A stretch of DNA of 45,940 nt from a virus: IMG/VR virus record IMGVR_UViG_3300031673_000104, positions 1 to 45,940 of that record; one strand, 5' to 3'. The translations under genes were made by a program, and so were the position numbers. Below the pieces are notes generated by a model that was not told where the DNA came from, did not search any database, and was given only the letters and a program-made list of their open reading frames with translations. Of this stretch, positions 1-45,940 are shown in pieces; within the stretch, counting starts at the first letter, position 1, and each line of letters begins with the position of its first letter.

Positions 1-155
1 GCGCAGTATAAGCCGTCCCGTCTTTCAGACCAATGTCTATCCCGGGGCCGCTATTTACTTTTGCCCATACCGAAAAGCGATAAGTGCCCGCCCCAACATT
101 CGCATACAGCAATGATGTCCCGAGAGAGTCGGGCATCTGCACGCGATATGCCGTG
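1..155. repeat. Left copy of 155-bp terminal direct repeat
   Basis: Bases 1-155 match 45786-45940 in the same orientation with three differences (window positions 16, 45 and 130). The repeat lies inside a coding region, and joining the two ends through it gives a 607-codon gene with the frame preserved. This is what a circular or terminally redundant genome looks like when assembled linearly. The three mismatches suggest a mixed population or read errors rather than a single exact overlap. Confidence 0.85.
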
Positions 156-1078
156 CTCCCGCCCAACGGGTCTGCCTGCCCGGCTGTGACGGTCGTGTTG
201 GCCCCCTTGACCCAGAAACTAGCATTCGAGAAATCCGCACTCCCCGGCGCGAGTAGGTTCCTCGACCGCACCGCCCAAGTGCCGTCCGAGGTCTCGATGT
301 TGGCGTTGGCTCCGAGGGTAGCATCGTTGCCCTGGCCGCTGAAGTCGGAGATGACCTGCTTGGCCGTGGTCTTCTGGTAGTCGCGGGCGGTGCTGCCGGG
401 GGTGAGTTGCTGCTGAAGCACGGTGATGGTGCCGACGGCTGCTGTGCTAGTGGTTGTTAGATCAGCGTTTGCTCCCCATGCAGGCAGTATGTTTAGACTG
501 ATTCCCAGCGCATCGTCAGTTGTGAACGTAACGGTAACCTTCCAATAATCGACTCCCCCGACAGTGTCAGCCGATACGGAATTTGACGCCCCCAGGGCTA
601 CACCGGTTGTCACCGTAGCCCCAGTCACGGTGTTCAAATTGAATTGATAAGTGCCGAGTACGGTGATGTAAAAACCTGGGAATCTGGTTGCTGGCACAAC
701 TGCATCTTTTAGAACCCAAACAGTCCAAACAAACTTCGTTCCACTGGATGCTGCAATCGTCTGTTGTCTATACTCAAACGCTACTGCGCTATCATCTTCG
801 ATGGTTGTAGCGGTAACGACCGGCCCACCCACGGAAATCCACCCCGCCCCCGTCAAATCCCCGCTCGACAGCAGCATGTTCGTGTCGGGCGTGTACCACG
901 GCAGGCCGGGGTTGAGGGTGAGGCTCGGACCCATGAAGTAGGCGGCTTCGGCACCGGAGAGGACGGGGTCACCGGAGAGGACGTGGTCACCGCCAGCGAA
1001 CACACCGTAGAACGTCGGGCGCTGTGCCGACAGCAGCAGCGCGATACCCAGCAGACTCAGCAGGCGTAGCGTTTTCAT
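1..1078 (-). CDS. Secreted multi-domain LamG-type appendage protein, N-terminal part
   Basis: Minus-strand frame open from ATG at 1078 to the window edge (359 codons, no stop). The start overlaps the stop of the upstream gene as ATGA. The first ~20 residues (MKTLRLLSLLGIALLLSAQ) are a typical signal peptide. Two beta-rich, carbohydrate-binding-module-like segments follow, around residues 65-160 and 260-359. The frame re-enters from the right end of the window through the 155-bp repeat and ends at 45043, giving a 606-residue protein whose C-terminal third resembles a LamG/concanavalin fold. Its place between the tail spike cluster and other secreted proteins suggests host-surface or glycan binding. 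The exact role is inferred. Confidence 0.8.
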   Translation of the reverse strand, partial: MKTLRLLSLLGIALLLSAQRPTFYGVFAGGDHVLSGDPVLSGAEAAYFMGPSLTLNPGLPWYTPDTNMLLSSGDLTGAGWISVGGPVVTATTIEDDSAVAFEYRQQTIAASSGTKFVWTVWVLKDAVVPATRFPGFYITVLGTYQFNLNTVTGATVTTGVALGASNSVSADTVGGVDYWKVTVTFTTDDALGISLNILPAWGANADLTTTSTAAVGTITVLQQQLTPGSTARDYQKTTAKQVISDFSGQGNDATLGANANIETSDGTWAVRSRNLLAPGSADFSNASFWVKGANTTVTAGQADPLGGSTAYRVQMPDSLGTSLLYANVGAGTYRFSVWAKVNSGPGIDIGLKDGTAYTA

Positions 1079-1476
1079 TGGAGATCCCCACTCAAAACAA
1101 ATGTGTCCGCGGCATACGCCACCAGCGTTGCCACCGCGTATTGACCTGCCGTCTTGGTGTAGCTGAGCCGCTGATTGATCGTGGTACCAGATGCGGTTGG
1201 CGTGACCGTGCCCGCGCCGAGCTGAATGATGAGCACGTTGAAACCAGCCCCGAGACCAGCAGGTACGGTGAGGGTGATATCGGCCCCGTTCGCCAGCGTG
1301 ATCACCTTGCCATTGTCCGATGCCTGTAGAGCGTAACTCGTTCCGGTCTGCGCGTTGATACCAGCGACAATGGGCATTTTTTCAGACGCCCCGCCATCGC
1401 CGGTTACCCCCCCCGGCTTGGGGAGTTGCCCGAAGGCCAGCGCGGCAAAGAGAAAAACAGACAGAATGGTTTTCAT
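1075..1476 (-). CDS. Small secreted phage protein with appendage-like beta domain
   Basis: 133 residues, starting after a good Shine-Dalgarno site (AGGAG, 8 bases before ATG). Residues 1-17 form a signal peptide (MKTILSVFLFAALAFGQ). The rest is beta-rich; the stretch from about residue 55 (NGKVITLANGADITLTVP) resembles small C-terminal domains found on phage appendages and fibres. Stop and next start overlap (ATGA), so it is translationally coupled to the LamG-type protein downstream. Function unknown; a receptor-interaction or surface-decoration role is an inference from position. Confidence 0.75.
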   Translation of the reverse strand: MKTILSVFLFAALAFGQLPKPGGVTGDGGASEKMPIVAGINAQTGTSYALQASDNGKVITLANGADITLTVPAGLGAGFNVLIIQLGAGTVTPTASGTTINQRLSYTKTAGQYAVATLVAYAADTFVLSGDLQ

Positions 1477-1567
1477 TGTTAGATCTCCTATAGTGGCGAA
1501 ACAGCACCGGTTCTGATGCCGTACAGTGCGGGCAGAATATCACCTCATCTCGCCGTGCTCACGGCGG

Positions 1568-2059
1568 CTACCAAACCACGGCCCGCGCCCCATAGTTCCG
1601 GCACGCGCCAAACCCTTGTTCAACTCCCGACCCGACGCATGCTGCGATCGGGATAGCGAAGTCGATGAATCCATACTCGCCACGCTCCTCGGTGACCTGC
1701 ACGAATGGCCCGTCACATTCCATGGTGGCCGGTCCTGAGTAACTCACCAGCAGAGACGGAGAATCCACGTAGGCCAGCGAGAAATAGGCGATGATGCTGC
1801 CCGAATCTGTGACCTCCGTCACCCGGCAGGACCATGGGGTCCGAACCTCGCCCACTAGTTGATTGAATCGGAAGAGTCCGGGCGTCGCCGCGGTACAGCG
1901 CGGGCAGAACACCAGTTCCGTTGGTGAGACGACCTGGACCACCATCTGTCCGTCGTCAGATGTGACCGTGCCACCGCCCAGAATCAGGTTGCGAATCTGA
2001 TCAACATTAATCTGAGTCTGGAACAAGAACAGGAACGCTACTGGGAGCGCGAGTCTCAT
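1568..2059 (-). CDS. Secreted cysteine-containing hypothetical protein
   Basis: 163 residues. Begins MRLALPVAFLFLFQTQ, a short signal peptide. Six cysteines follow (FCPRC, SCR, ECD, AAC, ACR), an even number that would allow disulphide bonds in an oxidising compartment and so supports export. ATG overlaps the stop of the upstream gene (ATGA at 2056-2059). I do not recognise the family. It is followed by a 91-bp gap with the ribosome binding site of the next gene. It sits in the tail-spike neighbourhood. Confidence 0.7.
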   Translation of the reverse strand: MRLALPVAFLFLFQTQINVDQIRNLILGGGTVTSDDGQMVVQVVSPTELVFCPRCTAATPGLFRFNQLVGEVRTPWSCRVTEVTDSGSIIAYFSLAYVDSPSLLVSYSGPATMECDGPFVQVTEERGEYGFIDFAIPIAACVGSGVEQGFGACRNYGARAVVW

Positions 2060-2499
2060 GCTGCCGGACCCTGCCAGCGAAGTATCACCACGTCCCCCGG
2101 ACCCGGCGTCTGGGCCGCGACGAACCGCACGAGACTTCCGGTGATCGCGTAGTCATTCCCGACGCTCATTAACAGGCCGTTCCGATAGACGAGGATGTTG
2201 TATTTCTCCCCGCCCGGTAGCCCAAACTCCAGTTGTGAGGCGGTCAATTTGTAATCGGAGCGATACCAGCCCAGGGATGGGCCGCCCCCAGTAGAGCCGC
2301 CCCCGGTCGCAGTGACTCTCAGAACGGGTTCCCCCGTCGTGTCCACTGTCAGACCCTCTAGCCGCGCCACCCGGAGGGAATTGTCCACCAGGACAAGCAC
2401 CGAGCCATTGCCCAGCGCCCGGATGGAAGAAAGCGGAATCGTGGTCTGAGCAAGCGCTATCAGCGCCACGACAGTCGATAGTGTCAGTAGTTTTTTCAT
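2056..2499 (-). CDS. Secreted hypothetical protein in the tail-spike cluster
   Basis: 147 residues, preceded by AGGAG six bases before ATG. Signal peptide MKKLLTLSTVVALIALAQ at the N-terminus. The middle has a glycine-rich linker (TGGGSTGGG, about residues 64-72). The C-terminal half is compact and beta-rich (around GGEKYNILVYRNGLLMSVG, residues 95-114), resembling short fibre or baseplate-appendage modules that carry a 'YRNG' loop. Coupled to the next gene by ATGA overlap. No enzymatic motif seen. Role inferred as surface or receptor related. Confidence 0.7.
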   Translation of the reverse strand: MKKLLTLSTVVALIALAQTTIPLSSIRALGNGSVLVLVDNSLRVARLEGLTVDTTGEPVLRVTATGGGSTGGGPSLGWYRSDYKLTASQLEFGLPGGEKYNILVYRNGLLMSVGNDYAITGSLVRFVAAQTPGPGDVVILRWQGPAA

Positions 2500-2508
2500 G
2501 TTTTTCTC

Positions 2509-5193
2509 CTATGGCGCCGTCACGGCAGTAATTAATCCGTTGACTACGGTCACATTGTTGCCGTCGCCGTTCGTGAAACTCCCAGACCAGCAGCCAGTGA
2601 TATCCGCCGTACCGTGCTGGTGGGAGGATGGCGCCTTGCCGCCCAGTTGTGTCTGAATGGCCGATGTGACTCCCGACAAGTAGCCAAGCTCAGTGTCCGT
2701 CGCTGCGGATGCAGTGAGATCCTTGTCGGCGTTCAGATAGACTGCCCGGTTCGCGGTCTCATTGTCGAGCCTGATCGTGTCATCCTCAATCAGCACTAGG
2801 CCGGAAATTCTGAGCGCCTCCAGTGCTGCTGATCGTTCAACTACATTGATTCCGATCCAACGATCAACGAGCAGATCCCCATCTTTTGAGATCTGCACCA
2901 TGATATCGCCGGACAGGTTCCGAGTTCTAAAGACCGGCTCGGTGCTCTGCGCCGATGTGGTTTCGCAGGTCAACTGAGCATAGGTGGAGTTGTCCAGGAC
3001 ATCTATCGTGAGTTGAGAAAATGAAGCATTGCCTGTGTTCCAGATTTTGGCCCTTGTGACAGGGGCTTCCGGATTAGCAAAATCGTCAATCTGAAACACG
3101 GGAGTGGATGTTTGGTTCGCGTGGCCGTTTCCGCGAATGTGAAAGAATGTCGGAGCGTCGTCAGGGTCGGGGTTATAGATGATCAGAGAAATCATCTGCT
3201 TGATGAGGTCGCCGACTTTCTTCCAGCCGGTATCACCGGTCCCGGCCGCTTTTACGTAGAATGTCTGGTCGCCAGATGATGCCCTAAGATAAATCGATCC
3301 GCCGACGGCCGTGATGGCTTCCTCTGGGTCGTCTACGCCAAATGCGATGCGGAGTTTTGATGTTCCGAACTGGATAAGGCCGGTCTCCTCGTCGATTGTA
3401 GTCGTGTCGGTGGCTGTATCTTCCTGAGCGATCCAGAATCGTTCGCCCACGCGCAATGATTTGTTAATCCAGACGTAGCCCTTCGGGAATTGGACATACC
3501 TCACCGTTCCGTCGGCGCGATCCACGACCAGCCAGTTCTCGGTCACGTCATGGGCTGCGTTGACTACGTTTCCAACTAGCTGTCCATACCCATCAGGATC
3601 GGGGCCAGCATTCACATATAGGGAAAATTCAGCTTCATCCACCGGTGCCAGAAGACTACGGAATACGATGGAGGGGTAGTCTGATTCCAACCTTAGTCGT
3701 GCCTGTTTGGCCGGAGATTGCTGCGTTGCTTCGTAAATGTGGACTTGTGCGAGAGGGTTGCCAATGTTCCAACTCAGGTAACCATTCTCCGAGTCCCAAA
3801 ACAACACGTTCCCGGTAGAATTAAATTCCGTCTCTCCGGTGTGCCAGCGCATCTCAAGGGGGAAGAGCTTTTTGTTCCCCCCGGTTGCTAGATCATACAT
3901 CTGACCGCTCACGGCCAAAGACGAACACCAGTTCCCGGACCATGTGTTCGAATGATAATCGTATCCCGACGAACTGGTATCGACAAATCCGTTCTTCAGA
4001 TGGTAGTCAATCGGTGTAGTCGCCTCAATGCGGTTTCCCTGGAATGTGTTTCCAACCCCTGAATTGACGAACCCATCATGGAGTCCGTCGCCGTCGCGGC
4101 TACAGTTGATAACCGTGTTTCCGATCACGATGCTGCGGCCAGCGAGAATCTTAATTCCTTCTCTGGCATTCAGATCAGCACGGTTTCCTATCAGGCGGTT
4201 AGCGAACGAACGAGCCGTCACAACCAGCCCGACCTCTGCCTGAGCGCATTGATTGAAGGCCACGAATCCGTTAGCGTAGTTGATACAAAGTGCCGCTATG
4301 TACCCGTCCGTCGTCGTGGCAGGACCGACGAAATTCGAGTTGATGTTGTTGTAGAGGACGATGCAATCCGTTACTCCGATCTGGAATACTCCGATGTAGT
4401 CAGACCGCCCCGAGTGGACGAGCATCGAATTCTGAGCGAAGTTGTGCGCGACGTGGCAGGTTGCACCACCTTCCAGATTGATCGCGGAATCTCCGAATAG
4501 ATCGAAGAAACAATGCTTGACGGTGAAGTCCCTGGAGTACTGGGAGTAAATTCCCATCGACCCACTATCTGGAGTGCCCTGAACTCCCAGCATTTCGACG
4601 GTTACACCATTTGTTGTGACGGCCGGATAGCCAGGGTCTGGCGTCGCTAACACTGGAACGGCGGCGATGCACGTCACCATGGATGGAGCGTCGATGAGCG
4701 CAGAACCATAAGTGCTCGCCATCGCGTAGTTCTCGCCGCACAGCCGGATGTTGTCGTAGAGGGTCACCGAACCGCTTGTCAGATAGTGGCCCCGCGGAAT
4801 GAAGATGACGCCGCCGCGATTACTGCCGGCTGCCAGAATCGCATCGATCGCGCCCTGAAATGCCGTGGTGTTGTCTGTCCCGTACCGTGTAAACGCATCC
4901 GAGACAGTAGTTCCAGCGGCGGCGGTTAACTCAACTTCGGTCCCGCTCGTCACGCTGGCAATGGTAGTCACGAGCGTTACTCCGGCCGCGCCAGCGCCTA
5001 CAACCCCGATCGCCTTGCCAACATCCGCCGAAGTGAATGACGCAGATACGGATGTGAACGTGTAGTCGGCTACCGTGATCGCTCCGTCTTCCAGGACGAT
5101 ACAATCACCAGCCGCCCCGAAATCCTTGACAGACGGGAATTCTCCGAGCTTGTCATTCAGTGTACGGGTTTGCGAGTTTTGGTATGAAGTCAT
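2509..5193 (-). CDS. Tail spike with pectate-lyase-like beta-helix
   Basis: 894 residues. The frame extends upstream to a GTG at 5265, but ATG at 5193 overlaps the stop of the preceding gene as TAATG, the coupling used by several neighbours, so I choose 5193. The N-terminus carries the classic spike entry motif FPSVKDFGAAGD. A right-handed beta-helix-type region (about residues 90-400) follows, with repeated short N/G turns, as in Pectate_lyase_3 family spikes. The C-terminus has a Gly/His segment (HQHGTADITG) typical of fibre ends. Likely binds and possibly degrades host polysaccharide. I did not identify catalytic residues. Confidence 0.85.
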   Translation of the reverse strand: MTSYQNSQTRTLNDKLGEFPSVKDFGAAGDCIVLEDGAITVADYTFTSVSASFTSADVGKAIGVVGAGAAGVTLVTTIASVTSGTEVELTAAAGTTVSDAFTRYGTDNTTAFQGAIDAILAAGSNRGGVIFIPRGHYLTSGSVTLYDNIRLCGENYAMASTYGSALIDAPSMVTCIAAVPVLATPDPGYPAVTTNGVTVEMLGVQGTPDSGSMGIYSQYSRDFTVKHCFFDLFGDSAINLEGGATCHVAHNFAQNSMLVHSGRSDYIGVFQIGVTDCIVLYNNINSNFVGPATTTDGYIAALCINYANGFVAFNQCAQAEVGLVVTARSFANRLIGNRADLNAREGIKILAGRSIVIGNTVINCSRDGDGLHDGFVNSGVGNTFQGNRIEATTPIDYHLKNGFVDTSSSGYDYHSNTWSGNWCSSLAVSGQMYDLATGGNKKLFPLEMRWHTGETEFNSTGNVLFWDSENGYLSWNIGNPLAQVHIYEATQQSPAKQARLRLESDYPSIVFRSLLAPVDEAEFSLYVNAGPDPDGYGQLVGNVVNAAHDVTENWLVVDRADGTVRYVQFPKGYVWINKSLRVGERFWIAQEDTATDTTTIDEETGLIQFGTSKLRIAFGVDDPEEAITAVGGSIYLRASSGDQTFYVKAAGTGDTGWKKVGDLIKQMISLIIYNPDPDDAPTFFHIRGNGHANQTSTPVFQIDDFANPEAPVTRAKIWNTGNASFSQLTIDVLDNSTYAQLTCETTSAQSTEPVFRTRNLSGDIMVQISKDGDLLVDRWIGINVVERSAALEALRISGLVLIEDDTIRLDNETANRAVYLNADKDLTASAATDTELGYLSGVTSAIQTQLGGKAPSSHQHGTADITGCWSGSFTNGDGNNVTVVNGLITAVTAP

Positions 5194-8100
5194 TAACTGT
5201 AGGCTATTTGGATCATTTGGGAACCGACGTTTCCAGGCTTCCCGAATAGGTAAATCTCGCGCCACGGGTTGAATGCCTCGGCCGATTCTCGACCGGATCT
5301 GTCGATCATCGCTACCTCGCAGACGAGAGTCGTCAACAAGAAATTGTCAACAGGAATTGAGATGAAGACGTTTCCCCCGGATGAATCAGCGAGTTTCTGT
5401 ACCACTGAGGAATAGAGTGCGTTTACTGATTCCACTACGAACACAGAGGTATCATCTGGGGTCGTTTCCCACGGCTCATCGATAGTCAAGACAGTGGAAG
5501 TATTCGATGCAATTCTCCGCCGCTGTCCGGAGCCAGTCCCATGAACAATCCGGGCCATCCTGCCCGTCTCTTCATTAACCGTCATGCCGGCTGGATAGCT
5601 GGCATTCTCGAACTTCGCATCTCCAATCGTGGTTGAACTGTAGGACGTAGCCTCAGTCCGGATGATGAGAGCATCCCCAATTTCGACTCCCATGGATTCA
5701 GGGTCTGGAGAGACCGTGAATGATTCGGTAGTGTTGGCGGAAATCAGGAAATTCCAAACCGGCGCCGATCCATCACTTTCATCGGAGATAATAGTGATGA
5801 TTCTTCCAATCCACTCGCCAGGAGTCCAGCCAGCACCAGCGCACACTAGGGTATCTGTGGACACTCCAGTAATTGCCAAACCATCCACTCCGGCATGAAA
5901 CGAATAACGCACCCGCGCCACCATTTCCTTTAGAGTTGGATGCGGAACAGTTGTAGTACGCACATTCGACAACGCCGTCAGATCGATGCTGCTCGGTTGC
6001 GTAGAGTCTTCATCTTGCACGGACAACAATCTGTGATCAGCGGATGCGTACAGTCGATAGCCGATTGTTCCAGCCGGCCAACCGATATCCCCCAGCGTAA
6101 TCTTGTTCTCATTGCCGCTCGTTCCCACAGCGATATTCACTGGCTGTGACAGCAGCGTTTGGTGACCGTCCGAATTAACTGCTGTCAGTGCGATCGTGAC
6201 GTGTTCTCCGGCGGCAATGGTTCCGCCAGCATCTGCGATGGAATAGCTTCCGATGACGGATCCATTGACGGCCAGCATCGCGGTATCAGGGTATCGTCCG
6301 GACACTACGAGTTTTGAGAGTTGGCTTCCATCTGCCATTTCTTCAAAGGTCTGGCTTAACCCGAATTGCCAGTCCGTTTGAGCAAAGAACGGATCAGCGG
6401 AGTCTGGCTGTTCAAGGTAAGGAAACCAAGGCTGAACAGGAATGACATCTATAATGCGCTCATCAGGTACCGGGCTGGGCGTAACGTCCGCCGGTTTCGG
6501 CCCGACAGTCAGGTCATACATGCTGTCCGTCGTCGAACGGCCCTCGATGACAATCGAATAGTCCGGATTCAGCCGCCATCGCAGGACCCGGAACTCGCCG
6601 GCGCCGCCCGGCATCTCGTCATCGGTCAGTGAGCAAACCATGCCCGGCTCAACTGCTAGGGCCAGAATGGTGGTTCCGAAGGCAACCTGACGCGCGGCCT
6701 TCCACTCCGCCGCCGAGATGCCGCCGATCTCTTCCCTGAGCCGGGTCGTCACAATGCGGGCTGCCTGAGACATGCCGGCCACGCCCACCAGGTTCATCTG
6801 GCTCTTCAGCCATTGTGGGCCCGTGGCAGTGCCCACGAATTTCGCGTGATCGATATCGCCTATGGAAATTGTGTTCGGCTTCCATTCGAAGTCCGCGTCG
6901 CCGTAGTTGCCAGAGATGTGGTTGAATCCAGGCCGGATGCTGGCCAACTGGAGAGAATCAAGGATGATGTTCCCGGCGGTGAATGCCTCCACCGCACTGG
7001 AATTCGACCGAATGCCGATTTTCAGCTTGCCGTTGGATTGGACGTAATATCCCAGGCAGCTATTCAAAATCTCCTGAAGCCAGTCCCTGAGCGGGCGGCG
7101 GTCCGAGATCACGCCGCGAAAGACAAACTGCGTTTCACTTCCCGAGCCGATGATCACCGGAACGGACGTAGCGCAAATCGCCGCCGCGGCCTCCGCCGAA
7201 TCCACATCGAAAACGGTCTCCTGAGTGGCAGCCACCGCCGCAAAGATTCCCTTGGCCTTCAGAACCGCGTTCACGGCGATCCATACCGGATTGGTGAGCC
7301 CGCTCTGCCAGGAGCGTGTCCCACTCGTCCATTTCCAGCCACCCAAACCGGACGAAACCCACGCCTGTATCTGGTGTTCCGTGATCCTGGAGAGCTGTAG
7401 CCCTTCCGGATCTGTCCTACGGATTTCCACGAATGCCACACCCGCCGCGCGGTCGCCAGTGAACCCCCCGCCAACCGCGGAGATGCTGAACTCGTCGGAG
7501 TCCGCGTCCGGGTCGCTGTTCTGAACCGGATCATGCCCATAGGATCGACGGAGCCCGTAGGGAAGCGGCCCATGAGCCGGCTGCCCATCCAATCGGTGCT
7601 TGGTTCCGTCCGTCGCATAGCCGCTGATAGGACCCTGCCCAACGATGCCGAGTGCGGAGTAAAATTCGGATTCTTCCCGCCCGGCCGCCAGTTGGCAGTT
7701 CACCGGCATGTCGGTATCCGTGTAGATCTCCTGAAGCGGCTGGCCGTAGATGGAATCAGAAACCAAGGACACAGAGGAAATCGCCCGGCGCCCGATTCCC
7801 CAAAGCCCGGAAGAGTTGTCTTTGATCCGGACGGACTGCGGACGCGCCACCACGCCGCCGAAATAGGCGTCCATACTCCGGGCCTGGCACTGAGTCCACG
7901 ATTTGTCGCAATCCGTTTCCACGCCGCCAACAACCGACGTGTAAGGGCAGTTCACACCGTCGTCAAAATCCTTCCAACAGGAACGCTCAATCGTCCGGAC
8001 CGGGTAATCGAGCGTCAGTTCGTAAATCGAATCCGAACACTGAACCGTGAACTCCGGGCCCTCCGAACCGGAGAAGCTGACTACCTCCCCGGTCCACAGA

Positions 8101-8864
8101 TCCAACTTGATACCGCTGCCGACATGGAAAAGCGAAAGTTCCATCTTCGCCCGCCAAAGATTCGTATCTTCGGCCAGGTCCCGCATCACATCGTCGGCAT
8201 TTCCGAAAACGAACGTCGCGTCATCCGCCTCGCCGTTCATTGACTGCGAGATGCCGTCGAACCGCAGGAGCCGCGCCTGATAGAGCTGCGCCCCGACCGT
8301 GCAGCGCCGGTCCGAAAGGTAAATCACCGCGTAACCGGATTCCTTGACGGTGATCTTGAGGAGCGGAACTACGGTCTGCACCTGGTCGAGCAGCGCGGTT
8401 TTGAGCGAAGCCGACGGAAAACGGGTATCGGTGGAATTGAGAGTGTAGCTGGGAGCTTCGTCCGGATCCGGGACCTCTACAAACGTCAAACCGACCGAGC
8501 AGAGCGCATCAGACATGTGCTCGAACGTCAGAGGCGCGTTCTCGAAGCGGACGGTGACGTTGCTGGTGCTCTGTCCATCATCGGAGGGCACAGCATAGGT
8601 GAAAGGCTGGTAGGGGCCTTTACGGGCCTCCCAGAAGTTGCGCAGGGATTCGAATTCGGCCTGTGTGAGCGACGACCTGACGACGGTGTACCGCGTGAGC
8701 CCGTCCCCGAGCCAGAAGCGCTGCTCAATCTTCGCGTTGGCGGACCCGAACTGATGCACCGCAATCTCTGGCGAGATGGCCTTCCCGTAGCCGTAGTCAC
8801 TAGCCAGGGGGAAGACTCCTGAAGTCGCTACCGAGGGAACCGTGATGTTTCCGATGGTTGCCAT
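5193..8864 (-). CDS. Large tail tip / central tail hub protein
   Basis: 1223 residues. Residues 1-130 resemble the small tail protein encoded just upstream (9098-9493); both share a 'L..FW/FF' plus 'F.Y' pattern (FESLRNFWEARKGPYQPFTY here), as in distal tail or DUF2460-like proteins. Residues about 150-400 look like DUF2163/BR0599-type tail tip domains, with a Cys-rich patch (SCWKDFDDGVNCPYTS and later DCDKSWTQC). The middle resembles a phage tail hub and the C-terminal third has fibronectin-like beta repeats. It starts immediately after the upstream stop (TAAATG). Functions separate in gene transfer agents and many phages (gp12, gp13, hub) appear fused here. Family names are by pattern, not search. 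Confidence 0.75.
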   Translation of the reverse strand: MATIGNITVPSVATSGVFPLASDYGYGKAISPEIAVHQFGSANAKIEQRFWLGDGLTRYTVVRSSLTQAEFESLRNFWEARKGPYQPFTYAVPSDDGQSTSNVTVRFENAPLTFEHMSDALCSVGLTFVEVPDPDEAPSYTLNSTDTRFPSASLKTALLDQVQTVVPLLKITVKESGYAVIYLSDRRCTVGAQLYQARLLRFDGISQSMNGEADDATFVFGNADDVMRDLAEDTNLWRAKMELSLFHVGSGIKLDLWTGEVVSFSGSEGPEFTVQCSDSIYELTLDYPVRTIERSCWKDFDDGVNCPYTSVVGGVETDCDKSWTQCQARSMDAYFGGVVARPQSVRIKDNSSGLWGIGRRAISSVSLVSDSIYGQPLQEIYTDTDMPVNCQLAAGREESEFYSALGIVGQGPISGYATDGTKHRLDGQPAHGPLPYGLRRSYGHDPVQNSDPDADSDEFSISAVGGGFTGDRAAGVAFVEIRRTDPEGLQLSRITEHQIQAWVSSGLGGWKWTSGTRSWQSGLTNPVWIAVNAVLKAKGIFAAVAATQETVFDVDSAEAAAAICATSVPVIIGSGSETQFVFRGVISDRRPLRDWLQEILNSCLGYYVQSNGKLKIGIRSNSSAVEAFTAGNIILDSLQLASIRPGFNHISGNYGDADFEWKPNTISIGDIDHAKFVGTATGPQWLKSQMNLVGVAGMSQAARIVTTRLREEIGGISAAEWKAARQVAFGTTILALAVEPGMVCSLTDDEMPGGAGEFRVLRWRLNPDYSIVIEGRSTTDSMYDLTVGPKPADVTPSPVPDERIIDVIPVQPWFPYLEQPDSADPFFAQTDWQFGLSQTFEEMADGSQLSKLVVSGRYPDTAMLAVNGSVIGSYSIADAGGTIAAGEHVTIALTAVNSDGHQTLLSQPVNIAVGTSGNENKITLGDIGWPAGTIGYRLYASADHRLLSVQDEDSTQPSSIDLTALSNVRTTTVPHPTLKEMVARVRYSFHAGVDGLAITGVSTDTLVCAGAGWTPGEWIGRIITIISDESDGSAPVWNFLISANTTESFTVSPDPESMGVEIGDALIIRTEATSYSSTTIGDAKFENASYPAGMTVNEETGRMARIVHGTGSGQRRRIASNTSTVLTIDEPWETTPDDTSVFVVESVNALYSSVVQKLADSSGGNVFISIPVDNFLLTTLVCEVAMIDRSGRESAEAFNPWREIYLFGKPGNVGSQMIQIAYS

Positions 8865-9098
8865 TTACTCTTCTATGCACTTTCCGATGAATCCGCCGTC
8901 TTTGTCTCGCCAGTCTGTGTCGAAGTGGATCAGTTCCCCGCAACTCTCGCAGCGAAACTGCTGAGCCTTAGACAGATAGTCCGCATTGTTAATGCCGGGA
9001 TCGTAAATGAATCGAGGCATACCTTTTTCTGACCTGATCCACCGGAGAAGTCGTCGCCATGGCGACCAGTAGCAAGTTGTGTGATAAATTTTAGCCAT
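8865..9098 (-). CDS. Small hypothetical protein with partial zinc-ribbon
   Basis: 77 residues between two tail tip genes, coupled on both sides (TGATG at its start, TAA directly before ATG of the next gene). Basic, Trp-rich N-terminus (YWSPWRRLLRWIRSEKG), then a CESC pair at about residue 50 and one further Cys near the end, so only a partial metal site. No family recognised. It may be a small tail component or an inserted accessory gene. Confidence 0.6.
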   Translation of the reverse strand: MAKIYHTTCYWSPWRRLLRWIRSEKGMPRFIYDPGINNADYLSKAQQFRCESCGELIHFDTDWRDKDGGFIGKCIEE

Positions 9099-9493
9099 CA
9101 GTTCACTTCCACCAGCCGAATAGAGACGTCACCCCGCCCCATCCCGTTCTGCTGGGACCATTCGCCATCAAACCGGACGGTATAGCGGCCCGTCGCCTCC
9201 GTGCCAGCCTCGTCATAGGAAAACAGCGGGTCCGTTTCCCATGGATAGTAGAAGAAAAAGCAATCATGTCCCGTGTCCGTGAAGAACGTCCGCAGAGTGG
9301 CCAATTCCGTCGCGGTGAGCCTCTTTCCGATCTCGAACGCTTTCCTGCTCGTGGCGACGCGGTAGGCAACCTGCGACTCGCCGCCGCGGTAGAAATTGGC
9401 ATGAGACATCCACTCCCGGGACGCGCGGAACATCCGGCAGAGAGATTCCGGCATGACGGTGGTCGGTGCCGCGTTTGCTACTGATCCTGGCAT
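9098..9493 (-). CDS. Distal tail / minor tail protein (DUF2460-like)
   Basis: 131 residues. ATG overlaps the stop of the tape measure gene (TAATG). The pattern ELATLRTFFTDTGHDCFFFY followed by PWETDPLFSYDE and a terminal beta hairpin (RYTVRFDGEWSQ) matches small tail tip proteins placed just downstream of tape measures. It resembles the first 130 residues of the large hub protein, suggesting a duplicated domain. Likely the adaptor between tail tube and tip. The family name is from memory of the pattern. Confidence 0.7.
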   Translation of the reverse strand: MPGSVANAAPTTVMPESLCRMFRASREWMSHANFYRGGESQVAYRVATSRKAFEIGKRLTATELATLRTFFTDTGHDCFFFYYPWETDPLFSYDEAGTEATGRYTVRFDGEWSQQNGMGRGDVSIRLVEVN

Positions 9494-12400
9494 TACGCTG
9501 TGATCAACCCCGGTACAAGCTGCTGGGCAGCCATCTGCCGCCGCCCGACGTTCTGTGACTGGGCGGCCAGCGATGCCCGCTGCACAGTGCGCGGGTTCCT
9601 GGCGATGGCCGGCGCGATGCGGCCCTCCAGGACATCGGCTGCCGACTGACCGTTCACCTGGAGAGTGAGACTCTGAATCACCACCTGGCCGGACCCTCCG
9701 GAAACACCCGCGGCATTCAACGCCGGCTGATGGTAGTAGCTGGGCGTCTGGAAGATCGACCCGCCGGACTGACTCAGGCTGATCGGAGTCGGATTGCTTC
9801 CCACTCCGCCGAACGATTGCCCGGTCTGCATCGCGTAGAGCTCCACGATGTCCCGAACCTGCGACGACCGGATCCCGAGATCGATGTTTCCGCCGTAGCC
9901 GTCTTTGATGATGGCCGTAATCTGATCCAGAATGGTCTTCTCCCGGATCGTTACCCCATAAGCGGCTTCAATCTTCTCGCGTGTCTTCGTCGTCGCTCCC
10001 TTGAACAACATGCGGATAAACCCGGCCCCGGCGCCGGCAATGCCGCCAATCAGAGCGCCTATTGGTCCGCCAAACTTCGCACCGATCAAAGCTCCGCCGG
10101 CCGTCGTCATTCCGAGCCCGGACCAGCCACCCCGCTTGAGCCCCATGGCCGCCAACACTCCGCCGCCGGCCAGCAGCGCGCCGCCGGCGGCTCCACCGAT
10201 ACCATGCTGAGCAAACGTGGCCCCGGTCATCGGGTTGACACCCGTAGCTCCAACCCCGATATTGCCGAGATTCGTGAGCATCCCGAGGGCGCTCGTCCCC
10301 ATGCCGGCGAACCCAGCCAGGCCGCCAACTTGCCCGGCGCCTCCCAACCCTCCGACCGGTCCCGCGAACCCCGGCGTACCACCAGGTGCGCCCGCAAGCC
10401 CGGGAATCGCCAAGCCGCCGAAGCCGGCCAATTGTCCGAGCCCGCCGCCGCCGCTCATCCCGGGAACGCCGCCCATGATCTGAGTGAGCCCGCCGGCAAC
10501 GTAGGTTGAAAAAATCTGCCGAATGGGCGCGAGAACAGACGCTAGCAGCATGCGCTTGAGCGCCGTGCCGAGATTCCCGGTACCGGTGATCATAGCGTCG
10601 AACACCGCTTCCACGGAGCGTTTCATCTCGTTGAAGACGCGCTCATTCTCCGACTTCATGATGTTCGCCGACTGGGTTGCCTGATCGCGCTTCATCTCCT
10701 CAATCTTCATCACGCGCGCGGTGTCTATTTCCGTCGCCTCCTGAGCCGACGCGAGTATCACGGCGTTGATACGCTGTTCAACTTCAGCCGCCATCTCCGG
10801 GCGAAGCTGGGCCATGGTCTCCAGGTAAGCCACTTCCCGCGCCTGGCGCCTGGCGATCGCTTCAACGTGCAGGATTGCTTCCTGGTTGATAGTCTCGGTT
10901 TCGATCTGCAACCGCCGCTGAGACAGTTCGATCTGTTGCTGAACGGACCTGCCGGCCGAGGCCTCCGCCTCACTCAGGCGAATCTCCGCCTGATGGCGAA
11001 CCACAGCCAATTCGGCAGCCGCTTCCTTGTCGAGCGTGTCAATGCGAAGAGCGAGAGTTTCGGCCTCCATCTGCTGCCGCTCCTGGAAAATCTTTGTTTC
11101 AAATCCCAGGGAAGCGGCCTGCACCTCTTGCTGTTCCTTGACCTGTCTGCCGAGCGCCGTGGCATTGTCTGATTGAGCACGCTTCAACTCCGTCGCTACC
11201 TGAATTCTGGTTGCTGCATTGAGATCCCGAATCGCCGCCGCGCTCTTCCCGTAGGTTTTGATGAGCTGCTCACGTTCCAGGAGAATCCGCTGGACTCCGG
11301 TAACTTCGTGCAGTTGCGCTTGTCTGAGAAGCTGGGCCGCATGCTGTTCGGCGCGCGCGCGTTCCGTTGCTGCCTTTTTCTCCGCCTCCGCCGCCTGGGT
11401 GGCAATATCGGCCGCCCGCCGGTTCACGTCGATCATAGTTTTCTTGGCAGCCGCCGCCAACTGATCCTGACGTACAGATTCGGCCGTTGCCGCTACGCCC
11501 GATTCGGTTGCAGCGGTGAAAACGTCGATAGCGCTCTTCGAATCTGCCCATATTTGAGTAGGTAAAAGGAACGGAGTGGCTGTCAGCTTGATCAGTCTCC
11601 CGATGGCTCCCCCAGCTCCATCGGCTGATTTGCCAAATCCGTTCAATGCCGTCACAGCGAGGCGGAGATCTTCCAGGAATACGGTTCCGATGCTGTTCTT
11701 GAATTCCTTCATGTAGCGGTCAAGGGATAGAATCTGACCACCGGCAGTCTTGTAGGATTCGGCGTAGACTCCGGCGTATGCGCTGGCCGCTCGGATTGCT
11801 TCGTTTGTGGCGATTTGCCGCTTCTCGACTTCGCTCAAACTTTCTACGGTTCGTTCATTTTCCTTCGCCCATCGCTTGTAGGCGCTTTCCAGGGACACGT
11901 TCAACCCGAGATACTTGAACAGTTCCGGTTGCAGCGTAATGATTGCGTGGGTGAGTTTTTCGAGAGCATCAGATGAGGGAATTCCGGCGACTCGCCCGAC
12001 GTTCTGAGCCGCCCGAGCCAGTTCAGGAGCCCGAGATACATCGATTCCACCAGCAGTCAGCCTGCTTAGCGAGAGCCGTGCTTCCTGGGTCGTAATTCCG
12101 AGGGATTTGACCTGGTTCTCAAGATTACGGGAAGTTACGATCGCGACGCCATTCGCCCGGGAAACCGCACCCAGCGCGACGCCGAGCTGCTCGGTTCGAG
12201 CGGCATAAAGAGAGGAATCAAGGATCAGATCCTTGAACAGCATCCGCATTCCACGGAACCCAACGTATGTGAGAGCAACCGTTTTCAGCATCCCAGTCAT
12301 GGAATTATCAACACGGTCCACTGACTGGGCCATCTCGCCGTAAGCCTTATTGACCCGCTCCACAGCTCGGGCATCACCGCCGACCCGCTTCAGCACCTGG

Positions 12401-12672
12401 TCCCGCTCCACCATGAGCCGCTCGACACCGCTCTTGCCCATCAGCGCGGCCTTCTTCTCAGCGTTGGCGACAAGCCGGTCAATAGACGTCTTGGATCTGT
12501 CCATCACCCTGACAATGCGCTGGCCGGCATCGTCCGTCGTCCTGGCGATGCCTCCAGTCGCACGGGACGCGGACTTCTCGACATTCTCAAAGCCCTTCGT
12601 CGTCCGTTTCTGAGCGGCGATAGCTTGACTGTCGTCGATTTCGAGGACTATGCGTTCGTCGTTGTCAGCCAT
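9493..12672 (-). CDS. Tape measure protein
   Basis: 1059 residues, the usual size and position (after chaperones, before tail tip) for a siphovirus tape measure. The N-terminal half is helical. Residues about 380-700 are rich in Ala, Glu, Gln and Arg (long coiled coil). Residues about 720-900 are Gly/Ala-rich and hydrophobic (GGLGGAGQVGGLAGFAGMG), likely membrane-active at DNA ejection. The start overlaps the upstream stop as TGATG. At ~3.2 kb it would set a tail of roughly 150 nm under the usual 0.15 nm per residue rule. Confidence 0.92.
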   Translation of the reverse strand: MADNDERIVLEIDDSQAIAAQKRTTKGFENVEKSASRATGGIARTTDDAGQRIVRVMDRSKTSIDRLVANAEKKAALMGKSGVERLMVERDQVLKRVGGDARAVERVNKAYGEMAQSVDRVDNSMTGMLKTVALTYVGFRGMRMLFKDLILDSSLYAARTEQLGVALGAVSRANGVAIVTSRNLENQVKSLGITTQEARLSLSRLTAGGIDVSRAPELARAAQNVGRVAGIPSSDALEKLTHAIITLQPELFKYLGLNVSLESAYKRWAKENERTVESLSEVEKRQIATNEAIRAASAYAGVYAESYKTAGGQILSLDRYMKEFKNSIGTVFLEDLRLAVTALNGFGKSADGAGGAIGRLIKLTATPFLLPTQIWADSKSAIDVFTAATESGVAATAESVRQDQLAAAAKKTMIDVNRRAADIATQAAEAEKKAATERARAEQHAAQLLRQAQLHEVTGVQRILLEREQLIKTYGKSAAAIRDLNAATRIQVATELKRAQSDNATALGRQVKEQQEVQAASLGFETKIFQERQQMEAETLALRIDTLDKEAAAELAVVRHQAEIRLSEAEASAGRSVQQQIELSQRRLQIETETINQEAILHVEAIARRQAREVAYLETMAQLRPEMAAEVEQRINAVILASAQEATEIDTARVMKIEEMKRDQATQSANIMKSENERVFNEMKRSVEAVFDAMITGTGNLGTALKRMLLASVLAPIRQIFSTYVAGGLTQIMGGVPGMSGGGGLGQLAGFGGLAIPGLAGAPGGTPGFAGPVGGLGGAGQVGGLAGFAGMGTSALGMLTNLGNIGVGATGVNPMTGATFAQHGIGGAAGGALLAGGGVLAAMGLKRGGWSGLGMTTAGGALIGAKFGGPIGALIGGIAGAGAGFIRMLFKGATTKTREKIEAAYGVTIREKTILDQITAIIKDGYGGNIDLGIRSSQVRDIVELYAMQTGQSFGGVGSNPTPISLSQSGGSIFQTPSYYHQPALNAAGVSGGSGQVVIQSLTLQVNGQSAADVLEGRIAPAIARNPRTVQRASLAAQSQNVGRRQMAAQQLVPGLITA

Positions 12673-13145
12673 CAGGCAACCTGTTGAGCTCTAATCGGTT
12701 TTCTGCCCATCACCCGGCCCACCACGTAGGCGCGGTCGGAGTTGGAAATTCCCCACTGCCGGCTTCTCCGGTTGTTCACGGTTAATACGCCACTGAAGGT
12801 AATTGCCGAGCGGTACCGCCCTCGCCCAATCAGTTTCCCGGTCGTATGGAGCCCGGGCGTGGCTCCGATCACAGCCTTATTCTGGTTTGCTTCCAGGACC
12901 TTCGTAGCCCGTCGCAGGCGCCCGGACGCCTGCAGGTTGCGTACCTGGTTGCCATACTTCTGCTGCTTCCATTGCGAATAACCTTTGCGGAGCGACTTCG
13001 CCGGTGCATCGTCCGTCGTCTCTCCGGCTGAAATCCGATCCCAGATGTGATCCAATAGCCCCTCGGCAAACTCCGCCATCTGTTGACCGGTGAATGGAGT
13101 ATGCGTGAAACGGGCTTTCTTGATTTTGGTTTGGAATTTCGCCAT
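12672..13145 (-). CDS. Tail-associated protein next to tape measure, possibly virion-morphogenesis-like
   Basis: 157 basic residues, coupled on both sides (TGATG). The motif order 'SLRKGYSQWKQQKYG...LQASGRLRRATKV' (about residues 50-85) resembles phage virion morphogenesis or tail completion proteins, in which a short basic helix is followed by L..(S/T)G.L. The position between tail chaperones and tape measure is unusual for a completion protein. Family assignment is tentative. Confidence 0.6.
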   Translation of the reverse strand: MAKFQTKIKKARFTHTPFTGQQMAEFAEGLLDHIWDRISAGETTDDAPAKSLRKGYSQWKQQKYGNQVRNLQASGRLRRATKVLEANQNKAVIGATPGLHTTGKLIGRGRYRSAITFSGVLTVNNRRSRQWGISNSDRAYVVGRVMGRKPIRAQQVA

Positions 13146-14004
13146 CAGAATGAACTCGGCTTTGCCGGAATCGTCCGCTCCATCGCATCCCGCTTGGACT
13201 GTTCTTCCAGGTGGGACGCCTCTTCTTCCCGAAGAATCCGGACCGCCGCGAACTCAAGCGCCGTCACGTCGGAGAGTCCGATCGAAAACCCAATCTGAAG
13301 GGCGGCGTCGATCTCGGCAATGTGCCGCAACCACTCCGCCGCCCAGGATGGTACATCGGAAGGATTGCTAATGGCCCCGGCGATGAGATCGCGCGGGCTC
13401 GGCTCGTCTCCGGGGCCTACTCTTCCGGGCTGTCGTCCATGATGGCCTGGATTTTCTCGATCACCGCGTCCACAACGGCCTGCTTGTGGATGATCGGGAC
13501 TTCGCCCTCGTAGCCGTCGTGAGATTCATGGATGGCATCGTAGAGTTCGCCGGCCGGTTCCAGCTTCGACCGAATCTCGGAACGGCCCCGCCCGAATGTT
13601 TCATCGAGCAGCGACCGCCGGTATTCGACGATGAGCTTTTGCCGCGGTGCCTTCAGCCGGTGGGCTGTCTCGAACTTCCCCTGCACGGTCAGCTTGACGT
13701 TGAAGCACTGGCCATCGATGTCCGCCGTCTCCACATTGCACCGCTCCAACTGGTCAATGACGTAAGACGCCTCGGCCTCATCCAGGTCGCCTTCCCCGCT
13801 GCGAATGGCGGCGAACAGATCGGCGTTGACCTTTTGGGCGTTCTCGGCATTCGTGCGAAATTTGCCGCGCCCAAGGCTCGTCTGGGTGATTTTGAGTGCC
13901 CGTGTGCGGGTGCACCACTCCTTATCGGTTGGCCACCGCACGTCCACGGATTCCAAACCCAGCGGAGGCAACTTGACGCTGAATATCTTGCTCTGTGGGA
14001 ACAT
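13145..14004 (-). CDS. Tail assembly chaperone, GT-type -1 frameshift product
   Basis: The frame starting at 13330 has no ATG (first start is a TTG) and is open upstream across the end of the 195-residue chaperone, in the -1 frame relative to it, from about 13540 to 13145. A -1 slip anywhere in the last ~33 codons of the upstream gene would give about 286 residues, as in lambda gpGT. The extension carries the helical segment LSDVTALEFAAVRILREE. I see no textbook slippery heptamer; the best candidate is CCCGGAA (13423-13429), five codons from the zero-frame stop. Frameshifting is inferred from architecture and position. Confidence 0.7.
13417..14004 (-). CDS. Tail assembly chaperone, G-type zero-frame product
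   Basis: 195 residues from ATG at 14004, which overlaps the stop of the tail tube gene (TAATG). The frame extends 12 codons further upstream, but coupling favours this start. Acidic C-terminus ending DDSPEE. It lies between tail tube and tape measure, the conserved position of the short tail assembly chaperone in siphophages. No sequence motif identifies it alone; the call rests on position and on the -1 frame open extension. Confidence 0.72.
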   Translation of the reverse strand: MFPQSKIFSVKLPPLGLESVDVRWPTDKEWCTRTRALKITQTSLGRGKFRTNAENAQKVNADLFAAIRSGEGDLDEAEASYVIDQLERCNVETADIDGQCFNVKLTVQGKFETAHRLKAPRQKLIVEYRRSLLDETFGRGRSEIRSKLEPAGELYDAIHESHDGYEGEVPIIHKQAVVDAVIEKIQAIMDDSPEE

Positions 14005-15050
14005 TATGCCGCCGCCCCCATGATTCCAGCCTGCTCGCATATTCCGGTGAGCGTCATGACTCCGTTCGAGGAGTGCTTCATGATCTCGGCTGTCACGCGC
14101 GCCGTGACAAAGCCGTCCGATTCGCCCATTTCAAAAGCAGAAAAGCGAACCTGGTGGAGAACGATCTGTGCCTGATGGAAGGTAGTTCCGGCAATCAGAT
14201 CACCAGTGATGGTGATTGTCGCCGTGCCCTCGGTCCCCGCAATCAGATTGGCAAGCTCATCAGAGTCAGACTCGAGTTCAACGGTGAACACGAGGGACGT
14301 CGTCCGGCGCCCGAAACGCATCCGGCCGGCGATATCAAAACCATCCTGCGATCCGGATCCAGGATAGTACCCGACGATGGCGTTGTTGTTGTACTGGAAT
14401 TCGAGATCCACGAACCGGGCGTTGCTGATGTAGTCCACACTGTTGATGCTCAACGTCGCCGTCGATCCGGCTCCCAGCCGATGCTCTGTCGTCGCGGCCG
14501 GAATCGTAATTCCAGAGTTGTTTGTGTACTTTCCACAACCGATCCACCGGCTTGTGAGCTGAGAATTCTGCCGGCCAGTTCCGGACGTCAAGCGGAAAGT
14601 AAAGCCGTCGCAGACCATGCCGATAAGAGCAATATCGAGCAGCTCTCCGGCACCCGCCTGGCGGATGCCTCCAACGATCATGGCGGACTCAAGGGTAACT
14701 CCATCAGTTACCGGGTCTTGCGGAACACAGACGTATTGAGCGGAGCCTGCTTCTGGGGCAGTCTCCGTAACATCCCCCAACGCGAACGCGATGGCCTGAC
14801 AGAAGTTTTCCGACGTCAGGAAATACGGCCACTCCCAATTGGTGGCCAGTGAGGTCGGATAGATGTTGGCTACCCACTCATCGCCCTTCCCGAAGTCCTC
14901 AGCGTCCGTCTCGTACTGGAGCTGCGGAAACGTCGGATTGAATTGGTTCGTCGCCAGGCTCCAGAGAGAGCCGGCTGCCAGTGCCGTCTGCAGGGCGGCC
15001 TGTTTGTTGAAACTTACGCCGATGGCGAGTTCCTGAGTTCTTGCGGGCAT
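14004..15050 (-). CDS. Major tail tube protein
   Basis: 348 residues with a strong Shine-Dalgarno site (AGGAGG, seven bases before ATG). Beta-rich, Thr/Gly-rich, with an internal Ig-like spread. Position between tail terminator and chaperones is that of the tail tube subunit. Contains patterns common to large tube proteins (DAEDFGKGDEW near residue 50, RFVDLEFQYNN near residue 210). Longer than lambda gpV (246), so an extra surface domain is likely. Predicted to be among the most abundant virion proteins. Confidence 0.8.
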   Translation of the reverse strand: MPARTQELAIGVSFNKQAALQTALAAGSLWSLATNQFNPTFPQLQYETDAEDFGKGDEWVANIYPTSLATNWEWPYFLTSENFCQAIAFALGDVTETAPEAGSAQYVCVPQDPVTDGVTLESAMIVGGIRQAGAGELLDIALIGMVCDGFTFRLTSGTGRQNSQLTSRWIGCGKYTNNSGITIPAATTEHRLGAGSTATLSINSVDYISNARFVDLEFQYNNNAIVGYYPGSGSQDGFDIAGRMRFGRRTTSLVFTVELESDSDELANLIAGTEGTATITITGDLIAGTTFHQAQIVLHQVRFSAFEMGESDGFVTARVTAEIMKHSSNGVMTLTGICEQAGIMGAAA

Positions 15051-15079
15051 GTGTTAACCTCCTGTCCGGCAGCCGCCGG

Positions 15080-15523
15080 TCATTTTTCTACAAATCCTGT
15101 TGTGATCTCCCAGTAGTCCAGCGCGGTTCCATCGGCTACCGGAATGCTTCGCCGGTTCAGCGACGGCGTATTCATTTGATGCACCGTGGCATGGACTTCC
15201 ACGTTGAGCATTGGCAGAACCTGACCCGTCGGGATGCCGCCGACGACCTGGGCAAAGACCGCCGCCGGGGACCCGTCAGTCTTCCAGATCAGTGAGAAGT
15301 TGTGCTGCCACAGTTCACGGCGCCCAGACCGCGGCGTCGTTCCCTGATAGACAATCAAGAGCTTCCCCGGATCCAAACCGTAAATCGTCGACCAGACATC
15401 ACCGGATGTCTCGTCTTTGTACTCCACGATGTTCGCCGCTTCACCGCTGAAGATCGTAACTAGAGCCACAATGGCTTTCAGCTTGGTTGCGAATCCGCTT
15501 CTGATGGTGTCCGGTGAAATCAT
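15080..15523 (-). CDS. Tail terminator-like protein
   Basis: 147 residues, ATGA-coupled to the upstream connector. Starts with an amphipathic helix (IRSGFATKLKAIVALVT), then a central beta sheet with 'LLIVYQGTTPR'. Gene position directly before the tail tube gene and the helix-sheet layout fit gpU-like tail terminators, which cap the tube and join it to the head. Confidence 0.65.
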   Translation of the reverse strand: MISPDTIRSGFATKLKAIVALVTIFSGEAANIVEYKDETSGDVWSTIYGLDPGKLLIVYQGTTPRSGRRELWQHNFSLIWKTDGSPAAVFAQVVGGIPTGQVLPMLNVEVHATVHQMNTPSLNRRSIPVADGTALDYWEITTGFVEK

Positions 15524-15819
15524 TTTTTCAGCGCCACCCGGAGCCAGCCGGGCCGCGGTTCCTTCACATCGAAAATCGTGTAATCCGTACTTTCAATGGT
15601 CACCGCGCCGCCCTTGGCCGGTCTGACATCAAACTCACTTGACGCCGATTCGATCACGGCAACGACCCCGGGCGACGCGTCATCAACCGTAGCCGGATCC
15701 ACAATGACGACCGTCGGCGATTCAGCTACGCCACCAGACGGCGTATAGGTGACGATTTCACCATGCACATCGAGCACGGTCTGATTTGCTGCCGCGACTG
15801 AAACAGAAAACAGGCTCAT
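15520..15819 (-). CDS. Head-tail connector / stopper (gpFII-like)
   Basis: 99 residues, ATGA-coupled on both sides. Contains a small beta barrel pattern ending in 'YTIFDVKEPRPGWLRVALKK', the usual end of phage head-closure and FII-type head-tail attachment proteins. It seals the head connector and forms the tail-binding interface. The match is by fold-type motif and position, not alignment. Confidence 0.7.
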   Translation of the reverse strand: MSLFSVSVAAANQTVLDVHGEIVTYTPSGGVAESPTVVIVDPATVDDASPGVVAVIESASSEFDVRPAKGGAVTIESTDYTIFDVKEPRPGWLRVALKK

Positions 15820-16313
15820 TGTTCCGCCCAGATCACATAGATCCTGGCCGTCCCAGTGACAGCGCTTGTCCTGATGTTGTAGGTTTGCACTGTCGATTTC
15901 AGTTGTTCGAGTGTGACCGACGATAAGTCGAGCGGATACGGGGTCTCCGCCGGAACCGTGAGTGTTGACAGATTAGCCCCAAATCCGGCGTTGCTTGGTG
16001 CGTAAACATCCAGAGTGGGCGTGAACGTTGCTCCCGATATTCTGGTGGCTGTGATTTCATCTGTCTCGGCTGCGTTTCCGTTCATGTCCTGAGCGACGGT
16101 ACAAGCCTCCTGGCATTCCACGCTGGCCGCTATCAGGTAAATCCGCTTTGGTGAATTCGCCGGAAGCTGCAATGTGAAATAGGCCGGAGACGCGGTAAGA
16201 GAGTATGTGTGCCCAGCGATGAATCGCGGAGTCTGCGGGGCCTGCGCCGGGGCGGCTATCGCGAGTATGACGAGCACCGCGAATAGTGCGACAAATCTGA
16301 ACCGAATTCTCAT
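15816..16313 (-). CDS. Signal-peptide protein inserted among head-tail connector genes
   Basis: 165 residues. A first ATG lies at 16325, but GGAGG five bases before the ATG at 16313 selects the latter. The N-terminus MRIRFRFVALFAVLVILA with APAQA is a strong signal peptide and cleavage site. The mature part is beta-rich with two Cys (ECQEAC, about residue 70) and no known motif. A predicted exported protein between capsid decoration and head-tail connector genes is out of place in a morphogenesis cluster. It follows the intrinsic terminator at 16329-16361, so its expression depends on read-through or its own promoter. Confidence 0.7.
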   Translation of the reverse strand: MRIRFRFVALFAVLVILAIAAPAQAPQTPRFIAGHTYSLTASPAYFTLQLPANSPKRIYLIAASVECQEACTVAQDMNGNAAETDEITATRISGATFTPTLDVYAPSNAGFGANLSTLTVPAETPYPLDLSSVTLEQLKSTVQTYNIRTSAVTGTARIYVIWAEQ

Positions 16314-16328
16314 CTGAGCCTCCATTGG

Positions 16329-16361
16329 AAAAACCCGGGGCTGTCTTTCAACAGCCCCGGG
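16329..16361 (-). terminator. Rho-independent terminator
   Basis: On the minus strand an 11-bp perfect stem, CCCGGGGCTGT / ACAGCCCCGGG (16351-16361 with 16334-16344), closes a 6-base loop and is followed by five T. It lies directly after the decoration protein gene and before the next gene in the same direction. It would raise capsid and decoration transcript relative to connector and tail genes. Confidence 0.9.
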
Positions 16362-16382
16362 GAAACAGGCTGGACTGTTGGA

Positions 16383-17345
16383 CTAGTTGGCAGCCCTGGT
16401 GTATTCGATCCAGGCCGCGTACAGGTACTCCGCGTCGTTGGCGTGAGCGCCAGGCACCAGCGCGACGTTGAAGAACCCAGGAGCGGCAGCGATTCCGGCG
16501 GCAGCGATTGTCACGGTCTTTTCGGCGAGAGCAGCCGCGGCGAGCGCGGCGGTGTCCCCGCCAACACTCGTATCGCCTACGCCATCGAAGAACTTCACAC
16601 CGATCACAGCCGAGGTATCAGTGTTGGCGTCTTTCGCCAGCATAAGATGGACCGTCAGATCAGATGCCGCATCCAGATCCGGAGGTTTCGGAATCGGAGC
16701 GAACTGCACTTCGACGACCGATGCCGCCGCCCAGGTCAGGCGAAGGGCAATATCAGTAGCAGCGTTCACACGGGCCAGGATCGGATCCGTGTTGCCATCC
16801 GGTACGCCGCCCTCGGTCGTATTCTGAACAGCGTTAGTGGAGATGATCCGCAGCGTGTTGATATCGAGCGGAATGAAACCGGTAGCCAAAGTGCCCTCGA
16901 GCTGATCCGGACCGACTGCCTCATCTCCGAGCTGGGTCTGCCCGACCGTCCCGGCGCCGGGCTGAGTTCCCATCGGCCAGCCGATGACCATCACGTTGAT
17001 AGTGGCGGTTTCGCCCGACCCAATTGCCTCCAGAGCGTAACCAAACGGATATCCGCTGGATTTCTTGGAGAGGACCGGAGTGTCGGCGTCCGTGTAGTAG
17101 AGCGGTTCGCCAACGGCTAGGGCGGAATCTCCGGAGTCATTGACAGCAGCAACACTCAGGTCATAGACCCCGGGCCCAAAATCAACCGTCGTCTTGGTGC
17201 TGTCGTTTCCGCCATCTCCTTCATCGGTCACCGCGACGCCACAGCGGTAGCCGTAGCGGATTGGATCACCGGAATCAGGAGCGGCGGGATGGGTGCAAAC
17301 GACCGGCAAGTACCGGCCGTCTTTATAGATCAGATTCTTTGCCAT
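16383..17345 (-). CDS. Capsid decoration protein (DUF2190-like) with C-terminal extension
   Basis: 320 residues, preceded by GAGGT. Residues 1-115 follow the DUF2190 pattern of small head decoration proteins (MAKNLIYKDGRYLPV, then SGDPI..G..CGVAVTD and VGEPLYY). Residues about 150-320 are an additional beta-rich domain (LRLTWAAASVVEVQF) not part of that family and might be exposed on the capsid. Lies right after the capsid gene and before a strong terminator, fitting high-level expression. Confidence 0.75.
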   Translation of the reverse strand: MAKNLIYKDGRYLPVVCTHPAAPDSGDPIRYGYRCGVAVTDEGDGGNDSTKTTVDFGPGVYDLSVAAVNDSGDSALAVGEPLYYTDADTPVLSKKSSGYPFGYALEAIGSGETATINVMVIGWPMGTQPGAGTVGQTQLGDEAVGPDQLEGTLATGFIPLDINTLRIISTNAVQNTTEGGVPDGNTDPILARVNAATDIALRLTWAAASVVEVQFAPIPKPPDLDAASDLTVHLMLAKDANTDTSAVIGVKFFDGVGDTSVGGDTAALAAAALAEKTVTIAAAGIAAAPGFFNVALVPGAHANDAEYLYAAWIEYTRAAN

Positions 17346-17388
17346 GATTTTTTACCTCGATTCTTGAATTTTTCCCTTTCCCGCCGGT

Positions 17389-19428
17389 TTACGCGCCGGC
17401 GTTCATGTAAAAGGCCCGCCAGTCGACCACAGCGGTACCGAAGTCCAGACGGGCTTTCATCTCGAGACCGTCAACGGTGAAGCCCATGCGGGTCTCCATG
17501 AAGACGCCCTCCTGGCCCTCCAGGTAGGCGTATTCAATAGTTTCCACTCCATCTTCGCCGGGCCGCGCGATCATGTACCAGGTATTTGCGGCAGAGGCGT
17601 CAAGCCGCGGATCGGAGAGCGGAGTCAGAGTGCCGGCCCAGGGATTGGTATTGGCTGGCGTGGCCGGCACGTAATTTGTGCTGGTGTACTGTAGCGCCAA
17701 CTGCCACTTGCCCTCCGGGACCACAAGAAAACGCGCCGTTACCGGAATGATGGTGGTTCCGTCGATGCCGGTCTGAACGCGCATAGCGAGCCGCCCTACG
17801 CCGAGCGAGTCAACACTGATTGCAGTGCCCGATGAGGTGTAGTTGGCGTGATTCGTGGCGTCAAATAGGCTATTGCCGTCACCCATGGTCGGATTTGCGG
17901 TGATCAGAGCCCATACGGTGTCAGCCTCGAGCCGTGCAGCGGCGTTGCCGAGGGCGACCGGGAAGCGATTGAAGGCACCAAGATCATCATTTATGATGGC
18001 CTGGCGAGTGAGAGGCAGGATCCGACCGAATGTCTTGATGGCATAGGATTCCTGCGCCTCGTCGATCTTGCCATACGGAAATTCCCCACCTTCGGGAACC
18101 TTCTCCAGTGTCGCCGCTTCACCGAGCGAGACGATATAGCGGGTCTTGAAGTCCGAGGCGTTCGACTGCGAGCAGAATTCCCGCCAACGGCTCGTATACT
18201 CCCGGTAGGCGCTGGTGAGGCGTTTGTTCGCCGTGTTAGCCAGGATGTAGGGGAAATCGCTCGAAGACATCGCCCCGAGCTGTTCCAGTCCCCTGTCTCC
18301 GATGATGGTTCCCTGCCGGCTGAAGTTGAGCGCGTTCGTTGCGAGCTCCAGACGGCTCATTCCGCGCGTGGAAACACCGGCATGCTCCAAGCATTCCCGG
18401 GCCATATCCAAGAGCGTAAGCCCTCGGAATTGCCGCGCGCCGTCTTCGAGCTTGACTATACCGGGATTTGCGCGGTGAAGCAGGGAGTTGCTCAGCATCT
18501 CCCGGCGGGTTGTTCGTTCGTCGCGTCCCATCGTGACGGACGGGTTAGTCGGATCGGTTGGGGTTTCATCGAACCTGCTCGCCAGCTTGTCCATGATTGC
18601 CGCGCGCGCCTGTTCTACGGTGTTGTCGCCGGAGATCAGATCCTCCAGAAACTTGGATTCCAACTTGAACGGAGCGGACATCTTGCGAATATCGCTAGCC
18701 CGCAGACGCTCGGCCTTGGTTGCGGCCCACGCCGCTTCCCGCTTCGCGTCCGTGAGTTGCTCATCGCTGATCGCCTTCAGTTCATCGGTGCGGGCCTCGC
18801 CCGCTGCTGTGCCTTTATCGGGCATACTTACCTCCTGTTCGGGGATTCGGGCACTGGCCCGCAGAATTTCGACCTCGATGTATTCGGGGTCGCTGTCAGA
18901 GAGACTCATTTGGATGTGGGCGCCGGGGTCAGCTCCGATAGGGACGTTGGATATTTCTAGCGGCTCCCAGTCCGTTGCTTCGAAGCGGCGGATCTTCTCG
19001 TCCGCATTGTTTTCCACTTCGCGCATCTTGTAGATGCCGACACCCATGGAAACATTACGCGCGCCCTGCTCCACCTTATTCCAGATCTGATCGGCTTCAG
19101 CGTCACCCTTGAAATAGCGCAGCGTCGCCCTGCCGTTTGCACCATCGAGTTTGCCGTGTTCCACCACTCCGATCTGAGTCCGCATGCTGAACGCATCATG
19201 CGCATCAAGCACCGGAGCGCGACCACTATTGAGAGAATCGAGACGCACATTCTCGGGACCCGTGAGAAGCCTGAGCAGGTATTTGCCCCTACTCCACGAA
19301 AAGCGCAGGACTTCAGCGCCGCTATAGAACGTGGCCTCGACCGTTCGGTTTTCCTTGTCCACCGTCTCCGGTGCCAATGTGCATCGAAGCCTGGGTTTTG
19401 GGATCTTCATTGTTTCCAGTTGCGGCAT
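17389..19428 (-). CDS. Prohead protease-scaffold-major capsid fusion protein
   Basis: 679 residues. The start at 19428 has GGAGG nine bases upstream and lies 107 bases inside the portal gene. Residues 1-170 are an HK97-type (S78/U35) prohead protease: probable catalytic His77 in VLDAHDAF and Ser127 in NVSMGVGIY, then the WEPLEISNVPIGADPGA signature. Residues about 195-330 are charged and helical (scaffold or delta domain). Residues about 340-679 form the major capsid fold (QLGAMSSSDFPYILANTANK onwards). Such fusions are known in several phage groups. Self-cleavage would release capsid from the scaffold. Confidence 0.88.
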   Translation of the reverse strand: MPQLETMKIPKPRLRCTLAPETVDKENRTVEATFYSGAEVLRFSWSRGKYLLRLLTGPENVRLDSLNSGRAPVLDAHDAFSMRTQIGVVEHGKLDGANGRATLRYFKGDAEADQIWNKVEQGARNVSMGVGIYKMREVENNADEKIRRFEATDWEPLEISNVPIGADPGAHIQMSLSDSDPEYIEVEILRASARIPEQEVSMPDKGTAAGEARTDELKAISDEQLTDAKREAAWAATKAERLRASDIRKMSAPFKLESKFLEDLISGDNTVEQARAAIMDKLASRFDETPTDPTNPSVTMGRDERTTRREMLSNSLLHRANPGIVKLEDGARQFRGLTLLDMARECLEHAGVSTRGMSRLELATNALNFSRQGTIIGDRGLEQLGAMSSSDFPYILANTANKRLTSAYREYTSRWREFCSQSNASDFKTRYIVSLGEAATLEKVPEGGEFPYGKIDEAQESYAIKTFGRILPLTRQAIINDDLGAFNRFPVALGNAAARLEADTVWALITANPTMGDGNSLFDATNHANYTSSGTAISVDSLGVGRLAMRVQTGIDGTTIIPVTARFLVVPEGKWQLALQYTSTNYVPATPANTNPWAGTLTPLSDPRLDASAANTWYMIARPGEDGVETIEYAYLEGQEGVFMETRMGFTVDGLEMKARLDFGTAVVDWRAFYMNAGA

Positions 19429-20878
19429 TATCTGTGCCCTCCATCCATGGGAATTTCAGTCCGAGACTATCAAGCAGTTTCTTGATCTCGGCAATCTTTG
19501 CAACGAATGCGCGTGGATCATAGCCGCGCTCGGCAATCGATTCAAACAGATTTCCGGTGCCTGTTCCGAGACGCAGCTCGTCGGCTTGTGCATCTTTGTA
19601 CGGATCGACACTCATAAAGGCCGGAGGTGTCCAGGTAGCACCGTATAGAGGGGCCTGGATCTTACTCTGCAGTACAAGTGTGTCGATGAACCCGCGCCAC
19701 CACGGCCGGCACATCATCGGAATGATAAAGGCCCAGCGGAATACCTCGATCGCGGACCGGAAGTCCCGATCACCAGCTCGGAACGATGAATAGTTGACGT
19801 CTGCAAGGTCGCCGGTCAACTGCGCATAGAACATATCCACACCGGCCGCAATCATTTGCTGCTGCTTCTTGTAGACCGCGTCGTAGCCTTCATCGCGGGG
19901 TGGTGAAATAACGGTTGCTTTCTCGCCGAACTTTCCGTATCGGATCATGCCGGGCCGGAGCGTTTCAATCCGCTGTCCGGTCCCGTCTTCTGTCTTCGAT
20001 TCTCCGATCAGGCCGGAGTCTGGCCCTTCCGTCTGCTCCACCCACAGAGCCAGACAGGCAGCAATCCGCGCCTTCACGACTGCCGCCTCGTCCACGTCCC
20101 CCAGTTGCCGCATTCTGAGCATTACAGGGGCGAGCCATGGGACACCGTGTACCTGGCCTGGTCTCAGCTTCCTGTAGGCATGGACGACTCCCTCCGCCGG
20201 AATCCTCCTGCTCTGGTAGTCCGCGCTTAGCGACCTGAGCGTACCGCTAGAACCAGGATGCCGGTCGAACAGCCAATAGGCTGCCCGGCGGCCGATCTGA
20301 TCGAATTCAACGCCTTGCGTAATGTGGCCGGCAGTGCCGCGTGATTCCTGTTTGTCGCGGTCAATGTGATCCATCTCCATGAGTTGGATTTGGTACGGAA
20401 CGCGCAGCCCATCGGATGCGCGTCGCTGGCGCCGCCGGCTAAGGGACGCCCCACTCTCGACAATCGACCTGACAGCCAGGTGCTGCAAGCCCCAGAAATC
20501 AAGCTGCCCCTCAGAGTCACATTCCTCCTGCCAGAATTTGAATTCCTCGCTGATGATCTTGTCCGTTGCGTCGTCGCCAGTAGCTGGCTGCGGTGTAATC
20601 CCCGTGCCTACCGCACTATTGGCTATCACACTGGAAATGCGAGCTCCGTGCGGGTCGTTGGCCGTGAGGTCTCGCGAACGCTGAACCAGACGGTCAAGGT
20701 CCGGACCTATTGCCGCATTCGGGTCAGTTCTGGATGTCGTCCAGCCCTCGGTGCTCCGCCCCATGCGGGCTCCGTCATAGCTCGACAGCACTTCCAACGC
20801 TGCCCGGTAACGCGCCCGTTTGAAGGCAGCCTCAGGAGAGAACCACGAGACGGCGCGATCTATCCAGGGTTGCTCCAT
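19322..20878 (-). CDS. Portal protein, lambda family
   Basis: 518 residues; ATG overlaps the stop of the gpW-like gene (TAATG). N-terminal AFKRARYRAALEVLSSYDGA, then SRDLTANDPHGARISSVI and VGTGITP are hallmarks of lambda-type portals (Phage_portal_2). The C-terminal ~30 residues are low complexity (HIGTGDGGQGKPNGRG) and overlap the start of the protease-capsid gene. Forms the dodecameric DNA entry ring. Confidence 0.93.
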   Translation of the reverse strand: MEQPWIDRAVSWFSPEAAFKRARYRAALEVLSSYDGARMGRSTEGWTTSRTDPNAAIGPDLDRLVQRSRDLTANDPHGARISSVIANSAVGTGITPQPATGDDATDKIISEEFKFWQEECDSEGQLDFWGLQHLAVRSIVESGASLSRRRQRRASDGLRVPYQIQLMEMDHIDRDKQESRGTAGHITQGVEFDQIGRRAAYWLFDRHPGSSGTLRSLSADYQSRRIPAEGVVHAYRKLRPGQVHGVPWLAPVMLRMRQLGDVDEAAVVKARIAACLALWVEQTEGPDSGLIGESKTEDGTGQRIETLRPGMIRYGKFGEKATVISPPRDEGYDAVYKKQQQMIAAGVDMFYAQLTGDLADVNYSSFRAGDRDFRSAIEVFRWAFIIPMMCRPWWRGFIDTLVLQSKIQAPLYGATWTPPAFMSVDPYKDAQADELRLGTGTGNLFESIAERGYDPRAFVAKIAEIKKLLDSLGLKFPWMEGTDNAATGNNEDPKTQASMHIGTGDGGQGKPNGRGHVL

Positions 20879-21090
20879 TATTCCCTCGTGAAAACGGTAA
20901 TGCTCGTCCGAGCGGTTTCTGATGCCTGAGTGATCGGCGTATCGTCCAAGGTCGCCGCCATCATCGCCTCGATCCGCTCCATTTCCGCCAGGCTGCGGTA
21001 TTCGACCCTGTTCGATCCTGTGCCAACGACCAGAGCACCAACAGCAATCGCAGCCCGGAGATTATCGAGTTGGGTCTGAGTGAACGCCAC
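20878..21090 (-). CDS. gpW-like head-tail joining protein
   Basis: 70 residues. The frame extends upstream to an ATG at 21138, but a GTG at 21090 with GGAGG five bases upstream fits the family, whose lambda member is 68 residues. The sequence FTQTQLDNLRAAIAVGAL followed by RVEYRSLAEMERIEAMM is the gpW signature. Stabilises packaged DNA at the portal and prepares tail joining. Confidence 0.88.
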   Translation of the reverse strand: MAFTQTQLDNLRAAIAVGALVVGTGSNRVEYRSLAEMERIEAMMAATLDDTPITQASETARTSITVFTRE

Positions 21091-21283
21091 GTTTCCTCCG
21101 GAATACGATCTGCGTCTGATTGCCGGGCGCCGGGCCAACAGCTACGACATCCCACCCGAGATCGGCGTGAGCCTGAATTCGGTCAGGCCGGGCCGGGCCA
21201 TCATTGACCAGGACGTCGTAATCGAATCCAGGCAATGCTTGTGTCGTAACGTTCGGCTTCCGAACCGTAGTGCTTTTGCTCAT
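21062..21283 (-). CDS. Small hypothetical protein between terminase and gpW
   Basis: 73 residues from ATG at 21283, which overlaps the terminase stop (ATGA). C-terminal half (HADLGWDVVAVGPAPGNQTQIVFRR) has a compact alpha/beta look. It overlaps the start of the gpW-like gene by 29 bases. Position corresponds to short proteins between large terminase and joiner in lambda-like phages. Function unknown. Confidence 0.6.
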   Translation of the reverse strand: MSKSTTVRKPNVTTQALPGFDYDVLVNDGPARPDRIQAHADLGWDVVAVGPAPGNQTQIVFRRKRGVHSDPTR

Positions 21284-23220
21284 GATGAGAACCAATTCTC
21301 CCCGCCGGCGATCCATTTCTTTTCTGGCTTTGGTTTCGCTGGCTTCTTATCTCCTAGCCCGGCGACGACGCGCTCCTCTGCCATCCGCCGAAACCGATCG
21401 ACTTCCTGATTCAGCCGGAAAGCTGTGAGCGTCGTCAGTCCGACCAGCGCCGCATAGTTGTAGTTCCGGCAATCGAGAGACTCATTCCGGATGCCCTTTG
21501 TTTTTTTCTGCCAGGAGAACTTTGGCACGGGCCCGGTATAGTCCGGCACCCTGACCTCAGAGGTGAGCATTTCGAAGTAATCTCGGTCTCTCCCGGCCGG
21601 GAAATGACAGTACCCCGGGCCAGGTTCCACGATCTTGAGCCTCGAGTACACCGTCTCTTTTGCCGCATCGACGCCGATAACAACCGGCGCCGGGTACTTG
21701 CTCCGCCCTTGGCGCCCGCGCTTCGTTGGCCAGACGGCCCGATCACCGGCCCGGCCGATAATCGCCCATATCCGGCGGCCCTGTCGTTCCCCGCAGAACT
21801 TCCGGACGGTCTCTTTCTGAAAGCCAGCATCGATGCAGCCCGCGCGGATCGACAGCGGGATGCCGAGCTCGCTCAGCCATTCCCCCTTGAGCCAGTTGTC
21901 CAATTGCTCCCAGGCGGACGGGTGATCCGGATCAGTCGTAGTCAGCCTGGATGTGTCCCCCACGAACACGCGGTAGTCGATCGACCATGACTCCTCATCT
22001 GTTCCCCATCCGAGTAGCTCGGCTTCGATACGATTCCCCTGGATGTCCACCCCCGCGGTGAGCACACCCACGCCAGCCGGCAGCTCCGGACCGTAGGATT
22101 CACGCCTGGCCATGAGGGTATCCGCATCGGCTTTCGCATCAGTCGGGTCTTTGTACGGCTCTCCGCATTTCAGGTTGATAAACGTCTTTCGCTTGACCGG
22201 ATCCCGATGATTACGTTCCCAATCCTCGGCAACCGCCGGCCAGGCGTTCCCGGGCCAACCATAGGGATAATATAGGGCGTTGATGGCGTAAGACGTAACC
22301 TTAATTCGGCCACGGCCATTTTCGGGAGCTCGCGGTACCCACACACCGGACCCGAGAATTTTAGTCTTGACCCACTCTTCGAACCGTTCCCGGCATTTCC
22401 CACATTCGTACCGGGCCAGGTCAGGAGATCCGGCCGGCCACTTCAATCCTCCGGTGAGCCCCTCTTCGGCGAAGATAGATTTCTCAGAGAAGAGCAGCGG
22501 CTGCATGTGGCCGCAAGATGGGCAGGGAACATGGTAGAGATTCTGATTGCCACGATTGAACCAATAGCTGATCTGGCTGAACTCTTCAAGTGTAGGAGTG
22601 GAAACGAGATATGCCTTTTGTCTCGCGTAAGCGGCAAGGCGTTGGAGGAAGAGGTCCAGGGATCCGCCCTCACCGTCCAAATCGAGCGGATAGCCATCGA
22701 CCTCATCGGCCATTCCATAACGGCAGGGGTTGGACCTAAGATCTGCAGCAGAGTTTGCACCGGTGAGAATCAATTCATCGGCGCCGAACTCTTTTCTGTC
22801 GATCGTATTGGACCGATCCCGGGAACGTTTCGGGGCAACCTTCTCACGAAGCCGCGGCGTCGCCTGAATCATTCGGTCGATACGGCTCGATGTCCGGCGA
22901 AGGGTTTTGGTTGTAGGAGTGACCAGTAGCGCCGAATCCGGGTACATGTCCATCCAGCAGCCGAGAGCGTTGTAGCCGATCTCAGTGCCTGCCCCCTGGG
23001 CCGCTTTCATCAGCACGACGATATGGACCGGAGATTGCGGAGACAGATCGTCCATGATTTGCGCTGCATAGGGAACCCGCTCGGTGCGCCACGGTCCCGG
23101 CTCCGGGCTGGGCTTCCCGACGATGCGGTAGCGGTCGGCCCACTGAGAGACAGTGAGATCAGGCTCCGGCCGAATCCCGGCTGCGAAGGCGGAGCTACAG
23201 ACTGATGCTGCCGTCGCCAT
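21280..23220 (-). CDS. terL: Terminase large subunit, GpA family
   Basis: 646 residues from ATG at 23220, which has GGAGG nine bases upstream; the frame extends to 23307 but that part overlaps the small terminase. The N-terminal LTVSQWADRYR and SPEPGPWRTERVPY are the GpA (Phage_GPA, PF05876) signature. A degenerate Walker A, KAAQGAGTE, lies at residues 72-80 and an acidic box ADEVDGYP near residue 180. A CPSCGH...ECGKC zinc pair lies mid-protein as in lambda gpA. The nuclease part is C-terminal (GVDIQGNRIEAELLGWG). ATP-driven DNA packaging and genome cutting. Confidence 0.93.
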   Translation of the reverse strand: MATAASVCSSAFAAGIRPEPDLTVSQWADRYRIVGKPSPEPGPWRTERVPYAAQIMDDLSPQSPVHIVVLMKAAQGAGTEIGYNALGCWMDMYPDSALLVTPTTKTLRRTSSRIDRMIQATPRLREKVAPKRSRDRSNTIDRKEFGADELILTGANSAADLRSNPCRYGMADEVDGYPLDLDGEGGSLDLFLQRLAAYARQKAYLVSTPTLEEFSQISYWFNRGNQNLYHVPCPSCGHMQPLLFSEKSIFAEEGLTGGLKWPAGSPDLARYECGKCRERFEEWVKTKILGSGVWVPRAPENGRGRIKVTSYAINALYYPYGWPGNAWPAVAEDWERNHRDPVKRKTFINLKCGEPYKDPTDAKADADTLMARRESYGPELPAGVGVLTAGVDIQGNRIEAELLGWGTDEESWSIDYRVFVGDTSRLTTTDPDHPSAWEQLDNWLKGEWLSELGIPLSIRAGCIDAGFQKETVRKFCGERQGRRIWAIIGRAGDRAVWPTKRGRQGRSKYPAPVVIGVDAAKETVYSRLKIVEPGPGYCHFPAGRDRDYFEMLTSEVRVPDYTGPVPKFSWQKKTKGIRNESLDCRNYNYAALVGLTTLTAFRLNQEVDRFRRMAEERVVAGLGDKKPAKPKPEKKWIAGGENWFSS

Positions 23221-23782
23221 CGCCAACCACCTCCCAATGCCGTTTTTCAATTTCATCCGCAACTCTGGAGTCCGCTTCCCGAAGAGCGGTCCGTACCATT
23301 TCCTCAATTTCGATGGGGTCGGTCTTTCCTACCAGCTTTGGGCCCAGGTTCGTGGGCAGACTCTCCCGAGCCGAGGCGTGCATTCGTCCAATTGCGTAGA
23401 ACGTTTTCTTGACATCGATCGCCGAAAGGACCTCCCGGGATTCCTTCCGATATTTGAGCTCGGCCAGGTCCGCTTCAGCTTTTTCTCTCCGAGCCCGCGC
23501 GTCGGAGTAGCTCTCTCCATCGACGACGTCGACCGTCTCTGCAGGTTCTCGTTTTGGCTTGCCCTTCGATTTGGCTGCTGCCTTTGCATCTGGTTTCTGC
23601 TCAGGTTTCGCCGGCGCCGAGTTACGCCCCCAGGCCCGGTCACATTTGGCAAAGTTGAGCGATCCATCGGATTCAGCCGTAATCCTTCCAGTTGCAATCG
23701 CCTTGCGAACAGCAGTATGACTCCCACCGGGACGTCCGTCCGCTTTGCGGTGTCTGGCATATGCCCGGATCGATCCATTCAT
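23195..23782 (-). CDS. terS: Terminase small subunit (Nu1-like)
   Basis: 195 residues. N-terminal basic HTH-like region (YARHRKADGRPGGSHTAVRKAI, about residues 8-30) for binding the packaging site. A Lys/Ala/Pro-rich linker (about residues 55-85) and a C-terminal helical domain follow that should contact the large subunit. Overlaps the large terminase start by 26 bases. Two 12-bp direct repeats sit just upstream of its start codon. Confidence 0.8.
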   Translation of the reverse strand: MNGSIRAYARHRKADGRPGGSHTAVRKAIATGRITAESDGSLNFAKCDRAWGRNSAPAKPEQKPDAKAAAKSKGKPKREPAETVDVVDGESYSDARARREKAEADLAELKYRKESREVLSAIDVKKTFYAIGRMHASARESLPTNLGPKLVGKTDPIEIEEMVRTALREADSRVADEIEKRHWEVVGDGDGSISL

Positions 23783-23784
23783 TT

Positions 23785-23820
23785 CACCTGGAAACCTTTA
23801 GTGGGACCCACCTGGAAACC
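23785..23820. repeat. Two 12-bp direct repeats upstream of terS (possible packaging site)
   Basis: CACCTGGAAACC occurs at 23785-23796 and again at 23809-23820, 24 bp apart. In lambda-type phages terminase binding repeats lie next to the small terminase gene, so this is a candidate pac/cos recognition element. The proximal copy also overlaps the ribosome binding site of terS. Function inferred only. Confidence 0.5.
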
Positions 23821-23862
23821 CTGCAACTAGCACATTTGCGCAATCGAAACACCCGCGAGGCT

Positions 23863-24153
23863 TCAATCCCCAGGAAGGACCCGCTTAACTCTCCCGGCCA
23901 TCAGCCGATCTACATTCCCAACGAATGGCAGAGCCCGCAGCTCATCGCGTGTCATCACCCGGTGAATCCGATCATACGTGAGCCCGTTCGATGAATCAGG
24001 CTGGCTGAATTCATGCGGGGCCGTGATTCGAATCGCCGTCTTGTGGGCATCGCTCCAGACGGCACGCCCCTTACGAATCAGCCTATTAGCCGATTGCACG
24101 GAGGCATACCGAGATCCATGTGGGGCTGGGTTTAGGATGGGGATTGAGGACAT
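23863..24153 (-). CDS. Hypothetical protein at head of late operon
   Basis: 96 residues: HGSRYASVQSANRLIRKG (about residues 12-29) then ITAPHEFSQPDSS. Resembles small phage proteins of unknown role placed before terminase genes. No convincing ribosome binding site precedes the ATG. It stands between the attP region and terS, in the same direction as terS. Confidence 0.55.
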   Translation of the reverse strand: MSSIPILNPAPHGSRYASVQSANRLIRKGRAVWSDAHKTAIRITAPHEFSQPDSSNGLTYDRIHRVMTRDELRALPFVGNVDRLMAGRVKRVLPGD

Positions 24154-24415
24154 AGGATGGGTGTCCGCGCCCTACTCGCTGGGAGCCGGGCTATTGCCCG
24201 GAGGTTGCCGTTTCGCTGACGTGTTCAGACTCGAACATTCTACAGCCGTAGCTGATGCTTGACATCCCAATCATGGCATAGAACAGAATCACCGTCAAAT
24301 GTTTCTGATCCGCCCGAGCGGGATGTGATAGGATACATCCGCTCGCCTTTAACCGGGTGAGCCCCGGCGCCCTGCTGATGCTTGACAACCTCACTGGGCG
24401 CCGGGCAGACAGCAA

Positions 24416-24649
24416 ACCGGATCACAAACCGGATAGTCTCCGCAGAAATCCAACCAGATCAGCGCTGCCTAGAGGTCTGCAAAACCTTTATTCGCCGGTT
24501 CGATTCCGGCCCGCGCCTCCAACAACTTACCGTATTATCAACACTTTCCATCATCATACTCATTCACTGCCGATCACTCTGAATCGGCGAAGAGACATCG
24601 AAACTGAAACAACCGACCGGATCACCAACCGGAACAGTAACCGGATCAC
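24416..24649. repeat. ACCGGATCAC direct repeats flanking attP core
   Basis: Exact copies at 24416-24425, 24616-24625 and 24640-24649, with partial copies (AACCGGA type) at 24427-24433 and 24627-24633. They bracket the tRNA-like core at roughly 50 bp and 95-120 bp, the arrangement of integrase arm-type sites. Their role is inferred from position. Confidence 0.6.
24472..24521 (+). other. attP core: 3' half of a tRNA-Cys (GCA)
   Basis: Starts with a 5-bp anticodon stem GAGGT/ACCTT around loop CTGCAAA (anticodon GCA at 24479-24481). A T-arm GCCGG-TTCGATT-CCGGC (24494-24510), the acceptor 3' strand CCGCGCC and an encoded CCA (24519-24521) follow. There is no matching 5' acceptor strand or D-arm upstream, so this is not a working tRNA. 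It is the identity segment by which integration restores the 3' end of a host tRNA-Cys gene. It lies ~320 bp from the integrase stop, as expected. Confidence 0.85.
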
Positions 24650-24838
24650 CCCTCCGGACCGCATATCGCGACGTGAACACAAACTCCAAATCCTCAAACT
24701 GAACCGCAATGGTGTTTTTCCCGCCACGCACCAGCACTCGACAGCGGGTGCCCTTTCGCTCCGGCAATCGACAACGCCAATACCAGACATAATCAAACGG
24801 TCCGGAGGCATTGCTGAGCCAGGTTGGTTCCGCAGGTC

Positions 24839-25894
24839 TCACCCCCCCACCACCTTCAGCGCCGGCCGTAGCAGCTTCTCGTAGCGCTCCATCGCGGCCC
24901 GCCTATGCTGCGCTGTCGGGTGGACATACCTCATGACCATCCGCAGGCTCGAATGCCCCAGGATGGCCGCCAGCGTCGGTAGATCGCACCCTGATTCCGC
25001 CATCCGCGTCGCGAACGTGTGCCGCAGATCGTACATCACGAAAGACACCCCGGCCGCCCGACAGACCTCATAGTGTTGACCGTTGAGCTTTGTTAGATGC
25101 CGGCCAGGATACCGCGGCGAAGGAAACGCCCACCTGTCCGGTGTCTGCATCCGGCGCCGGAAGATAGAAATTGACTCCCCCATCAGATCCAACGTCCGCC
25201 GAGCTGCTCGGCTCTTCCCGCCGCGGATGTGCAACTGCCCGGCGTCAAGATCGATGTCATCCTGCTCGAGCGACATAATCTCTTCCGGCCGGCAGCCCTG
25301 CAGCAGCATCAGCCGGGTAACGTCATGCAGAGTTGGCTTCCTGGAAGCCGCACAGAAATAAGCCCGCTCTTCATCCGCCGCAACAACATGGATCCGGATT
25401 GCATCCTCATCGGACGGGATTGTCACTTCCTTTACCGGGTTCGTCTCACACCAGCGGTGTTTCAGCACATATTTCCGGTAGAACAGCGAGAGGTTACTCA
25501 GATCGTGTCGGAGCGTGATGTCCCGGACCCCATGCTCAGTGATCCGCCAGGCCTTGTAATCGTCGACGTCGCCCGGGGTGATGTCTTTCACCAGGCGGTC
25601 ACTAAAGAACGCCACCAGAGACGAAAATGAAGTCCTGATTCTCTTCGCCGTGTTCTCTTTCCGCCGGTACTCCACATCCCGGCACCAAGAGACGAACGTC
25701 GCCGCCGCCTCACTGAATCGTGATGATTCGATCGCGATTTTCCGCTCGGCAAACTCCGCCCGCTTCTGTTCCGCAATCCGTTCCGCCGCGCTCGCGTTTC
25801 GTTTCGTGGCGGCCAAACCGGTGCTTCGCCGATATTCTTTCCCGTCGACCCACACCCGGTAATACCACCGGCCGCCGCGCGCTTCTATTCCCAT
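24839..25894 (-). CDS. int: Tyrosine-type integrase
   Basis: 351 residues from ATG at 25894, which follows AGGAAGGAG at seven bases; the frame extends to 26035 but that overlaps the upstream HTH gene. Residues 1-30 form an AP2-like beta arm-binding domain (GGRWYYRVWVDGKEYRRST). About 60-150 is the core-binding domain. The catalytic domain has Arg202 (CRPEEI), YDLRHTFAT (288-296, box II with Tyr in place of the usual first His), His314 (ILGHSS) and the nucleophile Tyr323 (MRYVHPT). Catalyses integration at the adjacent attP. Confidence 0.95.
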   Translation of the reverse strand: MGIEARGGRWYYRVWVDGKEYRRSTGLAATKRNASAAERIAEQKRAEFAERKIAIESSRFSEAAATFVSWCRDVEYRRKENTAKRIRTSFSSLVAFFSDRLVKDITPGDVDDYKAWRITEHGVRDITLRHDLSNLSLFYRKYVLKHRWCETNPVKEVTIPSDEDAIRIHVVAADEERAYFCAASRKPTLHDVTRLMLLQGCRPEEIMSLEQDDIDLDAGQLHIRGGKSRAARRTLDLMGESISIFRRRMQTPDRWAFPSPRYPGRHLTKLNGQHYEVCRAAGVSFVMYDLRHTFATRMAESGCDLPTLAAILGHSSLRMVMRYVHPTAQHRRAAMERYEKLLRPALKVVGG

Positions 25895-26090
25895 TCTCAG
25901 GCTCCTTCCTCTGGAGCATCGATTGTAACCATTCTTCCACCTGACATTCCGGGTATAGAATGTTTCGGCCCAATTTGAGCCACCCCGGGCCCTTCCCCTC
26001 GCTCCGCCAATTGGCGAGCGTGCGCACGTCGACACCAGCCAGCTCGGCGAGCTGTTCCGGCGTGAGACGGCGTTGGGAGAGGAGTTTCAT
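25710..26090 (-). CDS. Excisionase-like HTH protein overlapping integrase
   Basis: 126 residues; ATG overlaps the stop of the upstream gene (ATGA). Residues 1-60 are a MerR/excisionase-type helix-turn-helix (LTPEQLAELAGVDVRTLANW, then GRNILYPECQVEEWL). Residues 64-126 are arginine-rich and overlap the integrase gene by 185 bases in another frame, so that tail may be non-functional. Typical Xis proteins are ~70 residues. Likely directionality factor or integrase regulator. Confidence 0.75.
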   Translation of the reverse strand: MKLLSQRRLTPEQLAELAGVDVRTLANWRSEGKGPGWLKLGRNILYPECQVEEWLQSMLQRKEPENGNRSARRPVVLPGVGRRERISAKHRFGRHETKRERGGTDCGTEAGGVCRAENRDRIITIQ

Positions 26091-26959
26091 TCAGATTCAA
26101 AGCCCGGCACTTCCAGCCATTGGCGGCCATCCAACTCCGGTTTCTTCACCAGCCGCCCGCCAATCATCATCTGTTTCAGGAAGAATGGCACTTCAGTGGC
26201 TTCGGCCTGATCTCTCAGCGAGCGAATGTGACTGATCTCGGTTGGCCTGCATTTGGTGCCGGATTCACAACCGGCGATTGCCCAGCCAAGCCCTCTCGGT
26301 ATTTCTTCTCTACAGAGGTGGTGATCTCCGTTGATCGCTTGATCTATCCGGCTGTAACCGCAGGCCTGACAATGAGGCACGAGCCACGGTTTCAGGTCCA
26401 ACTCCCCAAACAGAGGCTCACAGGAGGCGAAGTACAGAACCGCCCCCGCGCATCGGAAAATTTTTGGGATCTGATCATCCGCCGTCACCTGACTCCCAGC
26501 CGTGGCTCCGTACCAAACATTCGCCGGCGGCCCGTCACCCCACCCGATCTCGTCAAGCATCCGCGGCGCGTTCTCCCAGCGCTTCGAAAGCAGCATCCAA
26601 ATCAGGCACGGAGTCTCTTCCACTAGCCGCGCCCAATCCATCCTCCACTGCGGATCGACGGTCCGGTGATCGTCCCAAATATCGCTCAGCGAGTTGACGA
26701 AGACGCGCTCCCGGATTCCGGTTCGCGCCGCCCTTCGGTTCCACTTCCGCGGCTCTTCCAGCCGGTACCGCTCGGAATTAGGCACCCTCTCCGCTTGCGG
26801 TCCCCACCCGATGCCATGGAGTTTGACTGAATAGTCCCGCTCCGCATAGCAGTGGAAGCATTCCGAGGCCACCTGGCCGTTGTCGAGGACCTTTTTAGTA
26901 CAGCCCCGCCAGATGTTGTGGGTGTGATGACACCACTCTATCTTGCTGTTTTCAGCCAC
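26087..26959 (-). CDS. Phage Gp37/Gp68 family protein (DUF5131-like)
   Basis: 290 residues from a GTG at 26959 with GGAGG six bases upstream; the frame extends further but that overlaps the preceding gene. The N-terminal SKIEWCHHTHNIWRGC and ECFHCYAE are hallmarks of the Gp37/Gp68 family (PF07505), proteins with a radical-SAM-like cysteine arrangement. A second cysteine group (HCQACGYSRID) lies near residue 200. Biochemical function not established as far as I know. It sits between replication and integration genes. Confidence 0.85.
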   Translation of the reverse strand: MAENSKIEWCHHTHNIWRGCTKKVLDNGQVASECFHCYAERDYSVKLHGIGWGPQAERVPNSERYRLEEPRKWNRRAARTGIRERVFVNSLSDIWDDHRTVDPQWRMDWARLVEETPCLIWMLLSKRWENAPRMLDEIGWGDGPPANVWYGATAGSQVTADDQIPKIFRCAGAVLYFASCEPLFGELDLKPWLVPHCQACGYSRIDQAINGDHHLCREEIPRGLGWAIAGCESGTKCRPTEISHIRSLRDQAEATEVPFFLKQMMIGGRLVKKPELDGRQWLEVPGFESE

Positions 26960-27500
26960 GGTCGGCCTCCTTTGGAATCTTCGTGTATGCCGCCCGGGCG
27001 GCATGAGAAATCCGCGAACACTCATCCTCATCAATCATTTGTGCGCTGTTTCGGTGTGCGATCCAGGACAGCGTAGAATCCGCGTCCACCAGGATCGGAC
27101 GCACGGCCAGCAATTGGGAGGCAAGCCGGTCGCGGTCGGCCTCCAGTTCCGCGATGCGGGTGGCCTGGCAGTCTCGCGCAGCTACAAGCTGGCAAATGGC
27201 TTCGTCGAGAAACTGGCCTTCTTCCCGTGAGCCTATTGCCGTCCATGCGCTCGCGAGCATCTCTTCGTGGCAGTCGAGTTGAGCCTCAAAGTCCGCTGTC
27301 CGCTCTCGCCACGCCTTGGCCCAATCTGCCAAGCTGCAATCTTCCGGCAGCACAGCCGCCTGTTCCTCTTGGAGTGCTTCCAGTTGGGATTCGATGAGCT
27401 TTGAACGTGCGCCCATCCGCTCCACCACCCGCGCAAACGATTTCTTTGATTCCAGCAGTTCGACGATACGCTGCTCCAGTTCCGCGATTTGTTCCGCCAT
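26952..27500 (-). CDS. Coiled-coil hypothetical protein
   Basis: 182 residues, ATG overlapping the dnaB stop (TGATG). Long heptad-like helices (residues 1-60 and about 100-140) rich in Glu, Gln and Ala. Three Cys (DCS, DCH, DCQ) without a metal pattern. No catalytic motif. Co-transcribed between DnaB and the Gp37/Gp68 protein. Function unknown. Confidence 0.65.
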   Translation of the reverse strand: MAEQIAELEQRIVELLESKKSFARVVERMGARSKLIESQLEALQEEQAAVLPEDCSLADWAKAWRERTADFEAQLDCHEEMLASAWTAIGSREEGQFLDEAICQLVAARDCQATRIAELEADRDRLASQLLAVRPILVDADSTLSWIAHRNSAQMIDEDECSRISHAARAAYTKIPKEADRG

Positions 27501-28879
27501 CACACTAGCTCCTCTTGCACGGGCCCGCTATCGCGGTCCGCTTCCAATTCCTGATCCAACCTCACATATTCCTTCGTGAAGTGGACCTTGACCTTGCCCA
27601 CCGGTCCATTCCGCTGCTTTGCCACATACAGCAGCGTTGGGCACGGTGTCTTCGTCTTGAGGCACTCGTCACGATCCTTTTGCTGTTGCCAGACGAACAC
27701 CACAACATCCGCATCCTGCTCAATCGATCCGCTATCCTTTAAGGTCCACAATTCAGGTGGTTTTTCTTCCTCTCCCGGGTAGCGCTTCACCATCGACAGC
27801 AGCACAATCGGAATCCCCAACTCGCGAGCAAACAGCTTCATCTGTCGCGTGATCGTCGACAGTTCCTCCGCCCGGGAGCCGTGTTTTCCCGGCGCCGACA
27901 TCAGTTGAAGATAGTCGATCGACAGCAAATCCAACTGCAACGCGGCCGCCCGGTGGCTGTGGACCGTCTTCCGGATAGCACCCATCGTGCCACTCTGCGA
28001 GTCGTCAATCCACACCGGCTGTTCGTCGATCCGCGCAAGCGCCGCCATCAGCCGGCGCCGTTCTTCGGCTGACAGCTTCCCCTTGCGCCAGGTCTGTAGA
28101 TTCACGCTAGCCGATGCAGCCAGCATCCGGCGCCAATTCTCACTGGCTCTCATCTCGAGCGAGAATATGCCGTTCGGGCTCCCGAGTCCGGCGGCGTACG
28201 AGGCGATCTGCCCGGCCGCCGCGGATTTTCCGTGAGACGGACGGCCGGCGATAATAATCAACTCCCCGGGATGGAATCCACCACCCAACAGGTCCGACAG
28301 ATTCGGCCAGGGAGTGGCAATCGCCGGTTGCGATCGGTGCGGGTTGAGAAATCCATCCAGACCGCCGGCCTCGTCCCTCAGAAATTCCCCCAGCCGCTTC
28401 AACCGGCGCTCCGGACCAATCTCTCCGGAGAGATCCCGGTAAAAGTGCTCCGCACTCTCGACATCGGACATCGTCGCATCCGGAGAACAAAACCGGTTGA
28501 TCAGAAGCTGTGCCTGGAACACTCCCCGCCGTAGAACCGCTTTCTCGCGTATCCGCCGCGCGTAGTTGTCGAGGTCGAAGATCTTCGGCAGCCCTTCATC
28601 CAGCGAGACGAGGTAACTGGCGCCGTCGACGGATTCCAGCTCTGACCGCGACATCAGCTCGCGGATTACCAACACCCGATCCGGGAAATTCCCCCGCTCC
28701 GTGATTCTTTGAATCGCGGAATAAATCCGCTGGTGTTTGTCGAGGGCGAAATCCTGTGCACTCAGTTCCGCACTCAGCGCCTGGGCCGCCTCGCGAGCGG
28801 TCATCATCGCCCCAAGTACGAGCTGCTCGCACTCCGTGTCCATTGGCAAGCCGGCATCCAGTCCGATGTCCTGTTTCAT
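27500..28879 (-). CDS. dnaB: Replicative DNA helicase, DnaB family
   Basis: 459 residues from ATG at 28879, which overlaps the upstream stop (ATGA); the longer frame to 28993 overlaps the zinc-ribbon gene. N-terminal DnaB domain (ECEQLVLGAMM...FALDKHQRIYSAI, residues 16-56), linker helix, then the RecA-like motor with Walker A GRPSHGKS (212-219), LLSIDYLQLM (Walker B) and the C-terminal KQRNGPVGKVKVHF signature. Unwinds DNA at the phage fork. No separate loader was recognised. Confidence 0.95.
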   Translation of the reverse strand: MKQDIGLDAGLPMDTECEQLVLGAMMTAREAAQALSAELSAQDFALDKHQRIYSAIQRITERGNFPDRVLVIRELMSRSELESVDGASYLVSLDEGLPKIFDLDNYARRIREKAVLRRGVFQAQLLINRFCSPDATMSDVESAEHFYRDLSGEIGPERRLKRLGEFLRDEAGGLDGFLNPHRSQPAIATPWPNLSDLLGGGFHPGELIIIAGRPSHGKSAAAGQIASYAAGLGSPNGIFSLEMRASENWRRMLAASASVNLQTWRKGKLSAEERRRLMAALARIDEQPVWIDDSQSGTMGAIRKTVHSHRAAALQLDLLSIDYLQLMSAPGKHGSRAEELSTITRQMKLFARELGIPIVLLSMVKRYPGEEEKPPELWTLKDSGSIEQDADVVVFVWQQQKDRDECLKTKTPCPTLLYVAKQRNGPVGKVKVHFTKEYVRLDQELEADRDSGPVQEELV

Positions 28880-29022
28880 TCGCCTTCGCTCCGCCCATCG
28901 GCGCCGGTTTCCTGCTGCCAATGCACCTCGAACTCCCGGCCGCATTTCGGACACCAGCCGTCCGGTGAAGTGCTCCGGACCAGGTGCCCGCATTCACACG
29001 GAATCTCGTACAGCGAAGTCAT
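28876..29022 (-). CDS. 48-residue zinc-ribbon protein
   Basis: Starts at ATG 29022, two bases after the stop of the replication initiator, and ends in an ATGA overlap with dnaB. Contains CECG near residue 9 and CPKCG near residue 25, a four-cysteine ribbon. Being wedged between initiator and DnaB suggests a replication accessory, but no function can be read from it. Confidence 0.7.
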   Translation of the reverse strand: MTSLYEIPCECGHLVRSTSPDGWCPKCGREFEVHWQQETGADGRSEGE

Positions 29023-29024
29023 CC

Positions 29025-29852
29025 TCACCGCTCGCCCTCCACCACGTCCGGCTCGTACAAATCCGCAAACGGATCCGGCGGGCTGGCGCCAGACGCACCG
29101 TTCCCAGGGGGAGGGTCTTTCCGGCCGATCCGGATCCACTCGTGAAGTTTTGGAGCAAACCTGCCACCCTCTTTCCGCCAGTCCTCACTCGCCGCAAATG
29201 CAGCATGCCTCCGCTCGATTTCCAGGGCCTCCCCGATCATCCGATCCGCCGGCAGTTCCGTGAGCACATCCGTCCAGGTTTGCTCCGCCAGAATCTGAAA
29301 CAGTTTTTTCGGGTGACGGTCCCACACCCGTTCGAAAATCTCCGCCAGCATTCGGCCATCCGCCGGCTCGCGCGCGTCGTCTCCGTCTCCGTCTCCGTCT
29401 CCGTCTCCGTCTCCGTCTCCGACTAGGCCGTCATCGCGCGGGCATTCCGCCGTCATCGCGCGGGCCTCGCGCGGGCATTCCGCCGTCATCGCGCGGGCAT
29501 CGCGCGGGCATTGCGCGGGAAACTTGCTGTCACCGCGCGTGCGCTGTCGGAAGTTGTTGATCTGTAAGTATTTTTTTCCTTCCACCACATACACAGTGAC
29601 CAGGGAGACATCGCCCTCAGAGGTATGAAAAATTTGCGTACATACTGACAACCAGTCTGATATGTCGTCATCCCGGACACGATCGAGCTGCATCGGGTAG
29701 CAGTTGGCCCGCAGGAGAGTCGGATGAGCGAAAAACCGGCCGTAATCATCCACCACGGACATCAAACGGCGGTAGAAAAGCTCCGCCATGGGAGGCAATT
29801 TGTTGACCGCCTCACTCGAAAGAATTCCGTCTCTCAGCATCCTGGTTGGCAT
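29025..29852 (-). CDS. Replication initiator-like protein with internal repeats
   Basis: 275 residues. N-terminal RMLRDGILSSEAVNKLPP with YRRLMSVVDDYGRF is the winged-helix region common to phage replisome organisers. The middle holds an 11-residue repeat (CPRDARAMTAE, CPREARAMTAE, CPRDD), then an acidic Gly-Asp run of eight pairs. The C-terminal helical part (about residues 165-250) looks DnaD/DnaT-like. Placed directly before dnaB, as lambda O stands before P. Its internal DNA repeats may be the origin, again as in lambda O. Confidence 0.78.
   Translation of the reverse strand: MPTRMLRDGILSSEAVNKLPPMAELFYRRLMSVVDDYGRFFAHPTLLRANCYPMQLDRVRDDDISDWLSVCTQIFHTSEGDVSLVTVYVVEGKKYLQINNFRQRTRGDSKFPAQCPRDARAMTAECPREARAMTAECPRDDGLVGDGDGDGDGDGDGDDAREPADGRMLAEIFERVWDRHPKKLFQILAEQTWTDVLTELPADRMIGEALEIERRHAAFAASEDWRKEGGRFAPKLHEWIRIGRKDPPPGNGASGASPPDPFADLYEPDVVEGER
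29379..29420. repeat. (GTCTCC)7 hexanucleotide repeat
   Basis: Seven perfect copies of GTCTCC on the plus strand, encoding Gly-Asp repeats (GGAGAC) on the minus strand inside the initiator gene. Perfect tandem identity at the DNA level suggests slippage expansion. It directly abuts the 11-bp phased repeats. Confidence 0.9.
29423..29521. repeat. 11-bp phased iteron-like repeats in the initiator gene (candidate origin)
   Basis: Blocks of exactly 11 bp follow each other. Type A, TCGCGCGGGC(A/C), starts at 29434, 29456, 29467, 29489 and 29500, with a variant at 29511. Type B, TTCCGCCGTCA, starts at 29445 and 29478, with a related block at 29423. Eleven bp is about one helical turn, so all blocks face the same side of the helix. 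The array lies inside the replication initiator gene, as the lambda origin lies inside gene O. An origin role is inferred. Confidence 0.65.
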
Positions 29853-29857
29853 CGTTT

Positions 29858-30856
29858 TCAGCTTTTCAGCGCCATCAGCCCCTCATGATCATCAGCCAGT
29901 GCGAACTCAATCTGATCACCAACTCGTTTCTCAGCCACCGCCGCCTTCAAGTTCTTTTCTGCTTGCCGGTAGTAGCTCGGCTTCAGTTCTATGCCGATTC
30001 CGAGGCGCTTGGCGAGCACGGCGGCGTAGACTTCGGAACCGACGCCCATGCACGGCGTAAGCACCTTCTCGCCGGGATTGGACCATAGCACGAGCGCCCG
30101 GTCGATCACGTCAAGCTGCAATGGGTGGCAGTGTTTCTCGTCGTCCTGGTCCCGTGCCGGCCGGAATGGGAGCACCCGATCGAGGCGCACATCGTCCCAA
30201 AATGCGGAGGCGTACTGTCTCCAGATCCAATGAGAGTATCGGTTTTCAATCTGATTTCCCTTCCAGTTTCGATACGGGATAAGATCGGTCGGGATCGTTC
30301 TTGAGCCCGAGTACTCGGTCAGACCTCTAGGATGCGCCACTGGTACTGGATTGGATCCGGAACGCCTGAAGATCAACAGATAATCGGCGTTGGCGATCGA
30401 GCACCGGGTCGAATCAATCGTCACCCCTTTGTGACTCAGGCTTTTCGTCATGGTGCGATTGCGGACAGTGAGGGGTTCCTTCCAGACGTGATACCGGGCC
30501 ACGTAGGACCAGCCGAGCTTTTGATGGAGTTTGATCACGTCGCCGGAGAAGTCCGTCAGATGATCGAGCCCAGTGTTTCCGGTCGGGATGTCCATGCAAT
30601 GCACGGCCGTCATCCTGCCCGGCATCGTGAGCCGGTGAATATCCCTGACCATGAATTCATAGTGGAGAAAGAACTCGTCATAGTCCAGGCAGTTGCTCAG
30701 ATCCCGTTCATCCGAGCTGTAGTGGTAGAGCCCGCCGAATGGAGGCGAATAGATCGACAAGTGGATTGAACGATCCGGGAACGTCGGCATAATATCCATG
30801 GCGTCGCCGTTGTAGATCGCGTACCGGTCGGTGATGATCTGCTCGATTACAGCCAC
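29858..30856 (-). CDS. DNA methyltransferase (N4/N6 type)
   Basis: 332 residues from a GTG at 30856 with GGAGG seven bases upstream, overlapping the helicase stop by 10 bases. The catalytic motif SPPF lies at residues 37-40 and the AdoMet-binding motif TPCMGVGSE near residue 265, the motif IV-before-I order of beta-class enzymes. The Ser in SPPF, in place of Asp, is typical of N4-cytosine methylases. Likely modifies phage DNA against host restriction. No matching nuclease is encoded nearby. Confidence 0.88.
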   Translation of the reverse strand: MAVIEQIITDRYAIYNGDAMDIMPTFPDRSIHLSIYSPPFGGLYHYSSDERDLSNCLDYDEFFLHYEFMVRDIHRLTMPGRMTAVHCMDIPTGNTGLDHLTDFSGDVIKLHQKLGWSYVARYHVWKEPLTVRNRTMTKSLSHKGVTIDSTRCSIANADYLLIFRRSGSNPVPVAHPRGLTEYSGSRTIPTDLIPYRNWKGNQIENRYSHWIWRQYASAFWDDVRLDRVLPFRPARDQDDEKHCHPLQLDVIDRALVLWSNPGEKVLTPCMGVGSEVYAAVLAKRLGIGIELKPSYYRQAEKNLKAAVAEKRVGDQIEFALADDHEGLMALKS

Positions 30857-33318
30857 TTCGGCACCTCCGTCGCTGTCTGAGCGTTGTTCGTTCGTTTGAT
30901 TTTCATTGAGTCATTCATGTGTTTCACAAGTTCAGCGAACATTTCAGTCGCCGCCGCCGCCTTCCTCATCATATTTTCCCGGACGTATTTCTCGCCGGTC
31001 GTTGCTACAATATCAACCGTGACGGGCTTCTCCTGACCGAACCGCCAGCACCTCCTCACGCTCTGATAGAACTGCTCATACGAGTGGGTGGCGAACGTCA
31101 CTACATGGTTGCAGTGCTGCCAGTTGAGGCCCCAGGCACCGATTTTAGGTTTTATGACAAGCACCCGGACCTCGCCAGCCGCGAACGCGCGGTAGGCTTC
31201 TTCTTTCGCATTGTCCGATGTTGAACCCTTGACCTGTACAGCGTCCGGTATCGCCTTTTCGAGCTTGTCTCCCTCGATATTCAGGTGACACCAGACAACT
31301 GCCGGGCGGTCATGGTCAACCAATTCAGCCACCAATTCACACCGTTCCTCGATCGTCCGCCTCCGCTCATCCCGTTCCTGTCGGAGTCCGAGAGCCGGAA
31401 TAGTGAAGAGCATTCCGTCCGGTGGCGTCTTCGGTTCAATGATGTGGTTCCGTTCGACCAGTTCCGGCAGAATGAATTTCCCATCGTCGAACCCGAGATC
31501 AGACGGCGCCCGGCAAGCCCGCGCCCACGACGCCACCCACCGCCAAAATGGAACCTCCGCATGACCCTTCAATCTCCACTGGCCGATACTCTGGTGAACG
31601 CGATAGCTGAGCTTCTGGAAGTGGTTACCGTCCACCTCGCGCATGAGCTTCTCTTGCCTGCCTTGCCGCCATTCCTTGATCTCTTGCAATCGGTGAGGTT
31701 TGTTGTCGGTCTGCCGGAAAAACCGCGTGAGCATGTCACTGTGACCCAGTTCCCCGAGGGCTTCGGACGACGTACCGAGTTCGATGTAGTCGTTGGGCGC
31801 CGCCGTTGCCGTGCAGAGTAGCCGGTAGGGGATCTTCAGCATGAACCGTGTCACCGCCTTCTGTGTCGCACCTGAGAAGTGCTTCAGGATGCTGGACTCG
31901 TCGCACACCACAGCCCCGAAGTCATCCGGGCTGAAATGGTGCAGCTTCTCATAGTTTGTGACCACGATGCGGGCGCCGGGGTTGATCCCGCCGGCAGACC
32001 TCGAGCACTCAATCCCGAACTTTGCCGCCTCCCGTGTAGTCTGTTGGGCCACCGCAAGCGGGGTGAGAATCAGAACCGGCTTGTTTGTCTTGCGGACGAC
32101 GTTCTCAGCCCAGACTAGCTGCATTGGCGTTTTGCCAAGCCCGCAATTGTGAGACCATATACCGTCCGCTAGAAAACACTCAGTGCCTGGTACTTCAATG
32201 TCGAAATGTCGATCAAATCTGATATACTGGATTGCGACAAGTGTATCAAATTCTAGGAGTCTATCATATGCCGAGAACTGGAAGACCGAGAACTGTTGTT
32301 CTGCCGATGGAAGAGATTCGTGATCTAGCGGATCGCGGCTGGTGTTTGCGGGAACTTGCGGAAAAGTTTGGCTGTTCGCGCCAGTGCATGCTCGATCGAA
32401 TGAGAGAGGCCGGTATTCAGAGGTTGCCCCAATGGTCGCAACCGGGGATCCGCAATGGTCAATGGCGGGGCGGTCGTCAAGTGGATTCTGACGGCTATAT
32501 CTTGATTCATTGTCCGAATCATCCACACGCAAATGCGGCCGGATGTGTTCGCGAACACCGACTTCAGATGGAAAGACACCTCGGGAGATATCTGGAACCG
32601 GGAGAGGTCGTCCACCATACGGACGGAGACAAGACGAACAATCATCCGTCAAATTTACGTCTGTTTCAGAGGAACGCTGACCACCTCCGCCACGAGCTAA
32701 AAGGCCGCACCCCAAATTGGACCGAAGACGGGAAACGTCGGATACGAGAAGGCGTTCGCCGATCGTCAGTAAACCGCCACGCTTCCAGCCGGACGCGCTC
32801 AAAAAGCGATGCCTCTTGCTCGCAATGATCTGTCGGCCAGATGCGAACATATACTGATACAGGTCGCCAACTCCGCTTATGAACGGTGCGCTTGCCGTCT
32901 TGATGCACGGCTGGCCGTTGTCGATCGAATAGACCCGCAGTGGTTTTCCGTCCCGATGGGCTCGTCCGATCTCAATATCCCCATCGGGAGAATTGATAAC
33001 TGATTCAGCCCCTAGACAGTCGGCGAAGATTGCCGCCCGGCCCTTGACCAGCGCCCACTCAACGAGCGCCACTTGGAAGTCGAACAGGAAGTCCGGCATC
33101 CACAGCGGGGCAAAGCCATGCTCGGCCCCGTGCTGCATTTTGCGTTCGAGGAAATCTCGGTATTCCATTCTCATAAGCACTTCTTCCATCACCCAATCAT
33201 CCAGGCCGCGACGGGCTCCATCCACGTCCTCAGTCCCGAGCGGGTGCCCTTTGCGTGCCGCTTCAGACTGAATGTACGCTAAGCACTTCCGCTGCTCCGC
33301 CAGGATGCGCTCCATCAT
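30847..33318 (-). CDS. SNF2-like DEAD/H helicase interrupted by an intein
   Basis: 823 residues as translated; 532 after removal of a 291-residue intein (residues 101-391). The extein reads AAIFADC where the intein begins and continues CGLGKTPMQL, so the insertion is exactly at the Walker A loop. Further helicase motifs: VVCDESS (DEAD-box equivalent), LLCTATAAPND (motif III-like) and VRRCWRFGQEKPV (motif VI, SNF2 type). ATG overlaps the upstream stop (ATGA) with GGAG upstream. The helicase stays non-functional until splicing. It pairs with the methyltransferase downstream, a combination common in phage early regions. Confidence 0.9.
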   Translation of the reverse strand: MMERILAEQRKCLAYIQSEAARKGHPLGTEDVDGARRGLDDWVMEEVLMRMEYRDFLERKMQHGAEHGFAPLWMPDFLFDFQVALVEWALVKGRAAIFADCLGAESVINSPDGDIEIGRAHRDGKPLRVYSIDNGQPCIKTASAPFISGVGDLYQYMFASGRQIIASKRHRFLSASGWKRGGLLTIGERLLVSDVSRLRSNLGCGLLARGGGGQRSSETDVNLTDDCSSCLRPYGGRPLPVPDISRGVFPSEVGVREHIRPHLRVDDSDNESRYSRQNPLDDRPAIDHCGSPVATIGATSEYRPLSFDRACTGANSQTFPQVPANTSRDPLDHESLPSAEQQFSVFQFSAYDRLLEFDTLVAIQYIRFDRHFDIEVPGTECFLADGIWSHNCGLGKTPMQLVWAENVVRKTNKPVLILTPLAVAQQTTREAAKFGIECSRSAGGINPGARIVVTNYEKLHHFSPDDFGAVVCDESSILKHFSGATQKAVTRFMLKIPYRLLCTATAAPNDYIELGTSSEALGELGHSDMLTRFFRQTDNKPHRLQEIKEWRQGRQEKLMREVDGNHFQKLSYRVHQSIGQWRLKGHAEVPFWRWVASWARACRAPSDLGFDDGKFILPELVERNHIIEPKTPPDGMLFTIPALGLRQERDERRRTIEERCELVAELVDHDRPAVVWCHLNIEGDKLEKAIPDAVQVKGSTSDNAKEEAYRAFAAGEVRVLVIKPKIGAWGLNWQHCNHVVTFATHSYEQFYQSVRRCWRFGQEKPVTVDIVATTGEKYVRENMMRKAAAATEMFAELVKHMNDSMKIKRTNNAQTATEVPKWL
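32220..32228 (+). promoter_or_regulatory. Extended -10 promoter for the antisense HNH gene
   Basis: TGATATACT: a TATACT -10 hexamer at 32223-32228 with the TGn extension that can replace a -35 box. It lies 40 bases before the HNH start codon and within codons of intein block F on the other strand. No good -35 hexamer is present. Inferred. Confidence 0.5.
32268..32828 (+). CDS. HNH homing endonuclease, nested antisense within the intein
   Basis: 186 residues from ATG at 32268, with AGGAG (32255-32259) eight bases upstream; upstream in-frame codons are unlikely to be used. Residues 1-55 are an HTH (IRDLADRGWCLRELAEKFGC) like those of freestanding endonucleases. Residues about 80-145 form an HNH_3 nuclease domain (REHRLQMERHLG, then EVVHHTDGDKTNNHPSNLRL and ADHLRHEL: catalytic His, Asn and His present). 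The C-terminal ~40 residues are basic and overlap, antisense, the codons of intein block B. It is the only plus-strand gene between 24 and 40 kb. Confidence 0.88.
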   Translation: MPRTGRPRTVVLPMEEIRDLADRGWCLRELAEKFGCSRQCMLDRMREAGIQRLPQWSQPGIRNGQWRGGRQVDSDGYILIHCPNHPHANAAGCVREHRLQMERHLGRYLEPGEVVHHTDGDKTNNHPSNLRLFQRNADHLRHELKGRTPNWTEDGKRRIREGVRRSSVNRHASSRTRSKSDASCSQ

Positions 33319-33767
33319 CTTGACTCCGGTGCCGGCAGCGCCTTGAATCGCGTCTCAGCGAGTTGCTGAAACATCGTCCGGCCGGGCCCGATCTGGATGT
33401 ACGGCATGAAGACCTCTTCCGCGCGCACCATGCCGGTTTCGATCATAGCCAGTTGCGCCTGAACCCAGCGAAGCAATTGCCGCCATGCTACGCGCTTGGC
33501 CTGATCCATCGTCTGCTCTTCCTTCTTTGCCCGGTTCCGCGGCGAAATCCGCCTGATCAGGACCTCGTAGAGCGGTTCGATGCGCGCCGGCATCGTAAAT
33601 GGAATCGTTTGCCCGGAGACCTCCATCGTCCACCTGAGACCGGTGATTTCCCGCGTCTGGCGATCGTACTCGGTGACTATTTGCGAAGCTCCGGACTGAG
33701 CCAGAAGCTGCTGAATCTCACCCGCCGTTTGCTCCGCTGTGATCTTCGTTGTCTCCATGTAGAGCAT
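33315..33767 (-). CDS. Conserved-type phage hypothetical protein
   Basis: 150 residues, TGATG-coupled to the upstream gene and ATGA-coupled to the helicase. Pattern ITAEQTAGEIQQLLAQSGAS, then IPFTMPARI, then RVAWRQLLRWVQAQLAMIE and EEVFMPY, which I recall from phage proteins of unknown function near replication genes. Alpha/beta N-terminal half, helical C-terminal half. No catalytic motif identified. Confidence 0.7.
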   Translation of the reverse strand: MLYMETTKITAEQTAGEIQQLLAQSGASQIVTEYDRQTREITGLRWTMEVSGQTIPFTMPARIEPLYEVLIRRISPRNRAKKEEQTMDQAKRVAWRQLLRWVQAQLAMIETGMVRAEEVFMPYIQIGPGRTMFQQLAETRFKALPAPESR

Positions 33768-34132
33768 CAGTTCAACTCCTCAATCCGCATCTGCCCCAGC
33801 CACTCCCGGAGCCGCTTGGGCCCGGCGATCGCGTGTATCCGCCGCGCCAGCGCAACCAGCTCGCCATGGAGCGGCTTGCAGGCCTGCTCGATGTCCGCGG
33901 CCGTCGTCGCGTAGTAGTAGCCGCAGGGCGCACCCCGGCGGCCAACGATCGGCTGATGGTAGACCATCACCAACTCCCGGACCAGCTCTTTGATTTCCCG
34001 GACTCCGATCCCCGTCGCCTCCCGTATCTCTCGGATGGTGATCGGGTTGTGAGCATCCCGGTCGATAATCAGCCTGAGAATTTCTTCACCGCGCGAATCT
34101 GGCTCGGGAAAGAGCGATTGTTGTTCAGACAC
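33767..34132 (-). CDS. Winged-helix DNA-binding protein
   Basis: 121 residues from GTG at 34132 with GGGAGG six bases upstream (the longer frame overlaps rusA). ITIREIREATGIGVREIKEL (about residues 32-51) is a helix-turn-helix, and GYYYATT fits the wing. Resembles small phage or plasmid HTH regulators of replication or recombination. Overlaps the rusA stop by eight bases. Confidence 0.7.
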   Translation of the reverse strand: MSEQQSLFPEPDSRGEEILRLIIDRDAHNPITIREIREATGIGVREIKELVRELVMVYHQPIVGRRGAPCGYYYATTAADIEQACKPLHGELVALARRIHAIAGPKRLREWLGQMRIEELN

Positions 34133-34583
34133 CTCGATCCTCCCAAACAGGTACCGGTACCAAAATATTCCCCGCACTATTCCTGACCCATCGAAAGGGT
34201 ACTATTTCAACCTCAATCCGTGGTTTCTTCCCGTCAACCAGCTTCCGGGTGCCGTCCCAGCTCTCAATGAGCTTGTCATCCGTGATGATGCCGAGGTCCT
34301 GGAGAAAGTCCCCCAGCGCCTGCTCGTAGGCATGCAGGTCGCCGCGGTCCGCATCCCGAAAGAAGAGCGCCCTGACGTGCACCTGGTCGCCGATCGGCAA
34401 CTCTCCGCCGGCGTCGATGTGGTCTCGCCGGATCTGAGGAATCTGGCTACCGGCCGCGTCGTGCCAGGCGTAGTAGGCGTCCGATTGCAGATGCACTTTC
34501 CGTTTCTTTGTCCGGCTCCACCCGACCTTCCCATGATTTTTTTTCGTGCGTGGAGCGCCCGTGAGTGTGAATGAGATCATCAT
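34125..34583 (-). CDS. rusA: Holliday junction resolvase, RusA family
   Basis: 152 residues. ISFTLTGAPRTKKNHGK is the typical RusA N-terminus (beta strand and Lys/Arg loop). The catalytic acidic cluster RDADRGDLHAY...DFLQDLGIITDD (about residues 76-104) has the conserved Asp residues, followed by RIEVEIVPF. Resolves recombination or replication junctions before packaging. A close second ATG is at 34580. Confidence 0.9.
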   Translation of the reverse strand: MMISFTLTGAPRTKKNHGKVGWSRTKKRKVHLQSDAYYAWHDAAGSQIPQIRRDHIDAGGELPIGDQVHVRALFFRDADRGDLHAYEQALGDFLQDLGIITDDKLIESWDGTRKLVDGKKPRIEVEIVPFRWVRNSAGNILVPVPVWEDRGV

Positions 34584-34955
34584 GTTTTTCTAGTGGGCTA
34601 GGCTGCCAGTTCACCCGGCCCCTTACATCTGCCGGCATTTACTCCGATGACGGTTGGCCGTGTTGCACTTTTGTCATACTGCGCGCATGTTTCGACAGGC
34701 GTGCCCGCTGGCTCGGTTCGAGGTCCGGTTCCCTGCAACTCCCCGGACGACAATACCTTCGGCTCCGCGCCCACCGGCCTGCTCGCCTTGGGTGGTGTCT
34801 CGTAATGTGGTGGATTACACCAGCACAAACTCATCTGATCCTCTGGACCCCGCTCCCGGGGTCATCGCAGTTGGCGCGCAAAGGAGGGATTCCTGTTCTG
34901 CGTTCCTTAGAGAGTACAGAAGCCGCCTCAGCTCGCCCGGGAGCGGAGAAAACTC
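34584..34955. other. 372-bp gap without a convincing gene
   Basis: The frames open here are short and lack ribosome sites. It contains a perfect 11-bp inverted repeat, CCGCTCCCGGG at 34850-34860 and CCCGGGAGCGG at 34936-34946, 75 bp apart. It may hold a promoter for the rusA-helicase-methylase-dnaB transcript, but I cannot point to a clear -35/-10 pair. Confidence 0.5.
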
Positions 34956-35522
34956 TTACTGAACCCGGGTGTCCATCTGCGATTTGCTCGGCAGCGTCGC
35001 AACCTTGGACTTCCCGCGCCCGCGTTTCTTTTTCCCGTCCGTCTCTTCCGCGCCGGCGATCGTCATCTGCTCGGAGGACGCCTGATCATCGAGGTTTCCG
35101 CTTTCGGCCAACGTCGTGACCGTTAGCTTCGCTTTCCCCTCGCCGATCTTCGACCAGTACTCGCGAATCAATGCGATCGAGCCGCCGGGAGTAACAACGT
35201 GGAACCTCAGTTGCCGCTCGGTGTGGCCCTCGTCTTCGGACCGGACCACCACGAAATCCTTGGCCGAATGGGCAAGGATCTGCAAGTCGTGTGGTTCCAT
35301 ACCGGACATCGACATTCGGAGTTCCTGAAGCGGGATTTCCTCCGTGTCCAGATTCATCCGTCTGAACGTGTCTCCCTCAATCGCTTCCGGACATGCCAAA
35401 CGCTCGGAGAGCGTCGTCGTCAAATCACAGGAGATGTCCATCCGAGCGTAGTCCTGGCCTTCTTTCATGCGAAGGTCGACGTGCCGAATGTGAGCTCCTA
35501 GAAAATTGATTTTTCTGCTCAT
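34956..35522 (-). CDS. Hypothetical early protein
   Basis: 188 residues, ATGA-coupled to the upstream membrane protein. N-terminal ~130 residues are alpha/beta (INFLGAHIRHVDLRMKEGQD, LRFHVVTPGGSIALI). C-terminal ~35 residues are Lys/Arg/Ser-rich (DGKKKRGRGKSKVATL), probably disordered and nucleic-acid binding. Lies between the recombination-type protein and RusA. No family recognised. Confidence 0.65.
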   Translation of the reverse strand: MSRKINFLGAHIRHVDLRMKEGQDYARMDISCDLTTTLSERLACPEAIEGDTFRRMNLDTEEIPLQELRMSMSGMEPHDLQILAHSAKDFVVVRSEDEGHTERQLRFHVVTPGGSIALIREYWSKIGEGKAKLTVTTLAESGNLDDQASSEQMTIAGAEETDGKKKRGRGKSKVATLPSKSQMDTRVQ

Positions 35523-35806
35523 GCTTCACCTTTCTGCTGCACTGACATCGGCCTCCGGAACAGCTCTTCCAGCGGAATTGGCGTGATGCTGAACTCAGGC
35601 ATTTCCGGCCTGGTAGCAGCACGCAACTGCTCTTGAATTTGACGATCGCTCTCCGACCGCCGCTCCTCGATCGCCGCCGCCCGCCGCAATAGAGCCAGTG
35701 CACACCGCCGCATCGATTCAGGAAGGCCCCAGGATGCGACGTGCGCAGCCACCAGCAAGGCGGCGGACGTCAGAATGATTGCTGATACCAACCCGGCTAT
35801 CTGCAC
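35519..35806 (-). CDS. Small single-pass membrane protein
   Basis: 95 residues from GTG at 35806 with GGAGG nine bases upstream. Residues 3-22 form a transmembrane helix (AGLVSAIILTSAALLVAAHV), followed by a charged cytoplasmic region (LLRRAAAIEERRSESDRQIQ). No known motif. Confidence 0.6.
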   Translation of the reverse strand: MQIAGLVSAIILTSAALLVAAHVASWGLPESMRRCALALLRRAAAIEERRSESDRQIQEQLRAATRPEMPEFSITPIPLEELFRRPMSVQQKGEA

Positions 35807-35807
35807 G

Positions 35808-36038
35808 TCAGGAGGCCTCCGTTTCCGCCGGTTGCGGCGTCTCTCCGCCCGTGATGATCCCACCCGAGGTCGCAACCTCGGAGGTGGTGAACGATTTGAC
35901 CAGAGCCGCCCGTTCTCTCACCAACAACGCCTCGTGAACGGTGGTCAGCTTGTCCATCAGGACGGAGCGGCTATCCGCCGGCATCACGGCGAAGTAGGCG
36001 AGTATCTTGTCGACCGTCGATTTCCGTGGTCTTGGCAT
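35808..36038 (-). CDS. Hypothetical protein
   Basis: 76 residues, TGATG-coupled to the recombination-type gene upstream. MPRPRKSTVDKILAYFAVMP suggests a small helical DNA-associated protein; the Thr/Ser-rich C-terminus is probably disordered. Function unknown. Confidence 0.6.
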   Translation of the reverse strand: MPRPRKSTVDKILAYFAVMPADSRSVLMDKLTTVHEALLVRERAALVKSFTTSEVATSGGIITGGETPQPAETEAS

Positions 36039-37333
36039 CAGACTTCATCCTCCCCATCGAATGACTCTGAATCGACGTAATCCGGCTCTTGCTCCGGGCC
36101 CGGCTGCTCGTCGGACTCCTGTTCGTCCGCCATGCTGGCCAGCCCCTGCAGGACCTGGAAGATCGCCGCCGCCGCCATCCGAAGCTGATCCGGCCGCTTG
36201 ATGTCGTTGGCGTGCTTGGCATCGTCGAATGTGGAAAGTATCCGGTAGTACTCCGCCTCACCACCGGCGCCGACGGCTTTCATCTGCGCCTTGAGCTCAC
36301 CCATGACCTTGTAGCAGCCGGTCAGGTTCTTCATGCGGTTCCAAAGATCTGCAGTGCTTGGATCCAACTCTCTGGCCACATCTTCCTCATGACGAGTCTC
36401 TTCCTTCGTTCCAGCGGCTTTCTTGCGCGCCGCGGCCTTCTCATGCGCTTCCGCAATCCGCCTGGCCGTGATCTCTTCGTGTGTTTCCCCAGTCGAGTAG
36501 GGCGTTTTCTGACCCTTCTTTTTCTCTTCCTCGACCTCCGGATGCGTCTCGTCGAAATCCTCGAGGTCGACCGTGAAGTATTCGCTCGCCCCGGTCGCCG
36601 CCTTCACCGCTGCCACGAACGCCCGCTTCGCCGAAATCTTCTGTGCGGTGTTCACGCAGTCCGCCGGATCCGGATTGGGGATACGGTACTCGAAATCGTG
36701 CATCGTCCAAGCGGCCTGGTCTTTCCCCTTCAGCTTTCGCTTGCACGAGACCGCCCGCCCCTCGTCGATCGCCAGGCGCCACATGTCCCAGTACTCCGCC
36801 GGCTTGCCCCACTTCCCGCCGGTCTCGCGCTTGTTCACCGCCCAAACAAACTCGTACATCGATCCGCCGCGCTTCGGCAGCGTGTCAATCTTCCCGCTGC
36901 GCTTGTAGGGTTCCAGGAAGGGCGAATCCGAGTGTACCCAGCGGTACCGGTATTTCGTCTCCCAGGTGTTGCAGCTCGCATCCCGGCTGGCCAGGAAGCG
37001 GCCATTCTTCGTGATCACGCATCGGTACGTGAACTCAAAGAACGGTTCGCCGCCGTGATCTTGCCCGGTCCAATCCTTCACGACGGCCGTCTGCTGAACA
37101 TCGCTTGCCAGTCCGAAGAACAGGCAGAGCTTTTCGCCGCCCGGCTGGTAGAGTGTAGGCCGCGGTGTCCCTGGAATCTTGCCGTAGTCGAGATCGTCCT
37201 TCATGATCGTTCCGACGAAGGCCTGCATCGAACGGAACCGCTCGACAGCTTGTGGCATCGACATCACCGGCATAGCCGGCTCGGATAGCTGGACCTGGCT
37301 CTGATCGTGAATCACTACGTCAGTCGAACTCAT
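36038..37333 (-). CDS. Recombination/ssDNA-annealing-type phage protein
   Basis: 431 residues from ATG at 37333, preceded by GGAG; it overlaps the zinc-finger gene by 14 bases. The core DLDYGKIPGTPRPTLYQPGG with EKLCLFFGLASD (about residues 48-80), then AQKISAKRAFVAAVKAATG near residue 245, recalls phage Rad52/RecT-type annealing proteins and their relatives. A Lys/Glu-rich charged region (about 275-345) and an acidic tail (EQEPDYVDSESFDGEDEV) follow; acidic tails are common on ssDNA-binding proteins. The call is by pattern only; the annealase role is inference. Confidence 0.6.
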   Translation of the reverse strand: MSSTDVVIHDQSQVQLSEPAMPVMSMPQAVERFRSMQAFVGTIMKDDLDYGKIPGTPRPTLYQPGGEKLCLFFGLASDVQQTAVVKDWTGQDHGGEPFFEFTYRCVITKNGRFLASRDASCNTWETKYRYRWVHSDSPFLEPYKRSGKIDTLPKRGGSMYEFVWAVNKRETGGKWGKPAEYWDMWRLAIDEGRAVSCKRKLKGKDQAAWTMHDFEYRIPNPDPADCVNTAQKISAKRAFVAAVKAATGASEYFTVDLEDFDETHPEVEEEKKKGQKTPYSTGETHEEITARRIAEAHEKAAARKKAAGTKEETRHEEDVARELDPSTADLWNRMKNLTGCYKVMGELKAQMKAVGAGGEAEYYRILSTFDDAKHANDIKRPDQLRMAAAAIFQVLQGLASMADEQESDEQPGPEQEPDYVDSESFDGEDEV

Positions 37334-37745
37334 TTTTCTCCATTCTGTCCTGGCATGGCACGCAGAACCGCGCCCACGGCGCCGCCTCCAGGCGTCTCCT
37401 GCTGATTTCACTGCCGCACTCCTGGCAGCGACCGTAACAGCCGAGCTCCATGTCCTCGAGAGCCCGCCGCATGTCGTTGCGGGATGCTATCAGGCATCGC
37501 CTGACAGAGATGTTGATTTCCTCCCGTACCTGCCGGGCTACTTCGTCGAACGGATCGGGTTCGCGTTCCGGCTCCGAATCGTCGTACTGCAGGGTCTGGC
37601 GAATACGCTCGATGTTCTCCAGCAGACGTGCCCGCATTTCATCTTCAAAAAGGCGCCCGGGCGGGACGGAGGGGAGGGTACCGCCCGGGCAATCGGCGGG
37701 CGGAGGAGCCGCGCCGATAGTCGGAGAAAGATCGTGCTTCGCCAT
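37320..37745 (-). CDS. DksA/TraR-type zinc-finger protein
   Basis: 141 residues from ATG at 37745, overlapping the upstream stop (TGATG). Pro-rich N-terminus, then a helical hairpin (about residues 45-110) and a C4 finger CYGRCQECG...RFCVPC near residue 112, the order of DksA/TraR proteins that enter the RNA polymerase secondary channel. Likely modulates host transcription during infection. Confidence 0.8.
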   Translation of the reverse strand: MAKHDLSPTIGAAPPPADCPGGTLPSVPPGRLFEDEMRARLLENIERIRQTLQYDDSEPEREPDPFDEVARQVREEINISVRRCLIASRNDMRRALEDMELGCYGRCQECGSEISRRRLEAAPWARFCVPCQDRMEKNEFD

Positions 37746-37942
37746 CAGGAAACCTTCTTTCCGCACGTTGGGCAAAATGCCAGTTCGCCCATTTTGGCAA
37801 TCACACAACAATCCGCCTGAACGATGTCGTGGACGAGTTTCATCACCAATTTTGATAGGGATGTGTTCATGGCTTTCGCGTTCTCTTTTGCCTTTGCGAC
37901 TTCGCTCTTTTTCGAATGAGGCAGATAAATTACCAGATTCAT
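37745..37942 (-). CDS. Small protein with terminal CxxC
   Basis: 65 residues from ATG at 37942 with GAGG upstream, ATGA-coupled to the next gene upstream. MNLVIYLPHSKKSEVAKAKE resembles a ribbon-helix-helix start; the C-terminus has one FCPTCGKK pair plus a DCC, giving a possible metal site. A regulatory role is possible. Confidence 0.6.
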   Translation of the reverse strand: MNLVIYLPHSKKSEVAKAKENAKAMNTSLSKLVMKLVHDIVQADCCVIAKMGELAFCPTCGKKVS

Positions 37943-38184
37943 AACCAAATCCTCGTCACGTAAAACAGCCCGCCCCAGCCAATCACCGCGGCCGTGGACG
38001 CGGCCAGGAAGGCCAGAAACCACCGCCACCGGCTGGCTCTGAGCCGGGCTTTCTCGTTGCGGAGCTCGTTCAGCTTAACCCTCATCTGCGAGACGGCGTT
38101 GTTGACGGCCACGAACGCCCCCAGGTCATCCTCGTGCGCTTTGAACACACCCTCGTCGAATGCTTTGGCCTCATCCGTTGTCAT
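37939..38184 (-). CDS. Small membrane protein with cytoplasmic coiled coil
   Basis: 81 residues from ATG at 38184 (ATGA overlap). Acidic helical N-terminus with a heptad-like segment (VSQMRVKLNELRNEKARLRA) and one C-terminal transmembrane helix (FLAFLAASTAAVIGWGGLFYV). Tail-anchored topology. Function unknown. Confidence 0.6.
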   Translation of the reverse strand: MTTDEAKAFDEGVFKAHEDDLGAFVAVNNAVSQMRVKLNELRNEKARLRASRWRWFLAFLAASTAAVIGWGGLFYVTRIWL

Positions 38185-38405
38185 AACTTCCGTGCCTTCT
38201 CGAGCGCCGCGGCCAGCGTCTGGCCCATGGCAATCGCTCTGTGAGTTCCGTTCTCTGAAATCCCAACAACCCACTGGTCACTTTTGACCAGCGGTGGAAA
38301 AACAATGGCATGCGGGCCAAGCGCCGCCTTGACTTGAGCGGTGATACTCTCCGGAATATCATTCTTCCGGCGCTTGCGACCGCGCGAACCAAAAGTCACG
38401 TTCAC
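38181..38405 (-). CDS. Hypothetical protein, GTG start
   Basis: 74 residues starting at a GTG that overlaps the stop of the zinc-ribbon gene (GTGA). Basic N-terminus (SRGRKRRKND) and a small alpha/beta C-terminal part (QWVVGISENGTHRAIAMGQT) with a HicB-like look: short beta hairpin followed by a helix. Not firmly assignable. Confidence 0.55.
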   Translation of the reverse strand: MNVTFGSRGRKRRKNDIPESITAQVKAALGPHAIVFPPLVKSDQWVVGISENGTHRAIAMGQTLAAALEKARKL

Positions 38406-38551
38406 GCCGCTCTCCGCTTCATCACCAGATCTCGATAGGGCTTTCCGCCTGCGGAACAGTCCACCACTGGGCCCCTGTTCCGCCTGTGCTCGTCAATCAC
38501 GCCGCGGCGGACTGTGACGAACTTCCCGCACTCCGGGCAGAACCGCATCAT
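38402..38551 (-). CDS. 49-residue zinc-ribbon protein
   Basis: ATG at 38551 overlaps the upstream stop (TGATG) and its TGA overlaps the next GTG start, so it is translated in a coupled chain. Sequence begins MMRFCPECGKFVTVRRG; one CxxC near the N-terminus and a third Cys (VVDCSAGG) at residue 32. Too short for default gene callers but supported by both overlaps. Confidence 0.65.
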   Translation of the reverse strand: MMRFCPECGKFVTVRRGVIDEHRRNRGPVVDCSAGGKPYRDLVMKRRAA

Positions 38552-39057
38552 CACCGGCTTGCTGCGAGATGCCATTTCCCACCGTCCTTTTCGATTTTGT
38601 AGCCGAACTTTGTGCGGAGGGAGGAATAGATAACACCCTCGACAGAGCCTTCCGTAGTCGTCCGCCCATGATTCGCGATCTCGGCGACGATACCCGCCGT
38701 CGATCTCGGTCCGGTCGTAAGAACGAGAATGATGTCATTCGCCAGCGTTCCCGCCGCCGGCCCGCTCCTCTTCCCCGTCCCTCCAGTGACGGGTGCGGCG
38801 GGATGCTTGGAGGTTTTCGGGCGCGAACTGGTATCAGTCCGGCCTCCATTCGCAGCCCCCGCCGCTTTGCGCTTGACAGGAGGGGAAGGCGCCGCCGAAC
38901 TTGGCTCCGGCAACGCCTTCGGGGCGGATACGGCCGGAGAGTTTGCCGGCCGGGGTGGGAGAATTTCGAAGCCGGCGCGGTTCAGGACGCCCGAAAGGAC
39001 TTCCTTCGCTTCGCTGCTGTCGGCTTCCACGTCGATCTTTGTGAATGAAATCCGCAT
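38551..39057 (-). CDS. Hypothetical protein with C-terminal winged-helix
   Basis: 168 residues from ATG at 39057 with GGAG five bases upstream (an earlier ATG at 39093 overlaps the preceding gene). N-terminal ~40 residues are folded (ISFTKIDVEADSSEAKEVLS). A long Pro/Ala/Lys-rich linker (about 40-105) follows, then a winged-helix (TLANDIILVLTTGP, TAGIVAEIANHG, VEGVIYSSL), the fold of HB1/ASXL-type and phage DNA-binding proteins. Probably a regulator. Confidence 0.65.
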   Translation of the reverse strand: MRISFTKIDVEADSSEAKEVLSGVLNRAGFEILPPRPANSPAVSAPKALPEPSSAAPSPPVKRKAAGAANGGRTDTSSRPKTSKHPAAPVTGGTGKRSGPAAGTLANDIILVLTTGPRSTAGIVAEIANHGRTTTEGSVEGVIYSSLRTKFGYKIEKDGGKWHLAASR

Positions 39058-39067
39058 ATTCGCTCCA

Positions 39068-39322
39068 TCAAACTTCACATTCACCGCGCGCATCGTCGTC
39101 GATTACCTCCAGAGTCAGCTTCGGAAGGCGGTATTTCGGAGGTGAGTCGGAAGCACCGTCTTGACACAAAGGATTAATACATCGGAGGTACATCATCGAA
39201 TAGAAGACTGGCATCAGAGATCTGCACTTCGGACATCTGCAGATGCCATTTGGTATCCATTCAACCGTCTCAGTCCTCACTCCGCCAACCGCCTCTCGAT
39301 TGCCTTCCAATATCTCCGCCAT
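39068..39322 (-). CDS. 84-residue zinc-ribbon protein
   Basis: Starts at ATG 39322. A longer frame reaching into the hexanucleotide array (Arg-Leu runs) is an artefact of the repeat. CRCPKC near residue 30 and CINPLC near residue 50 make a four-cysteine ribbon. C-terminal KYRLPKLTLEVIDDDARGE. Function unknown; one of several small zinc-ribbon proteins of this early operon. Confidence 0.65.
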   Translation of the reverse strand: MAEILEGNREAVGGVRTETVEWIPNGICRCPKCRSLMPVFYSMMYLRCINPLCQDGASDSPPKYRLPKLTLEVIDDDARGECEV

Positions 39323-39381
39323 AGGATTTCTTCCCTCACAATCACCGCCGCCACCGGCGCGCAGATCAAAGCCACGCCGGC

Positions 39382-39645
39382 TTATCCGTAGCCGGAGCCG
39401 GAGCCGGAGCCGTAGCCGGAGCCGGAGCCGGAGCCGTAGCCGGAGCCGTAGCCGGAGCCGGAGCCGGAGCCGTCGCCGGAGCCGTCGCCGGAGCCGGAGC
39501 CGGAGCCGTAGCCGTCGCCGTCGCCGGAGCCGTCGCCGGAGCCGGAGCCGGAGCCGTAGCCGGAGCCGTAGCCGGAGCCGGAGCCGTAGCCGGAGCCGTA
39601 GCCGGAGCCGTAGCCGGAGCCGTCGCCGGAGCCTACTCTTTCCAT
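39382..39645 (-). CDS. Gly-(Ser/Tyr/Asp) repeat reading frame, likely tail of the upstream gene
   Basis: 87 codons: MERV, then 41 dipeptides of Gly plus Ser, Tyr or Asp. The ATG lies within the end of the DUF6948-like gene (39633-39920), in the -1 frame relative to it. As I recall, members of that family often end in just such Gly-rich tails. So this is either a frameshift extension (programmed, or caused by an indel) or a coupled small gene. Confidence 0.55.
   Translation of the reverse strand: MERVGSGDGSGYGSGYGSGYGSGSGYGSGYGSGSGSGDGSGDGDGYGSGSGSGDGSGDGSGSGSGYGSGYGSGSGSGYGSGSGSGYG
39388..39633. repeat. 41-unit hexanucleotide array
   Basis: 246 bp of uninterrupted 6-bp units. On the minus strand every unit is GGC followed by TCC, TAC or GAC. 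Variation occurs only at the fourth or fifth base, changing the second residue among Ser, Tyr and Asp, while Gly is fixed at the DNA level. It resembles a slippage-prone microsatellite under protein-level constraint. Confidence 0.95.
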
Positions 39646-39920
39646 TCCGGCACCGCCTCAATCGATTTCATCGCAGCATCGCTCAACGGAAGAACTTCAA
39701 TGATTTCGGTCAGCTCAACGAAAGGAACGACTGGTGGAAACGTGCAGTTCTGCGGACGTTTTACCCCTTCATTCGCGAGCTGACTCAGGGTCGCCGCTCC
39801 ATCCCAATACCAGAGGCGTCGCGCGTTCTCTATGCGGCCTTCTTTGCCGTTACGCGAAACCAGTTTGCCAGCGAAGACGCCGGCTGAATATGTGCGTACA
39901 ATGCAGTTGATTTGTTCCAT
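39633..39920 (-). CDS. DUF6948-like phage protein
   Basis: 95 residues preceded by AGGA. INCIVRTYSAGVFAGKL, then ARRLWYWDGAATLSQLANEG and CTFPPVV match my recollection of DUF6948 proteins, a common phage family of unknown function. Ends VPEWKE at a TAG. In the -1 frame a long Gly-rich repeat follows directly (39382-39645), so the stop may be bypassed or due to an indel. Confidence 0.7.
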   Translation of the reverse strand: MEQINCIVRTYSAGVFAGKLVSRNGKEGRIENARRLWYWDGAATLSQLANEGVKRPQNCTFPPVVPFVELTEIIEVLPLSDAAMKSIEAVPEWKE

Positions 39921-39957
39921 TTTTCCTAAATCCCGAACTCTGACATCTTCCGGTCCA

Positions 39958-40239
39958 TCATGCCGCCCTCATCGCCTGGCCAGGAGGAAGCCACGACAGC
40001 CGGCCCATCCGGTACCCGTCCTGGAACGCCTTGCGCTTCTGTTTCCCGAGCTCTTCCAGCACAATCGTTTCGACTTCCATCTCCGGCAATCCGTGATGCC
40101 GCGCCTTCGACCGGATCGATCGCATGTGAATGCACACCATGGCCACAATCGACCGCCGCTCTTCCGGCGTGATGAAACATCTTACCGGAGGTTTTCGAGG
40201 CGTGTTTTCAATCGGTTGCAAATTTGGAGTAGAAGACAT
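39958..40239 (-). CDS. Hypothetical protein
   Basis: 93 residues, preceded by GGAG at five bases. Helical pattern (TPEERRSIVAMVCIHMRSIR, VETIVLEELGKQKRKAFQDG) without metal or catalytic motif. An 11-codon mini-frame starting in its stop follows but is too short to call. Function unknown. Confidence 0.6.
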   Translation of the reverse strand: MSSTPNLQPIENTPRKPPVRCFITPEERRSIVAMVCIHMRSIRSKARHHGLPEMEVETIVLEELGKQKRKAFQDGYRMGRLSWLPPGQAMRAA

Positions 40240-40240
40240 C

Positions 40241-40540
40241 TCAGCTCCGTTGTTTACTGGTATTGGTTCTGTTCACCGACCGCAGAGCCTGTTCCAGATT
40301 GAGGACGGTGTGCAGCAGATTGATCCGGTCTGTTTGGTTCGGCCACTTCAGCAGCATCAGGCCCTGCAGCTCGAGTGCATCATCGTTGAGCGCCCGGAAG
40401 TAATCAGCCTCGTCGACGGATGCTCTCGCCAGCTCCCGGCCCGTTTCCTCCATCGGACGCACCGCCGGCACCGGCCGGGTTTCCCGCTTGAGGGGAAGGC
40501 CAGGCTTCGGCTTGGCCAAAGGAAAGATGCTACGCAGCAT
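40241..40540 (-). CDS. Hypothetical protein
   Basis: 99 residues from ATG at 40540, overlapping the stop of the RHH gene by 11 bases. Basic N-terminal third (LAKPKPGLPLKRETRP), then two helices (YFRALNDDALELQGLMLL and DRINLLHTVLNLEQALRS). No known family. Confidence 0.55.
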   Translation of the reverse strand: MLRSIFPLAKPKPGLPLKRETRPVPAVRPMEETGRELARASVDEADYFRALNDDALELQGLMLLKWPNQTDRINLLHTVLNLEQALRSVNRTNTSKQRS

Positions 40541-40724
40541 CCCGCCCTGCCTCCGGCTCCGGAATGCCGGTGAACGCTGAAACAGCCTCGGTGACCAGAC
40601 CCTGCAACGACATCCGGCGGTCGATCGCCGTCTTGGAGACATCCGCCCAGAAACCGTCAGGCCACCGAATAGTGATTGTCCTGATCGGCTCCGCTTGTGT
40701 TATTGTTTTGGTGCGTGTTTGCAT
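40530..40724 (-). CDS. Ribbon-helix-helix regulator, first gene of the early operon
   Basis: 64 residues from ATG at 40724. PIRTITIRWPDGFWADVSKT followed by RRMSLQGLVTEAVSAF fits a beta strand plus two helices of the RHH (Arc/MetJ) fold. The gene starts a few bases after the predicted promoter, so its transcript would be nearly leaderless. It diverges from another RHH gene at 40800, the arrangement of a Cro/repressor-like switch. Confidence 0.65.
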   Translation of the reverse strand: MQTRTKTITQAEPIRTITIRWPDGFWADVSKTAIDRRMSLQGLVTEAVSAFTGIPEPEAGRDAA

Positions 40725-40734
40725 GACTGAAAGC

Positions 40735-40763
40735 AGTATGACAGTTTGACGCCTTTCTGTCAA
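40735..40763 (-). promoter_or_regulatory. Leftward early promoter
   Basis: Minus strand: TTGACA (40763-40758), 17-base spacer, CATACT (40740-40735), a good sigma70-type match. The -35 hexamer lies within one arm of the TGACAG/CTGTCA palindrome, so a bound RHH dimer would block it. Predicted start is ~5 bases from the ATG at 40724. Confidence 0.7.
40739..40762. promoter_or_regulatory. Palindromic operator between divergent RHH genes
   Basis: TGACAG (40739-40744) and CTGTCA (40757-40762) form a perfect inverted repeat with a 12-base spacer; a third near-copy, TTTGAC, lies between. RHH proteins bind short half-sites of this kind. Location over the promoter supports autoregulation. Which of the two RHH proteins binds is not known. 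Confidence 0.65.
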
Positions 40764-40799
40764 TATGCAAAAACAGATTTCTGCTATAGGATTTTTCCG

Positions 40800-41165
40800 A
40801 TGGCTAGACAGACAGTGAGACTCGATGACGAATTCATGGATGGACTGCGCCATGCCATGGTCGATCGGGGCGGTTTAAAGTTCCAGGGATTGGTTGAGGG
40901 GCTATTATCGGACTGGCTCTCCGGCGAATCCTCACAAAAGAGTACCGAACGCGCCGCCCACCAGACCCCGGAATCTGATATGATCTCTACCGCCGAACTC
41001 AGCTACGAGGATCGGCAGTTGGTCCTCAATCTGATTGCGATGCTGAGGGATGGCCGGAGCCAGGTGCTACCCATCCTGCGGGAAGGGCTCCGAATCTACA
41101 CACCGGAGGCACGCGATGAGGAAGCCGGCAGGAAGAGTTCTAGGAATCGACGGAAGACAGCCTGA
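40800..41165 (+). CDS. Ribbon-helix-helix regulator, candidate lysogeny repressor
   Basis: 121 residues from ATG at 40800 with AGGA eight bases upstream; the longer frame from 40746 overlaps the operator. MARQTVRLDDEFMDGLRHAM and KFQGLVEGLLSDWLSG fit the RHH strand and helices. A C-terminal domain (ELSYEDRQLVLNLIAMLRDG) may mediate oligomerisation. It is transcribed away from the early operon and is the first gene of the only plus-strand operon, as expected of an Arc/Mnt-like repressor. Inference from layout. Confidence 0.65.
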   Translation: MARQTVRLDDEFMDGLRHAMVDRGGLKFQGLVEGLLSDWLSGESSQKSTERAAHQTPESDMISTAELSYEDRQLVLNLIAMLRDGRSQVLPILREGLRIYTPEARDEEAGRKSSRNRRKTA

Positions 41166-41358
41166 CAGGGATGTCGTCAGTCAATCGAAGTTGCAAGAAT
41201 TAGAGAAGATGCAGCGCCTGGAGTGGATCGCCAATAAACGCGCCAGCCTTTTGTCAGAAGAAATCAAAACAGCGGTCCGCCACGGTGCCGCGGTGGAACC
41301 CGGGCCGCTCTATTGGGACAACGAGTTGGAGATGGCACGGACGAAGAAGACGGGTTAG
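41116..41358 (+). CDS. Hypothetical protein in the plus-strand operon
   Basis: 80 residues from ATG at 41116 with GGAGG six bases upstream, inside the end of the RHH gene (50-bp overlap). Helical core QELEKMQRLEWIANKRASLL followed by an acidic C-terminus. Co-expressed with the repressor candidate. Function unknown. Confidence 0.6.
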   Translation: MRKPAGRVLGIDGRQPDRDVVSQSKLQELEKMQRLEWIANKRASLLSEEIKTAVRHGAAVEPGPLYWDNELEMARTKKTG

Positions 41359-41361
41359 AAG

Positions 41362-41721
41362 ATGGAACTTCTCTTTTTCTGGATTCTCTGCGGGATTGCC
41401 ACTGGCTTCATTGGTGCCCAGCGCGGCGGGATCGCATGCGCCTGGCTCGCCATCGGCTTATTGCTCGGTCCGATCGGCCTGCTGATGGCGTTCGCCGCGG
41501 GCCCGGCCGGGAAAGCTCACCGTACCTGCCCATTCTGTGCGGAGACGGTCAAACGAGAGGCCCTGGTCTGCCGGTTCTGCGGGCGGGATCTGCCACCACT
41601 CGATGAAGTGCCACGCACCGCCCCTGAACGTCACCCGATCCAGGTAGGCACCCTCATGCTCTCCGGCGCCGTCGTCGCATCGGCCATCTGGTTCATGATC
41701 TTTCTGTGGGAATATACCTGA
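41362..41721 (+). CDS. Membrane protein with zinc ribbon, possible lysogenic conversion gene
   Basis: 119 residues. Two N-terminal transmembrane helices (LLFFWILCGIATGFIGA and ACAWLAIGLLLGPIGLLMAF), a cytoplasmic zinc ribbon (TCPFCAETVKREALVCRFCG, near residues 55-75) and a C-terminal helix (LSGAVVASAIWFMIFLW). The layout of a superinfection-exclusion or stress-type membrane protein. Its stop abuts the stop of the convergent gene at 41722 with no space for a terminator. Confidence 0.65.
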   Translation: MELLFFWILCGIATGFIGAQRGGIACAWLAIGLLLGPIGLLMAFAAGPAGKAHRTCPFCAETVKREALVCRFCGRDLPPLDEVPRTAPERHPIQVGTLMLSGAVVASAIWFMIFLWEYT

Positions 41722-42185
<464 letters not shown>

Positions 42186-42186
<1 letters not shown>

Positions 42187-42386
42187 TAGTGATCCTCTCT
42201 GAATTCAACGTACACCCTCACACCCTCCCAGACCTGGTAGAAGTGACGGCACTGGTTTCTGATCTCGATCGAGTACCGGCCCCGGGAGACGATCACCGCC
42301 TCCGCACAGTAGGGGCAGACGGTGAGCCCCGCGGTACCGAGAGGAATGTCAGCCGACGCCATGTCAGGCAATACCGCCGGCGTCAC
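42186..42386 (-). CDS. 66-residue zinc-ribbon protein
   Basis: Begins at a GTG overlapping the upstream stop (GTGA at 42383-42386); a second start lies nine codons on. CPYCAEAVIVSRGR with a later Cys (NQC). The CPYCAEAV element resembles CPFCAETV of the convergent neighbour (41362-41721). Function unknown. Confidence 0.55.
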
Positions 42387-42616
42387 CCGAGCAACCTGCT
42401 GTCGCGCCGCCGCTTATATGCCTTCGCAATCAGCTTCCAGTTGCCGGCCGGAGTGTGAGCGATGTCAAAGAGCCACTGATACCACCAGCCCGCGGCCACG
42501 TCTTTCGGCTCCGGCATGCACTGCACAGCCGCATTGTAGAGCCAAAAAAGCAAGAGGGCCAGGATAAGCGCCCACCCCGGGACCTGGTCATGAAGCAGAG
42601 TATAGATTTCGATCAC
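42383..42616 (-). CDS. Small membrane protein
   Basis: 77 residues from GTG at 42616 (GTGA overlap, GAGG upstream). One transmembrane helix (VPGWALILALLLFWLYNAAV, residues ~11-30), then a Trp-rich amphipathic and basic tail (KAYKRRRDSRLLG). Holin-like size and charge; assignment open. Confidence 0.6.
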   Translation of the reverse strand: MIEIYTLLHDQVPGWALILALLLFWLYNAAVQCMPEPKDVAAGWWYQWLFDIAHTPAGNWKLIAKAYKRRRDSRLLG

Positions 42617-42831
42617 GTTTGACCTCGCTTCGGCTCCACGCCGAACAACTCCCCGGAGAATAACCGCTTGAGCCACTCGCCGGCGGTTACCAAATCGGCC
42701 CGGGCCTTGTCTCCATCGGCAAGCCACCTGGTGACGACCTGTTTTCCCTGGTCGGTCTGAATAAACCGCAGGAATTCCGCCGAACAATCGGCGACGGATT
42801 GAACTGTCAACAAAATTGTATCGGGAAGCAT
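42613..42831 (-). CDS. Hypothetical protein
   Basis: 72 residues, three bases after the stop of the frameshifted gene upstream. Helical (VQSVADCSAEFLRFIQTDQG, AGEWLKRLFSGELFG). No motif. Coupled to the membrane protein downstream by GTGA. Confidence 0.6.
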   Translation of the reverse strand: MLPDTILLTVQSVADCSAEFLRFIQTDQGKQVVTRWLADGDKARADLVTAGEWLKRLFSGELFGVEPKRGQT

Positions 42832-42834
42832 GCC

Positions 42835-43250
42835 CTACTCTCCTGTCGAAATCATGACGCCGAGCGCCATGAGCTGCTGCAGGTTGGCGTCGATCCGCTC
42901 GATTGCCGCCCGCAGATCCGGCGGAAACGTTCCGGCGCCGCCCTCCCCGGCCGCGGTGTTGAAATCGCTCTCCATGTCGGTCCGGTAGACATACACCGTC
43001 ATCGGGTGCCCAAGGTAGAGAGCTTCATTCGACGCCAGCCGCCGGCAGGGAATCGGAATCTCCGGACGAGGATCCCCGACACCGGTTTCCTGCTTTTGGC
43101 TGATCCACGTCGGCTCGCCGCTGTCCAGAATGGTCCATGAGCCCGGGGCCCCGACGCCCGCGTCTTGTCGCCATGGGTGTAGCGGAGCGCCGCAACGATG
43201 GCGTCGCGCTCAACTTCGACGATCATGCGGGGCTGCGGGGCGGAACTCAT
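42835..43250 (-). pseudogene. Gene split by a -1 frame change in a G/C run
   Basis: ATG at 43250 (ATGA-coupled) opens MIVEVERDAIVAALRYTHGD. After ~43150 the sensible reading lies in the -1 frame, which has no start of its own: SWTILDSGEPTWISQKQETG ... PMTVYVYRTDMESDF ... IERIDANLQQLMALGVM, ending at TAG 42835. The switch lies in the run GGGGCCCCGGG (43142-43152, minus strand). Together ~138 residues. It may be programmed slippage, a real mutation or a homopolymer sequencing error. Function unknown; the C-terminal helix resembles that of the gene at 43448. Confidence 0.55.
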
Positions 43251-43444
43251 TGTAGTGTGCCCCCATCCATCAGCTTGACGATTTCAGCCTTGACCTCTTC
43301 CGGCAATATCGGCCAGATGATCGGCTTGAATATTCCCCACATGGCGAGCGCTTCGGCTTGCCTCTGGTTCATTGGTTTGCCTTCGATGATGTTGTTGACC
43401 AGCCTGAGCGCCTGTTCGATCAACCCGAAGATTGCTATTGGCAT
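43247..43444 (-). CDS. Hypothetical protein
   Basis: 65 residues. Amphipathic helix (FGLIEQALRLVNNIIEGKPM), then FKPIIWPILPEEVKAEIVKL. Small phage protein of unknown function three bases after the 292-residue gene. No clear membrane segment. Confidence 0.6.
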   Translation of the reverse strand: MPIAIFGLIEQALRLVNNIIEGKPMNQRQAEALAMWGIFKPIIWPILPEEVKAEIVKLMDGGTLQ

Positions 43445-43447
43445 CTT

Positions 43448-44326
43448 TCAGCCTCCAATCCCCAACGCCATGGACAAGTTCACCAGCAGCGTCTCAATCC
43501 GCTCCATGCGCTCTTCCAGCCGGGCCAGAGCTATGGTGTCAGTTCCGCCAGTGCTGCTGCCAGCCGGGTTGTAGATGCTTTCACGGTCCAATCGATAGAC
43601 GATAGCCGCGCCGAATCCACCCTCGTAGATTTCCTCTTTGCCTTTGACGGGCAAGCGATACGGGATCGGGTACTCCCCGGCGCCGGTAATGGATGGCGGA
43701 GGGTCCGGGATAAACTGAGGCGAACCGAGTACACCCATAAATTCCCACCGGCCGGGATAGCCAACGCCTTTCGCCCACCGCTGGGCCAGCAGCAGGCCGG
43801 CGTTCGGCGAACTACTACCGACCTTGATGGCGTAATGTCGCCGGGTTTCCCCAGCCCATTCGAGGCGGAACATCGGAGATGCCCACGGAGTTTCGACAGC
43901 GATCGCACCGGGAATTTCACTGGCCAACATCTCGGCCTGTTCCAGCGTGCAGAGAGTGTTCGGGCTAATCGAGGACGACGGCCCGTTAGGCCCGACCATG
44001 TGCGCTGGTGTGGGCTGTACCACCCACTTCTCATATGGTGGCTCACCGGGCACGTTCGGTGTGGTCAGGGCCGTGAACAGAGCCTCATTGTCCTTCGCTG
44101 TGATGGAGAGATCGACGAAGGAACGCGCGCCGGCGTTCCATGTCTTGTACTTGTATTCGTTGCCGTCCACGGCCGCGGCCTCTTCGTCGGTCAGCCGCCA
44201 TTCCTGCATTGGACGGGAGGCGTCGAACCGTGGCAGGTCCGGCTGCTTCTCCCGCGTCAATCGTTCTGTTTTTTGCAACCGGGTGATGCTGTAATACGCC
44301 TCATCCGGCAATGTTGTTTCTGGCAT
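43448..44326 (-). CDS. Probable appendage or virion-associated protein
   Basis: 292 residues with AAGGAG upstream. No signal peptide. Beta-rich middle (RRHYAIKVGSSSPNAGLLLA, RWEFMGVLGSPQF), ending in a short heptad helix (LARLEERMERIETLLVNL) like the trimerisation stems of phage fibres. Lies downstream of the LamG-type and signal-peptide proteins. Identity not established. Confidence 0.6.
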   Translation of the reverse strand: MPETTLPDEAYYSITRLQKTERLTREKQPDLPRFDASRPMQEWRLTDEEAAAVDGNEYKYKTWNAGARSFVDLSITAKDNEALFTALTTPNVPGEPPYEKWVVQPTPAHMVGPNGPSSSISPNTLCTLEQAEMLASEIPGAIAVETPWASPMFRLEWAGETRRHYAIKVGSSSPNAGLLLAQRWAKGVGYPGRWEFMGVLGSPQFIPDPPPSITGAGEYPIPYRLPVKGKEEIYEGGFGAAIVYRLDRESIYNPAGSSTGGTDTIALARLEERMERIETLLVNLSMALGIGG

Positions 44327-44347
44327 AATTCTCCTTTAGTTAGCTTC

Positions 44348-45046
44348 TTAGTTCACCCAGTCCTCCGGCAGCGGCGTCACCTCGGGAGTGACCAGCGTGC
44401 CTTCTGAGTCGTAGACCGCTGGGTCCGGCCGTCTCAACGAGAACGCCCCCAGCTTCCCTTCAGCCCGCACGATGGCCTCCAGCAAGTGGAGGTGGACTTC
44501 CTGCGCGTCCCACCGGTAGGCCACACGAGTCCCCGGCGATGCTTCGATGACCGGTGCTGAGAATGAAACCGGCGGAACTGATCCGATGCGCGGCAGAAAA
44601 GGGAGCATCGCCCGCAACGCCTTGGCCACGGTGTGATTCGCGATGATGAGAACCGTGTCTCGTGATCCGCCGTCGCCGCCCGTGCCGGTGACTGCCTCTG
44701 TCTGCGTCGATGCACAATTGCCGATTACCCAGTCCGGTATGGTGGTGAGTTCCCACGTTTGGAACTGTTCTTCAATCCAGACTTTGGCCTCGGCGACGGT
44801 CATGTACGGGGCATCGTTGAGGTCTCGAATATTGGTGAGCAGGCAGTCACGGTAGGGCTGCGCGATGTCATAGAAGGCGTTGTACGCAAAGGTCTTTTTT
44901 CCCGCTGCTGAGAGCCCAGCCCACTGCGGTTGCCAGACCTCAAGCCGGGCTATACGGCGTTGAGCTGCAGTGGGCAAACCTTCGCCGGGGTCCGCTATTT
45001 TCGCCATGAGCGGAAGGCACAAAAGCAAGGTGAAAATCAGTTTCAT
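44348..45046 (-). CDS. Secreted hypothetical protein downstream of LamG-type protein
   Basis: 232 residues from ATG at 45046, which overlaps the LamG-type gene stop (ATGA). Signal peptide MKLIFTLLLCLPLMA. The mature region is largely helical, with two conserved-looking Cys (RDCLL, GNCAS), and ends in a beta segment. No peptidoglycan-hydrolase motif seen despite its lysis-region position. Function unknown. Confidence 0.65.
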   Translation of the reverse strand: MKLIFTLLLCLPLMAKIADPGEGLPTAAQRRIARLEVWQPQWAGLSAAGKKTFAYNAFYDIAQPYRDCLLTNIRDLNDAPYMTVAEAKVWIEEQFQTWELTTIPDWVIGNCASTQTEAVTGTGGDGGSRDTVLIIANHTVAKALRAMLPFLPRIGSVPPVSFSAPVIEASPGTRVAYRWDAQEVHLHLLEAIVRAEGKLGAFSLRRPDPAVYDSEGTLVTPEVTPLPEDWVN

Positions 45047-45940
45047 TGCTCCACCTCCGGCGCTACCGTAAAGTCCACCCCTGCCACGCCTCTCAGGGGC
45101 AAAGCGCGGGCGTCCCACATCTTCTGTGCGAGTTGCTCGGCAATGGCCGCGTCCTGAGTAGCGGACTTGGCCTGATCGTAGACGAGAAACGCCCCGACCT
45201 GCCCGTCATAGTAGTTGCTGCCGTCGTAGCCGATTCTCAAGGCCGTGAATGCGTTCGTGGCGCTTGCCGCCGCCGCTGACCCATTGACCGCACCGTTCAG
45301 ATAGTGGGTGATCGTGTTGCCTGAATTGACCACCGTCACCACAGACCACAGGCCAATCGGGACGGCAGCGGTGGACGTTACGGTATCGGTTCCGTTCGTG
45401 TAGCTCACCTTGCCGTTGGCGTCGAGACTCACCTTCTGATTACCCGTCCCGTTCTGCCACAGCCCGACGCTGGTGTTGCCGTCCGGTCGAATAACGGTGG
45501 TGAATGTCCAGTCGCCGGGGAGCGTGGCCGCGCCCGTGAGCAAGTCGTCCGTCACCCCGTCCCACCCCATCATCACCGGCTCGGCGGGGTCGGTGAACGG
45601 GCTGGCGATTGTCGTGGATAACGGCACACGCTCCAACTGTGGACGCCAGAGGATCACGTCCACTCCACCTTCCCCATATCCCGTGTAGTTATCGAACACA
45701 GGTATGGTTCCGATTGTTGTGGTTAGCCCAACCTCGTACCGCACCCACTCACCGCCGGAAACAGTTTCCATAGCATCTGGCGGTGGCGCAGTATAAGCCG
45801 CCCCGTCTTTCAGACCAATGTCTATCCCGCGGCCGCTATTTACTTTTGCCCATACCGAAAAGCGATAAGTGCCCGCCCCAACATTCGCATACAGCAATGA
45901 TGTCCCGAGAGAGTTGGGCATCTGCACGCGATATGCCGTG
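45043..45940 (-). CDS. LamG-type appendage protein, C-terminal part (continues at position 1)
   Basis: The frame is open to the right edge of the window; the true start is at 1078 across the junction. Shared with the left end: SLGTSLLYANVGAGTYRFSV. The C-terminal ~180 residues resemble a LamG/concanavalin jelly-roll (PGDWTFTTVIRPDGN, PIGLWSVVTVVNSGNTITHY, GQVGAFLVYDQAKSA). Such domains bind glycans or mediate adhesion. Joining at the 155-bp repeat gives 606 residues exactly in frame. Confidence 0.82.
   Translation of the reverse strand, partial: TAYRVQMPNSLGTSLLYANVGAGTYRFSVWAKVNSGRGIDIGLKDGAAYTAPPPDAMETVSGGEWVRYEVGLTTTIGTIPVFDNYTGYGEGGVDVILWRPQLERVPLSTTIASPFTDPAEPVMMGWDGVTDDLLTGAATLPGDWTFTTVIRPDGNTSVGLWQNGTGNQKVSLDANGKVSYTNGTDTVTSTAAVPIGLWSVVTVVNSGNTITHYLNGAVNGSAAAASATNAFTALRIGYDGSNYYDGQVGAFLVYDQAKSATQDAAIAEQLAQKMWDARALPLRGVAGVDFTVAPEVEQ
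45786..45940. repeat. Right copy of 155-bp terminal direct repeat
   Basis: Matches 1-155 apart from positions equivalent to 16, 45 and 130. The three changes alter the protein (Thr/Ala, Pro/Arg, Asp/Asn, left/right copy). See the left copy. Confidence 0.85.

Follow-up and report, generated by a model that had tools for sequence, protein, structure and literature searches.

A probable lambda-type attP overlapping the 3' part of tRNA-Cys(GCA) in a temperate tailed phage, most likely of Bryobacterales (Acidobacteriota)

The attP of mycobacteriophage Pixie has a 47-bp core that overlaps a tRNA-Lys gene, with direct arm-type repeats on both sides, two to the left and three to the right; a sixth arm site is inverted, and related integrases use the same core with different arm sequences (PMC3203893). 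tRNA-Cys is a known, uncommon integration target, reported for Oenococcus (PMC8074189) and Pseudomonas (PMC2647930). In Oenococcus oeni, the IntE and IntG prophages have the tRNA-Cys 3' end as their attB, direct repeats on both arms have been proposed as sites for the integrase N-terminus, and the arm motif co-varies with the integrase N-terminus between IntF and IntB (PMC8074189). Our literature search, which was not exhaustive, revealed no report of tRNA-Cys prophages in Acidobacteriota.

We analyzed a viral DNA stretch of 45,940 nucleotides (IMG/VR record IMGVR_UViG_3300031673_000104; hereafter the window). On sequence evidence, its positions 24251–24649 very probably include an attP at which a temperate tailed phage would recombine with the chromosomal tRNA-Cys(GCA) gene of soil Acidobacteriota, most likely of Bryobacterales. 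The locus is well supported as an attP of the classical lambda type located in a tRNA gene; the mechanism is familiar, and the host phylum has been little studied. The integration site of lambda itself is intergenic and not a tRNA gene, whereas the window phage very probably targets tRNA-Cys. The likeness to lambda-type arm-binding tyrosine recombinases lies in the protein family, an N-terminal domain preceding the SAM-like core-binding domain, and the arm repeats (PMC8138268). The locus resembles Pixie in its tRNA-overlapping core, its two left and three right arm repeats, and an arm sequence that varies among relatives; Pixie differs in its actinobacterial host, its tRNA-Lys target and its sixth, inverted arm site. 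With the O. oeni prophages it shares the tRNA-Cys 3' end target and direct repeats on both arms, but those prophages reside in a Firmicute host and have 11- or 61-bp cores. In contrast, prophage 05 of P. fluorescens Pf-5, also located in tRNA-Cys, is a defective 2.6-kb element with 84-bp repeats in a Pseudomonas host (PMC2647930).

The core spans 51 bp on the plus strand (24471–24521, AGAGGTCTGCAAAACCTTTATTCGCCGGTTCGATTCCGGCCCGCGCCTCCA) and corresponds to the 3' part of tRNA-Cys(GCA), from the anticodon stem (starting at AGAGGT) to CCA. It is read as A GAGGT CTGCAAA ACCTT TATTC GCCGG TTCGATT CCGGC CCGCGCC T CCA, comprising the anticodon stem, the GCA loop, the variable region, the T arm, the 3' strand of the acceptor, U73 and CCA. 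The preliminary description had recognized this tRNA part beside an integrase gene, and both are present (the integrase at 24839–25894). It had also named a complete tRNA structure as the observation that would speak against an attP; ARAGORN called no tRNA anywhere in the 45.9-kb window and hence no complete tRNA-Cys. Rfam likewise detected no tRNA in the window at the gathering score, the T-arm alone scoring weakly. When the host 5' half is joined to the window core, ARAGORN calls a normal 75-nt tRNA-Cys(GCA) from the chimera. Identity between the window and tRNA-Cys genes of Acidobacteriota begins at the anticodon stem and stops at or just past CCA (49–55 bp in total). As in an attP, the core is identical to the 3' end of the host tRNA and the whole tRNA is absent from the phage. 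Because identity starts there and an inverted AGGT/ACCT stem flanks the 7-nt anticodon loop CTGCAAA (loop 24477–24483; stem and loop 24473–24487, plus strand), strand exchange would take place inside the core, probably in or near this loop, with the crossover position predicted from the left identity edge in the window and its relatives.

The two ends of the window (1–155 and 45786–45940) are 98% identical, with 3 mismatches, and a 680-codon reading frame crosses the joined ends whichever end copy is used. This terminal 155-nt repeat and the frame through the junction show that the genome is circular, with a size of approximately 45,785 bp, and that the record is complete. A Laminin_G-type gene spans the junction. 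The core occurs once in this circular genome and therefore represents an internal attP rather than attL or attR. Terminase and structural genes (portal, capsid, TerL and TerS; terminase at 21280–23782) lie to the left of the core, and the integrase, DUF5131, DnaB and replication genes to the right. Partial tRNA copies are also carried by the far ends of prophages, such as that of genome G152 described below, and the contig might thus be a prophage fragment whose segment is an attL or attR with host DNA to one side. This reading is extremely unlikely, and we count it as already refuted, since phage genes occupy both sides (terminase on the left, integrase and replication on the right) and the contig closes on itself through the repeat with a continuous reading frame.

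The tyrosine integrase gene (24839–25894, minus strand) encodes 351 aa from an ATG at 25894, within a longer GTG-initiated ORF that extends to 26035; it matches PF00589 (Phage_integrase, 1.6e-21) and phrog_1 (3e-57). As expected beside an attP, the gene ends approximately 318 bp from the core. The lambda-type catalytic pattern R..K..(H/Y)xxR..H..Y was read by eye in the ORF as QGCRPEE, GGKSR, YDLRHTF, LGHSS and MRYVH, with the first His of HxxR replaced by Tyr. An ORF overlapping the integrase start (25710–26090, minus strand) encodes an HTH_17 protein (PF12728, 1.4e-9), the likely excisionase (RDF) as judged from position and domain; its homologues precede int in G152 and in contig C228 of genome G008. 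Beside this xis-int-attP module lies a DUF5131 gene (phrog_2045; 26087–27034, minus strand), assigned by domain and phrog match. A similar-looking DUF5131-type protein, which was not scored, occurs near int on the otherwise different phage contig of G008 (L029, 10552–11526).

A search with the 351-aa integrase at E < 1e-35 yielded matches in 23 of the 257 genomes in the order of genome G001 (titled Bryobacterales), and many of these positions coincide with tRNA-Cys matches. The best match, at 57–59% identity, is found in G152, a genome of the same order. There, attL and attR are observed directly: the prophage is bounded by identical 49-bp repeats (AGGTCTGC...CCTCCA) 34.57 kb apart; an intact tRNA-Cys lies on the integrase side, and the opposite end carries a truncated copy. 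This prophage and the window phage are collinear, with identities of 56% for the tail, 38% for the capsid, 39% for the portal, 35% for TerL and 39% for the HTH_17 protein. IMG/VR 3300027965_000072 likewise carries the core near both ends, with an intact tRNA at one, so that the prophages of two relatives are bounded by the core as an attP predicts. In most other close matches, and in four of the five found in the order of G003 (titled Acidobacteriales), the integrase has a tRNA-Cys gene or fragment beside it. In most relatives, the core lies less than about 0.6 kb from the C-terminal end of int, on the strand opposite to int. The G152 ends and this adjacency bear out the proposal of the preliminary description that the site is the probable host integration site. 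Its further concern, that related prophages might be integrated at another locus, applies to the more distant relatives only, as the close ones are nearly all at tRNA-Cys. Exceptions are a tRNA-Ser (G134), a tRNA-Arg (G043 C304) and several more distant integrases without a recognized tRNA; the tRNA-Cys target is not fixed across the wider integrase family. The collections searched hold no integrated copy of the window phage itself, the nearest being the 57%-identical integrase.

Since phages can carry decayed tRNA genes, the fragment might have been passively retained from a captured tRNA gene and not be a recombination site. We regard the chance of this as negligible: the same fragment bounds the integrated G152 prophage as the 49-bp repeat, adjoins homologous integrases in many genomes, and keeps its position relative to the arm repeats.

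In a tree of 27 integrases, the window protein pairs with that of G152 (99/96) and most deep forks stay open. The tRNA-Cys users form no single supported clade, and we therefore do not claim a single origin of tRNA-Cys targeting. The integrases of G232 (L063) and IMG/VR 3300027965_000072 (L111) group together in the tree (100/99) and, unlike all the others, flank the core on its other side. G008 C228 and IMG/VR 3300050015_000312 carry the core beside the integrase without an intact tRNA. G008 C228 was considered as the same phage and rejected, because, although it has the integration module and a DnaB in common with the window, the head genes are not shared; it represents another phage. Loci L061 (G139:C240) and L113 (G348:C47) have apparently identical tRNA-Cys/right-arm sequences, although their genomes are assigned to different orders, which would reflect either a contaminated bin (G139 is 12.1 Mb) or a transfer in the very recent past. 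Locus L089 (G205:C5) contains three tRNA-Cys 3' cores within approximately 5 kb, one of them called within a tRNA-Leu; a single tRNA gene may carry stacked insertions or remnants here.

The core is flanked by five repeats that we infer to be integrase arm-type sites bound by the Int N-terminal domain. The left (P) arm holds two putative sites on the plus strand (24415–24437), ACCGGATCAC at 24416 and ACCGGATAGT at 24428, located 58 and 46 nt before the core start, counted to GGTCTG at 24474. The right (P') arm holds three (24615–24649, plus strand), at 24616, 24628 and 24640, with a 12-bp period and at 95, 107 and 119 nt after CCA. On both strands of the whole window, ACCGGATCAC has three exact copies (24416, 24616 and 24640), and degenerate copies at 24428 and 24628 complete the 12-bp-period arrays. 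The preliminary description had counted three ACCGGATCAC copies flanking the core; these exact copies stand, and the array is extended to five sites. Matches to AACCGGATCAC with at most 2 mismatches number six in 400 bp, versus an expectation of 0.19 based on the remainder of the window (p ~6e-8). As in lambda-type attP sites, a short motif is repeated on both arms, with exact copies absent elsewhere in the genome.

The spacing of these sites recurs in relatives with other motifs. Whereas the arm sites of the window are ACCG-motifs, G152 carries the motif ACCGTAGCA, with copies starting 58 and 46 nt ahead of the core as well as 107, 119, 131 and 143 nt after CCA; the left distances are equal and the right-hand register is kept despite the different motif. 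The 58/46 left pair is repeated, with motif ACCGTAGCA, in IMG/VR 3300029625_000050. Arm-site distances are identical in the window, G152 and L106, but the sequence differs. In IMG/VR 3300050015_000312, ACCGACCTCAG occurs in tandem with an 11-bp period on both arms. A test for 11- or 12-bp tandem repeats at 60–170 nt after CCA in 17 loci gave a combined p of 9e-11 for the right arm, and 1e-8 when the window and G152 were left out; these values are rough, as the loci are not fully independent and five of them (G014, G054, G138, G043 and G206) gave no significant arm repeat by this simple test. Constant distances combined with a changing sequence would be expected if the sites were bound by an integrase N-terminal domain that co-evolves with them. 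We consider it somewhat probable that the integrases represent an old acidobacterial lineage, in which the tRNA-Cys core and the helical spacing of the arms are kept while the arm sequence diverges repeatedly with the integrase. The ACCGGATCAC repeats could alternatively be repressor operators or terminator stems, in which case the core would still be an attP. They do pair into weak hairpins with a terminator-like score on the minus strand, and operators can be direct repeats. However, the repeats occur on both sides of the core in one orientation with a 12-bp period, and relatives with a changed motif retain the distances, which makes this alternative improbable and favors arm-type sites.

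Further repeats are found farther left than the arm sites and upstream of the structural genes that run leftward. The window contains just two exact copies of GCTGATGCTTGACA, both on the plus strand: at 24251–24264, possibly as an operator near a promoter of the leftward structural operon, and at 24374–24387, in the loop of a hairpin. By our own estimate, ~1e-3 exact repeats of 14 bp are expected by chance in a span of about 700 bp. This hairpin (24363–24405) is formed by the inverted repeat CCCGGCGCCC/GGGCGCCGGG (24363–24372/24396–24405; DNA fold z −3.8), and an imperfect inverted repeat, GAGCGGGATGT...ACATCCGCTC, is found at 24315–24345 (z −2.7). Promoter-like sites on the minus strand (24298–24270 and 24265–24237) are consensus matches only. 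The GCTGATGCTTGACA pair and the inverted repeats could be operators of the leftward structural operon. Within the 300 bp of the G152 left arm examined, there is no GCTGATGCTTGACA-like pair. The GCTGATGCTTGACA copies and hairpins that had initially been assigned to the attP are real, and we leave them unassigned rather than counting them in the recombination site.

Elsewhere in the window, a phage helicase gene (30847–33318) matches the intein-splicing family PF14890 weakly at residues 151–391, with a score below the curated cut-off, and possibly holds an intein. Tandem 11-bp and 6/12-bp repeats at 29378–29542, within a putative replication initiation gene, are possibly origin iterons or low-complexity coding sequence. 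A 12-bp tandem repeat unit is present in about 20 copies at 39335–39693, and a pectate-lyase/beta-helix protein (2509–5265) is probably a tailspike depolymerase.

For host assignment, the 45 bp running from the anticodon loop through CCA were searched as an exact match in 84,980 species genomes and found at 12 loci in 11 of them. Nine of these genomes belong to Acidobacteriota, mostly Bryobacterales (titled Bryobacterales, Bryobacteraceae, Acidobacteriales, Paludibaculum or Acidobacteria), and two to Puniceicoccales; most of the host genomes are MAGs. At 10 of the 12 loci, ARAGORN recognizes an intact tRNA-Cys(GCA); the remaining two (L005 and L011) are truncated copies. Among the 257 genomes in the order of G001, the exact core is present in 7, the core with at most 3 mismatches in 103, and relatives of the major capsid protein in 27 (E < 1e-60). 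The search of tRNA-Cys 3' segments proposed in the preliminary description for finding the host phylum thus points to Acidobacteriota, and the host is most likely a member of Bryobacterales. A Puniceicoccales (Verrucomicrobiota) host for the same attP, which the exact core in two small-genome MAGs would allow, is very unlikely: 103 genomes of that order yielded no integrase relatives, in a search without a positive control, and the integrase, the capsid protein and a whole collinear prophage are all found in Acidobacteriota. A distant blastn search against phage records gave no match, and the best tblastn match of the integrase (~29%, Pseudomonas phage D3 group) is uninformative on the host. 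IMG/VR scans with the integrase as a single protein and with the exact core gave no match, and a scan with a degenerate core gave five contigs.

We propose that the tyrosine integrase bridges the tRNA-derived core and its five arm sites and catalyzes recombination between attP and the tRNA-Cys(GCA) gene of the host chromosome, with the HTH_17 protein presumably acting as the excisionase and a host DNA-bending protein possibly being needed. The phage core, identical in sequence, would take the place of the 3' part of the host tRNA, thereby rebuilding a functional tRNA-Cys on the integrase side and leaving a truncated copy at the opposite end of the prophage. The attP and its integrase could serve as a tool for chromosomal integration in Acidobacteriota. 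The related att sites, in which spacing is conserved and arm motifs diverge, make arm-binding specificity comparable and, if the integrases do represent an old lineage with co-diverging arm sequences, would constitute a natural series for reading that specificity. Combined, the attP and prophage tests provide a firm host phylum, and probably an order, for an uncultured temperate phage.
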